This document shows, one piece after another, positions 1 through 64,000 of a stretch of 64,000 nt of DNA. The translations under genes and the position numbers were made by a program. Origin of the DNA: Tomocerus qinae (taxonomy: Eukaryota > Arthropoda > Collembola > Entomobryomorpha > Tomoceridae); contig CM034550.1 in the NCBI GenBank assembly GCA_020055645.1, forward strand, positions 12,041,001 through 12,105,000, given 5' to 3'. The notes under the pieces are model-generated. The model was not told the DNA's origin. It was given only the letters and a program-made list of their open reading frames with translations, and did no database searches. The stretch's first letter is position 1, and every line of letters begins with the position of its first letter.

Positions 1-3000
1 AACTGTTAACGGTTCAACAGATAAATGGGACATGAGTAGCTTCACTTTCACCGTTTATATCCACGTTAGCGTCCTTCTCTCGTTACGATTAGCTTATTAT
101 CTATTTACCCGCTACCCGACTATCTTCTTCTCTATTGCTCCTGTAATAATAATACTCTTTTACTGTATACTTACCCTTAGTTTTTACTATAATATTTTCC
201 TACTGTTACTACTGTGTAAAATGGCAATTCCGGGATCTATTTTCTCTATTATATTATGATTGAATTTAATACTACCGTTGATACTTGGCATTATTATTAT
301 TCTCCACTAAATAACTAATCTCCGAGTTATTAATCCCACGATGTGCTAATAGACCTCCATTTAGAATTCAGTCTCTGAGTTTACAAAATAACTTTCACTG
401 TTTCTTTGAGGTACAAGCTCAAGAACGTGTGGCAGATGGTGAATTGGGTGAGAGAAGATTCTCCACAATTTATAATCCTAATACCTCCTGGATTCTATTT
501 ATATCCTAAAAGATCCGTGTTAATTTCACAAAACTGTAACTTTCTTGTTGGGGGAGACGTGAATGGGATTTTGAAAGTGTTGGGTGTGAAGTGCCAACCC
601 TCGGTGTGAATGATTCTATCTACTTATCACAATTTTCAGAGAATTCGGTGAATTCATGTCGGTAAATTAAAGACAAGTTCTCTGCGTGCTAGCTGCACGC
701 CCACTGAGACACTCGACTCAACTCCCGGCTCTTTTCCACCACAAACCAGGGAGACGAAGCCAGCCTTGAACAGAATTGTGTTGCTAGCAGCAAGCCTTAA
801 AATCCGTTGTAGCCAACAGAACACACAAACAACTAGTAACTATAAATCAAAGAGGACAATATCCTATTAGTGAATAAATATATTGATAGGGATACTAGTA
901 ATGCTATAAGTATATATTATACACAGGTGAAAATTAAATGGACAAGAAACGAACGTCATGACTTGTTTACATCCTCGTAATTCAGGGATCACATACTCCA
1001 AATGTATTAGCAATATAACAATTTTATTCAGTGACGATGATACAGTATTTACAAACCTGGACTAGACTAGTAGGGCAGATGTGCAAATAACATTCCCTGG
1101 AAAATATAATAAACAAGGTACATATGGAAGGGGAACTGACATGTAGTAAATACAGTATTTGCAATAAAGGACGGGAAACCATTACACGAAGAAATGATAG
1201 TAACTCAGAAAATGGGATCACAACAGTTATAAGCCACAGGCAATGTTACATAAGTCAAAGTCAAGCTAAGCCATAAGCCATCGAATCAGACTAGAAAAAG
1301 AGAACAGGCGCAGGATATAATACTACAAAAGGGAAACATATGGGGAAAGTAAGGAATTTTCTTCGGACAAAACTTTCGTAAATACGAGAGAAATCCATCC
1401 TTTTCACCTTCTATCTAATATTTATGGAGCTAGGAGACAGTTTTTCTCACTTATCCACTGCCAACGGGGGAAATACACTATTTATTACTTCTCTCGGCTG
1501 ATTTTTCTCTGTCTGAGGGAAAACTCTTAATTAAATACTAAACCTAATCCGAGAGAAAATCTTTTAAACTTTATAAATCTCAATCTCTCCCATTTTCTCA
1601 TGTACCAAATTGGTAAAATGGAAAAAAGGGTAGAAAAAAATCTCAGTTTATAAGAATACTAGAAAAAGGTTGGAGAATTGGAAAGAAACGGCTCAATTAG
1701 AGGTGGTATGGCCAAAGAGCAACACAACATGCACCTATCATTTCTTGAACTAATTCCGATATACACAATAATATAGGTTTCCAATATATCCTTATATAGG
1801 GTGGAGGCGGAGGTAGTAGTAGATCTACTTTTAAAGTCAAGCCACAGCAATGCGGACATTTTTATTGCCATTTTCATAGAATAATGCCCTTGTTAAGGGA
1901 ATATCATAAAAACAGATTACCTACTACTACACACACATACATAGTCTTGTGTATAGTGTGTATACTATATTATATAGGAGTTAGGAGTAATACACTTATA
2001 AGGGTTGTGGTGTGATGTCAATGCAAAAACGAAGTTTCCTACTTTATTCAACTTCACTTTGGTTGTCTGCATTGCGTAGCTTAAGAAATGCAGTGCATGT
2101 AGGACTAAACATGTAGGGCTCTGTCTGTACTGCATTCAGTTACATTTATCTCTTGTGTATGTAAGTCTTCCTTGTTTTCCAGATACATGTTATCTGTGGT
2201 GCAGTAGTAGAGACTCGGAGTTCCGTTCCCCGACATACAGATACATGTGATGTGCCAAGCTCTTGCAATTTTAACTCTACTCTTACATAAAACATGAGAT
2301 GAGACGGAGTAGTAACGTACGAGCTCCAGCCTCCTCCAAACTCTCAACTCCCTTTAGTAAGCCAACTTGACTCCAGTTTCCTCAAAAAATAAGATCAACT
2401 CCAATTTAATGAGTAGTGTAAGTGAAGTTGATGTAGACTCGTCGGCTCCTTCCCTGCTTTGCTTTTTATTTTCAACTACTACTACTACTATATAACAAAG
2501 ATATCAACAAATATATTCTTCAAAAGAAACTGACCCCCGCGTGACCTACTACAAGTTTTACATTCATACATACCCAGACACTCGCTTTTATATTATTACA
2601 CTATTAACATTACGGCATCGTTAAAAGAATATACCTATTTATCTCCGCATTGTAAAATCAATATCCCAAAGATATATAAATGTCCTCCACTTTCCTTTCT
2701 CCTTCTTTCCAATGTCTCACTACAAAATTCTCTGATTTGATTACTTTCTGCGTCCTCGGAGGACTAACATTCACAATATCAGCTGTGTCTCCTTTTCTCA
2801 ACTTTTTTTTAAAGTGAACAACCAAAAAGTTAACAAATTCCCTTTACTTTTAATACTAAATGTGAATTTATAGTGAATAATTATTTTGAAGTGATTTATT
2901 TATACAAATGGTTTCTCCCGATTTGAATCTACAGTGATATTTCAAAGTGATAAATACACGGCGATAAATTTTGGATCAATAGCGTGGAAAATATTAATCA

Positions 3001-5139
3001 ATATTTGAATATTGTTAACATATGATATTAATGTACCTGAGTTTGTTTGGAATAAGATTGTGTGGGGAGAAAGTGTATTATCCTCCTTTGGGAAAGTATC
3101 CACCTGCTTTGCTTTCCTTTCTTGTGGTGCCCTGTTTCTCATCTTCGTCTGTTACAACTGAGTGAGTGAGACACTGACTCTTTTGCATTATAATAGCTAC
3201 ATCCACATTGCTTCAAAGTCTTCGCACACTTTTCCGCATATCACCAACTATATATATACAAGTATATAGCTTCTGAATTTTTTAGACGTCTCAGATCTCT
3301 TCCTCGATTCTATTATCACTGTCTTTACCATTAAGACTACTCTCTGCTACTACATACGCTGCATCAAATGCTCCACTTTGTTTAATACAAGTTCAACACG
3401 CCGCCTACTCAACGTATTATCTTCTCTTCTACTGAAACTCAACTATAAATCCACTTCTACTATATAAACTAATCTACAAAATACATTTTGTTATTCTTTA
3501 CATGCACTCAATAATAGACAGACATCCAGACTACTAATGAAATTATACTGACACAATACACACAGGTAGAAGTAGAACAGACACATCTTTGACAATACAC
3601 TTCAAAAACAAAAATTCACAGGTACACTAAAGTTTTAGGGAATAACAAAAATTAGGCATTACAGTTTACTCCAAAAGTCATCATTTCGTATTGTAAAAAC
3701 TTAAAATTAAGATAATCCAGTAATCTGTTAACATGTTTCGAAATAATATGCAATGAAATGCAGTTTAAAACTAATTAAAATTAAGAAAACTAAATAATCC
3801 TTTTAAATTACACTTAAAACTGACCATTTTTCGGAACAATATGAATGGAAACGTATTAACTACTGATTAAAATAATTAAGATTTAATATAGCTTAGTAAT
3901 CTATTGAATTCGCCCTTAAAACTGACCATTTTTTGGAACAAAATGAATTGAAAGTCATAATCAACGGTTGATAGGTGTTAAAATGGAGAAACGCAAAGGA
4001 ATTAAGTAGGAAGGCCTGAAAAGGAATTACGCTGCCTTAACAGTGCCATGATATACTTATAATCTTATTTGGTACCTGAATTTTGTGTAAGATGATGTTG
4101 TTCAGTTTGTATGGAGTAGTGTAGGATATTCAGAGTTACAAGGCAGAGGAGTAAAAGTACTCAAATAAATATGACTTGTAGAATTAGCCATTATGTCATG
4201 TCTGATATTTGTATGGATGTGCATGTAGCAGAAAAGTATCGTTAGTTATCCATAAAGCAAGACATTATGTGTCGAAATGTAAAAGTATTACTCCAGATGG
4301 TATGCAAATTAGATGAGCACAGTTTTTAATAGGTTAATTATTCAGTAAATACCGGTAGACACTGGAAAAGGGAGCAGATATGCAATTAAGACCCGTTAAT
4401 AAATTAATAGGATGGAAGATAATGTAAAGATGTAGTTTATCCATGATTGATGAGCATTAAGGTTTGCTATATGAATAATAAAGGAGTCCGCAAATGAAGG
4501 AAAGGTTAAAATATAGAATGATATTCATAAAAAATATATTAAGTATGTACACAGAGGATGATATAGTTCGTTGGTTCTAAGGAAGTTGAATCATAAATTT
4601 TTAAAAGTTAAATCTTGCACGGAGAATCTAGCGGATGTTGTCTACTGACATACACACACGTACTACATCAGTCTGAAACGGTATAGCCAATATTCATGAG
4701 ACTATTTCTAGGATAATTGACCATTATTTTGCACTCATTAGTTAAGAGAAACACTGCAACGGTACATTCTTTGTATTGCAAGCATAACATAGCATCGTCA
4801 AAGGAATACAAACGAACACCTCACCCAGCAATGCATGCACAAACTTTATTTCAACCAAGGTGGAAGGTTATCTTTGTGCCTTCAATCTTTGTGTACGAGA
4901 AACACGAGGAACAACGTCATTTTTACCTTCAGTAGCAGCAAAAATAAATACTAAACTCAAAATTTACTTCAAATAGTGAATTTAGGGAAATTCCAGTGAA
5001 TGTGCACTTAATTTTATCACTTTACATGTGATTAAGCCTTAAAAAAATATTCCAAAAACAATATTGTGATTTAAAAAAAATTGGCCCGTGAAATGTGCCT
5101 TATAGAATTTGCATGAAAGGCAAATGAAAAATTCGCACT
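1..5139. other. Intergenic region, no gene seen
   Basis: AT-rich DNA with only short, non-conserved open frames (none above about 80 codons). I could not chain any of them through splice sites into a recognisable protein. It holds a short ACT trinucleotide run near 2475-2491, TA-rich patches near 3250, and a degenerate repeat of about 100 bp at roughly 3700-3965 (listed separately). The last few hundred bases presumably carry the promoter and 5' UTR of the glucoside xylosyltransferase gene, but no clear core-promoter motif stands out. Confidence 0.6.
3700..3965. repeat. Degenerate ~100-bp direct repeat
   Basis: The string CTTAAAACTGACCATTTTT followed by a GGAACAA-type stretch and ATGAAT occurs near 3813 and again near 3915, a spacing of about 102 bp. 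A third, more diverged copy (GTTAACATGTTTCGAAATAATATG) may lie just upstream, near 3728. No coding potential is seen. It looks like an old local duplication or a fragment of a dispersed repeat. Confidence 0.4.
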
Positions 5140-8100
5140 ATGACAAGTAGCCCTAAAACCCATAGAAAATTTCACTACGAAGATCTCACAATGATTCGTA
5201 GCAAACGTAGACGCCTTTTTATTATTGGAGGAATTGTACTTTCGACGGTGTACCTAATTCAATATTCTAACTATGAGTTTAAAGATTCTTCTGGCAGCAG
5301 CCAATTGGCAAATACGAGAAACTCGCAATACAAAGGAAAAGGGAAGATATATCCAAGAGGAGTAGTTGTAAAAGTCAATAAAGCAAGCGGAGATAGCGGA
5401 AGGATGTGCACTGTCGCTGTTGCAATCATTCTGTGCCAAGATTCCCCTGCTGCACAAAATGTTAAAAATATACAGGGAAATTATCATACTGCGACAGATT
5501 TCAGTCGCCAGATTAATCAGACTGTTGTAATGCTTAAATCTATCGCCCTACTTACCAAATTCAGTGCCAATTCGACAGAACAAGAATCAGAAGAGTGTGT
5601 TAATGTTATCGTCATCTCTGATACTAAAGGACACTATAAAACTATCTTGAACAGAATTGACAAAGACGAAAAATGGTCCGATGATTTTAGAAAACGGATC
5701 AAGTTTTCATACATACCGGTCAAATATCCCACAGGTAATTTTCTGCAATAAAATCGAGGGAGATGCATACAAAAGACCGAATTGTATAATTAGAATTAGT
5801 ATAATACTTAATTAATTAGAATTAGATGCAAAATTTTCGGAGATAGAAAATAAATAGTAATTTATTTTCTTTCAGGATCGCAATGGATGAGAAAATTATT
5901 TCGCCCCTGCGCCACTTTGCGATTATTTTTAGCTGAACTTCTCCCAACTTACGATTCGTTAATTTATTTAGACACGGATATAATATTTTTTCAAAGTGTG
6001 CAAAACCTTTGGTCCGAGTTTCATCTATTTACCCATGCTGAAAAGGAAACTAATTTACCCATTGCGGCGATGGCTCCTTGCCTGTTCCATTACGGAACTA
6101 AACAAAACGAAATCCCGTACTATGGAAGTTCAGGCCTTAATGCTGGGATCATGCTCATGAATCTTACTAGAATGAGAAGTACTTTATGGACGCATAAAAT
6201 TCGAATGGTAACGACCATGTTCCAGAACAAAATCAAACTAGCGGACCAGGTATACCGTTTTAACAAAAATGACCAAATTAATCTATTTTTCATTCTTTGT
6301 CTTAAAAAAGTTTTTCGCTATTCTTTCTTCAGTATATATATGCAGATTTTAAAACATAATCCGCAAGAATCATTTGGCCAAATAGTCTTAGTTGCTTATT
6401 TTGCAAATCTAACCTGAATCACATTATGCATATTATGGTCATACATATACCGGCATTATCTATACACTTATTCCATGAACTTCATAAATGGATAGTCTTA
6501 TTTCACCAAAAAGGATAATTTTTTGTGATTTCTCTTTCCAAAATAGTTTTGTAAATACATGAAAGTGTTTGGGAATGGATACATTGAAAAGAGAAGGAAA
6601 TTACTCTAATTTGCATATTAACACATCTAACATATGTCTGTAATATCTGTACTCAACTCAAATTATGAAAAAGTTAAATTGTAACATTAACGTATTGTGG
6701 CATCATAATTCTACTGACATTGGAAGCATGCGCATAGCGTTCCTATGAAATATACGAATTAGAATAATAAAATTACGAAAAAATACCTCGCGTATGTTAA
6801 CAGACGTGACAGTGACTCCAAGCCATAGACACCAGCCACACCAGAGTTCAGCGGGCCAGCCAAATCAACTCCTCCAACTATCTCCAGCAACATTAGGAAT
6901 ATTGTAGTCGCAGAGTTGCTGTCGTTGTGAAGGTTAGTTTTTTTCTGAAGCTGTATTGATCTTTACCATCATCGACTCGTCGAAATCGCTTCGGATAAGT
7001 TGAAGTCAGGTCATCAGGTAAATAAATAATTGTTTCATTATTCATTTGCAATTATCTGTGCTAATTATTACGAGGGCCAACATTTAATATTGCTATTACT
7101 TCGCAGAGTCAAAATGGACACGGAAGTGATGCCAAAATTTTTCAAGGGCCGTGACATCGTTTGGCCAAATGACAACGAATTCACTTGTCGGTTTTGTGGT
7201 TTCGATGCCGAGGGTAGAGTGAGGCTCCAATTCTTAAGTTCAAAAATCGGCGTAAGTATTATCTTTAGTATTGACTAGTCATTAGTGTATAGAGTACCTA
7301 GTACCTGTTGTTGTATTCCTCTGTGTTTATGTTTTTAATTTAGGAAGATCGTAGGCGCATTAAATCTGAAATGGAAGACTATTATCGTATAAAGGAAAAT
7401 CGTGTCAATTTGAAATGGGAAGATTTGGAAGATCGGATGATTGTTGTAGTTTCTGCAAAGGGCGTTTATATTCGAGCTCAGATCATTGAGTTGCCAAAAG
7501 AAAAAAATGACGACGTGATTGTTATGAATGTGGACAATGACAGAGTACGTAAGTGCCATTATCGTGAACTATTGTGGATTCATCCTAAACACATGGAAGC
7601 CCCTTTTCAGGTATTATAACGTATTACTTCGAATATTTTTCTAACTGACAAAATTCAAAACCATTGTACGTTTTCTGTTTCAGGTGGCTCCGGTTGAGCT
7701 AAACAAATTGGAGTTTTTTCGTGGTAGCAGCTTCCTTCAATATATGATGAGAGATATGGAGAAGAAAATGTTTCACAAATTCGCATACATCAGGCTTATG
7801 ATGGACAGAGATAAGACTGTCCCTGTAACCGAGATTTACTTGGATGCTAAGAACAAACACTACTTAAATGAAATGGTGATTGAACGGTTGCAAAATTACT
7901 GCCCACAGCTTCCAGCTCCGGTACCCAATATTTTCTGTATTTTATCAATATGATTTTTACAACAAGGATTAAATTGTTTCTATTATAATAGGCAGGTGCA
8001 ATGATTTCCCATCTAGAACTGGATGGGACAATTTGGATCCAGAAAGATACACCTTTACTTCGCCTGATTCTTGCGTACAAACGGCCAAATCTCCAGATAA

Positions 8101-9780
8101 TAAAAGAAAGGTGCGAAAAGGAAAAAGAACAGACTTGTTGGGGTTACAACAACATCACGCGGCAATTATATGGCAAGCAGGAAAAAGTTTTTTATGGTCG
8201 ACACGAAGACAACAATTACTACAGAATCTTCGTCCATGGCAGTAATCCAAAAATGACCAGGGTAAAAATAATTTTTTGAAATACTTATTTCTTTGCCTTT
8301 AGGTACCTTTTTAATTTGAATTGTCTTTTAGTTTGATGTAGAGTTCATGGATTTTGGAGAACGTAAAACAATAAAATCAGGAGACATAAAAATCTGTGAG
8401 GATTTTGGTTATTTCAACAGCATTTTAAGACAAATCCCCCCACAGGTAGATGCAGTTTCCCTAATTTGATTGTACGTTAATGTTAGGAGTAATGTTTCTC
8501 ATTTGTGAACCATTTTATTTTTGTTTGTAGTGTATTAAGGCTCAGATGGCTGGCATAGGCCAATTAGACATTCCAACTTTTTGGAGTTACATTGATGTAA
8601 ACAAAACAATCATCAGTGTTGAGGTAAGTATATTATTATTTATTACTTTTTACAGTTTCTGTATTTAAAAAGTTTTTTATTGTGATATGGTCATAAGAAA
8701 TAAGAAATACTAAATATGAATTCTTTGTAGTTGACTGATGACCCGGAGGACATAACTGAACACAACTCCGAATTACCACATGTCAATGTTTTCATTTGGT
8801 CTGAAGATGAGGGGGGTACTAACAAGATCAATTTGAATCAACTCTTGGTGAACACGAGAAATGCGACCGATGAATATATACTCGGGCGGTTAGGAAAAGG
8901 ACGTCCAATCTCTCAGGATTCTCTAGATTGTGTTCCTGGACCTTCTTCTAGCAGTTAGATGCAAAAAATGAAGCTTCTCATTTTACATGGACTTTTGATG
9001 ATGATACAAGGACAAATTAAATATATTAATTGACATTGCCATACTTGACGTTTCATATAATGTTAAAAATATGATTGAATTAATTGAAACTTATTTTTTT
9101 TTAAATAATAAAGTTTGGATCGTTTCTACTTTCAAAAGCCTTTTGAATTGTAAACTTATTAGTCATACTTTTTTAGCTTCAGACGTTTTATGCAGTTATG
9201 AGTTAGGACATTCCGCTTTGCCTTCGTATGCTTTTTTCCTGATCTTTTTATGCATAATTTTGATTAATGGTAATGTAAACTGAGCTTGTGGGTTGTAGAT
9301 TAATGATTTTCTCTATTACAGGACATTCTGAATATATACTTCCATTTTTTCCCTGAGCATTTACATCTACTGTCATGTGATTGGAATTTTCGTCCGTTTC
9401 AATGCCGAAATGGAGGTTTTTGTCAAGATGCATCAATTTCTAAAGGGATATCAGCACTGCATGGAAATGCTCTTAGTTTTACATCACAAGGTCAAGAACC
9501 TCTTTTCCACACGATTTACGAAACGTTCCGAAAGTTGAAACTAGACGGTAATTTCTCCCTAGAATACTTTGTAGAGGACTTGAATTTTAATTTGATTGAA
9601 AGCGAGGAAAGGTATCGGATCAAAGCCATTTCGTCGGAGTGTGCCAACTGGGGAATATTTACTTCATTAGTCCTTCGTCGATTTGAAGGAATACTAAAGA
9701 GAGATGAGGGCGCAATTCTTGATGAAGTTCTATACGATGATTACGACAATTATACGGAAAGCTACGAAAACAACTTATAA
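5140..9780 (+). CDS. GXYLT1: Glucoside xylosyltransferase (GT8 family), 3 exons with a nested host intron
   Basis: Exons 5140-5734, 5876-6249 and 9322-9780 join in phase to about 475 aa. The product should be a Golgi type II membrane enzyme adding xylose to O-linked glucose on Notch EGF repeats (family knowledge). Visible features are a basic N-terminus and one membrane segment (about residues 26-40), the family block FRPCATLRLFL (207-217), the metal-binding DTD (231-233) and YYGSSGLNAGIMLMN. The join ADQ|DILN (321-327) is followed by CDWNFRPFQC and LHGN (369-372). Exon 3 supplies exactly the C-terminal motifs missing after exon 2, so the 6250-9321 intron is well supported. That intron contains the whole Tudor gene on the same strand. 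Translation could start at Met1 or Met18 (MIRSKRRR). A candidate AATAAA lies at 9968-9973. Drosophila shams is the family member known in flies. Confidence 0.88.
7114..8958 (+). CDS. Tudor-domain protein, nested in a GXYLT intron
   Basis: Seven exons, 7114-7251, 7344-7610, 7684-7920, 7992-8261, 8332-8445, 8531-8623 and 8731-8958, join to 448 aa; all six introns are phase 0. Two extended Tudor-like modules are visible. The first (about residues 66-125) contains VYIRAQIIEL and VMNVDNDRVRKCHYREL. The second (about 215-345) contains the typical core VEFMDFGERKTI. The N-terminus has a CRFCGF pair of cysteines. Tudor domains bind methylated arginine or lysine, and multi-Tudor proteins often act in germline granules and the piRNA pathway (family knowledge); the exact role here is unknown. 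The ATG follows an AG acceptor at 7106, so a 5' UTR exon probably lies upstream (possible donor near 7020). Host exons lie on either side on the same strand. An AATAAA at 9107-9112 fits its 3' end. Confidence 0.85.
9107..9112 (+). promoter_or_regulatory. Polyadenylation signal of the nested Tudor gene
   Basis: AATAAA about 150 bp after the Tudor stop codon and about 210 bp before the acceptor of the last GXYLT exon. If used, it would end the nested transcript inside the host intron. Confidence 0.5.
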
Positions 9781-9967
9781 ACCGAAAGAGTTTACTTTAC
9801 ATAGACTGTAATGGATGACTAAAATGTAGTACAGACGCTAGTCTGGCTGCAAAAGTAACAAATAGCCTTTTCGACTTAAATATCAATAACTAAAAAATAA
9901 TTAAACATTTTTTGTACATATAAGTCCCACGAATACGTAAAATTTTTAATATATTAATGAAAATCAC

Positions 9968-9973
9968 AATAAA
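9968..9973 (+). promoter_or_regulatory. Candidate polyadenylation signal of GXYLT
   Basis: AATAAA about 190 bp after the stop codon at 9780, in AT-rich sequence. Other near-matches exist nearby, so the choice is tentative. Confidence 0.4.
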
Positions 9974-10438
9974 ATTTTAAAAAATTCAGAAATTCTTTCC
10001 TTAACTAGATAATTCATTAAATCCATTTTATTAGTAGACATTTTTCGGTCAAATTCATACAATTAAAGCGCGTGCTGTTCATTATTCATAATATTTTATT
10101 AATAGTCTTAGCATACGTACTTTCCTACTAACACTACAGAATTAATTCATATGTGTCGATTCCAGCAAATTTAAGCTTTCAGGTGATGACTGATAAATTT
10201 GGTTTTCCATTTAATAAAATAAAGCAGAAAATTCTCTACAAAATAAAAAAAAACTCAAAATTTTAAACCCATTCCTACTATTTTTAAAAATTCATTGAAA
10301 CTGAGGCAATTATTTTATGCTTTCATAAAATAAAATAGAAATAAATTCAGTAAGTAACCGAAGGCCAGCATTGTAGAACATCCGACAATTCAAACTTTTA
10401 TGAAAATTAGTACCACCTTTCGTATGCAGCTTAGAAAC

Positions 10439-10608
10439 CATTTCCAACCACTTAAAAATCATTTCCAAACACTAGGAAATCATTTCCAAACACTTGGAAA
10501 TCATTTCCAAACACTTGGAAATCATTTCCAAATACTTGGAAACCATTTGCAAACATTTGGAAACCATTTCCAAACACTTGTAAACCATTTCCAAGCACTT
10601 GGAAAGGT
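10439..10608. repeat. 21-bp tandem repeat, each unit palindromic
   Basis: About eight tandem copies of a 21-bp unit, consensus CATTTCCAAACACTTGGAAA plus T or C. Each unit is itself a near-palindrome (TTTCCAA ... TTGGAAA). Because 21 is a multiple of three, open frames run through it on both strands (NHFQTLG repeats on +), but these are not genes. The array abuts the left end of the fold-back element; partial copies in opposite orientation follow its right end (about 11960-12005). Confidence 0.85.
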
Positions 10609-11950
10609 TTCTAAACACACCCAAGTGGGTGTGTTTAGTGGGAGGGGCAACCACACCCACTTGGTAAATACAGTTGTATTTTACTACCAATTTGGATTTT
10701 GAAGTTTCAAAACTAGCTGATTTCGAATAAATTGGACATTTTAACGAAATTTGAGAACTGGGTGGAGCGACTCCACCCATTTTCTTATATTTACACAATT
10801 AAGCTGTCAAATTCTATTTTGACGTTGTGGAACATGCTGATTTCGAATAAATTAGTCAATTAAACCAAATCTAAGAAGTGGGTGGGGCCAGCCTGCCTAT
10901 TTTCTAATATTTATATAATTAAGTTGTCAAATGTTATTTTAAGCTTTCGAAACATGGAAATTTTGAATAAATTAGTCATTTTAACGACACTTGAAAACTG
11001 GGTGGAGCGACTCCACCCATTTTCTAATATCTATGCAATTAAGCTGTCAAATTCTATTTTGACGTTGTGGAACATGCTGATTTCAAATAAATTAGTCAAT
11101 TTAACCAAATCTGAGAAGTAGGTGGGGCCAGCCTACCTATTTTCTAATATTTATTCAATTAAGTTGTCAAATTTTATTTTAAGCTTTCGAAACATAAAAA
11201 TTTCGAATAAATAAGTCATTTTAACGACACTTGAAAACTGGGTGGAGCGACTCCATCCATTTTCTAATATCTACACAATTGAGCTGTCAAATTCTATTTT
11301 GAGGTTTTGGAACATGCTGATTTCGAATAAATTAGTCATTTTAACCAAATCTGAGAAGTGTCTCCATGTTTCGAAATCTGAAAATAAAATTTGATAACTT
11401 AAATGTATGAATATTAGAAAATAGATAGGCTGGCCCCACACACTTCTCAGATTTTGTTAAATTTTCTAATTTATTCGAAATCAGCATGTTCCACAACCTC
11501 AAAATAGAATTTGGCAGTTTAATTGTATAAATATTAAAAAATGGGTGGAGTCGGCACACCCAGTTTCAAATTTCGTTAAAATGACTAATTTATTCGAAAT
11601 TTCTATGTTTCGAAAGCTTAAAATAAAATTTGACAACTTAATTGTATAAATATTAGAAAATAGGTAGGCTGGCCCCACCCACTTCTCAGATTTGGTTTAA
11701 TTGACTAATTTATTCGAAATCAGCATGTTCCACAACCTCAAAATAGAATTTGGCAGTTTAATTGTATAAATATTAAAAAATGGGTGGAGTCGCTCCACCC
11801 AGTTTTCAAATTTCGTTAAAATGTCCAATTTATTCGAAATCAGCTAGTTTTGAAACTTCAAAATCCAAATTGGTAGTAAAATACAACTGTATTTACCAAG
11901 TGGGTGTGGTTGCCCCTCCCACTAAACACACCCACTTGCCTGTTTAGAAA
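10609..11950. mobile_element. Fold-back element with 120/240-bp repeat units
   Basis: The ends mirror each other. The left starts with TTTCTAAACACACCC, then GGGAGGGGCAACCACACCC. The right ends with GGGTGTGGTTGCCCCTCCC, then GTTTAGAAA. Between them, two kinds of ~120-bp unit alternate. Kind A is marked by GGGTGGAGCGACTCCACCC, itself a near-palindrome; kind B is marked by GGGGCCAGCCT. In the left arm, A recurs at about 10759, 10999 and 11239, an exact 240-bp period. Orientation flips near 11360 and the same units continue inverted to 11950. No transposase is visible. The structure fits a Foldback-type or other non-autonomous hairpin element; the family is unknown to me. Confidence 0.8.
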
Positions 11951-12216
11951 TGTTTTCTAAGTGCTTGGAAATGGTCTCCAACTCAATGGAAGTAGTTGGA
12001 AAAACTTCGGACAATCATGTGTAGGACGTTTACATAACTATCAGTTTCATAAACGTCTAAAATACTGAGAGGTTAGATTGATGTGGTTGCCTTGTATTCC
12101 TCTTTACTCAATATCATAGTTTTCACCTTAAGGTTCTAAGTTGCTGGAATCGGCACATATACACTTGCAGTTATGAAATAACTGAATAAAGTACAAGTAT
12201 CGGCTCCTGATTTAAA

Positions 12217-15200
12217 TTACGTAATATTGCATTCATGATTTTCAAATGGACGCCTAGTTTGAGAACCGTAGCCTGAAAAATATCTTTGGCGGGGGAAACG
12301 ATGGGAATAAAACATGTCTTCGGCAGAGCTATCGCTGCTTGAATCAAAATTGTAAGTAAAGTCCGAACCTGAGTCTGAAGAACTGGTATTGCGGGTTTTC
12401 TGTTTCTCGCTATCATCAAGGTGAAGATCTTCGAATTTCATTGGTATTTCATGAGTTTCACCGAAAATTAATCCTGTCTTAGGTTTTTCGTACGTCCGAG
12501 TGAAAATACATCGTGGAAATTTCGGGTCACATACAGTGTAGCTTAATAGTAAATCTTGCAAATAAGTATCAACATCTGAAGTCGAATTTGATAATATTTT
12601 GTCACATACTACTTCTAAGTATACTTCAAAACTTTTCCGGGCAATTCGTCCATAATTCCGATATGTGGGATCCTCTGATAAAGATAAACACTCATAGGCG
12701 CTTTCACAAATTTTCATAATTTCTCTCAATTCAGTTACATAGTTCAGACTTTGGATTTTCGTCTCACGCTTTTCCTTCCAGTCTTTTAAGCAGGCCGCTT
12801 TGATTTTCTCCAGAAAATCAATAAACAACACGTAAAAAGCATCAAAATTGTACATCCCTACGAAAATCAGATGATTATTATTTTTCCAAAACATTATGTT
12901 CGAGACATTAATCAGGAATATATTGTTTTACAACTTTTAATTAACTAACCAACTGTTTCTGAGAAAGGCCCCCATTTGTTAGAAGCGTAATGTAGAAACC
13001 CAATTTTTTCATTGGAGCCGAAATAAATGTTCTTTTTCTTCTCCAAAGAATACGAAATTGTTGTTGGTCTAACTCTGCTGACCGCATTTTGTAACATCTC
13101 AGTCCCATATCCTATCTGAGAATTTAAGGATTGCAAAAGGAATTTATCGAACTTCAATGAGAGCCAATGATCTTTGTGAAGTTTCTTCGCTACGATTTCC
13201 TTCAACACAGAATCAGATTTAACACATTTCTTTTCCGAAAAGTTGTCCACATCTATTTTCAATTCTTTCAGAGTGTCTTCAACATGTTTCTGGATGAAAT
13301 GGAACCTCCATTCCGTCTTACAACCATAGCATTGCCAAACGTAATTTGGAGAGTAAACGTTTGAAATACTTTTTCCCGGCTCGATTCTGAGGGTTTTTGG
13401 ACATAGAAATCCTCCACACTTTTCGCCATTACAAATTACACCGAATGAGGTATCCAGTAAATCGTGCTTGCAACGTTCGGACCCACATATTAAACCTGTT
13501 TTGGAATAAAGCTTTGATGCGGATGATGATAATCCCTCTTCGTCTTCTGACATGTAATTTATGCTGATTTCTGCATTAGGTTTAATTTTGTCCACAATCT
13601 TCACTACAATTTTATTTTGGTCATCAGTGGTATACATTGCATTAGGGCGACAGCTATGGGGCATCCAAGATAAGAAATCGTACAAGACTCTCATTCTACA
13701 ATTAAAATGCATAAATTAAAATACACAAACAAAAAAAATAAATTTAAGTTTGTGCATGGATGTAATTTAGAGCAGTTAAAATAAGTATATTCCCATCGTT
13801 TTCTGTTCATTTCTTAAACCAGTAAAATTATTTTAAACTATGAATTCAAATTTCAGAGTCGACAAAAATATACCGAATTGGATTGAATATTCGTCTTGAT
13901 TTTCACAAGGATAATTAGTTATTAAAATCAATTTTTTTACTAAGTACCTAGGATTCTTTACTGAAGTAGTACTGAACAATGCAATGATTCGTTTCACATC
14001 TTCAAGTCGGAGAACATTTTCGCCAACAGTTTTCATGTAATTTTCTGCAATTGGCGTATTTGATTTCACCCACGATTTAACCACTTCGGGAGTTGTCCGG
14101 AGGCTGTTAGTAAATCGGACATTAAGTTTCAAATTGACAAAAGCATTCCAGTGAGGCAAATCCGTTTTTCGCAAAATTATTGCTCGTAGAACAGTCAAAT
14201 CTTTAATTAGCTCCTTATTCTCATGTGGGCGTTTGTTTTTAAGATCCATCACATCTCCAATTTTCTACTCGTACCAAATATATAGAAACCAACATTAAAT
14301 CAATATCACATTTGCTTAAAACTAAAAATGATAGTCCTCTTTACCTTGCTAGCATCCTTTATTGCAATACATTCCTCCTGACTATGTTTGCCGTTTTCTT
14401 TATCCATATAACAACGTTTGCACAGAGGAAGTTTACAGGAAGGACACATTGAGAAAACCAAACTTGTCCCACCATTGTCTAAACACCCGAGGAAATCTTC
14501 CAAACAACCCAAACAAAAACTTGGAGCATTTTTCGGGTCCTGGGCATCTATATCTCCATTTGGTTGGACATAATTAGGAGCAATAAAAATAGGAGATTCT
14601 TTAAATAAAACGGTGCCCGGATCAATATGTTGACGAGCAACGACATAGCGATCTTCCAGGGGAATTGTTCCTTTGGTAGTGGCATTTTTAGCTCCTGATG
14701 AATACAAACGGAGAGAGCATCCCACAGCTCTCTTCATTGGAACCGTGAAAGGAATGCAATCGGATTTGTGAGATGAAAAATCTTGTTCTTCGTGCTTTTT
14801 ACAGCAATAAAATACATTTTGACAAATGCAAATTTGGGTTGTCTTTTTCTTACAAACTTTACACGCCCCCTTTATTTCTTGCTCTGGGCCAATACCTAAA
14901 AGTCACACAATTCCCTTATCAGAAAAGGAGTAACATGGTGAAAATAATATTAAATATAATCCATAAAAGTCCAAGTCCAAACAGTCCGAAGTCTAAATAT
15001 TATTATTACTAATTGCTCTACAAATGACAAACCTGATGTACTCAATTTTCTTGTATTGGTATTGGTAGCCGAAGACGCCTTTGGTGGACATTTTGAATTT
15101 CCTGACCCTGACTGTCCCTGTTTTCCTGGTACTGATAGTCGTGATTGTGTTACCGGAACCTTTTTCTTAGATCGCTTTCGCTTTGAATCTGCCATCGAAA

Positions 15201-15510
15201 TGGTCACTTTTTCTTCACAGCGTCGCTTCCGTAAGTAACTTGTTGATAATTCTGAAATCGAGAATTAAGACCAATGTGTAAAACATTGAATTTAAGCACG
15301 AATCGAGATCAATCTGTGGTCCAATTTCTCTGATGACAGTGATGGTTGACTGAGACTTGAGCCTAAACTTCCATTGTCCATTCACCATTGCAAGGTGAAT
15401 TTTGAATTTAGTGTATGACGATTTAACAAAAGTTTTGGTTGTTGGTAACCACAAACTGTACTAAAAACACTAAAAATAGACTTACCATTGACACCAGATC
15501 CCTTCGACAT
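12217..15510 (-). CDS. SET and MYND domain protein (SmydA type), 6 exons
   Basis: Exons 15486-15510, 15033-15251, 14345-14895, 13948-14264, 12950-13695 and 12217-12857 join in phase to about 832 aa. A basic, low-complexity N-terminus precedes a MYND zinc finger (about residues 93-128; CKVC, CIC, FYCCKKHEEQ, H, C). The split SET domain follows: DRYVVARQHIDPGTVLFKES, a cysteine insert (CLGC...CPSC...LCKRC), and the core SWMPHSCRPN (about 380-389) with ISINYM. A cysteine-rich post-SET region (CGSERC, CNGEKC, CYGC) comes next. The usual NHSC is PHSC here. SMYD proteins methylate lysines or act as co-repressors; arthropod SmydA members are numerous and little studied (family knowledge). The tail is Ser/Asp-rich. 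The first coding exon is only 25 nt (MSKGSGVN); its sole support is phase and splice sites, and MADSKRKRSKKK (Met at 15195) is an alternative start. Confidence 0.82.
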
Positions 15511-18500
15511 CAAAACTGCATTTCACGGTTGTCCACTGTAGCTCTAAAAAAATTTAAACTGTTTTTGTAGTAGATGTAGATAAAAGAGGCAGCATAATTG
15601 ACGCGAAACAGAAACTCTGCGTGTGACGTGCAATCCAGCTCTTCATCCTTATGTAGATATTTCTTCAGTTTCCAAAATCAAAGCGTAAATTAAGTTCTTC
15701 GAAATCCAAAAAAAGGAATCAAAATACCATTGCAATTTTATTCCACGATTATACAATTGTTAGGTCATTTTTATTTTTGACAAAAATATGTTGTCATTGC
15801 TCAATTGCATTGAATCTATTTGAAATCTCAACGCACCCCGAAACTCGGTTATAGCTTGAGCCTTCGGGTTGGCTCATGGCTCTTACTTTATCTGTACTGC
15901 AAAATATCTTCCGTGCACCATGCATTCCAATCCAATACAGCACCCTTTACCAATGACTTCATTTTAATTTCATTGAAACAGGAAGTGCAAAATAAAATGA
16001 TGCAGGTACAAGCTTGAGAGTTTCTAAGAATAGAATTTATATAGGAAATGGTCAATGTCCTTGTTTGGTATTATTCACTGGCGAAAAAGACAATACCCAT
16101 CAAATACATTTTTAGAAGTTTTAGTGCAAATTTTATTGCAAAAACAAAAATATTTGAACTTTTCTACAGATACTATTTACCAAAATCTTATGCAAGCTAC
16201 CATTCTGACTTTCATGTTTAAGATTGAGAATACATGTATGCAAATGATTGAGAGTGGGGATAATTAAAATCGACATTACAAAGAATCGTGATTTTTATGT
16301 ATTTATTTTTGACAATTTTTTCAACAATTCATAAGATTCAACAAAATTATGTACAAACGAACAATATACAGATACTGACATCGAATTTAATACAAACTAA
16401 CAACCAATATCACAATTATTGCGAAGACGAAACGCAACGAAAACCGTAAATTTTGGTAAACGTGAATATTAAAGAACTAAAATCATGGACTAATCTACTA
16501 AACACTATCAACGAGATGCCATTAAATACAAACTGTGCTAAATAATAAATTATAGACAGAAAAAGGATAGAAATTCCAGATAAGTACACATACTTATAAT
16601 AATAACCACTGATTAAACAAAAGCTATTTATGTACAGGTACATTTATAAAATGGAGCGTAAAGATTATATCATACTTGTCCATTAATTTCACATAGGTAG
16701 ATATTATTAGATGTACTTACGAATATTATTTCCGCCAACTTAATGGAAAGACGGTTCGTAAGTAATGTATTGTACACAAATCTCTGCTTTTAATTATCTC
16801 GTCCTAAACATTCATTTTGCAATTTCTATTTACACAGTATAAATACATTCTAGCGATACATTTTAGCGAAGTCACAACGGTCATCTCATTAAACAACATT
16901 GATCTAATTATATGAACTGTATCATTTTTTAAATGCAGTTCGATTTGAATTAAACGTTTTGATGATAATTGATAATAATGAACCTGCATGAACAATTATG
17001 TATATTATACCTACTTATAATTTATATTCAACCAACATTGACAGTGATAATATATTCAGTTAATTTAAATTGGAATCACTTTAGAATATTTAACCTAATT
17101 ACATTCTTACAACTAATGAACAATTTAAACGAACACGAAAGAACAAATACTATTACACATTTAATACACTTAATATTATCAGTAACAGCAATTTATATAA
17201 TAGTTATTGGTACACATCCATAGTACTAATTATTATAATAATGTGGTTGGTAAGATGACCTGAGTAGAATTGGCTTACGACAAAAATATGAGAACAATTT
17301 CCAACAAGGATGATCATGCTGAATACATTGCCAATTTTAATTACATTGGAATTACGTCTAGAATATTACTCTTTCACATAAACGAATTATTTAAATGGAC
17401 TTAGATTAAACACCGATTATTATTAACTATTTCATTTTCAAAATTAAAATCTAACCGAAGACAATAAAATGATTTCATTCATAATTGGTTTCTGTAGGGA
17501 GTTTACAGTATAATATAGTTCAGATCGTTCTAAGATTTGATTATTACTGATTAGTATTGAATTAAGTGCTTAAAATGTATAAATTTCTGCAATTGCGGAA
17601 GATTTAACATTTTTAGCATTTGCACAGCTGTTTATCAACCTATTAACTACAGATTTTCTACAGATTATACTACTGCTAATTAATTGTGAAGATATTTTAT
17701 CCAAAATATATTGTTTCTTACCCAGGAATAATAATAGTGATGTTATGCTCTTATGTTTCCGTTTGTAACCGACTTATAGTGATTTGGATATTTTTTTCAA
17801 GTGTAGAAAGTCTGTACAGAAGATAGATTATCTACGAGAAATAAACCAAAGGGGAAATACTTCATCTGCACTTTATCATAGTACCTAAACTAATTTTTTC
17901 TGATGTAGTAAATCTAATTTCTAAACATTTTATCATGCGTTTTACCTATATAGAATTCCAATGGACATTTAGATAAAATATTGTGCAAAAATTACATTTG
18001 TTCTGTTCCGTTTCTCTTTTGGTTCAGTTTTTATAATAGTATTTCTAAGATATTGGTTAATTTTCGCCAGTAAGTCAAATAATAACTGATAGAGATACGC
18101 TATCAAAGAGAGAGAGATATATATTTACTATACACTCGTACAGATGCTCAGTCAGTAGTGTTTGTTTTTACAGAATTTCGGAATTTGTAACATAATTTAG
18201 AATAACAAACTTTACTTCCTATTCTTTCACTATTCACACGATTAAATACAATCAGTTTGTAGTATTTGTATCATAATTATAAGGAATGATAGTTTGGCCG
18301 ATGTTTGAATTACCTATACACGACGTACCCGGTTTTTGTATGTGAAAGGTAACTTGTCAGTAACATCTATTGCACCTGAAAAACTTTTGTCTGTAAAAGT
18401 GCACTCTGCACACACAAAATTGGGTTAAGCTTCCGCTTTTTTGGCTGATTCCATCTTTCATAATTCAAACTAAATATTTGTATTGGGATTAGATGTTTTT

Positions 18501-18934
18501 CTTATTCACCTCAGGAAGACTTATTACAGATGGATATATAATAAAGTCAACAGAGACAATTATTGCACCTAATTGAAAATACAGCCGAGAAGATCGAAGA
18601 TTTGAAATGACTACTAATATCATCAATAACAAGGTAGTAAGTGATATATGGAATGGAAATGACTTAATTAGGAATATTTAATACCACTGTCTAATCTAAT
18701 TTCACCAAAGAATCAATAACTCAAAAATTAAAAATCAAAATCCGCCTGTGTTACACCTGTTCTACAAAAACAATACATCCATGAGAAATAAATAATAATA
18801 CAGAGTAAATACGGCTTAATTCAACAAGAAAAATAACTAATCATCCTAAAATTAAATACCCATTTAACGCGAGATAAAGTACCTACAACAAAAATACACA
18901 TTATAACTATGTGTCAGTGTCAGAGGGAACCCTT
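15511..18934. other. Intergenic region between the two SmydA genes
   Basis: About 3.4 kb of AT-rich DNA with no exon I can recognise on either strand. The high-coordinate side should include the 3' UTR of the upstream SmydA gene (minus strand), and the low-coordinate side the promoter of the downstream one. A GA/TA simple-sequence patch lies near 18106-18125. Open frames here are short and show no family motifs. Confidence 0.6.
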
Positions 18935-21900
18935 TTAAATTGGGATTTTAGTCAATGATGCTGATGCCGCTTCTTGATCTTGAACCATGAGTTTTTCAAC
19001 GTAAAGTTTTAGATGCGAAAGAGCTCCAGTTGCCTCTTGAGTAAGTAACATCACTTCTTTGCTGCTATTGTATCCTTCGTAAACAGTCATAATTTGAAGT
19101 GCTTCTTTAAGAATTTTCAAACAGGTCAATAACTGCTGAATAAAATCTTTGCGACTGATCTCATTTTCTTGGAAGCTACGACATGTCAGTGTAAAATTGG
19201 CAAAAAACTTGTGGATATAAGTAATTCCTGTAACAAATCATTACCAATTATTACATGAAATGAATTTTTGACAAAATAAATTGTTATTGAAGTATTATTT
19301 ACCTTTGTCAATCCAAATACCGGGACGTATACAGTTGAGATGTCTTTCAACTGCTTCACAGTATTTCTCTATTGTTTTGAAGTTTTCAATTGTCTCAAGA
19401 GTATGAATCGTATGAGGGTCGGGGGATCTGATCGTCTCTAAATTTTGTCTCAGGTAAGTTTCTACAAATGCCCATGCCGTTAGCACTAAACCATGTCCAG
19501 GGTTTAAATCACTAGTTCCACGATTTTCGATAAATTGCATAAAACGTGGAAGGCCTTCTTTTCCTGAAATATTAATGGCAGTAATCAGTATTTTAACATT
19601 ATTAACATTTAATTATTTCGAAGAACAATAATAGAAGAGTAATAAAAATGATTAATTACCCAAACGAATAATGGAGCCGAGTTCCCGTTTGCATTTTTTC
19701 TCGATATCCTGTATCTTGGCGTACGGGGTCTCCTCTTGACACGTAGCACATGACCATACGGAATTCTCCCACATCTGAGGATTTTCAGTAGACACTAGTC
19801 CTTTTTTACAGAAAGGACAAAGAATATCTGCAGTAGTATCGCCAAATTTACTAGGTCCTGTGCATCGACGACATGTGCAATTGTGGATGCTTAAATTCTC
19901 AAGAATTTTTCTTCTGTAGGGATAAGGTAAGTACGGGTTGGGAGCAAAGTCTACGGTGATCAGTTCCCCTTTAAGAATAGGAAGTGAAGCTTTGGTTATT
20001 AATGTCATCTTCTGAGGACTGCCAGTCTTTTCATCTTCGACAAATTGAAGCGTATTTGGGACACATTCGTGTGCGAATTCGTTGGCTTGAGAGAATAGCA
20101 TTTTATAGCTGGAAGACAAAGAGATAGAAATTATCATCATTTTCACATTACAGGAATTTAATTAACTTTCTTATAACAAACTTACGAGCTTTTGAGACAA
20201 GGTCTGAAAGACAGGGCAGTAATAATTGAATGCGCATCCATAATGAGATCATAGTTATATCCCGAAATTTTGGCACTGTATGGGACTAGGGTTTTCACTT
20301 TTTGTGTGAAAATCTTAAATCGCAAAGATTTCTTATAAGTAAGAACTCTAACATTGTATCTCAGCTCGATGAATTTCTCCCAGAGAGAATGGTCGTAACT
20401 TTCCAGCTGCAATGCACGCAAGATTTCGACATCCATGTACAAACTGTGGTAACAGCTTTTAGAGATCTCATCATCACCCTATAATTTACAAACCAAAATT
20501 AGTTAGAACCTATATCAATATATTGTAACTAATACTATCTTTCAACATAGATAATAAAGTTTATTAATAATTACCAATCCTCCCGAGGCAAGAATAGCGT
20601 GACATTCTCCAAGCTGATGAGACACCTCTAATTCGCAATGTTCGGAACAAAGGGGCAATCCACATTTCGTGCACTGATGTCTCGCAGGACCGATAAACTC
20701 GACGACTTTCATACAACCAAAGCAAGCTGGTTTTCTAGCCTCGCAGTAAAATCCCGGAGGAATAACAGGACTGGCATTTCTAACAGGTGCACTTGTCCGA
20801 CCGAGACAATCAGGTGGATCGTCTATAAAAGCTCGAATGCAAGGATAGTCCATAACATGAGAGAAATCATCATCGGGTGCAGCAAGTGGAAACACAAGAA
20901 AAGGTTTTTCTACAAATATCATTTGTCCAGCATGAATATTCCTTGCCGCCACGTGCGCCATCACAGGTTCTCCGTCAGCTCCTTCCACAATATATTCGAA
21001 TTTAAATGGAGAACAACGAAACTTGTGCCGTTTCCAGTCAGAACGCTGGTGCTCTTCCCCACAGTAAAAGGCTTGTTTGCAAGAGCTGCATTTTTTCACT
21101 GCGGGCTTGGAACAGTTCAGAACGTCACAAGGGTTGAGAATTCCATCAAAAACAGTGTTGCAGGAACTGAGAGTAGGATGAGGTGCTCCAGTAGTGGAGC
21201 TGGAACCGGCTATACTGCCAGACTCTGAAGAATTCAACGATTCCCCAGGAAGTAGATTTTCGTGCTTATTAAGAATGGCTGTTGGGGAGAGATTAGACAG
21301 ATACCAGCTGCCCCCAGACGCTCCTTCGTCCTCCTCATCACAAAAGTCTTCCTCCAACTCTAAACCCAGAATTGTTTCAGGCTCCGTGGAAGATTCTCCC
21401 GTTGTTTTCGTTTTATTAATACTACTGCTAACGAGACTACTGGAACTACTAGAACTCCCCACCTCCCCAAGAGAAATATCTTTTAACTTACTACTGACAA
21501 GATTAACTGAGTTTGAATAGGAATCCATGTCCGCAGTCGAATCAGCTGATACCAATACGATATTGTTGGAGTGGTTGACACCCCGAGATTTTGATCCATT
21601 TTGAGAATAGCCACCGTATTCGTAGTCGTAATCTGGGTACGGCACATTCCCGTTTTTTCTAATATTTGCCAGCTGACTGGAATTTGTATGTACTTTGGCG
21701 ATTTGAAATATTCCACCACTTCCCCTACCTTCCGTAACACTGATCCCCCAACTCTCTGCGTCCATATGCTCATTATTTTTATTAGGGATATCATTATCTT
21801 CGTCAATTGGTGTGATTGTGATACTGTTACTCGTGTTTTTATTCCGGCGACGTCGTCGTTTGGGCTTTGTTGAGGTAGAATTTGAACTTGATTTATTTGC

Positions 21901-22455
21901 GTCATCTTGGATTGGAGGAGTTCCGCCTGAGTTCTCGCCATTAAGATTACATTTTTCGAATTGCACGGCAGTTTGAGTACATTCTGCTAAACTCACTACT
22001 TTTATTATTTGTGGGACAATAAATTCTTCGGTTATTACGTTTTCATCTCGACTTTCTACGTCTTCGATTATTTTTGGTTGAACTCGCGTGGGGAAAACTG
22101 ATTTTATTGTACGGGGTCTTGGAATTCTGAGGGGGATGATTTCCTCTAATTCACTACTTTTAGAATGCTTACTCACCCCGTTTGTGGTCAAGGGCTTCCC
22201 AAGAATCCCAAAATCTATTTTGTCACTCACGCTAACATCTTTGGTTGGGGATTGCTTTGGTTTCTCCACTAATTTTTGTGAAATTAAATCTTCCGTATAA
22301 GACTTAACACCGGAGCTGGAAGATTGTTCGTATGAGCTGCTGCCGTTAGAATTAAGATTTGAGCTAGAATTTGAACTCTGTCCGTTCGCACCCTCTGAAG
22401 GATTTTCCACAGATTCACTGCTTCTGTTTTGCTTTGACTTTGACTTCTTTGTCAT
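18935..22455 (-). CDS. SET and MYND domain protein (SmydA type), long Ser-rich N-terminus, 5 coding exons
   Basis: Coding exons 20575-22455, 20186-20478, 19660-20108, 19303-19563 and 18935-19227 join in phase to about 1058 aa. The first ~440 residues are low complexity (Ser/Asn/Gly runs) with a basic patch KPKRRRRRNK that could be a nuclear signal. A canonical MYND finger spans about 443-482 (C..C, CSSC, FYCGEEH, H, C). The SET N-part reads MAHVAARNIHAGQMIFVEKP; a Cys insert (CFGC...CTKC...LCSEHC) follows. The SET core has ANEFAHECVPN (733-743) where active members have NHSC.PN, and GELITVDFAP. Post-SET cysteines (CTCRRC, CPFC, CATC) are present. The C-terminal third is helical (TPR-like in other SMYDs). 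An AG acceptor at about 22479 just upstream of the ATG implies a non-coding 5' exon. It lies in tandem with another SmydA gene. Confidence 0.85.
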
Positions 22456-25400
22456 GACTTGACACAAGTGTAAAACTTCTGTAATTAAAATCAACAAAAG
22501 AAAGATTTCATATATTATTAATCCCTTCGGTTCAAGAGTTCAGACTTAAATTAATAAGGTTCCACAAACATCAAATATATTGTTATTGTATTTAAATATT
22601 GATAAATTCTCACGTACACTTCCCCAATTGGCTTTTATAGAAACGTCTTTAAAACACGCATTTATATTTCAGAAGAAATATGAATCCAATACAAAGAAAG
22701 AATTCTATCAATGATCTTCGTGACGAAGACCGTGCTAAATATAGCCGAAACTCCGAAAGCTCTTGCGTCCTTACATACTAAAATCAAAAAAATTATTGCT
22801 GTATAAGTAAGACCATACTGTTACCTTTTTAGTTTTTGATTTTATCTATCAATGAATATTATTAGTTCTACGAGAAACTTTACCTTTTCGATTTTCTGAA
22901 AAACTATTGTTATTTTGCAATGATGTTCCGGAAATTGAAAATCAGGAATAAATGTTCAAGATGGGTTGGTATAAAACCACCCCAATAATGGATAGATTTT
23001 GATTTTCAATTTCAAAAGATGTTGTTGTATTAATACTTTGACGATTGATCTTGTCTCCTGTATGGATTATTGAACTGACACTGTCCTCAGGCAGCACCGG
23101 TTTTTTGGTAGGGATGGAGCTCGAAGATAATTATTAGATGCCCACTGCCCAGTTGTTGCCCCAATTTTAATTTTGCCTTGAAGACCTAAGATATATATGC
23201 ACAATTTCATAAAATAAATATTATCAATTACTACCAATTTTTCACCACAATCTGGGATTGCAGTTAACATAAAATTAATCTGTTCTAATTCTAAATTCTC
23301 AAAATGTGACTTTTCTAATACTGAAGAATTTCGCCCAAATCTTACAAACAAAACAGAACAAAAAATGGTATTTGTTATGAAAAAAGATTGATTATTACCT
23401 TAATCCTCCAAAATCAATTTCCGCCACACAAAAATTCTGAAGTCACTAAATAGTAGCACAGAACTATAAACTTCCCCAGTTGTTAATGCAATTACGAGAT
23501 GACAAACGGTATTTTATATTATTTTCGGACTGATTGTCAAATTAACCGTAAATACCTCAAAATGTTAGATACTTAGCACACTTAGAGTAAATCGTGTTAC
23601 ACTAAGTAAGTAACACGTATCACTTTTAATGTATACATATATGAGATAATAATATCGAGTTATGTTCGATCACCAAATAATAATTTGCACACAGCCGCCT
23701 TTTTGGGATTGCTTTTCAGTTCAGAACTAATTATTTATATGCAATTAGTGAATTCTTGTATGTAGACAATAAACAATTTTAAGTAGATATATAAATTCAG
23801 TTTAGGTTTAGTAGTATGCTCATGTGTTTGTGTAAAGATTGTGTAGGTGTTGAATATCGAAGGAGGTTGCATTGGTAAGTACCTAAATGTATAGGTTGGT
23901 GTTATGTTGGCCGATAAAGTTTTGAACAGTCAGGTAATGGATGGTTTTTTTCGCTCTATGTATACCTTTTTATTTTGGGAATACGTATTATTTGTGTGTA
24001 AGTGAAAATTATGTTATTACGTTTATTATTATGTACACTGCTGATTGTTAAGCTTTTTTTGGTGAGTAGGTAGGTGCCCAGTAGTACCTACCTAAATATA
24101 GTGCTAGGCCGTATATAAAACGGGATTTTAGGGTTCACACTCCAAGCCCCATTCAAACTCAAACCAAAAAGGAGCTATATAACTCTGTACTAAGCATGAG
24201 AAGGATACATTCAAGTTCCCCGAAAAATTCTGTTCATACTACACTTTAACGTGCTGTGTAGAGAGACAAGCACTTACTTCCCAAGTCAAGCTTAAACATA
24301 GCATAATAAACACCAGCCAAACATACAACATAGAACAGGCCAGGTAGTGAAATGTAAAGGTAAAGTTCGGTGTTTTCTAAAGAGTAGGCAAAATTTATCT
24401 TCATACAACATTAGATACTGCTATACTTATGTATAGATTGTAGATATCCGCTCTACACAGCCACTTCTCTACTCTCCTTGCTATACCATTCTACAGGGTG
24501 TCTGTAAACCAAGTCTACACCCAAGAACCTATCTACGCCCATGCAATCGCCCATTTTTAAACGAAAAAATATCCAATCATTTCCAATTGCAATTTTTGGT
24601 ATTAAAAAATTTGGAATAAAATAAAAAATCCGTTATAGATACTCTAAAATGTCAAAAACAAAAACATGGCAAACTTAAAGCTTAATTTACTAATGGCGAA
24701 TGCAGAGAAAATTGGTGAAAAATTATAACGAGACTATGAAACAGATGTAGATTTCAAAATAATTTTTGCGCCTATGAAAATTTCATACATTTGGAATCGA
24801 AGAGACTTTTGGCCATTTTCTCGGTATTTTCGGAGAATAATGGAACCCTGTATGTGGGATTGATAAGATGTACATGCAATAATAATGCTCTGTTCTCTTT
24901 GCTAAATATCTACCTACGCGTAAATCCTTTATAAATTCAAGCATCAACAACTACCCAGTATCTTTTATGCTGTTCCAAACAGAGCGCCTTGTTTCCCTTT
25001 GGATCCCCATCCTTCCCTTTGTACATATTTGTATATACATGTATATCTTTCTTTACATATCTTTATTCTACCTCTCCTGTTCTGCTCAAAAGTATAACAT
25101 TTATGTGTTGAATATCTAGACTCCTTCCCTTCCCGCTCTTTAATGCAACTTGCAATTCTCCACAATACATACTAGATAGCCTAGCCAATAACTTCTTACT
25201 CTTTTGCCATTCTGCAACGTTTCGCATGCACTTCGCGTGGGTATGTAATTTATTCATAGTTCCATGATTTTCATGATCTTTAATGGAAAACCTGAATTAA
25301 ATACTACAAAGGACTACGACTTGGGTAATTAATCCTCGGGTAAGGCGTAAATAATACTGTATGTGATTTTTATCGATCTTCATGCAAAAATGATGGAAAA

Positions 25401-25791
25401 TTAGGAAATTCGTTTTGTCAGTGCAGTTGGATGCTCGATCGAATTTCTCGTTTTGTTCAAAATGGAAATGAAGGCCAGTTTTGAATTCCATCTCTTTGAA
25501 AACGGGATTTTCGGCTGATTCTGCCTAGAATGTCAAGGTAGGTTATTCCTATAACGACAATTTTAATTTTGCTCATCTTGGAGAATGCAATGCAAACAAA
25601 TATGAATTTGCGAAAACTATTCATTCTCCACATTGACGACAAACCTCAAAAGACAAAACTCACGGAGCAATTTTATTGCATTGATCCCTGGAAAATTCCG
25701 AAATAAAATCGTCTTTTTGAAGGTGTCAACAGAAATTGAGTAGACTGTTCGAAGGAAGGGACAACCGAGATTCTTAGAAAACTTCAGCGAA
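22456..25791. other. Intergenic region, divergent promoters
   Basis: About 3.3 kb between the minus-strand SmydA gene and plus-strand Ran. It should hold the SmydA 5' UTR exon (beyond the acceptor near 22480) and the promoters of both genes. No conserved protein is seen in any frame; several short minus-strand frames (for example 23067-23351 and 25457-25642) lack family motifs. No repeat array stands out. Confidence 0.55.
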
Positions 25792-26445
25792 ATGGCTCAA
25801 GCAGCTCCCGCAGTGGATATGCCGACATTCAAGTGTGTACTGGTGGGTGACGGAGGCACTGGTAAAACAACATTCGTGAAGCGTCATCTGACTGGAGAAT
25901 TCGAAAAGAAGTATGTGGCTACTCTCGGGGTCGACGTTCATCCGTTGGTGTTCAATACAAATCGGGGCACTATTCGATTCAATGTTTGGGACACTGCAGG
26001 TCAAGAAAAATTCGGAGGATTGCGAGATGGATACTACATCCAGGGTCAATGTGGTATAATAATGTTTGACGTAACTTCTCGAGTGACCTACAAAAATGTC
26101 CCTAACTGGCATCGTGACTTGATTCGGGTCTGTGAAAATATTCCGATCGTTCTCTGCGGGAACAAGGTGGATATCAAGGATAGAAAAGTCAAGGCCAAGA
26201 CCATTACTTTCCACCGCAAGAAGAATCTTCAGTATTACGATATCTCAGCGAAGAGTAATTACAACTTTGAAAAACCGTTCCTCTACATGGCTCGAAAATT
26301 GGTCGGTGATCCCAATTTACAGTTTGTCGCAATGCCAGCTTTGGCACCTCCAGAAGCTACAATGGATCCGCAATGGCAACAACAGATAGAGCAGGAATTG
26401 AGAGATGCCCAGAATGTGCCCCTTCCTGATGATGACGATTTATAA
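25792..26445 (+). CDS. Ran: GTP-binding nuclear protein Ran, single exon
   Basis: A 217-aa protein almost identical along its whole length to animal Ran, the GTPase that drives nuclear import and export and organises the spindle. All G motifs are present: GDGGTGKTT (19-27), switch I with [18 protein letters not shown] (67-76), NKVD, and [13 protein letters not shown]. The acidic tail ends PDDDDL, the Ran hallmark, and there is no prenylation cysteine. The start Met is the one matching family length. The coding region has no intron, unlike nearly all other genes in this window. Substitutions from vertebrate Ran are conservative, so the copy looks functional. It is convergent with the secreted-protein gene that ends at 26861. 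An AATAAA lies at 26604-26609. Confidence 0.97.
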
Positions 26446-26860
26446 ACTAGGAATCAACTTGAGACTGGATAAAATCCGAAAACGGGAGAATTTACAAATA
26501 CATTGACTTGTCATAAAACTAATCTTTGTTTCTAATATAAAAATGTGTACTTTCAATAATAGTGATGGAAAAGAATTTGTAATTCAATTTTAAATTATGT
26601 GTTAATAAAGCTTTAATATAGCCTAGCATTTAAAAAACTCCTACGAAAAGAGCTTTATAATAAATATCTTTATTTTTGAAATAGGAATACCTTATAGATA
26701 TCAGAATTCAAGACGATTGTATTCTTTAGCAGATTCTAGTGCCCTCATTCATTGTATTCATACTAAATCAGACATCACATACTCTTTGTTGACTTAAATA
26801 AAATAAATAGTAGCTATTTACATTTATAAACTATTATTTACAACAAGAATTATAAAAATA
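26446..26860. other. Convergent 3' intergenic space
   Basis: Contains the Ran 3' UTR with AATAAA at 26604-26609 and, for the opposing gene, a minus-strand AATAAA (TTTATT on +) at 26669-26674. The two 3' ends therefore lie close together or overlap slightly. No coding sequence is seen. Confidence 0.5.
26604..26609 (+). promoter_or_regulatory. Polyadenylation signal of Ran
   Basis: Canonical AATAAA about 160 bp after the Ran stop codon, in AT-rich 3' sequence. Confidence 0.6.
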
Positions 26861-27311
26861 TTAATTTTCTGCCGGAATAGGATCACTTTCCGTAGTAGGA
26901 GCTTCAGTAGTTGATGTTGTTTGAAGTTCTTTGTCCATATTTATCCAAAAGTCCTGAAAAAAATTAGGTCCATGTACATAGTAAGTAAGTTTGTGAATAA
27001 CTTGAGCAATTTTCATAATTTTAGAGACATACCCCTTGATATACGATACACTTTGCACTGGTGCAATAAATTCTTGGAGCGACACGAACCCATTTGGCAT
27101 AATTTGGTTTAGGATATCGAAAATTAGCCAATAAATCTTGCACAACTGGTCTTGCAGCTGCAAGCAACTGAGAAATGGTCGAAAAGATGCTGGGTCTTGG
27201 TGTAGTTGTATCATATTTTGTTTCTATGCTATTTTCCTCTTGCGAGTTCACTGGGTAGAAATTGAGGAGGAGACCAAAGACCAAGATTAGGGATAAAGAT
27301 TTGAAAATCAT
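26861..27311 (-). CDS. Small secreted protein of unknown function, 2 coding exons
   Basis: Exons 27033-27311 and 26861-26953 join in phase 0 to 123 aa. The N-terminus MIFKSLSLILVFGLLLNF ending near PVNSQ is a clear signal peptide. The mature part has a helical middle (ISQLLAAARPVVQDLLANF), one pair of cysteines (IYCTSAKC, one possible disulphide), an aromatic segment DFWINMDKEL and a Thr/Glu-rich acidic tail (TTSTTEAPTTES) likely to be O-glycosylated. The ATG follows an AG acceptor directly, so a non-coding first exon probably lies upstream. I recognise no family. Support comes from the signal peptide, the clean splice junction and the uninterrupted frame. An artefact is unlikely but the function is open. 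Confidence 0.65.
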
Positions 27312-30300
27312 TCTAAAATAAATCACATCACAAAAAAAATCAGAAAATGTAGTAAAATCTTATTATTTAGGAATGTCGAATTCGGGATGATATAATTTTC
27401 AAATGAATTCCTTACTTAAAAATAGTATTTGTAAACCCGAAGTGACACAGATACACTTATTAGTACAGAGTAACAGTAGAAAATACAGCGAGTCGTGACC
27501 ACTAAGGTAGCACTGATGACCAAGCATTTGCTCCCTGGTCAATCAAAGCTTTTCTGTTCATATGCCTATTTGTTTCTGTCAATATCCTGCATTTTTACAG
27601 AAAACGAGGATTGCATCACCAAACAAGGTAATCTTGTACTGGCTCTCTTACACATATTCTTGATTCAATGATACACCATTACTGGTCTTGATGCATGGAT
27701 TTTGTAAGGACAATGTCTATGCTACCATTCTAAAGATGCCTTAATAATACCTACGTATAATAGCACTTGCTAAATAATGCACGTAATATTGTGCAGTTAA
27801 GGTTATACATTTTAATTGTAACCTACACATATTGTGTTCATTATTTAATAGCCAATTGTGATCACTATCCTTTCATCAAATCATAATATTGATCTACCAG
27901 GTTATGTCTCCATTATCTATAGGTATGTAGACATCTGTATATTTACATTTTAGACTTTTTTTAAATCTAGTATGACAATGTTGCAAATATAAATATTAGA
28001 ACAACAAAGGCTGCATTTTTCCATTGCAAGACAGATAAGCTCTTATAAGTACAGAGAACGCTACCTAATCATTTGTGAAACTTGTTATTTTTACCAATTT
28101 CGTGGCAATGAATTTACAGTTTTGCAAATGCGTGTTGCAAATAATGTATTTCTTTTGTACATAGTAACCTTTACAGATTTTATCTTCCTCTGAAATGCTT
28201 TGCACAATTATCAACGTATATAAATCTCTGACACTATCGCACATAGACTATGTATATACTATAACAAGCCTGTATTGCCCTTAGCTGCGACAGATTGGAG
28301 GTCTTATCAATATAACACTTGAGTTAATCTATCAGAAGAAGTTGACCACCTTCAAATTCGGGTTTTGACTTTGGCACTTTAATCACTCTGTCTACTATTA
28401 CATACATTTCACTTTCACATACAGGGGCATTTACTTGCTTGCAATGTATTAATTACACATACAAATATTTTAAGTGATAACTACACTTAGTTAAGTAGGT
28501 AGGTTAATAATTTGTGGAGAATTGCTAAGTAAATAGGCAGACTTCTTTTTAAGGTAGCAAAATACAATATTTTGTATTACTAATTGTTTTAGATAACAGT
28601 TAGAGTGGTGGTCAAACTTAATTGTAGAGAATCCTCTGAAAACATGTCTTATCTGACAAATTAGTAGTTAATATCCACTTAGAAAACGGATTATTGCCAT
28701 CTGGACAATGTCATCTATCTATTATCTCAATTTTTATTGCTGTGGATTGTGCACTATTTTTCCTTACTCATCATCTCATCTGTTACCATTCTAATCTACG
28801 TTCACTTAATTTACCTTAATTGTTTGATTACAGCTAAAACACTATCACCTTTATAATCAGTGTTTCTAATTGCAGGATTTTTGAACAATCCTACCGGTGT
28901 AGTAGAAATTGAAGGAAATGAAAAAGGATTGTTACCTACCTTGATATTTATTATTTATTGTACCTTTACAAGAATCACAATATAGATTGGTGTAGCTTAA
29001 GATCTCCAGTTCAAAGAATATACGGCAAACAATTTTCAAAAAATATCGAGGATGTCTCTGTCTCCTAAAAACACAAAAATTACGCCAAAAATAATAAAAG
29101 TCTTTCGTATAGTCCAAAAATATCAAAGATGTCTCAATAAAAGGTGACTAAAAACGAAAATCATTGCAAACATAATTAAAATCACTTTCGTACATTTTTG
29201 GGCGAGGTAGTACAGCGTACAGCTTCCTTGAGTTCACACGAAGCGGCACGCCCATTGTTGTCATTACCATTTGGCATTTTATAACATCAAAAGCTATAGA
29301 CATCAAATTCAAGATTCATAAGACGTACTTTGATTTACGAGTGCCTATCCTATGTGAGTATGTGATATGTCATATGAATCGGTTTACAATATGAGAATAC
29401 AAATGTACCTATTAGATTGACAAGGTGAAAAGATTATTAGTATTTGAAATGAATTTAGTTTTGCAATACCAGATGTGATTGCACTGATGATGAAGCCGTT
29501 GTTAAAGCGTTACCTACTTATTTAGATATATGCATTTAGGTAAAGGTAGTTAGGGTATAGTTTTAATTTGTAAAAGCCCTACGCATGTAATACAATTCAA
29601 TTGACTATCTCCCAAAACTTGTTTCATATCCACGCATCTCCTCCAAGCAATAAGAGGAAATGTAACCTATTTACAAGTTATTAATCACACAAAATTACAA
29701 TAGGACCAACACTAAAATATTATCAAGAAACTGATAACCACCTTGCTATAATCATTAATGGTCCTTCGGCATTAATCTAGTTAAATTACAGAATATTCAA
29801 TTAAACATGTCTTCTCAAACTAATTGACAATTTTCCAACTAATTGAAAACATGTTTACACTCACTATGAGTACTACAAAACTTTACGCATAGAATCATTT
29901 TTAATTCGATTAATTATCTCATATCATGCTTCAAGTCAAATATTTGAAGTATTATTCACAATATCCATCCAATCTTAAATTCTTTTTACTATGATCATTG
30001 CTACTGCAGTCTCAATGAATTGCACCGTAAAACTCCAATCAATCAACCAGGAGCATTATTGTTTTAACCCCGTGGATTTTACTAACTTTCAACAGGTGAC
30101 TGAATTGACCCTGGATGTTTTAATTGTTCATTGTACACTACATTTATCTGCCAAATCCAATTTTCGCAAAAAATTGGCGAAAGCTGCAAGGACGAAGCGA
30201 GTTAACTTTTTGTCAAGGGATTGTGTTGAATCGACTTATACGGTATTCTTAATTGTCCTTTCCTGTTGAACTATCTAGCAGATTGTTTTGCAACTATCAG

Positions 30301-33300
30301 TAAAGAAAACTGCTGAAACATCTTAGTTCATACAAAAAACGCAGTCTCTGCTGTCAACTGTCTAAACATTGTAAATTAAAGTTCATTCTACTTTTTCCAC
30401 TATTTTATTACATTTTGACTACCGGTCATTGTCATAAGTACTAATTTATGGCTCATTTGATATTGCTTATTGTGATATCAACATGCGGCATGCATACATA
30501 CAGGTAGTACACAACGTGATTATAACAATTCTTAGGAGTTCAGAAAAATATAATTGCATTGGGTAATCAATACCTTTTTGAAAATAAGTTATGCCTTGCA
30601 TTATTTAATAGAACAATGTATGTAGGTACATCTGCAAAGTAATAATTACTACATTTACAGTTTTGAAGATGAAATTGTGGTACAGGTACCTATAATTGAG
30701 TTTTTCTACTATTGCTCACTATTCTTGCAGCCAAAACAAAAACACTGTGGCTTTAACTGATTATCTTTATAGTTTGGTACTTTACGATCGAGATTCCTCA
30801 TGAGTATATTGTAAAAAGTTGTCTTGAAGGTGACTATTATAAATGATAGTGTCAACTTACCTAATCACTCTTTAAAAATGCATTCGCATACAAATTATGC
30901 GTGATTGCAGCAGAATCGTGCTAAAAGTAGCTCAGTTTTTATGTATCTGTATTCTGTATGTGGTAATTGTGGTAAGATTCTCAATACAATCTCGACATAT
31001 TAGTTGATGTAATAATATTAAAAACAAATCCTATAACAATTTATAATATATAAGATTCTACAAGGAGTATTATATTTAGTTGTACCACATTCATAACAAT
31101 TAACATTATTATTAGCAAATGTGTGTGTGCAATTTTTTGTTTGATTCCTATTTTGCACGTATAGTCTATATTAAAGGTTTTAATTCTTTCGGTACACATT
31201 TCACACTCAAATGTCAATTACCAGTGCAGACAGCTTTACAAATTACGTAGTTAAAATTCTGCATTTGTACACTGGATCTGTAATATGCAATGCAAATGCA
31301 TGTAAGTATAAGCAAGACATAAAATGCATTCTCTCATTGCTGCAATTTTACCTTTACCTTACCGCAATGCTAATAATGCTCCTGTTGAAACTGCCTATAA
31401 GTTCTTTTGTTATAGATATAAATGTAGAAAAATTGCTATATAAACTTAAATAACAGATCACAAATTATTGTACCATATAGTATAGGAGATTGCATTGGTC
31501 GTCTATTTCGAGACAAGAATAGACCAAAAGTGACCACAATTCACTGCACCTAATAATTTCTATATCGACAAAAATCAAGGTTTTCCTTTCCCAAAAGCTT
31601 ATTAACAGATGTAGAGTTATCCTGTTCTCAAACAAGTTTGCCAAGACTTGCTCTACTTTCAGTTTTCATTTTATTCTCCTTTACTTGCGACTTGTTTTAA
31701 GTACTTACTTCCCAAACCACCTTCCCTTACACATTACTATTACATATTTCCTAAGGTAAGGAGAATATCAGTAGGATTTCATTCAACTCTGCTTTTCGAT
31801 TTCTATTTGACATAACTCAAACTTGTTCTTGTACATTTCTTTTCATCAATGCCAACCTTTGATTTTACCTCGGAAGAGAGAATGCATTGATTCATATCAT
31901 TTGAACTACAATGATCATTACAGTAGCTAAATATCTATTTTTTGCGTTGTTTTATTTTAATCATTGAAGCAGAGATCACGGATTTAACCGATTGTGCTAA
32001 TTCTACAGTATGTTTAAGATATCCCATTATAAAGGTCATTGTAACTAAAAGGTACTTAATAATATAAAGTGGTACGATGCAGTGTAACATTTATTCTAAA
32101 CTTTGTGTATCGCCTAATCGGAGATGTTAAAGATAACCAAAAGTTTTATAATGATGTCAAGTTGTATAGACTGAAGCGCAACGAATTCCGCATTCTTGCT
32201 CCACCTCGTCTCATCTCTTCATTATTAACAAGAATAAAAATACTAATACAAGAATGCAGTAGGTACAAATCTTAGATACAATGCATAAGGAATGACAGTT
32301 AGTACAGTCACCTGTACTTTACTAAATTGAACACAGATAAGATGTCGTTAAAAGGGAACTACCTGTAATAAGGTTTATAGTGAAATACTTGGTATACACA
32401 TAGTATAGGTACTGAACGTATCTGTATAAGAGAATTGACACCAACGATATCATATTTCGCATGAAACAAATACTGTTTGGTGTCAGCCGCTAAGTAAATA
32501 GTTTCCAAAAAAGGAAATTCATCGCAGGCTCTCCCACGCCTTTCTATTGACCAAGTTAAATTATGACAGCCATGGACCAGTTATGTAAGTAATTGAGTTC
32601 ACGCTGTTCCTGGAACACAAAGATAAAATCTTATGACAATCATTACAAAGTTCTATTGGTAAATACTATGTAAGTAAACATGTAGTAAGAGTAAGTCTAA
32701 ATACTTGCAGTAGTCCTCCAATTATAATAAAAATTAACAGCTTCTCAAGAATCTCCTGCAGATCCGCTTTCATTCAGATTGACTTCATTACAAATCCATT
32801 AATTCAGATCGATTCCATTTCAGAGCATTGAGATCGGAGGTTTCAAAATTGCGTTTTAAACTGCTTGTTGTCAACAATCAAATTGTGAGGTAAACTTTTG
32901 AAATGAAAAATCAGTGCAATTTTTTTAATATTTGGCTCTTCAGACTTGTCTTGTCTCATGTGAAACAGAGCCCAGAGGACGGAATAACCAGCTAGTAATA
33001 ATGTAATATATACAATATCAATAACATCTCAAAAATGATAAGAACTTATATTCACGAGTTATATTGATTGTAGTACATAATATAATGTAGTATTTCAGCG
33101 AGAACAATAGAATAGGTTGTGATAGTATCATTATAAATACGTTGGCATTAATTCGCAATGTCTATAGCTATTGTTGTTATGTACACTTACAAACTTAGCC
33201 AAGGAACTGCGTAACATCCTCTTAAGTACATAAGCATGAAGACAGCTGACTTCATCACAATTGACTATTACAATGGCATGTGCATCAAAGAGTCACAGAG

Positions 33301-35643
33301 ATATTCGCGTTCCACATTCTAACTAAGGAAGACTTAGTGAACTTGTGTACAGTAATATCTGTTACAGCACCGATTAGTATTAGCAATAGAATAATACCTA
33401 CTTAAAATTTGGTCATAATTAGTGTCAGTCGACGCTGGTCATACACTATATACCATTAACATGTCTATAATACAAACACATGTTCTCATAATAGTTTAAC
33501 ATTCATGAATTGTCTAACTGTACCTATAATTAGAATCTTAGTTCCGTAATGCCAATTCATTGTAAGTCATTGCAATAAGTTGGTTAAATATTTAATTAGG
33601 ATTCACTGATGACACAGCATCTAACAATGTGTAAGGATAGAATATTTCTTGTGGATAAAAATCGAAGAAAATGGAAAGCTAGAAGTGAGAATACATAAGC
33701 CGTGACCCAGACCCACTCTTATAAATGTACATAGCAATATAATCGTATGTAATTTTATTATGTAGAGTTTATAGTCAGAGAAAGATATACTTATTACCAT
33801 TATTAAATCCACTCACCCTACCACTCTTACTTACAAACTTACACTACAATTTAATGTAATGAAATCCACAACTGTACAAGATATATCGAAGAGTACCTGA
33901 AGAAACGATGAGGGATACGTTTAGTATAGTTACTATGTACATATAAGTACATTGAACTGAACTCGACTCATTCTACTAGTCCACATAAACGAACGTAAGA
34001 CTTAAAAAGTCGACTAAAATGCAGGTCAACATTTTGAAGAGTCGGCCAGGCCATTGCGCACTGACTGACGATGAGTATTGCACTGCATTCTTTGCCTCTA
34101 CCTCTCAACAGGTAGTTGCCTCAGTGCAAAACTTGAATTCTCTTTTTGCTGAACCCCATTGTCAGTAGCATGATCATCGTACGAGCCAAAGCAGACAGTA
34201 ATGACCACACCACAGAAATTTTGCACATCATGCCATATCTTAAAGTGCATGTGTAAACTCATAAACACTACTTGTAGTAAAAACAGGTGAAGACTTTATA
34301 GTACTATGCTACAACAAAATGTGTTTCTTAGATTTTAGAATCTACTATATAGTAGATAACTATAAAGAAAAATCAAGACAGGTTTTTACAATGAAATTAT
34401 AGTTCGTTCCGTAGTATTGATTCAATAGGTATAGATTTTTGGTGTAGGTGCTTTTGTTTTGGATTTCCCAATATCTATCTGTACAATATCCATATAGTAG
34501 TAATGGTCTCGACTCGTCTCACTTGATTTCATTCATTTTATAAATGAAAACTGCTTTGATTCATCAAAACAACAGAATGTCACAATCTCATCTCTCTTTT
34601 CTTTGTAGTATAGTGACCTACCTAATATCCTTTATGAAATTTTCTTTCAGTTTAAAATGATTGAGACAAGAGATTGTTCAATATCCTGTCTACCTGAGGG
34701 AAACTGAAGCATAAATACAATAGAATAATAATTTTGTGAAATTCCCATTATATAAATACAAAGTGAGGAACTGGAGTAAAGATTATAGACGGGAGGAATG
34801 TAATTATTATTTAGTTCATAAAGTATATTTTCGTAGTAGAAACGGTTTAAAAGATATATTATGTATGTCTATGTCAAGTGAAGCTAGCCAACCTAGATAT
34901 TCACTACAGTATATACCAGAACAGAATATAATAGTATAACGGAGTATAACGAGTAAAACTTTCCACAATGTCCATCTCTATAGAGTACAATAGGGCAGGT
35001 TGTCGAATTGAATGTTTAGGTTAGAAGTTAGAATTAGCTTACCCCTTAAGCTTCATCTCAGTCTCAACTCTCTCAGATGGGAGTAGCGAGTGTTCGTCTG
35101 CATACACCTGTGTTTAACAATCATTATTATGTTATACATCAGCTCTACATTTAACTAATATCAAGTGGCAAGTTTAATGGTAAAGTGATTTGAATTTATA
35201 CGAATAGTTTGGAAAATAATTTGTTATATGGGGCGAGCCAGAATATAATTCTGATTCTGGCTACTTTACTATTATGTACAGAGTACATAATAATTCTATA
35301 CAAGTCTGCATCAGCACAGGAGAAATTCTTGTGCAATTTTTCAACAGTTTTCGACCATTCAGTCAGCTACGATTTGTACAAAACAACAATGTAAGAGTCT
35401 AGAAGAGAATTCTAGCATATACAGGATTTTTGTGTTCTCATTATTCTTCTAAAAGAATTACTCAACTCTTGAAAAGTTCAGTGGAGTGAAGTGGAAACGC
35501 ATGCAATACAAATTATTACAACTACAAAATCATTTAGTACAATCTTTACTTTGACTGTGGATTTCTAGTGTTAAAAAAATTGTTAAAGAATTCTAGTGAC
35601 TCTCGAGTGAATCAATTCAATTGATTCTATACAAAAGTTAAAT
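27312..35643. other. 8.3-kb gene desert
   Basis: The longest stretch without a recognisable gene. The frames are short (under 95 codons), AT-driven and unrelated to families I know. No tRNA cloverleaf, tandem array or long inverted repeat was evident by reading. The right end should contain the promoter and 5' UTR of the acyltransferase gene at 35644. Distal enhancers, lncRNAs or long UTR introns cannot be excluded from sequence alone. Confidence 0.55.
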
Positions 35644-37356
35644 ATGGTGTGGGCACAAATTGTATACATATCAACACTAGCAGCCCGAATCTACATCCCG
35701 TCAATTATCGCCTGGCTTGCCAGTCATTATGCATTCAAAGCACCTGCGATTGCCTTTATGGCAGAAGTTATCATTGGATTCACAACAGTGTCACTTGTAT
35801 TTCCACTTATAGTAATTGCTATTTCCATCAATCTTTTTCTACGGTTTTGTCTTACCTTGTACTTCCGCTTTCGCTATGGATCCAAGTTGTGGTTGATGGA
35901 CGGTCGAGACAGTTTTGTCAGTCATGATGAATTTGCCAATTCGTGTAACCACTATTCGCTGTATATTATGGAAGGACATTGCTCCCTCAGTGTAATTCGT
36001 GACAAATTTTCGTGGATCTTGGACCAGAAACTTCCTGGAGACGATGAAAATCGTGAGCCAGTTTACGACAGGATGAAGAGAAGGCTTGTGAATAAATTTG
36101 GATACTATTGTTGGGAGCACTTGGGAGAGCAATTTGATATTTCCCGGCATGTGCGCTATTTGACTGATGACGCCTCCGCAGTTTTCAGTGAACAGGATGT
36201 ATTTGAAGAACTGAAAAAATTATACGATCACCCTCTGCCAAATGACAAGTCACAATGGGAAATCCTTGTTATTCCTAAATATGTGTACAATGCCAATTCT
36301 CCAAATCAGAAAAAATCGTACTATGGATTCATCGTCAGGATGCACCATTCTATTATGGACGGGATTTCTGCCGGAAATGCGCTCCAGCATTTCATTGCAG
36401 ACAAACCAATGAAGCTGACTGTGGATCCTTTAAGTGTCGCTCACAAGTTACCTTTGTACAAGGTTATTTTGGCTTACCTCCAAGTGCTTATTTTGGGACC
36501 TAGATCTTTTCTCAAGACTTTGACATTGGACGAGAGTAATTGTTTTCACGGTCCAAGACTTACAGGACCGAAGACACTAGGATGGTCCAGACAAGTTAAT
36601 ATGGAAGCTCTGAGGAAAATTAAAGAAGCTACAAAAACGTCCGTAACGGCTGTTCTTGTCAGTTGTCTTGGAGGATCTGTAAGAAACTTGGCAGAGAAGA
36701 AAGGCCTTCATGTTCCTACTAAATTCCATGCTTTTCCAACGATAGGCATGCTCCCTTTTAAGGATATCAGACCTAGAAATCAATTTGTTATGGCATTGTT
36801 ACCGTTGGCTGTAGGACTTGAAACAAGTCTCGAAAGACTTAGGTCCGCTTATAGATCTTTCAAGGATTTGCTCAATTCTCCCGATATTCTTGTCAATTAT
36901 CACCTCATGGATATTATTGGAATGTTTCCTGTCACTGTAATTAACTTTTTCATTGATATGTGCCATGCTACGATGCTACTAAGTAATGTTCCAGGACCTG
37001 CGGAAAGAGCTAAGGTTTTCGGTGGGGATGAGATTGTTGATATCGGTATTTGGGCTCCTATTCAACTTGCTATGGGTAAGAAATTTCAAAATTATTTTTT
37101 TTAAATACACAAAATTAAATTTTGTGGAGAAAATCGTAAAAACAGAATAAATAGTTGATTTTTGTTTTTAATGACGTTTTCAGGCATTGGAATGTCACTA
37201 TTTTCCTACGGGGGAATTGTAAGAGCTACAATTGTAGCTGATCAAACAGCATGCCCTAATCATTCAGATGTGCCAACATTGATACAAGAATTTGAAAAAG
37301 AAATTGTAGTTCTTGCCAGACAAAGTAACGTCCCAGAACAGGAAGTTTTCCTTTAA
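35644..37356 (+). CDS. WS/DGAT-like O-acyltransferase, membrane-anchored
   Basis: Exons 35644-37075 and 37184-37356 join in phase 1 to 534 aa. The protein matches the wax ester synthase / acyl-CoA:diacylglycerol acyltransferase family. The catalytic HHxxxDG motif is intact as HHSIMDG (residues 234-240). The C-terminal half has the family blocks SNVPGP and a final segment ending near FSYGGIVRATIVADQ. The first ~75 residues hold two or three hydrophobic segments, anchoring it in a membrane (ER or lipid droplet in relatives). The expected reaction is acyl transfer from acyl-CoA to a fatty alcohol or diacylglycerol, for wax or storage or cuticular lipid; the substrate is inferred only. Arthropod members are less studied than plant WSD1 and bacterial WS/DGAT. 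AATAAA is at 37903-37908. Confidence 0.88.
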
Positions 37357-38691
37357 TCTCACTTCCACTGTCTACAAGCCATATCATATTGGAAGATTGC
37401 TACTTTGCAACGAACATCATCAGATAGTGAGCTACCACAACCTAACCTCAGAAAATTTTATAGAACTACTTTTCTTCCACTCTATTGTGATTTCTTGTAA
37501 GATTGACTACTGTATTGAATAGATGTAAAATCAAGAAATTATCTGCATTGATATTGCGATTGGAGCTTTTTTGATCAGAGATGGTGGAGGCTGTGTAGCT
37601 GAAAATAATTTATATCTAGACTGTAGTATTAGCTAATTACAAGGAAAATTACTATTAATATAGGTATGTCTCGGAAATGTTTATTTAAAAACGCTGTATT
37701 TATTTTTACACGAATCAAATATTCATTTTGTGTGTTGAATGATTGTATTGTAATATTATTATTGTATGTAAATTGAGAACAATTGTTTGAACTGTTGTGG
37801 CCTGGCCTTGACTTAGTGTATAAAAAGTGTGATGAGTTCTTGTTTTGTATTTTATTATCTTATACGAGTTAATACTGTATGCAATGAAGATAAACAGTGT
37901 CAAATAAAACGTGTGAATATAAAATTGAAGCTGTGAAAACCAACATCACGCAATGGTATTTAATTGTACATCAATATTTATGTTACTAATGTTTTGCGTC
38001 ACGTTTGATGTCAATAGCCGCAAAAAATGTAAAGAACTGTTGAAAATTGGTGCGACAAGGATAAAAGGGAACAATTATCAACAGAAGCCGTAGCGTTCTC
38101 ACAAAATTACAGGCCCCGCATTGCAATTTTGTTCCTAATTACAATTTTACTTGTGCACTCTTGAAAAACATAGTTTTCAACAAATATTTAACTTATGGCG
38201 AATTGAGTACATAGCTTTAGATAGTAAGATAGCTGTGAGACTGTCACTTCCAAAAGCAAAAGCCGCAAAACAATGACCTACTATACATAATCGCATAAAA
38301 TCACATCACGCATTCACTCTGCAATAGCTATCTACATGTTAATCCTAAAGCTCAGCATGAGTATAATTATCTTTGTTTACATTTAGACAGACAAGCTTGG
38401 GAACATCAGAAAAAGAGTTGTAAAAACATCAGAGTGCATATGCATGGGAATTGGGAACTAGAAACTGTCGCATAATATTATGATTAGGTTTGTGTGTTGA
38501 TAGGTACCCATTTTAGGCTAAGGTTACGCTTTGGAATACTTTTACTTGTCATCACTGTATCCTGACATGTAAACCTAACACAGGCACTATTAACCATTTA
38601 TGTTAAATTAGGAAGTAAATTCATTGCTAAATTGCTACGGAGTACTATATTAAAAATACATTTCCTTTGTTCTCAAAAGATAGGCCACTAT
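37357..38691. other. Intergenic region with acyltransferase 3' UTR
   Basis: The first ~550 bp probably form the acyltransferase 3' UTR, ending near the AATAAA at 37903-37908. The rest lies between two convergent genes and would include the 3' UTR of the minus-strand ionotropic receptor. No coding segment or repeat is recognised. Confidence 0.5.
37903..37908 (+). promoter_or_regulatory. Polyadenylation signal of the acyltransferase gene
   Basis: Canonical AATAAA about 550 bp beyond the stop codon. It is followed by a GTGTG stretch typical of downstream elements. Confidence 0.5.
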
Positions 38692-41132
38692 TTAAGGACA
38701 GGTAGGTAAGCAATGCAGAAACTTCTTTTCGTACAGGAAAATCAAAACGCAGCTGAAAATTCCGCATGTTAAAGCTATAAAAGGTATCAAAACTTCTTTA
38801 AAATGAAACGGATGACTTTTCTCGTCTCGATCATCACAGTTCGGCTCTAGACTTGCTTGGTAAACCTCTCGTCTTCTATTGAACATGTTCCAAATCCCTA
38901 CTTCGGTCATAGACACCCGCCTGTCAACAGTGACAATTTTTTCCAAGACAATGAACAATCCCAAATAAATAGGAAATGAATAATGTACAGAAAATTGTAA
39001 AACTTACGCGTAATTGAAAAAGTTAGCCATTGGGGAAGTTTTCTTCAGTATGCAGGATTGTTGTACTGTGTACTCTTGAATAGCCAACTCTCTGAAGTTT
39101 CTACACAAACTCTCATCTCCGATTTCCTCCCGGGAAACAAATTCGTGTACATCCACTTCACTTAAAAATACGTACTTTGAATTTTGTAATGTGTGCTCGA
39201 TAGCTGAGTTCATATCCGGCATCCCCATTGACTTGTGCAAATGAGAAAACATTTTTGAAGCGGTAGAATCCGAACTATAATCGCCTGCCTGAAAATACCG
39301 ATTTTATTCAATTGTAGCTACTTCAAGCGATTTTATGATATTGCAGCCAGTCATGTAAATGCAGATAGAATGAATTTATACTTATTTAACTAATTATTAT
39401 AGATTTTACTATTGTATTAGTTACAAGTGTTTTATGATATTGCAGCCAGCCACGTAAAAGCAAATGGAATGAGTTTAAATCCTACATTTCATTTTCAGAT
39501 CTACAGAGTGAGAGTGAAATGATTTTCGATAGATTTACCTGAAATGCAGCCAATAAGTAAGTGTCATTTCTAATTCCAAAATTGTAGCCCAATTCAATAA
39601 ATTTGGAAATTGTCACAGGTGAATCTTTGAAAAGGGATAATGAAGAAATGAAACCTCCAGAATAAATTCCGTAAAGTGTCCAGCACATTACAGTACCTAC
39701 GTATCGTATGATTTGTAGGGAAATCTTCTCTGGTTTTCCTTTCCGTCCCTGAATACCTTGAGTCAAATTAAATTAGCATTGTCATCTCCAAGTCGATTAC
39801 ATGCAGATGAGTTAGTGGTTGTTACCTTTAAGAGTCATGCATGAGATGATCCACCAACTGGTATCCTTTAAATTCTGTTCCTTTGATATAAACATATGGC
39901 ACATTAAAAGTATCATCATCATCAAGACAATAATCAACCATGCATCAACTGAGAAAACTTTGAAGTGTAGTGTCCACGGTTTTGTTGGTTCGGGAGGCGA
40001 ATAATATGCTCTCATACTGTTACAGGTATCATAAAATTTGAATTAATTGTCACTATTTTAAATTTTCATCAAGCAGAAATTAACATAGTAAAAGTAAATA
40101 TTTACAAATCTTTGTAAGTCGGAATTGTTAGAAAACGGAAGTGTTTTGCAACACTCGGAATCATCCCGGTGGCACTGAGACCGAAATCTATTTCTTTTCT
40201 ATGCAATGCTTTTGTCATGTTACGAAAGTCGCCTAAAGGCAGAACCATCGCCCTGAAAATAATTTGAAAAAGGCTTGAACAAAATATCTAGGTACAATAA
40301 ATAAGTAGGTATTAAAACTCGAAATTTGATTTACTTGAAACTTAAAAAATCTTGCATAAAAGCCAGAAATTGGTAAGTACTGGTCTGCCGTTTTGGATTC
40401 TTAGCTGTTTCCCATCCTGAGTTGGAAATGATGCTAAATGATTTCTATGCAAAGTAATAAAACATTATAATTATCAACAAAACTTATTCAGACCAACCTA
40501 CTAACGTTTTGGAACTGAAAATTGAAATTCACCGAATTATCATGTGATCATTTACTTACAGCATGTCCCATGATAATTTGAACTCCATTGAAATCCCTTC
40601 TTCGTTTAGTAAATCCATCTTTTATTGCTGAGCTATGATCTATTTCATTAAAATATAATTCACTGTTGAGGTAATATACTTCATATACACGAATCGAGTT
40701 ACTTTTAAATTGAAGTCCCAAATAGACGTGAGAATCTATTGGAAAGTTAGTCAGTTCAGGTAAATATCTTAAGACAATATCCGGTGAGAAAACTTTTTCT
40801 CCAGAATCTAGTAAAGGTATGCTTAAAAGTACAATAATTTTACACGAACTGATAGAGTTAAGGGAAAACTTTTTTAGGAAGAAACTAATGTCAGAATAAT
40901 TCAAAGCTTGAATGTAGTACAATTCAGATCCAGAATTTGGATCACATTTTATTTCCTCTCGTTCTCTCTCCATTAAAACAGAAGGTACTATTTTAGGATG
41001 ATTTAATTCAAGGCTGCTATTTCCGCTCATCACAATTAAATCGAAACAAATCGGGATTTCACCTGTATCTAGTAAAAATGCAAGTAGAAAACTTAAAAGC
41101 ATGACAAGTCTGACCGTTATACAGCACAGCAT
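38692..41132 (-). CDS. Ionotropic receptor (IR, glutamate-receptor-like channel), 7 exons
   Basis: Exons 40560-41132, 40335-40444, 40106-40252, 39826-40016, 39539-39756, 39008-39288 and 38692-38920 join in phase to about 582 aa. A hydrophobic N-terminus (MLCCITVRLVMLLSFLLAFLL) acts as signal peptide. The block TKRRRDFNGVQI (near residue 180) is the IR-typical start of ligand-binding lobe S1, which continues through DFGLSATGMIPSVAKHF. Membrane segment M1 is around 302-319 (DAWLIIVLMMMILLMC). M3 contains YSGGFISSL, and M4 lies near the C-terminus (VLIPFIALTCGIFSCVLIF). IRs are arthropod chemosensory cation channels (odour, taste, temperature or humidity). The N-terminal domain is short, as in divergent IRs. 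The frame stays open upstream to 41261, so the first Met is a choice made for its signal peptide. Ligand unknown. Confidence 0.8.
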
Positions 41133-41763
41133 AGAATTCTCTCCGCAATTTAAATTAATTATGCTACTGTAATTACTATGTATTAATTGTAGTATAGGTC
41201 TTATGCAGAGCCATAAATAGTTCAGCGGATACCTGAAGACCAGTTTTAGCGATATTAACAATACCTGCTGGAATTACTGGAAATTAATGCAGATTAACAT
41301 TCATAGTTTCCTTTCCACCCTTTTTAGAGTTATCTCCAATTAATTTCAAGTATGAATTGTGCAAACAATAAAAAATACCTGATGAAATAGTTTTCATGTG
41401 CCAGTCCAATTTGTCAGAAGGGAATTAATTTATTAATGCATCAACATGACTTCAACAAGGATTACCCTTTGTGTTTATGAGCAGAGAATTAAGTATGTAT
41501 GTTTTATAGATTAATTTTCAACGCAAAGTTTTATTTTTTCTCCAGTTCAGTTATAGATAACATAATTCCATTAACAAATTGGTCAACTAGTCACTTTACC
41601 AAAGCTAAATCAAAACAAACAAAACACAACCTTGTACAAGTTGTCATTTGCAATGTTAAGGGTGGTTAATAGCGGGGCAACTGGAAAATACACTTTGTGT
41701 GTATTACTTTAGGATTAGAGCGTAGCCCGTATTTATTTACCAAAGGTCTTCAGAATATCCTTA

Positions 41764-41937
41764 AAGTGGCAGAAGGTGAATATCTGGAACTTGTGGCTCC
41801 GAAATATTAAAAAAAAATTTTGAATTATAGCGTTAGCGGGAAAACATGATTTCCCACCAACGCTATAATTCAAAACTTATTAGAAATTTCAAATTTTCTG
41901 GAGCCACAAGTCCGAGATGTTCACCTTCCACCACTTT
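41764..41937. repeat. Long hairpin inside the palindromic element
   Basis: AAGTGGCAGAAGGTGAATAT ... ACTTGTGGCTCC pairs with GGAGCCACAAGT ... TTCACCTTCCACCACTT, and the inner AATTATAGCGTT pairs with AACGCTATAATT around the loop (AAAACATGATTT). The stem is about 80 bp with mismatches. It has no counterpart on the right side of the element, so it may be a separate small insertion nested in the left flank. Confidence 0.75.
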
Positions 41938-42534
41938 TGATATATCAACACTTTAACAACAAATGACCCATCATTCGAAAGGTATTAATAAAGCCATTCC
42001 AATGAGTGCAATATTATACTTCCACGATACATAGGTCAAAGGGTAATAGCCTCAAAAGGGTATTAGGTGATTTGGTCCTTTCACAATATATATTAAATGG
42101 AGTCGAGTGACATATCATTCGACAGCATTTTGAAAGGAGACCAAAATGAGCACAGTATTGTACTTCTATAACGCAAAGGTCAAAGGTGAGCAGCTTATAC
42201 AATCAACTAGGTGATTTGGTCATTTCGCTTTTAGCACTAAACAACGTTGAAGGACACATCATTCGAAAGAATATTGTAAACTGATTTAAATAAAGTAAAA
42301 AATATGCTTCCAAAACGCAAAGGTCAAAGGTTAAAAGCTTTTACATGGCATCAGACGATGTTATCACTTCACGTTATATATTAAATGCAGTGGAGTGTTA
42401 TATCATTCGACAGCATTTTGAAAGGCAATCCAAATGACACCGTAATGTACTTCCATAACCCAAACGTCAAAGGTTAGCAGCTCATACAAGCAACTAGGTG
42501 ATTTGGTCATTTCACATTTAGCACTAAACAACAA

Positions 42535-42660
42535 ATACCCATGCTAAGTCCCATGCTAAGTCCCATGTTAAGTCCCCATGCTAAGTCCCATGTTAAGTCC
42601 CCATGCTAAGTCCCATGTTAAGTCCCCATGCTAAGTCCCATGTTAAATCCCCATGCTAAG
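42535..42660. repeat. ~26-bp tandem repeat in the element centre
   Basis: Alternating CCATGCTAAGTC and CCATGTTAAGTCC blocks give a ~26-bp period, about five copies. They lead directly into the CCTAA tract. The GTTAAG/CTAAG core resembles diverged telomere-like units. Confidence 0.8.
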
Positions 42661-42703
42661 TCCTAACCTAACCTAACCTAACCTAACCTAACCTATCCTA
42701 ACC
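42661..42703. repeat. Interstitial (CCTAA)n / (TTAGG)n telomere-like tract
   Basis: About eight tandem CCTAA units (one altered to CCTAT) sit between the arms of the palindromic element. TTAGG is the ancestral arthropod telomere repeat (established knowledge). Only about 43 bp, so it is an interstitial tract and not a chromosome end. Confidence 0.85.
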
Positions 42704-43402
42704 ACTGGACTGTGATGCCATGTAAAAGCTTTTAACCTTTGACCTTTGCGTTTTGGAAGCATATTTTTTACTTTATTAAATCAGTTTACAATATTCTTTC
42801 GAATGATGTGTCCTTCAACGTTGTTTAGTGCTAAAAGCGAAATGACCAAATCACCTAGTTGATTGTATAAGCTGCTCACCTTTGACCTTTGCGTTATAGA
42901 AGTACAATACTGTGCTCATTTTGGTCTCCTTTCAAAATGCTGTCGAATGATATGTCACTCGACTCCATTTAATATATATTGTGAAAGGACCAAATCACCT
43001 AATACCCTTTTGAGGCTATTACCCTTTGACCTATGTATCGTGGAAGTATAATATTGCACTCATTGGAATGGCTTTATTAATACCTTTCGAATGATGGGTC
43101 ATTTGTTGTTAAAGTGTTGATAGTATAAGATATATGACATGTCGTTGGGTCAATTTTTGACCCCAGATATCTCGAGAACGAAGCGCCATCTGGGGTTTTG
43201 GCTAGAGGGAGTTTTGGTCCACATAAATAGGGCTACAACATATAAAAATTATAGCCAAATCTGTCGGCCACCAATTTCCCATAAGGTCTGTGCCATCGCC
43301 TTGAAGACTTTTGGTAAATACGGGCTACACTCTAATCCTAAGTCGTACAGGTCGTACACACAAAGTGTATTTTCAAGTTACCCAGCTGCTAACCACCCTT
43401 AA

Positions 43403-44350
43403 AACAAAAGTTTGCTTATATCCAATCTGTGGCACTTTATAACTATAACAAGCTTTTGATTTAAACAAGCAGAACTGTTTTGAAGTAAAATGCAATCAAA
43501 AGATAATGATTTTAATTAAATCCTTTTCCATTTACTCGTAATAATAAACGAAACATTATTTTTTAAATATCATTTGTAGATCTAGCCAAGTAAAGTGCTT
43601 ACAAAAATTGGGTAATAAAAACCGAATAGGTTATTACAAGTTTTAAGTTTGCTTATTGCTAACAGGAAGCACTTTTTTGTGAGTACACTCATCTAACAAA
43701 TATTAAAAACGGAAAGTTTGTATTGGATATTTTGTACCTATTACTATTAAAGACAGCAAAAGTGACTGAGCATTAGTTATTCTTAGTTATGTCTTCAGTA
43801 TTTATATCACGGCACAAGTTACATTACAATACTATAAATAATACAGGTTTAAGTAGGTATATAATAGGTACAATGTATAATAGGAGTAATAAAACTATTA
43901 ATAATGTATTTGATACGATATAATTGTGACATGGTAAACAAGAGTGAATGCGGAAAAACCTGATCTTCAATTTGAAGATGACTTTTTTATGGATAGTTGA
44001 ATTTTATGGATTTTTGCATGTGAAGAATGTAATTGGCTGGTCTGATTGGCTTATTGTATTACGATCACACTTGCTGTTTAATTTTTAGACTTGAGACAAT
44101 GCAATAATCTAGATTTTCAGGTAACAAAAGCGTTCTGGTGTCTTTTTGAGTATCAAGGTTAAAGTATTTTTGTTCCGATAAAGAAGAACAGCAAAATAAA
44201 TACAAAATCTGCTGGATTTAGATACGGAATTTTAGATTGATGGAAAAGAGGTTACTCTTAGTACTCGTACTGATTATGATGACTGAAATATTTGTACATA
44301 CAAAGTAATCTTAATAAATTAAATCAGTAAATATGTGTAAATGATGTTCT
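43403..44350. other. Intergenic region downstream of GK5
   Basis: AT-rich sequence between the palindromic element and the last exon of the minus-strand GK5 gene; it should contain the GK5 3' UTR. No coding segment is recognised and no confident polyadenylation signal was picked. Confidence 0.5.
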
Positions 44351-47300
44351 CTAGTGACGTAAAAGCACATTTTTGGTGTTCCCTGAGTCAGTTCCATATT
44401 TCACATTGTAATCACTGTTATTACTCCAGTTTAGAAATCGCTCTAAGGCTCTTTCCCATTCTGCAAAACTTCGAAGAAGTGCATCTTCGCATTCCGCTTT
44501 AGGTAGAAACACTCGGTCAACTTTATAGAATTTCTTTAGATCTTCTTTTGATTTCCATATACCTAAAATATATTTAAAATATTATTAAATTAAATATTAA
44601 ACTTCAAATATACTCTTTCCTGGCTTTGGCACCTGAAGAAGATTGGAAGAGACTATTTTTACTTTATGAAATGTATGGGTGCAAATATTGTTATAGAATG
44701 TTTGGAAATTAATTAAATTGTTGAAAATAAAATACCAGCATTGACTCCTGCCATGAATGCACATCCTAGTGCTGAAATTTCTGTCGAGACAGGTCGAACT
44801 ACTCGTTTCCCAGTTAAATTTGCGATCGTTTGCAGAACAAAGTCATTATTAGCAACACCGCCATCAACTCTGGAATACATAAACGTAAATCCTTCACTTT
44901 TACAACAGATACTATGATTATCCGGTTTTCAAACCCATTTCAACACGGAAAAATATGCTATAAGCATTTTCATGGAAGTTTTCAACATTTAAATTAGTTT
45001 AGATAAGAAGATATAGGAACAAGCCGAAGGAAAATGTTCCGCTCTCAAAAAACTCTCGCCAAAGGAAAAGATCTTTTTCCCACGTTGAAAATTTTGAAAA
45101 CCAGAAAATTTCGGAATTAAATCGTCTGAATTTGAATAAGTTACTTTATATGATCAAATTCGACATCTTCCGACTCTGACTGAAGTACATTGAGCAATTG
45201 CTGAACACGATATGCTAAACTTTCCAACAGAGCTCTAACCATGTGGGCTTTTTGAGTAGTAGAGGTGACACCGATGAAACCAGATGAAGCAGATGTATCA
45301 TTATAGGGTGCCTTTGAATTAAAAATGATCAATTTTATCATGAATGACTTATTGGTAAATGAATTTTGGATTTTCTGTAGAGTGCAAAGTGGTTCGTTGG
45401 AATTAGAGATAAATAAAATAAAGATAAGTCTTAAGTGGAAACGAATGTAGTTGATTATCAAAATGTGTGAGATATAAAAAACGGAAAAGAGATTGAAATA
45501 AAGAGTGAGATTAAAATAAAGAGAGAGATTAAAATAAAGAGAGAGCTTAAAATAAAGAGAGAGATTAAAATAAAAGCAAAACTTGGTTTGTTTTTCTACC
45601 TGCAACCCATTAAAAGCTGGAATAAAATAAACACCATGCGAATCAGGTACGGATTCTGCTATTGCACTAGATTCATGTGCTGTGTTGAACAAGCCTGAAA
45701 TACAAATTAACGAAACACAATTTTTTATTTAGTTGGGTGTTGATAAATTAATATTGTGATGTTTGCATTTATTCTTAAATTATTGAAACTCAGATAAAAT
45801 TTCCGCCAAGGATCTCAAGAATTTCTTACCAATTGATTTTCCCCATTCTACGATATTTCCATTGTCTTTAGACTGTCCCTCGGCAATGTATGCAATTTCT
45901 GATCCGTATTTCCAACCAACTAAAGGATAAATTCCGTTAACACTAGCATGAGGTTTATCACCAGTATTGACATCGAGGAAAGCACCAGTTCCTAAAGTTA
46001 CTTTGACACTTCCTTTGGTAAATGAGGCAGAACCGAACATTGAAGCCGACTGGTCCGCAATAACACACAGAATTGGAATTTCACAATTCGGGAAAACTTT
46101 GCAAGTGCCAAAATGTGGTCCACATGTAGGAACTAATTTCGGTAGTATTGATGTCGGGATGGAAAACATTTTCAGAGCCCAGTCTGCCCATCCTAAAACG
46201 AATGGATCAAAAAATCCAGCGGGAGCTCCATTACTGAAATCTGTTACATGCTTTTCTCCATCTGAAATAGTAGAGAAGCACTAATCAAAATGATTTTCCC
46301 GGTTATTCTCCTCAATTATTTATTGCAGGAAATTCAATTTCATTACCAGTCAATTTGTGAACCAGATACGTGTCCAATGTACCGTATTTAACTTGATTTA
46401 AAGCTATTTTCTCTTTTATACCTGGAACATTATCTAGCACCCAAATTAAACGCATAATAACCTGTAGAGAAAAAAGAAAATTATAATTTTCAAAAAAGTT
46501 ATAAAATTGTTGCGAAATAATTGATTAAACTCTGACCTGTTCATTCATAACTTTTAGCACACTCCCAGATAAATAACGTTGATTTCTTGTGATGAAATAC
46601 AGAGATTTGCATACTGCGCGAAATGTCTGAAAATTAATTGAAGTTAATTCTCAAAACAGTCCAACAGATGTTTAGAATTAGTACTGATTAGTATTAATAA
46701 AATTGAAAAAATGAGCAAATTCAAGGATGCAATTCTCACACAATAATTCGAAACATACCCGGAAGTAGATAGAGTTGTTCCATTGCTTAACTAAATTAGA
46801 AGCTCGTAAATCTTTCCAGGTAATGATATTTGTCAAAGGTTGATTATTATTAGCGTCCCAGCATAAAAAACTATTTCGTTGCGTGGATAAACTCATGCAA
46901 TGAATCAAGGACGGAGTGATTCCAGCGTCTGTAATGTATATAGCGGAATGTAAGATCGTATTAATAAAAATACATGCAGTAATTTGTAAGTGTCTAAAGC
47001 AAAAATCTTGTTAAGTGTAAATAGTACAGCATAGGACCCAATTGGGTCCTATTACCTTGTATAGCTCCCTTGAGAACATAAATGACTTGCTCCCATAAAG
47101 ACTCTGGATTTATTTCGACCCAACCTGGTCTCGGATATTCTAAGTTTATCTAAAAAGTAAATCCAACCAGTTTTTTATCTTTATGCACAATTAATTTATA
47201 TTACTCAGGTGTAATAGCCAACATTCATCAGTCATCACGTTGTTCTTCAGAAAATGATGGACTATCATGGATCTTTATCACAATGCTATTCAAACACAAA

Positions 47301-48008
47301 TTATGACCTACCCCTAAGTAAGATTTGCATCATACAATAATTATCTCTGACGAATCCTGTTAATCATTTTGATACCATCATCACTATTCTGATACAGAGT
47401 GGTGCAATTAATACAATATTACAAGAAAATTGTTTAACAAAGGTATGAAAAGAGTTTTATCTACTTTAAACCATGATTTTGACCGTAATATTTCACTGAA
47501 AATCAAAAATGGACGAAATCTGCAATACTTGTTGTCAAACAGAATTCTATTCGTTTTCTGCGAGAAATTTCGGTTGATTTGGATTACTTTGTACTTAAAT
47601 GGACTTTCATAAGATTACTGTGTCTCAAATCAATCAAAATTTTAAAGATAACTTAGTCGTGTGTTTTTTCTGTTATTACAGTACACCCCATTATCTGCTG
47701 TTGAATTGTTAATTAATATTTGTATCGCAGACTATATTTAGATCATATCGGGTTTTTAATAAATCAAAAAATGATGAAATGTGAATCAACAAAGATTATT
47801 GAATGAGGATATTAAAGATAATATGTAAATGTTATGCGTATAAGAATTACACATGCAAATACACGAAAGTGGTTAAAATATTAAGACGAGTACTCACAGC
47901 TGCATTTTCTTGACCACGAATCACGAGGTTTCTGTCGAAAATAAGACATCTCAAAGTGGTTGTTCCAATATCTAGAGCTGCAACAAATTTCTCACCTTCT
48001 CCACTCAT
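44351..48008 (-). CDS. GK5: Glycerol kinase 5-like (FGGY family), 10 exons
   Basis: Exons 47898-48008, 47056-47149, 46759-46928, 46537-46626, 46347-46461, 45830-46261, 45600-45694, 45145-45311, 44736-44869 and 44351-44562 join in phase to about 539 aa, close to animal GK5 length. FGGY kinase features include the N-terminal phosphate loop ALDIGTTTLRC, PGWVEINPESLW, STQRNSF, DTYLVHKLTG, catalytic Asp in ADQSASMFG (Asp263), GTGAFLDVNTG, GVYFIPAFNGLQ and the adenosine motif VDGGVANNDF. It most resembles the putative GK5 group (RASNLVKQWNNS and the FITR segment), not classic GK. The expected reaction is ATP-dependent phosphorylation of glycerol or a related polyol; GK5 proteins are poorly characterised. 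Intron 7 carries an 18-bp purine-rich tandem repeat. Confidence 0.92.
45489..45575. repeat. 18-bp purine-rich tandem repeat in GK5 intron 7
   Basis: About five copies of GAGATTAAAATAAAGAGA-like sequence. Since 18 is a multiple of three, it opens a spurious minus-strand frame of repeated YFNLSL that runs on from exon 8. It lies wholly inside the intron 45312-45599. Confidence 0.75.
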
Positions 48009-51000
48009 TTACCTAAGTATATTATTTGTATTGTCTGTAAAATTAAAATAAAAGGCTAAGTATAAAAATAATGGTTCTAGAGATATAGGGAGAGAGAGAC
48101 CGCTCCTCTCTGTTTACACAGTTAGTTGTTCACAGGACGGACTCTAGTCTTCTACTCCACTCTCGTATGCAAAATGCATGAGGTCTACTTAGCTCTACTG
48201 CTTCTCCTGCTCTAAATTCGTCTTCGCTTACTCAATACAAAATATATACAAAGTCTATTGCCCTTCTTCATTCATCGCTTGCTTACAGTATTCAAGTATA
48301 TTTTGACGAGCAGTCAATTCACCAAATGTTATAATATCACTGGCTCTTATACATCAAACAGGTAAACCAAATTGGCAAGCTCTATCTCTCTCCCTGCTAT
48401 TTTATGTCCCTATACTTAACTAAAAGTGAATCCACGACTTTATTTCCCGTAAAATATTATTTCCCATTATACCTCACAGTGAAATCTTATTTTATAGTCT
48501 GGAAGTCTCAATTGACCTCAAGACCACTAAACCACTCTATATACGGAACCAATATTCGAAGGCTGTATACAAACCTGAATTTTATATTATGAAAAAATAA
48601 TTTCTCCTGCAGTTTAATTTTCATGGGGCACTTTAATAGGTATTGAAGAGATAATTTGTATATTTTGATTTTTCTTGTAAGGGCATATCATGATAACCAC
48701 GGAGAGCAGGGAGAGTACAAGACCACCCTAAATTGTCAACACCTTTTTGTCAACAGAATTATAATACATGGTTAGAGTAGGTTAGAATAGGTTATAATGT
48801 TGACAATTTGGTGTTGACAATTCGGGGATGAAATGCGAAAGTATCTATGAGGATTCACCCTTTTTTGTCAACACTTTTTTGTCAACAGAATCATACATAG
48901 TTAGGTTACGTTAGATTATAATAGGTTATAATGTTGACAATTTGGTGTTGACAATTCGGGGTGAATCGGGAGTGTATCTATGAGGATTCGACCCCTTTTT
49001 GTGAAATTAAATTCTTCTTCTCTTCTAATCTAATTCAACCTAACCTAACCAAGTATAATTCTGTTGACAAAAATGTGTTGACAATTTGGGGTTCATCTAT
49101 GAATCTTTACAACGTATACAGTGGTCGTCATAAGAAGTAGAGATTCCAAAAATTCGAAAAATGAAACTTTCGTAATAGAAAAAATTCTAAAATATTGTAC
49201 TTTTATTGATATTGTTTTCTACAAATTGGAGTAGAATTCCAAGGGAATATCTGAATAGAGATAATGACTGAGGGGAATAATGTGGTAGGGCAAAATGTAT
49301 CGTGAATGTATGTTAAAAGCTGCTTTGTAACAGTACAAAGGTCTTTTACATTGTTGTTTATACACGTATGTAATATTTACATGCGAATGGTGTCCTTTGA
49401 TGGCTTTACTGCAAGAGTAGCCTAAATGATTCAAATGATAGACTGAAACTTGAAGCAGAGTGATTAAACGGATCAAGAGCTGTAGAGTGCTAATGCGAGT
49501 TAAAACACATTCATTGAATAAGTAATAGAGCATCATATACCATTCCCACTTAACTCGACTCTATAGGATTATGCAAAAGGAAAACAGTTTTTAATTCCCT
49601 ATAACACTCAATTCATCGTCAAATGCATTTGTTGTGAGAACTCACAAACTCAAGCCAGGATATTAGTTTCGCAGGCCGAGCAGAAACGTGTACATTTTAA
49701 CCGTAAACTAAATAAAGTAAAAGGAATTTGCTCAAAATCATTTTATGCCCTCATGAACAATAACATATTGTAAGCTGAATTACCAACAATACAATAAACT
49801 AACTACAGCCACTAACAAGGGGAAGAAATATTATCTCTGATCACAATGTACTCTACAATTACTCTTAACTACACTTTAACTCTTTATTATTGTGTGACCA
49901 AACCGGATTCACCTTTGTTCTAAGCTAATGCAGAATACACTCGGATACAACTAAATACCACAATTTAGTTGTTATAGATTACGATAAAGTACATCCACGT
50001 TGGTGGGTGCTTAATCAAAGAGAACAATTCTATGTACTTCTATTCATACACGCATCCTAATCCTAAACTTGAGATTGTGATAATAAAATTACTATTTTCT
50101 ACATGTTCAGAACAATTTCCTACGCTAATTTTATTTTTCAATGCGTGAAAAAAATTAATGTAATTACAATAATCCTTATCAAATCACAATGAACCAGAGG
50201 ATATTACATTTGCATAGCAGAAATAAGTCTTCAAAGAAATTCCGAACAACTATCTAAACTCTAATTACATACTCTGACAATATTTCTCAATCAGATTGCA
50301 CAATCAGTAGCTCAAAACCCATTGTATTTAAATTGCACAGGTCAAATCTAGAATTTTATGCTGTAAACAATAACAAATTGACAGAAACTAATTTTATATG
50401 CATGTGGATTAGAGAAAAATACTATTAATAGCTAAAAGAACTTAATTGTTGCTTCATTAACGTTTATTCGCTTTAATCAGTCATTCATATACAATCAAGT
50501 ACTACTTAATAGTACATTATTGCTAAAAGAAATAAAATCTCAGCAAACTGCATTAGCTACAGTATATTGTCGTAAATTGCATTTTATTACGTGTCTTCAA
50601 CTCACAACCTATTCACAACCAAAACTGATTGCATTATGTGATTACAAATAGTAGACACTTTTCTGATGTGATACAAATCTTGGTTAAAGTAACAAGCTGA
50701 TAATAATCTTAGATTTCGCTAAAGGAACATAAAACAAAGATGCTAATGCAATTTTCATACGTTTAGTTGCCCAAAAGTAGTTTTTAAATCAGTGATAAAG
50801 AAATTAATTAAGAATTCTTAAAAACTATGTTAGGAGGACTTGTAAAATTATTTTATAAGTCTTACTGCTACAAAATATGGCAAATGGTTCTAGTTCAACA
50901 TAATAACAGCGAAATTAATTGTATACATAATTTAGTACTTTGTATATTAGCGTAGTCAGCATAGCGGACACCAAGACTAGAGTTTAACTTCTGCAGATGC

Positions 51001-51734
51001 GACTGTAGCCATTTAAAGCATTAAGATATAAACCTACACAGTTAATTCTCGATTGTACTACTTCATTTTATATCCGTATACTTTATACTTAAACTTAATA
51101 TGGCAAATATTCATCGAAATGATATTAAGTATGTCTGCACAAAAATGTGCTTAATGGTATGACTAAGAATATTACATTTTGCTAATACGACATAACAATT
51201 TGTAGTATTAAAAGATATCTATGATAACGACCATTTTGATTAGAGGATGTATCACTAATTCTCATTGGTGTTTCGATTACATCATCTGAATTCTATAGTA
51301 CTTTACGCTTAAGTATTTTTTAAACATTTTACAAAAACATTTACCACAGTCAGTTACTTAAGCCTATTAATTCTATTACATTGCGATTTTACGATATTTA
51401 ATATGCAGTTTTCTATTAAAATTGCATCTACATTCTACATATAAGTTAAAATATCTAAAACACCAACAAGATATTTGTAGAAAGCTTCTACCACGTAAAC
51501 ATGCGTTGTGGAAATTATATTTTTAAAACGATTGATATAGTAAAATGCTAGTTCTAACGTATACTAATTTCAAATGGTAAGAAACGTGTAATAATTTTGT
51601 ACGTACGCATACAAAGTTTTGGTTTAGCTATACTAATTATGAACAGCTAATCACTTATTGCACATTTTGCATGACTCATGACATTTAGTATAGGTACGAA
51701 TAGATTTCTATAGTTTGCAGTATGATGACTAAAT
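48009..51734. other. Intergenic region with one repeat element
   Basis: The sequence next to 48008 should hold the GK5 5' UTR and promoter. The inverted-repeat element at 48727-49092 is listed separately. The remaining ~2.6 kb up to the PNPLA8-like stop codon is AT-rich without recognised exons; part is probably the PNPLA8 3' UTR. Confidence 0.55.
48727..49092. mobile_element. Small inverted-repeat (MITE-like) element
   Basis: The left end ACCCTAAATTGTCAACACC and TTTTTGTCAACAGAATTATA is mirrored at the right end by TATAATTCTGTTGACAAAAA and TGTGTTGACAATTTGGGGT. Between them a ~135-bp unit (TTTTTGTCAACAGAAT ... GGTTATAATGTTGACAATTT) occurs twice in direct orientation. It includes TTAGG-like stretches (GGTTAGAGTAGGTTAGAAT; AACCTAACCTAACC near the right). 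No coding capacity. It fits a short non-autonomous element with an internal duplication. Confidence 0.7.
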
Positions 51735-54135
51735 TTAATAATACCACCAATCAGTAATTCGTTTAGACATGGTTTTAGGTTTCATTAGAATTGTACTAAT
51801 ATATTTAACACGTGCAATGTTTCTAGTTAAGTACTCTCTGGTTTCTCTTTGAACTTGCTCCATTTTCTGAGAACATGTTTCATCCATGCTCACCATTTCT
51901 GAGAGGTATGGATTAAAACGGAAGTAAATGTTTGGAGGAATGAGCTCATTCAGGGTATTGTGAACAGATTCTGTGTCCGTCGCTGAGTCAAGGACTTTTA
52001 AGAACTTTCCTTTCCAAGAAAGAGAACTGATACCCGTTTTAGAATCCGCGCTATTGACTAAATCACTCATTGTTTTGTCTGATCGACTTGACATCGTTAA
52101 TCCTGTTCCTACACTCATGACACATTGAAGAGGATAACCAGGCCAGACTGTTTTTGCTTCACTTAGGGCTACAGATGTAGGATTATTTACTAATACACCA
52201 CCGTCCTATACAAAAATAACAATTTATTACACAAATATTCTCGTTTACACTTAAACTACATTAAAAACGTGTTTATAAACATTTAACTTACTTGATGAAG
52301 GTGGGAACCAAGTTTGAACTCTTCAAAATATGTTGGTGCAGCAGCAGAAGCCCGTACAGCTTCCCACATTTCATAACGACATCCTCCGTTATAACGTGGT
52401 CTTACATTCGGTGGTAAGGTATAGGTACGAAAAACATAAGGAACTACCCGCTCTTGATTGACGATTGTAGAAATAGCTGAAACCTATATAAAAAATAAAT
52501 TGATGTATTTTTTATTTATTTTGAAAAATAATTAGAGAAAAACTTTGCAACTGGTTGTTTCAAATCTTACCCTTGGTAAATCGGGATCACGGGCAAGACT
52601 TATTAGCGGAATTTCCCCACAATGCTTTTTTAGAATTCTCTCAAATGTTGGCGTGTGGTAATAAGCGTGGCTCCACATTAAATTTGCATTTCCAATTATA
52701 GAATTTTGAGAAAATATCTCCTTACTCAGAACCCTGTACATAGCTTCTGCCTCATCTAGTGTTCGTCGATGCGCGCCTGAAACACAAACATTAGGTCATA
52801 TAAAATCATTTGCTATATATAATCCTATTTATAGGGTAGAAATGGCGTGAGCATTTACTGCATAATATTGGCTTCAATTCAAGTTCATAGATTAACTCAT
52901 TATCTGCAGTATTTGAAACGCATTATAATGTATGAGTTAGTCTATTTTCAATTATGATGTAAAAATAAACATTAAAAAATTCGGAATTAAATTCAAATTA
53001 TACAGACAGATATCCAAAGAGAATTTACTCACCAAGCAGAAATGCCAAAATGGATCCGGTACTCACACCGCAAATATAGTCGAATAATTCGTAAGTCCTT
53101 CTTCCAGTGATCTTTTCTATCATTCTCAAAACCTCTATTGCAACAACGCCCCTGAAACAAAAATAAATAAATGAAATAAGTTATCATTCAAAAATTGTCT
53201 ATGAAAACAATCCGATATTCTATATAGGAATTAGTTTCTCGATTTCGTTACCTAATGCCTCCGCCATCAATAGACAAAATTCGGATTCCTTGTCCCTTCG
53301 TTGGTGGATTGTATCCCAAAATTGCCAACGTCTCTCTTGTTCTATTAGCAATGTAGACATCATCGTGTGTTTTCAGAATCTTCATTAAAGTCCTTATGGC
53401 TCCATTTTGAATAAATACCTGCCGAGCGTCAGGATACTGATAAATATGTGTAAATACATCGTCCATGTGCTGCATCAAATTAAGGGAACTGGATGATCCA
53501 ACACTCTCATAAAGAGCAGTTATTAAATATTTAGCCCTGGCTTCAATATTTTGCCAGTGTAGATTTTCTTCGATTAGTTTATGTGCATTAGTTGTATCCA
53601 TTTGAGGTAGAGCAACAGCAATAGGAGCATACATTTCTGGTGGGACAGGTGGTTTGATTTCCTTCTTTTTATTTTCGCTACTTTTATTGTCACCGGAACT
53701 GGGATTTCCTGTAGAAACAATATTTGCAGCAGCTGAAGTAAGTGACGATAAGGGCGTTGTATTTTCGTTCGTCGTAATTTTATTTTCAACCATTGGAATT
53801 TTCGGATGTGGAGCAGCAGAACCTGAAAGACCAGGGGTTGAAGGAAGTGCTTTAGGAGCAGACGATTCTGACGGTGTCCCTGCAGAGGATTGACCCGAAT
53901 CGTTTCTCATGGCAGTAAATTGTTGAAACTTGTTCATCATACCAATGGGAATGTATCGGAGTACTAGCAACAAATCTTTCCCCAATGTGAATGCTAACGC
54001 CCCCCTATTTGGAGAAGAGCGAAGAACTTGACGAAGCTGGGACACAGCTTTCAGTTTTAAAGCTGATTGAGACATTTGTTTAGCTATTGTTGAAGACGCT
54101 GATGTATTACTGAAACGTGAGCTACTGCTTGTCAT
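51735..54135 (-). CDS. PNPLA8: Patatin-like phospholipase, calcium-independent iPLA2-gamma type
   Basis: Coding exons 53252-54135, 53033-53151, 52571-52776, 52292-52483 and 51735-52205 join in phase to about 623 aa. The patatin domain has the nucleotide/oxyanion motif DGGGIRG (290-296), the serine elbow GVSTG (Ser325) and DGG (Asp468), giving an intact Ser-Asp dyad with spacing like human PNPLA8. Upstream is an armadillo-like stretch ([20 protein letters not shown]), also typical of PNPLA8. The enzyme cleaves fatty acids from phospholipids without calcium, in mitochondria and peroxisomes in mammals (family knowledge). The N-terminus is shorter than in human and Ser/Pro-rich around residues 80-160. 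The ATG lies directly after an AG acceptor (54136-54137), so a non-coding 5' exon exists upstream. A good candidate for mitochondrial lipid remodelling. Confidence 0.92.
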
Positions 54136-57100
54136 CTGTCAAAACAAAAAATACTATTAAAACTACTAATAGTTAAAAAATATCTAATATTTATTAGAAA
54201 AGATTTCTACACTTCATCGTACTAAAAACTTATTTCTTCACGGAAACCAAGAAACATCTGCTTGATTTCTAAATCGTCAGAAACCTTCTCCCCTAAAATA
54301 ATACAAACTATTAAAGAATCTTACCTTTTTTGTCAAAATTACGTAAATATTTACACAGTAGTAAATCTTTGAGCTTCCTCCTCCAGTCAGCTGATTTTGC
54401 TCTCCGTCACTCTGTTGCGTTGATGTGTAATAGTATGGTCAGTTCAATGAAAAGTGATAAAATCAAATTACTCAGCCCACTCCAAATATTGGCGAATAAT
54501 TAATTTTGGTATGCACAAGCAAAAATTGTTGTTCACTTTATACGTATAAAATAATTTTTGTTCCTCTTCACATACTTTCTCAATTTGTATTTTTGCAATA
54601 TTACAGTACAGTTAACACACGTTACACTGTTGTGCACTATATTGTATTATCTAGCATATAGCATGATGCAATATACCTTATAGAACCTTATAGAAAGCTT
54701 AGATAAACTTATTAAACTTCACTTAGAATTTTCACGTAAATGAAGAAATGCACTATGCAGAAATTCCAATTTTATCGATTGTATATAGGAAGTTCTTTCG
54801 AATCGATAACAATGAATGGCTTTTCTTAGGCACACTTATCCCGAAGGATATTGCAAAAAAAGTGTAAACAATAAGCAGCCACTTTTGTGTTTTGCACTGA
54901 GTATAGAGTCAAGAGATGAAGAAGTCTCAGCAAATTAAAAGCCAGAATACTCTAGAGAATTAATTCTCTGGAACTTGGACTGAGAGATAAAAACACGTTT
55001 CTGCTTCAGCTTATGTAAGATAACTAATGCAAACAGGAACACAATCGCTGGTATTTATTCCTATGTTACTAATGTTTACTATGCACCATTATCATACTCA
55101 TTCACCACATTCGCCAGACTCATTGAAGTACATTTGGCTTAGGTTCATTTCAGGACTAACATTTTTAAGCTTGTTTGTGGGTATGCAGTAACGTCGTAGT
55201 ACTCTAAAATCATCATACGATACTCTTATACAAGTAGTTGGGTGTGTGTGTGTGCAAAAGTATTCTATTTCGGAGTTGCTCGGCATTCTGAATGTAACTC
55301 TTTGTATAAGCTGTATCTGAAAGTTCATTTGCGAAATATTTGGCAATAACAATTCCTTGGCCAAAGTATATAGCATCATTAAGCAAACAATCTTATGTTA
55401 ATGTAAACATGTATATGCGATATCCTCAATCCTCAGTCTATAGGTACAGATCTTGCAGAATATATTACACGTACAGTATGTGCAATTCCGTCAGCATGTA
55501 CTTTATCTGATATGGATTCTAAAGATATTTAAAGAGATCTCTGGCCTTCGATCTGTCTGCCACAAGCCCAACAACAACGAGCTTACCCTTCTACACTTTA
55601 AAAATATCTTGTTTCTTATTCCTCTGAATATGATTCTCTTGGTCAAGTCAAACAATACAAAGACTTTTGTAATTGAAGCACTCTACAATATAATGTTACA
55701 TTTACCTGTCCAGAAAAGCAATTAAACATTGCAAAATTTCTCCTGGAAATTAATTTTGCGTCGCATTTACAAATCAAAACTTATTGCGACTCGATTCAAA
55801 TCCCCCTGTAGAAAATACATGCTAACCTCCGGAAGTTTTTGCAAATTTTCCCCAGAAAAGATGGACAGCGTAAATAAATTTTACAACGCCCTCAATATTT
55901 GACCCCACCGTGGAAAACTGAAGTGTTTTCGCATACTTCGAATGGTTAAAACAATAGTTGACCCTGATCAGTTACATCATTGAAGGGAGTTATAGCCTCT
56001 AATTCATTTCAAAGCGACCCTGAGAAATGATTATTGATATGTGAAAAGTTTTGCAATCGGTTCTCCGAAACTCGTGTGCTTAAAAATATACGCACGCAAA
56101 TTATCTGGATGATATCAATGATATGAGTCGACGGAGACGGAACGTAAAAAAGCATCGTACGATATCTGAGTTTGTTCAGTTGGTCAAAACTTTTATGAGT
56201 CAGTAGTATGACAATGTATAGGTTATGGTTACAGTATAGGGTAATAGTGCTACTACAATACAGGCTACAAGGTAACCGTTGCCGCAGTTGAGATTTTGCA
56301 ATGTTATTGAAATGCAGACATAGCTAGACATCACTTCTTCGTCGTAGTATTTGCAAAGTCGAAAATACTTTTTGCTCACACCACCTTTGACGTCAGGACA
56401 CACCTCCCTTTCTATTGGCTTACAAAATCCATCCTCATCTTTACACTGAGCTGTACTCTATCCATTTGTACTTTATGTACATGCATACTCAACCTATTAT
56501 GATAGGGAGCTACACTTTTCGTAGGCATATTCATTAATAGGGAGCCCCCCTTTCCTAAACATATTCATACTTAATCTTATAATATTTAATTTTAATCCCT
56601 ATTTTTAACATGTCAATGGAGATGATACAGGGTATCCCTTGCTATACTTTTCCTTTCAGCTACTTTGCCAATTTCAGCAACTGGTAAAAACCGGTAAGAC
56701 CATATTACTATTTATTTGTTGAAATATTACACGCTTTTTGTCATATTTGATTTTCACCAAGGTCAACACACATAAATTACACATGATTGTGTCAGGTAGT
56801 AATTAAAAGTGCAGTTTCTCACTTGAATTTCAGCAACGCTGCTATCATAGAACTTCTATTATTTGTAAAATTCAATTCCATAAGAAATCAAATATAACGA
56901 AAATATTTTTCGTCTCTATTATTGATCCTCAGATTTCTGTGGTAAAAAGCAACCTGCTGTTATGAGTTATGAATTTTTTATGATGCACTTAATTTGACAT
57001 CTGGGGGACTTAAACATAGCTATAGTTATAATAAGCTTAAACTAGTACCTAATTACTATTAGCATATTCTTCCGTGACCTATTTTGTTTTCAATTCTGCT

Positions 57101-59151
57101 AATTTTGTTAATGCGGGATAAATAACCCTGTAAGATGTACTTATCTGTTTAGTCTGCTAGCAAGTCTGTCTGTGTAGCATAGTGATTACAGTTGAGTGCG
57201 CTTTTGGAGGCACAAACAGTAATTTGCATCAAGTAAATACGCAGCGACCTTCACACACTGACGAGCCAAGTTTTTTCCTTCTGTGAGATGGACAAAAATG
57301 TTTACGTGGTAATACACGCCTACCATATGCCTAACCTACTTTTGTGTATAGCTCTGGATTGACCCATTCTACAATCTGCATGCTTTACAGACAGTCGCTG
57401 TTGCTAGTCTGGAATTTAGAGTCGTAAAAATGAAACGTGAGTAGGAAGTGTTGCCGAAAACATGTTTTCGCATTGTACAACATTGTATAGGGCCTATTAT
57501 ATTATAAAAATACTACGCTTCCGATGATCTTAGTAGTAGAACATTAATAATTGAGATACACAATGATGGCTAAGATAATTGTTTCGAAAATACCTACCTG
57601 TATGATTTATTCATACAGAAAATTAACAGCTTCCTAATAAATGTTTCTGATTTAAGACTTTAAATGTCCAAACACCAACTAAACTCAGATTCGCGAAAAT
57701 TAAAACCATTTATCATCATTAACACTAATTATGAGAAATTGAACACAAAATCCGATTAAAACTAGCTGCAACCGCAAGTAAATAAAACTACGATGAAACC
57801 AAATATACATGTAGCAAAAGCTCCGATTCGATATACAACGCATACTAATAGAAATGTATCTGTGTATTGTAATTTTATCTTGTATCGATTTCAGCTTTAG
57901 TTCAGTAATTTTTCAACCTAAGTTGAATCGAATTTACAGAAAATTACAAATTCCTATTAATTTTTACTTTCTTCACATATTAATCAGTAAAAATCAAATA
58001 AATACTTCCAAAATACGTTTAAAATATTAATTTCCATGATTTATGTTCAAGTTTACATTTTTTCCAATGCTCATGAAACAAATATTACAAAAAATACTGA
58101 ACTATTTATTTTAACAAAATGCATTGATATTTAGAATTTGCAGCAACATTAACATACTTCGTACTCGTACTACGTGGTACCCTAATTTTGGATATTATTC
58201 ATTTAGAAATTGAAAATATGCCAAATGGGTGATGCAAGTAGCCAAAATACTACTGCTTCGCAGCATCATCATAAAATATAAACTAAAATAAACTTAAGCA
58301 TGAAATGAATTGCTAGCATTATGCATTTGGAATAAGTTATTTTGGTTGGAGGGATTAAAATATGCTTGTGAAATAAACATTAAGTTTATTATTAATTCAA
58401 CAATTCATTACCATGTATAACACAAGCTCTAACTTCACCCCTATTCATTGGGTCAATGAAAAAGACAATGGGATATGTGCAGTCTGGGACACCGCAACAA
58501 ACCAAATCTTGTTATTGGGCTGAAGTTTGAAGTTAGAGCAATCGTGTTATCAGTCATCATTACATTTTTTTATCAATAAAGTTACAAAATTCTTTTACAG
58601 TAACATATGGAAGACAGAAGTAAGACCATTAGCGTAATTTAAAAAATTAGCAAGTAAAATGTATAGAATCATTTGAAAATACAAATTATATATTTCAGTG
58701 TTAACTATATATGGTATATTCTCAAACCAAATCATAGCTTTATTGTCAAGTTCTTCAGCACAAGTATAAACAAGTGCTGTTCCCTCAGATCAGACATTCT
58801 TTTTCTATTCAGTTATAAGTTCTGGCAATATTTATATGTTTATGATAATTACTGTAAATTAATCGGAGGAAATATATAAATTATGTGCTAACTGTCATAA
58901 GTCAGTAAAATACATAATTAAAAAGTTATCAATATATAATAGCACTTCCTGTACTATGACTATAACTAATAAAAACGTCTTTTTATGATTTTAAATAGTA
59001 AAGAATACCAAAATGGCAAGAAAGGAATAACATATTTCATAATTCTAATTACTAGTTCAATATATTTACAGCTTAATTACTTTTGATTGTTACAGTATAA
59101 ATGCAGCCTTTTTAATTGCTTGATCAATATTTTGCAATATAGATTTAAATA
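54136..59151. other. Intergenic region, 5 kb
   Basis: The left end should contain the PNPLA8 5' UTR exon and promoter (acceptor at the ATG). The right end should contain the 3' UTR of the BTB/zinc-finger gene. In between I see only short frames with no family motif and one weak inverted repeat near 58416-58550. No RNA gene was recognised. Confidence 0.55.
58416..58550. repeat. Short imperfect inverted repeat
   Basis: ATAACACAAGCTCTAACTTCA near 58418 is mirrored by TGAAGTTAGAGCAATCGTGT near 58529, arms of about 21 bp with a 2-nt indel, separated by about 90 bp. It could be a short hairpin or MITE relic. Confidence 0.4.
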
Positions 59152-60973
59152 TCAAGTTGGTCGCGTTTTTTGCAAATGATACACCACAGTTTTACCATTG
59201 CCTAGTTTATTTCTTATTGTCACGTCTAAATCTCCTACTCGTAAAAGGCCATCATCAGAAGTCATTGCGCTTTCGCTGGATACGATCAATGAATCTGATT
59301 CTAGTTTGGAATTTTCCTTCGGTGGGGCTGGAGAAGCAATTGTGCTGTTTGTTGTCTTATTGATTACTACAGGAGTTACTGCTGCAACTGCAGATGGACG
59401 ACCTGGCCCAGGAGTGCTGTTGATTCTTCCTTGACCACGATTTTCTGATAAATGAATACTAATGACATGGCAGGAAACAGATTTGAAGGGAACAGTCTGC
59501 TCACAGTAGGGACACATCAGACAATTTTCCCTTCCAGCTTGTTTATGTTTTTTTGTAAAATGTTCAAAAAGCTTTTCTGTATTTTTCGCAATAGCAAAAC
59601 AAAAGTAGCATCTCAGTCTTTGATGACTTGTTATACATGTTGAGGCTGCAGCTGGATTGGCATGTTGTTTCTGGCACTTTTGACATCTTCGAGCTTCTGT
59701 TTCAAACCAAGCTTTATTGTTGTAGTCCGGCTCTTCCCAATCATCGCTATCAGGCTCAATGTCTTCTTGATTAGTTTTATATTGATTCCCATTGTAATTA
59801 TAATAAGTAACTTTCTTAGCAGGTACGCTGCTTGAACTCTGGACACTCGAACTTGAAACGACCTGTTTGATTTTATTTCCAGCTGCAGATGTATCCAACC
59901 TCTGAATTGCTACTCTGGGGCTCATGCTATTGCCGGAAGTTTTACTTCTGGTTTTTCGACGTTTATCATCAGAACCGGGAGTGTAATCACTGTCGCTGTC
60001 ACTGTCACTGCTACTACTGCTTACACCGGAAGTATTTTTAGTTTCAACCCGTCGTTTGCGTAATTTTTTGAAATTCGAAGCATTTTTTTTCGTTTCTTCT
60101 TCAACTTGACTCCCAAATAATGGCTTCAGTTCCGAAAGATCTTTTTCGGGGCCAGTAGTTGGGTGATTTATCCTCTTTGTAAGGTAGCATCTTACCAATT
60201 TACTATCCTCAGTAGTTTTAGTCTTCGTTTTTGAATTTTTAACATTATCCACACAGAACTCTTTCAAAATTGCTTCCGTACTCTGTGCATCGTCGTTCTC
60301 CAAAAACCTTGCTGTTCCACAATAAATTACTTGGATAACATCCCGCATTTCTTTAACGTAGTAATCTGGAAGTAGAATGGTTCGTACTGCTACATAATTA
60401 TCACCCTAAAAAGTACAGAAAACAATATCATGACTACAGTTAAGAAAAACTTGTGAAATTAAAATGTTCATCCGTAAGTATTATTATGTAATATGCAATT
60501 TACTATTACTTACTTGAGATTCCAATGCTGCAGCAAATAATTCCGATGCAGCTTTAAGGATGATAGCATGTGCTGGAATAATACCATCTTTACATACCAA
60601 ATGTACATCCGTTAAATGATCTTTAGCTTTGCTTTGAGAATCTAGGAACGTTCCAAGAACATCTTCCATGATTTCATCTGAACGTGTTAACGGGTAGCTC
60701 GTTTTAGCTTTCTTTGAGGCAGGACCAGCTTTTACTGCAATAATTATTACAAATACACAAATTATTCTTCAATAACAAATAAATAAAGGATTACTATTCC
60801 AAATACAATGTAATGTTGCATTTCCATATGATGTTCCATAATGTACATCATTATAACGTTATAATGTAATGTTTCAACTTTTTATTCAAAATAAAACAAT
60901 TTTTATAACGACTCCGACCACAAAAACCTTTTCGATCGTTCGATAAATTGCTATTACCCTTTTTATTGGCCAT
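59152..60973 (-). CDS. BTB/POZ and zinc-finger protein, 3 coding exons
   Basis: Exons 60958-60973, 60514-60734 and 59152-60405 join in phase to about 496 aa. A BTB domain spans about residues 44-110 (HLTDVHLVCKDG, PAHAIILKAASELFAAAL, then DVIQVIYCGTARF after the second junction). The middle is Ser/Asp-rich and basic (RKRRVE; KRRKTRSK), suggesting nuclear location. C2H2-like zinc fingers follow at about 318-395 (RCQKCQKQH; CYFCFAIAKNTEKLFEHF; CPYCEQTVPFKSVSCHV). BTB-ZF proteins are usually DNA-binding transcription regulators that dimerise through BTB; no specific orthologue is claimed. The first coding exon is only 16 nt (MANKK plus one base). It is supported by a GT donor and phase; if wrong, translation could begin at the Met at 60669 (MEDVLG), which still keeps the BTB domain. 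Confidence 0.8.
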
Positions 60974-62734
60974 ATTGCACAGCTGTCTGTAGTCTGTAGT
61001 AGTCTGTCGTCTCTGTAGTCCACACAAAAAAGAGATGGTTCTTCAACTTACAAATGCTCGTCAGTCACAGTCCACTTTTTGTTAGCAGATGAGAAAACAA
61101 ATAATTTAATTTTCAAATTAGGACAAAATTAAATTTTTTATTTTTACTACACACTATCTCATAAAATTCCCTCTAAAAAGCTAACGACTATACAAAAACG
61201 GCGCTACCCCAAGGTAGTATCTCTACAAAAGTAGCCAATGCAATGTACAAAAACAGCAAAAACAACCTACCATCATCATCATCACAATAAGCACTAGCAC
61301 TTAGCACACTACATACAAGCATAGCAAGACGCTGAGATGAGAACACTAGCAATGTATTAGCCTTTTTTTTAGTCTGGTCTGGTCTGACTCTAACTTACTT
61401 CTGTAGAGGAATGAAATTATGGGCGTACGTATTTAGGTAGAAAATGATAATTTTTCAATAAAATTGTCACATTGTCTAAAATTTTTATTATCCTTACTAT
61501 AATCTTTATTATTTATCTATCTAGACATATCTGTGCAATAGAGAATGAGGTTGATGGATAAAATTGTGTCATGAAATTGCTAATAAATTGATATAAATCA
61601 CTCTCCTCGGAAAAAGTATAATAATAAGGAATCTTATTTTGAATTCATCGAATTAATTGCATATTAAGGGAATCCCTTATGATACATTCCAATTGAATTG
61701 ATCCTGATTCTAGTGAGAATAATGTTATGAGAGAGGGTGAAGATAATGACGAAGGAGGTGAATCCCAAAATCCCAATGATTATGAATGAACGCAGAAAAT
61801 TTATTATAATTACGTAAAAGTATAACCCTCCTGGTATTTATTAGAATTGGTAGTAGCCTATAGTGTTCAAAATGTACAGTAATATTATGTTTTGCGTTTA
61901 TCATGTCCTTATAGTTTTGACCAAATTTTGTGTAAATGCGTCTTAATGCCTATCGAAGACATTGACCGACTAAAACTAACTAATATCTATGATACAAAGT
62001 TTATGAATAAATTTAGGACAAGGTTAACGAATTTATACTTGGACGTTTTGAAGATGCACATGTACCTACAGTTTCTAAAATAGGGTATAGCTTTTTACTA
62101 TGAAAACTTGTAAATGATACACAAATCAGTGATAAGGATGTGTGTAGTGGCATTTTTGACGACGTAGCTGATTCATTAGACTCTTTTGTTGGTTTCAACC
62201 AAGATAATCGTAAAATTTGACTTGTTGACTTTGAATGTTTTATTTATCTAAACTTCTACCATGTACATAGGTACATGCACAACAAATTAATGCTTTTCAG
62301 CGGAAACCGCGAACTAAACTTGGAGATGCGAAGAAATGACAAGTTGACAATTGAAATGTGTCAATGTGAATGACTAGGGAAAATAACGTCAAAAAATGCA
62401 TCGCTGCTAGGAATTTACAAAACCACAAAACTCATCGCTTACCGGATACTTTTATTCTTTACCCACAATCACGAATAGATATTTAACTATTGCATGTAAA
62501 TGGTATCATTCTAATATAAATTTATACAATAGCTCAAAGCAGACATTATTGAGCTTGAGTTTAGTCCAGTTCCTCTTGTAAGGAAACAATTTTTTGTAAG
62601 TTCCTGAACTTTTCACAACAATTTTTACAATTTTTCAAGCTAAAACTTATTTTTGATAATTAGCTACACAAAAGTAGCAATCTTTTCCACATTTCGTTCA
62701 AAATAAGTTTGAAATACACATTACAGATGTCATA
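60974..62734. other. Intergenic region between divergent genes
   Basis: Upstream sequence of both the BTB/zinc-finger gene (minus) and the lipase-like gene (plus). It contains a TAGTCTG-rich patch near 60985-61020 and a CATCATCATCATCA run near 61271-61284. A short acidic frame around 61690-61790 is open for about 30 codons but unsupported. An AG acceptor at 62725-62726 just before the lipase ATG hints at a 5' UTR exon in this interval. Confidence 0.5.
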
Positions 62735-64000
62735 ATGTTACGAAACGGTTCAAATAAAGAACAACCAAAATCCAAGGGAGGAAATAACATCAAAGGGGAC
62801 AACCGGCCGTCCGATTACGAATACGCTGTAATCAGTAAGCACATATACAGGAAGTATATCGAGGAAGGGCTATTATCGTTAGATATTCCTGGAAATAACA
62901 TTTGGAGAATCTACGAAACTAGATCTGGGAATTGTGGATACTTCGGGGCAATTTATGTGTGTGACAAAAGGAAACAAATTGTCGTGGCTCATCGGGGGAC
63001 GAATAGTTTGAAAGATATTTTCGAAGATATTCGAGGGATATTTTTCAATAAAACGACTCCACAAAAAAGCGAAGCTCTTTACATCATTCGACAAGCAATT
63101 GATTTGGTTCGTAAACATCCCGACTACCATCTCTCAGCCACTGGTCACTCCTTAGGTGCATTTTTGGCGGAATTCACCGTTTATTTTGTAGTGACCAATT
63201 TCACAGATTTGTACGATGTTAACGCGGTTACATTTGAAAGCCCTGGCTCATTGGAACAAATCAAATCGTTACTTCCAGATACCGGCGATTTCGTTCTACC
63301 GAAACTTGATATCATCACATATTTTGGCTATCCAAACTTGATCAATACTTGCAATGGACACATCGGGACGAAATACATGATAAATGTTGACCTAGGACCT
63401 TTCGGTTGGTGGCCAGTGCATCATCTGTTAAAATCCCACTCTAGTAAAGGCATTACCGAATGGTTTGAACAATCTGCAACACCAAATGAAGCGTTTAATA
63501 AGAAAAGATCTTTCATGAACGATTGGCCGAAGGGATATTTCCAAAAGAATGTCTATTATAAATACGCCGACTTTGAAAATGGGAGATACACCATTGTTCA
63601 AGATATAAAACAGATCCTGAATAAAAACCGAAAGAAGTATTCCAAAGAAGCTGAAGATATTGACAACATGAAAGCTCATGAGAAAACTTTCAAGCTCAGG
63701 TTTAAAGGAAATTTCAAAATCTGCGACGAACTCAGTCCTCACAATATCATCCCCATCCAGCATTTCTTTCTCAACTTCCAGAACTTCCTGAGGGCATTTC
63801 ATGCTAAAATCCTTACCATCAGTGTAAACAACAAGAAACACAAAGAAGAACTTACAGAAGTCCTCGAAGCTATCTGGAAGAAATTAGGGATTCCTGAAGG
63901 CATCATTTCCTGCTTAAAACATCTGAAGATAACCAAGCATAAATATGGGATTGAAGCATTGGATGTCGGCGATGGCAATGATGTCTGCATCTTCCGAAGG
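62735..64000 (+). CDS. Class-3-lipase-like alpha/beta hydrolase, single long exon, cut by window end
   Basis: An open frame of 422 codons from the ATG at 62735 runs off the window without a stop. The lipase signature is present: VVAHRGTNSLKDIFEDIRG (oxyanion region), the nucleophile elbow TGHSLGAFLAEF (GHSLG, Ser139) and VTFESPGS downstream, where related hydrolases place the strand carrying the catalytic Asp. The catalytic His cannot be assigned surely. No signal peptide is evident; the N-terminus is polar (MLRNGSNKEQPKSKGGNN). The rest is lysine-rich and not recognised. The likely role is lipid or ester hydrolysis, substrate unknown. Over 1.2 kb of uninterrupted coding sequence contrasts with the intron-rich neighbours, as seen for some transferred or retroposed genes. 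A second ATG at 62727 leads to an immediate stop, so 62735 is preferred. Confidence 0.82.
   Translation, partial: MLRNGSNKEQPKSKGGNNIKGDNRPSDYEYAVISKHIYRKYIEEGLLSLDIPGNNIWRIYETRSGNCGYFGAIYVCDKRKQIVVAHRGTNSLKDIFEDIRGIFFNKTTPQKSEALYIIRQAIDLVRKHPDYHLSATGHSLGAFLAEFTVYFVVTNFTDLYDVNAVTFESPGSLEQIKSLLPDTGDFVLPKLDIITYFGYPNLINTCNGHIGTKYMINVDLGPFGWWPVHHLLKSHSSKGITEWFEQSATPNEAFNKKRSFMNDWPKGYFQKNVYYKYADFENGRYTIVQDIKQILNKNRKKYSKEAEDIDNMKAHEKTFKLRFKGNFKICDELSPHNIIPIQHFFLNFQNFLRAFHAKILTISVNNKKHKEELTEVLEAIWKKLGIPEGIISCLKHLKITKHKYGIEALDVGDGNDVCIFRR

Follow-up and report, generated by a model that had tools for sequence, protein, structure and literature searches.

We analysed a 64,000-nucleotide stretch of the Tomocerus qinae genome (the window, within which all positions are numbered) and conclude that it very probably holds two separate protein genes, one of which, a complete gene with two Tudor domains, is nested in the same orientation within the second intron of a GXYLT-like host gene. 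The entire nested coding sequence (7114-8958) lies within that single host intron (6250-9321), and both genes are on the + strand. Read from one genome assembly only, the arrangement is confirmed and is ordinary in kind, the pair being a further example of a common class. The central proposal of an earlier note on this DNA, the same-strand nesting of an unrelated and complete gene, is thus supported by the sequence.

The host is a GXYLT-like family-8 glycosyltransferase gene on the + strand, for which the sequence gives three coding exons of 595, 374 and 459 nt, joining into one frame of 475 amino acids plus stop. Coding exon 1 (5140-5734, +) is an open frame from the ATG at 5140 to the donor CAG/GTAATT; its N-terminal region includes, by eye, a hydrophobic stretch. 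Coding exon 2 (5876-6249, +), with acceptor and donor both present, carries the GT8 core with the DxD-like motif LDTD and ends in LADQ, while in coding exon 3 (9322-9780, +) the frame continues through the last D of DQD, CDWNFRP and LHGN to a stop at 9778-9780. An AATAAA at 9968-9973 (+) is a candidate host poly(A) signal by hexamer match. Intron 1 measures 141 nt and is in phase 1, and intron 2 (6250-9321, +) measures 3072 nt, is in phase 0, contains no N and runs from the donor CAG/GTATAC at 6250 to the acceptor TTACAG/GA, its AG at 9320-9321. Against the 3072 nt of this nest-bearing intron, every other intron in the two genes measures between 70 and 141 nt.

The joined host protein gave a single GT8 match in Pfam (Glyco_transf_8, PF01501; 63 bits against a cut-off of 24.3) over residues 127-348, the exon 2/3 junction falling after residue 323. 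Exon 2 run alone scored 43.5 bits, and neither exon 1 nor exon 3 gave a GT8 match alone at E up to 1. The gain in score of the joined protein comes partly from exon 1, with only about 25 of the Pfam-matched residues on exon 3. Since the joined match lies mostly on exons 1-2, comparison with solved structures provides the stronger proof of the exon 2/3 join. A PDB search with the host protein (E up to 10) returned five distinct sequences, namely LARGE1 twice (8.4e-10 and 1.3e-9), XXYLT1 (2.7e-6) and, weakly, the bacterial LgtC twice (0.069 and 0.27); GXYLT was absent among the five. All three printed alignments (LARGE1 twice, XXYLT1) cross intron 2 ungapped, host LADQ/DILN being aligned with LADQDIFN and LGDQDFFT in the LARGE1 and XXYLT1 comparisons, so that the conserved DQD block is split by the junction, with D and Q on exon 2 and the final D on exon 3. 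Because the alignments run through the junction, exon 3 is part of the host gene; neither the host frame nor the family alignment shows a residue lost or duplicated at that point. The earlier note had exon 2 ending in ADQ at the GT donor 6250 and the family sequence resuming after the AG at 9320-9321, and these coordinates proved exact.

Against a block of human GXYLT1, 85 of 241 aligned columns were identical, in an alignment that crosses the junction and takes in the exon 3 motifs CxWNxRPxxC and LHGN. This match would favour GXYLT over its cousins XXYLT and LARGE, which we treat as a lead and not as a database test. As described for GXYLT1/2 and Drosophila Shams (PMC3675014), the host has a GT8 domain and a DxD-like motif, and its activity, for a GXYLT the transfer of xylose to O-glucose on EGF repeats, is predicted; the part of that account drawn on here mentions no nested gene, unlike the host examined here.

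The nested gene consists of seven coding exons on the + strand, defined by exon joining and splice sites, which encode 448 amino acids plus stop: exon 1 at 7114-7251, exon 2 at 7344-7610, exon 3 at 7684-7920, exon 4 at 7992-8261, exon 5 at 8332-8445, exon 6 at 8531-8623 and exon 7 at 8731-8958, with the stop TAG at 8956-8958. All six coding introns are GT..AG, 70-107 nt long and in phase 0. When the two halves of the protein were run separately, each matched TUDOR (PF00567), at 27.3 and 28.8 bits against the Pfam cut-off of 23. The first domain lies on exon 2, which reaches 23.1 bits alone; the second begins on exon 4, which alone gives no match, and continues on exon 5 with EFMDFGE. When the ten host and nested exons were run singly against Pfam, a cut-off was reached by two of them alone, exon 2 of the host for GT8 and exon 2 of the nested gene for TUDOR. 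Five rows of other Pfam families, each below its own cut-off, were taken as chance. A PDB search with the nested protein returned nine rows at chance level, the best at E 0.58; no row was named as a Tudor protein, and the Tudor assignment therefore rests on Pfam. These results bear out the earlier description of a 3.07 kb intron holding all seven exons of an unrelated gene.

The two Tudor domains do not look equally well preserved. By eye, the first appears degenerate, with NVD where D-[YF]-G is usual; the second keeps NNYYR...EFMDFGE, which the first does not. That appearance would suit a pseudogene or an unexpressed gene, a reading we consider very improbable given that the 448-residue frame is intact across seven exons and all six introns are GT..AG. 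GC content is higher in the nested coding sequence than in its introns (0.474/0.316/0.428 by codon position vs 0.247). Extended Tudor proteins, the germline or piRNA type, have an aromatic cage. Their barrel is also preceded by additional strands on the N-terminal side (PMC12147562, in the part drawn on here). Germline expression or Piwi binding would further mark this type. To call the nested protein a germline factor is to guess from its family.

If host exon 3 came from a second, broken GXYLT copy, or if misassembly had placed the Tudor gene between the host exons, the nesting would be spurious, and a single assembly leaves some room for this. The junction is, however, exact in both residue and phase, and the window contains no N. 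In tblastn of the host protein against the window (E up to 1), the only two rows corresponded to exons 1-2 and to exon 3, so that none of the host exons is duplicated there; the idea that exon 3 comes from a different copy of the gene was rejected on this result. The genome, moreover, is 334 Mb in 115 contigs, with this contig extending past 12.1 Mb, and the nested gene was located once in it. When the nested protein was searched against the genome (E up to 0.01), the seven matches obtained were its own seven exons, with three candidate places scored, such that distant paralogues may be missed; the search with its DNA gave one place. Within the window, tblastn of the nested protein (E up to 1) found no second copy of the nested exons. 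A broken copy or misassembly is, on this evidence, extremely improbable.

As for how two separate genes came to be nested, insertion or duplication at the DNA level is more likely than retrocopying, which we judge unlikely for a gene with six introns in its coding region. A repeat scan of 5000-10400 found seven short direct and eleven short inverted families, with no direct repeat pair bracketing the nested gene inside the host intron, as an insertion scar might. A 19-nt inverted pair (6423-6441/9240-9258; 79% complementary, AT-rich) does bracket the nested gene and was taken as chance among so many repeats. Rfam gave zero matches over the whole window.

Both ends of the nested transcript are guesses made from composition and hexamers. 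GC content is 0.40-0.44 with 7-8 CpG per 150 nt in 6700-6999, compared with 0.27-0.29 and 1-3 in 6250-6699, and three donors matching 8 of 9 consensus positions occur in the host intron, two of them at 6933 and 7018 and the third that of nested intron 6. The GC/CpG rise and strong donors suggest a candidate promoter or non-coding first exon at 6780-7017 (+), whose start is not exact and in which simple initiator and TATA patterns had zero matches. The nested gene probably has an eighth, non-coding first exon, with its donor at 7018 and its acceptor AG at 7105-7106, giving a candidate 5' UTR intron of 89 nt (7018-7106, +). Spliced in this way, the transcript would have an in-frame stop eight codons before the ATG, and an upstream in-frame stop precedes the ATG at 7114 in all three 5' arrangements considered, whether the leader is unspliced or is spliced from the donor at 7018 or from that at 6933. 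An ATG at 6794, the sole one in 6780-7017, would precede the nested start if transcription began above 6794. At the 3' end, the earlier note had given the gene its own AATAAA. The hexamer is present at 9107-9112 (+), 149 nt after the stop and 209 nt before host exon 3, and is a candidate poly(A) signal. The host intron contains five AATAAA hexamers, close to the four or so expected from base composition alone (a hand estimate), so the one at 9107 is weak evidence and it is only its place that fits.

Another way to view the Tudor exons is as alternative exons of the host, with host exon 2 spliced to nested exon 2 or a later one. The outcome would be either a glycosyltransferase-Tudor fusion that keeps the frame or a different 3' end for the host. 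Host intron 2 and the six nested coding introns are all in phase 0, and host exons 1-2 joined to the nested exons from exon 2, 3, 4, 5, 6 or 7 onward stay open to the nested stop in six of six joins, giving proteins of 725, 636, 557, 467, 429 and 398 amino acids, respectively. Nested exons 2-6 could likewise be included as cassettes ahead of host exon 3, for a protein of 802 amino acids. Exonisation upstream of nested genes is, in addition, a reported effect, alongside intron retention and cryptic polyadenylation in human nested genes (PMC3192792, as far as excerpted here). Set against this, the nested gene comes with a first coding exon and a start of its own, preceded by upstream stops. Splicing from host exon 2 to an acceptor before nested exon 1 would, moreover, add only 15 residues before a stop if the exon began at 7107, and 6 if it began at 7109. 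The fusion would also place Tudor domains behind a Golgi-type enzyme deprived of its C-terminal part, which seems biologically implausible and makes a functional fusion unlikely. We regard the alternative-exon reading as very improbable.

Under the preferred reading of two separate genes, host pre-mRNA would be spliced from 6249 to 9322, the nested gene being removed as intron, and transcription of the nested gene would start at a separate promoter around 6780-6950, its transcript being spliced and cleaved near 9110-9140. The host intron 2 donor matches 6 of 9 consensus positions and the nested donors 6, 6, 5, 6, 7 and 8. The host donor is thus not set apart from its nested counterparts, such that skipping of the nested exons is not readable from sequence and clean skipping is an assumption. 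Were the nested gene active, or its poly(A) site used, host transcripts would end before exon 3 and lose it. The consequence of such truncation is that the two genes are probably active in different tissues or mildly interfering. It is also conceivable that the Tudor gene serves as a regulatory switch. Where active, for example in the germline, it would cut host transcripts short before exon 3, through being transcribed or through its poly(A) site, and lower the Notch-modifying enzyme, and some in-frame transcripts from host exon 2 into the Tudor exons would arise, as all the introns concerned are in phase 0. We consider this improbable.

Known nested genes offer a scale for these expectations, within the portions of the papers drawn on here. 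That same-strand nesting is less common than opposite-strand nesting, as the earlier note held, agrees with the surveys, where it is a minority though not rare: 76 of 296 simple nested pairs in human and 55 of 248 in mouse (PMC8467205 Table 1), with 75 of 227 in an earlier human collection (PMC2330155 Table 2), where conservation to mouse held for 22 of the 75 same-strand pairs and for 79 of the 152 on opposite strands. The animal same-strand ("parallel") nested protein genes of these surveys resemble the present pair in being complete genes within one intron, read in the same direction; the present pair differs in combining a GXYLT-like host with a two-Tudor nested gene. In flies, nested genes make up about 6% of the total (PMC3786989), and Drosophila tim2/2mit from the same source also has a nested protein gene in an arthropod host intron, but on the opposite strand. 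A literature search, judged by titles, found no paper on a GXYLT/Tudor nested pair.

Expression in known pairs bears on a further suggestion of the earlier note, that nesting would couple a Notch-modifying enzyme to a germline factor. This is unsupported; the excerpts used here on nested pairs describe interference or separated expression, not useful coupling, and from these papers interference is the likelier relation between the two genes. Mouse H13/Mcts2, where the nested gene likewise lies in a host intron, shows shortening of host transcripts by active nested-gene transcription (PMC13309782), although the mouse nested gene is a retrogene whose CpG-island promoter is imprinted, whereas the Tudor gene has six coding introns. 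Nested genes in flies are often testis-specific within broadly expressed hosts (cited in PMC8467205), a pattern that would suit a Tudor gene, while mammalian nested pairs show no expression divergence, according to the title of PMC8467205.

The significance of the pair is that it offers a compact test case, within 3 kb, for the coexistence of same-strand nested genes. With 209 nt between the nested poly(A) hexamer and the next host exon, splicing and early cleavage would compete directly. The arrangement also cautions that automated gene prediction may merge these two genes or cut them short. The main question it raises is how two genes nested on the same strand avoid disturbing one another.

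All seven introns considered here, the second intron of the GXYLT-like host gene (6250-9321) and the six coding introns of the two-TUDOR-domain gene nested within it, are in phase 0, and because of this the exons of the host and of the nested gene are frame-compatible with one another.

A block of repeats (10430-11943) starts about 0.65 kb downstream of the host stop codon. Tandem repeats with a 21-nt unit (10430-10605) are followed by a large inverted repeat, whose 380-nt arms (10617-10996 and 11564-11943) are 96% complementary and which is composed of 120/240-nt tandem units. The inverted repeat (10617-11943) could form a long hairpin, and is perhaps a non-autonomous element.

Several other open frames carry domain matches. 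On the minus strand, open frames match SET (12948-13715), MYND at slightly below its cut-off (14309-14902) and, further along, a MYND finger (20545-22539). Minus-strand frames at 45144-46280 match FGGY carbohydrate kinases, with the C-terminal match above the cut-off and the N-terminal match below it. An uninterrupted frame of 497 aa (35611-37101) matches wax ester synthase/DGAT domains, above the cut-off for Pfam and below that of NCBIfam. A nearly whole Ras-family domain lies in a single stretch within a 233-aa frame (25744-26442), possibly a retrogene.

Within 42538-42703, a 12/25-nt tandem array adjoins 8.4 copies of CCTAA (42662-42703), the reverse complement of TTAGG, which is the telomere repeat in many arthropods; this stretch is possibly an internal telomere-like sequence.
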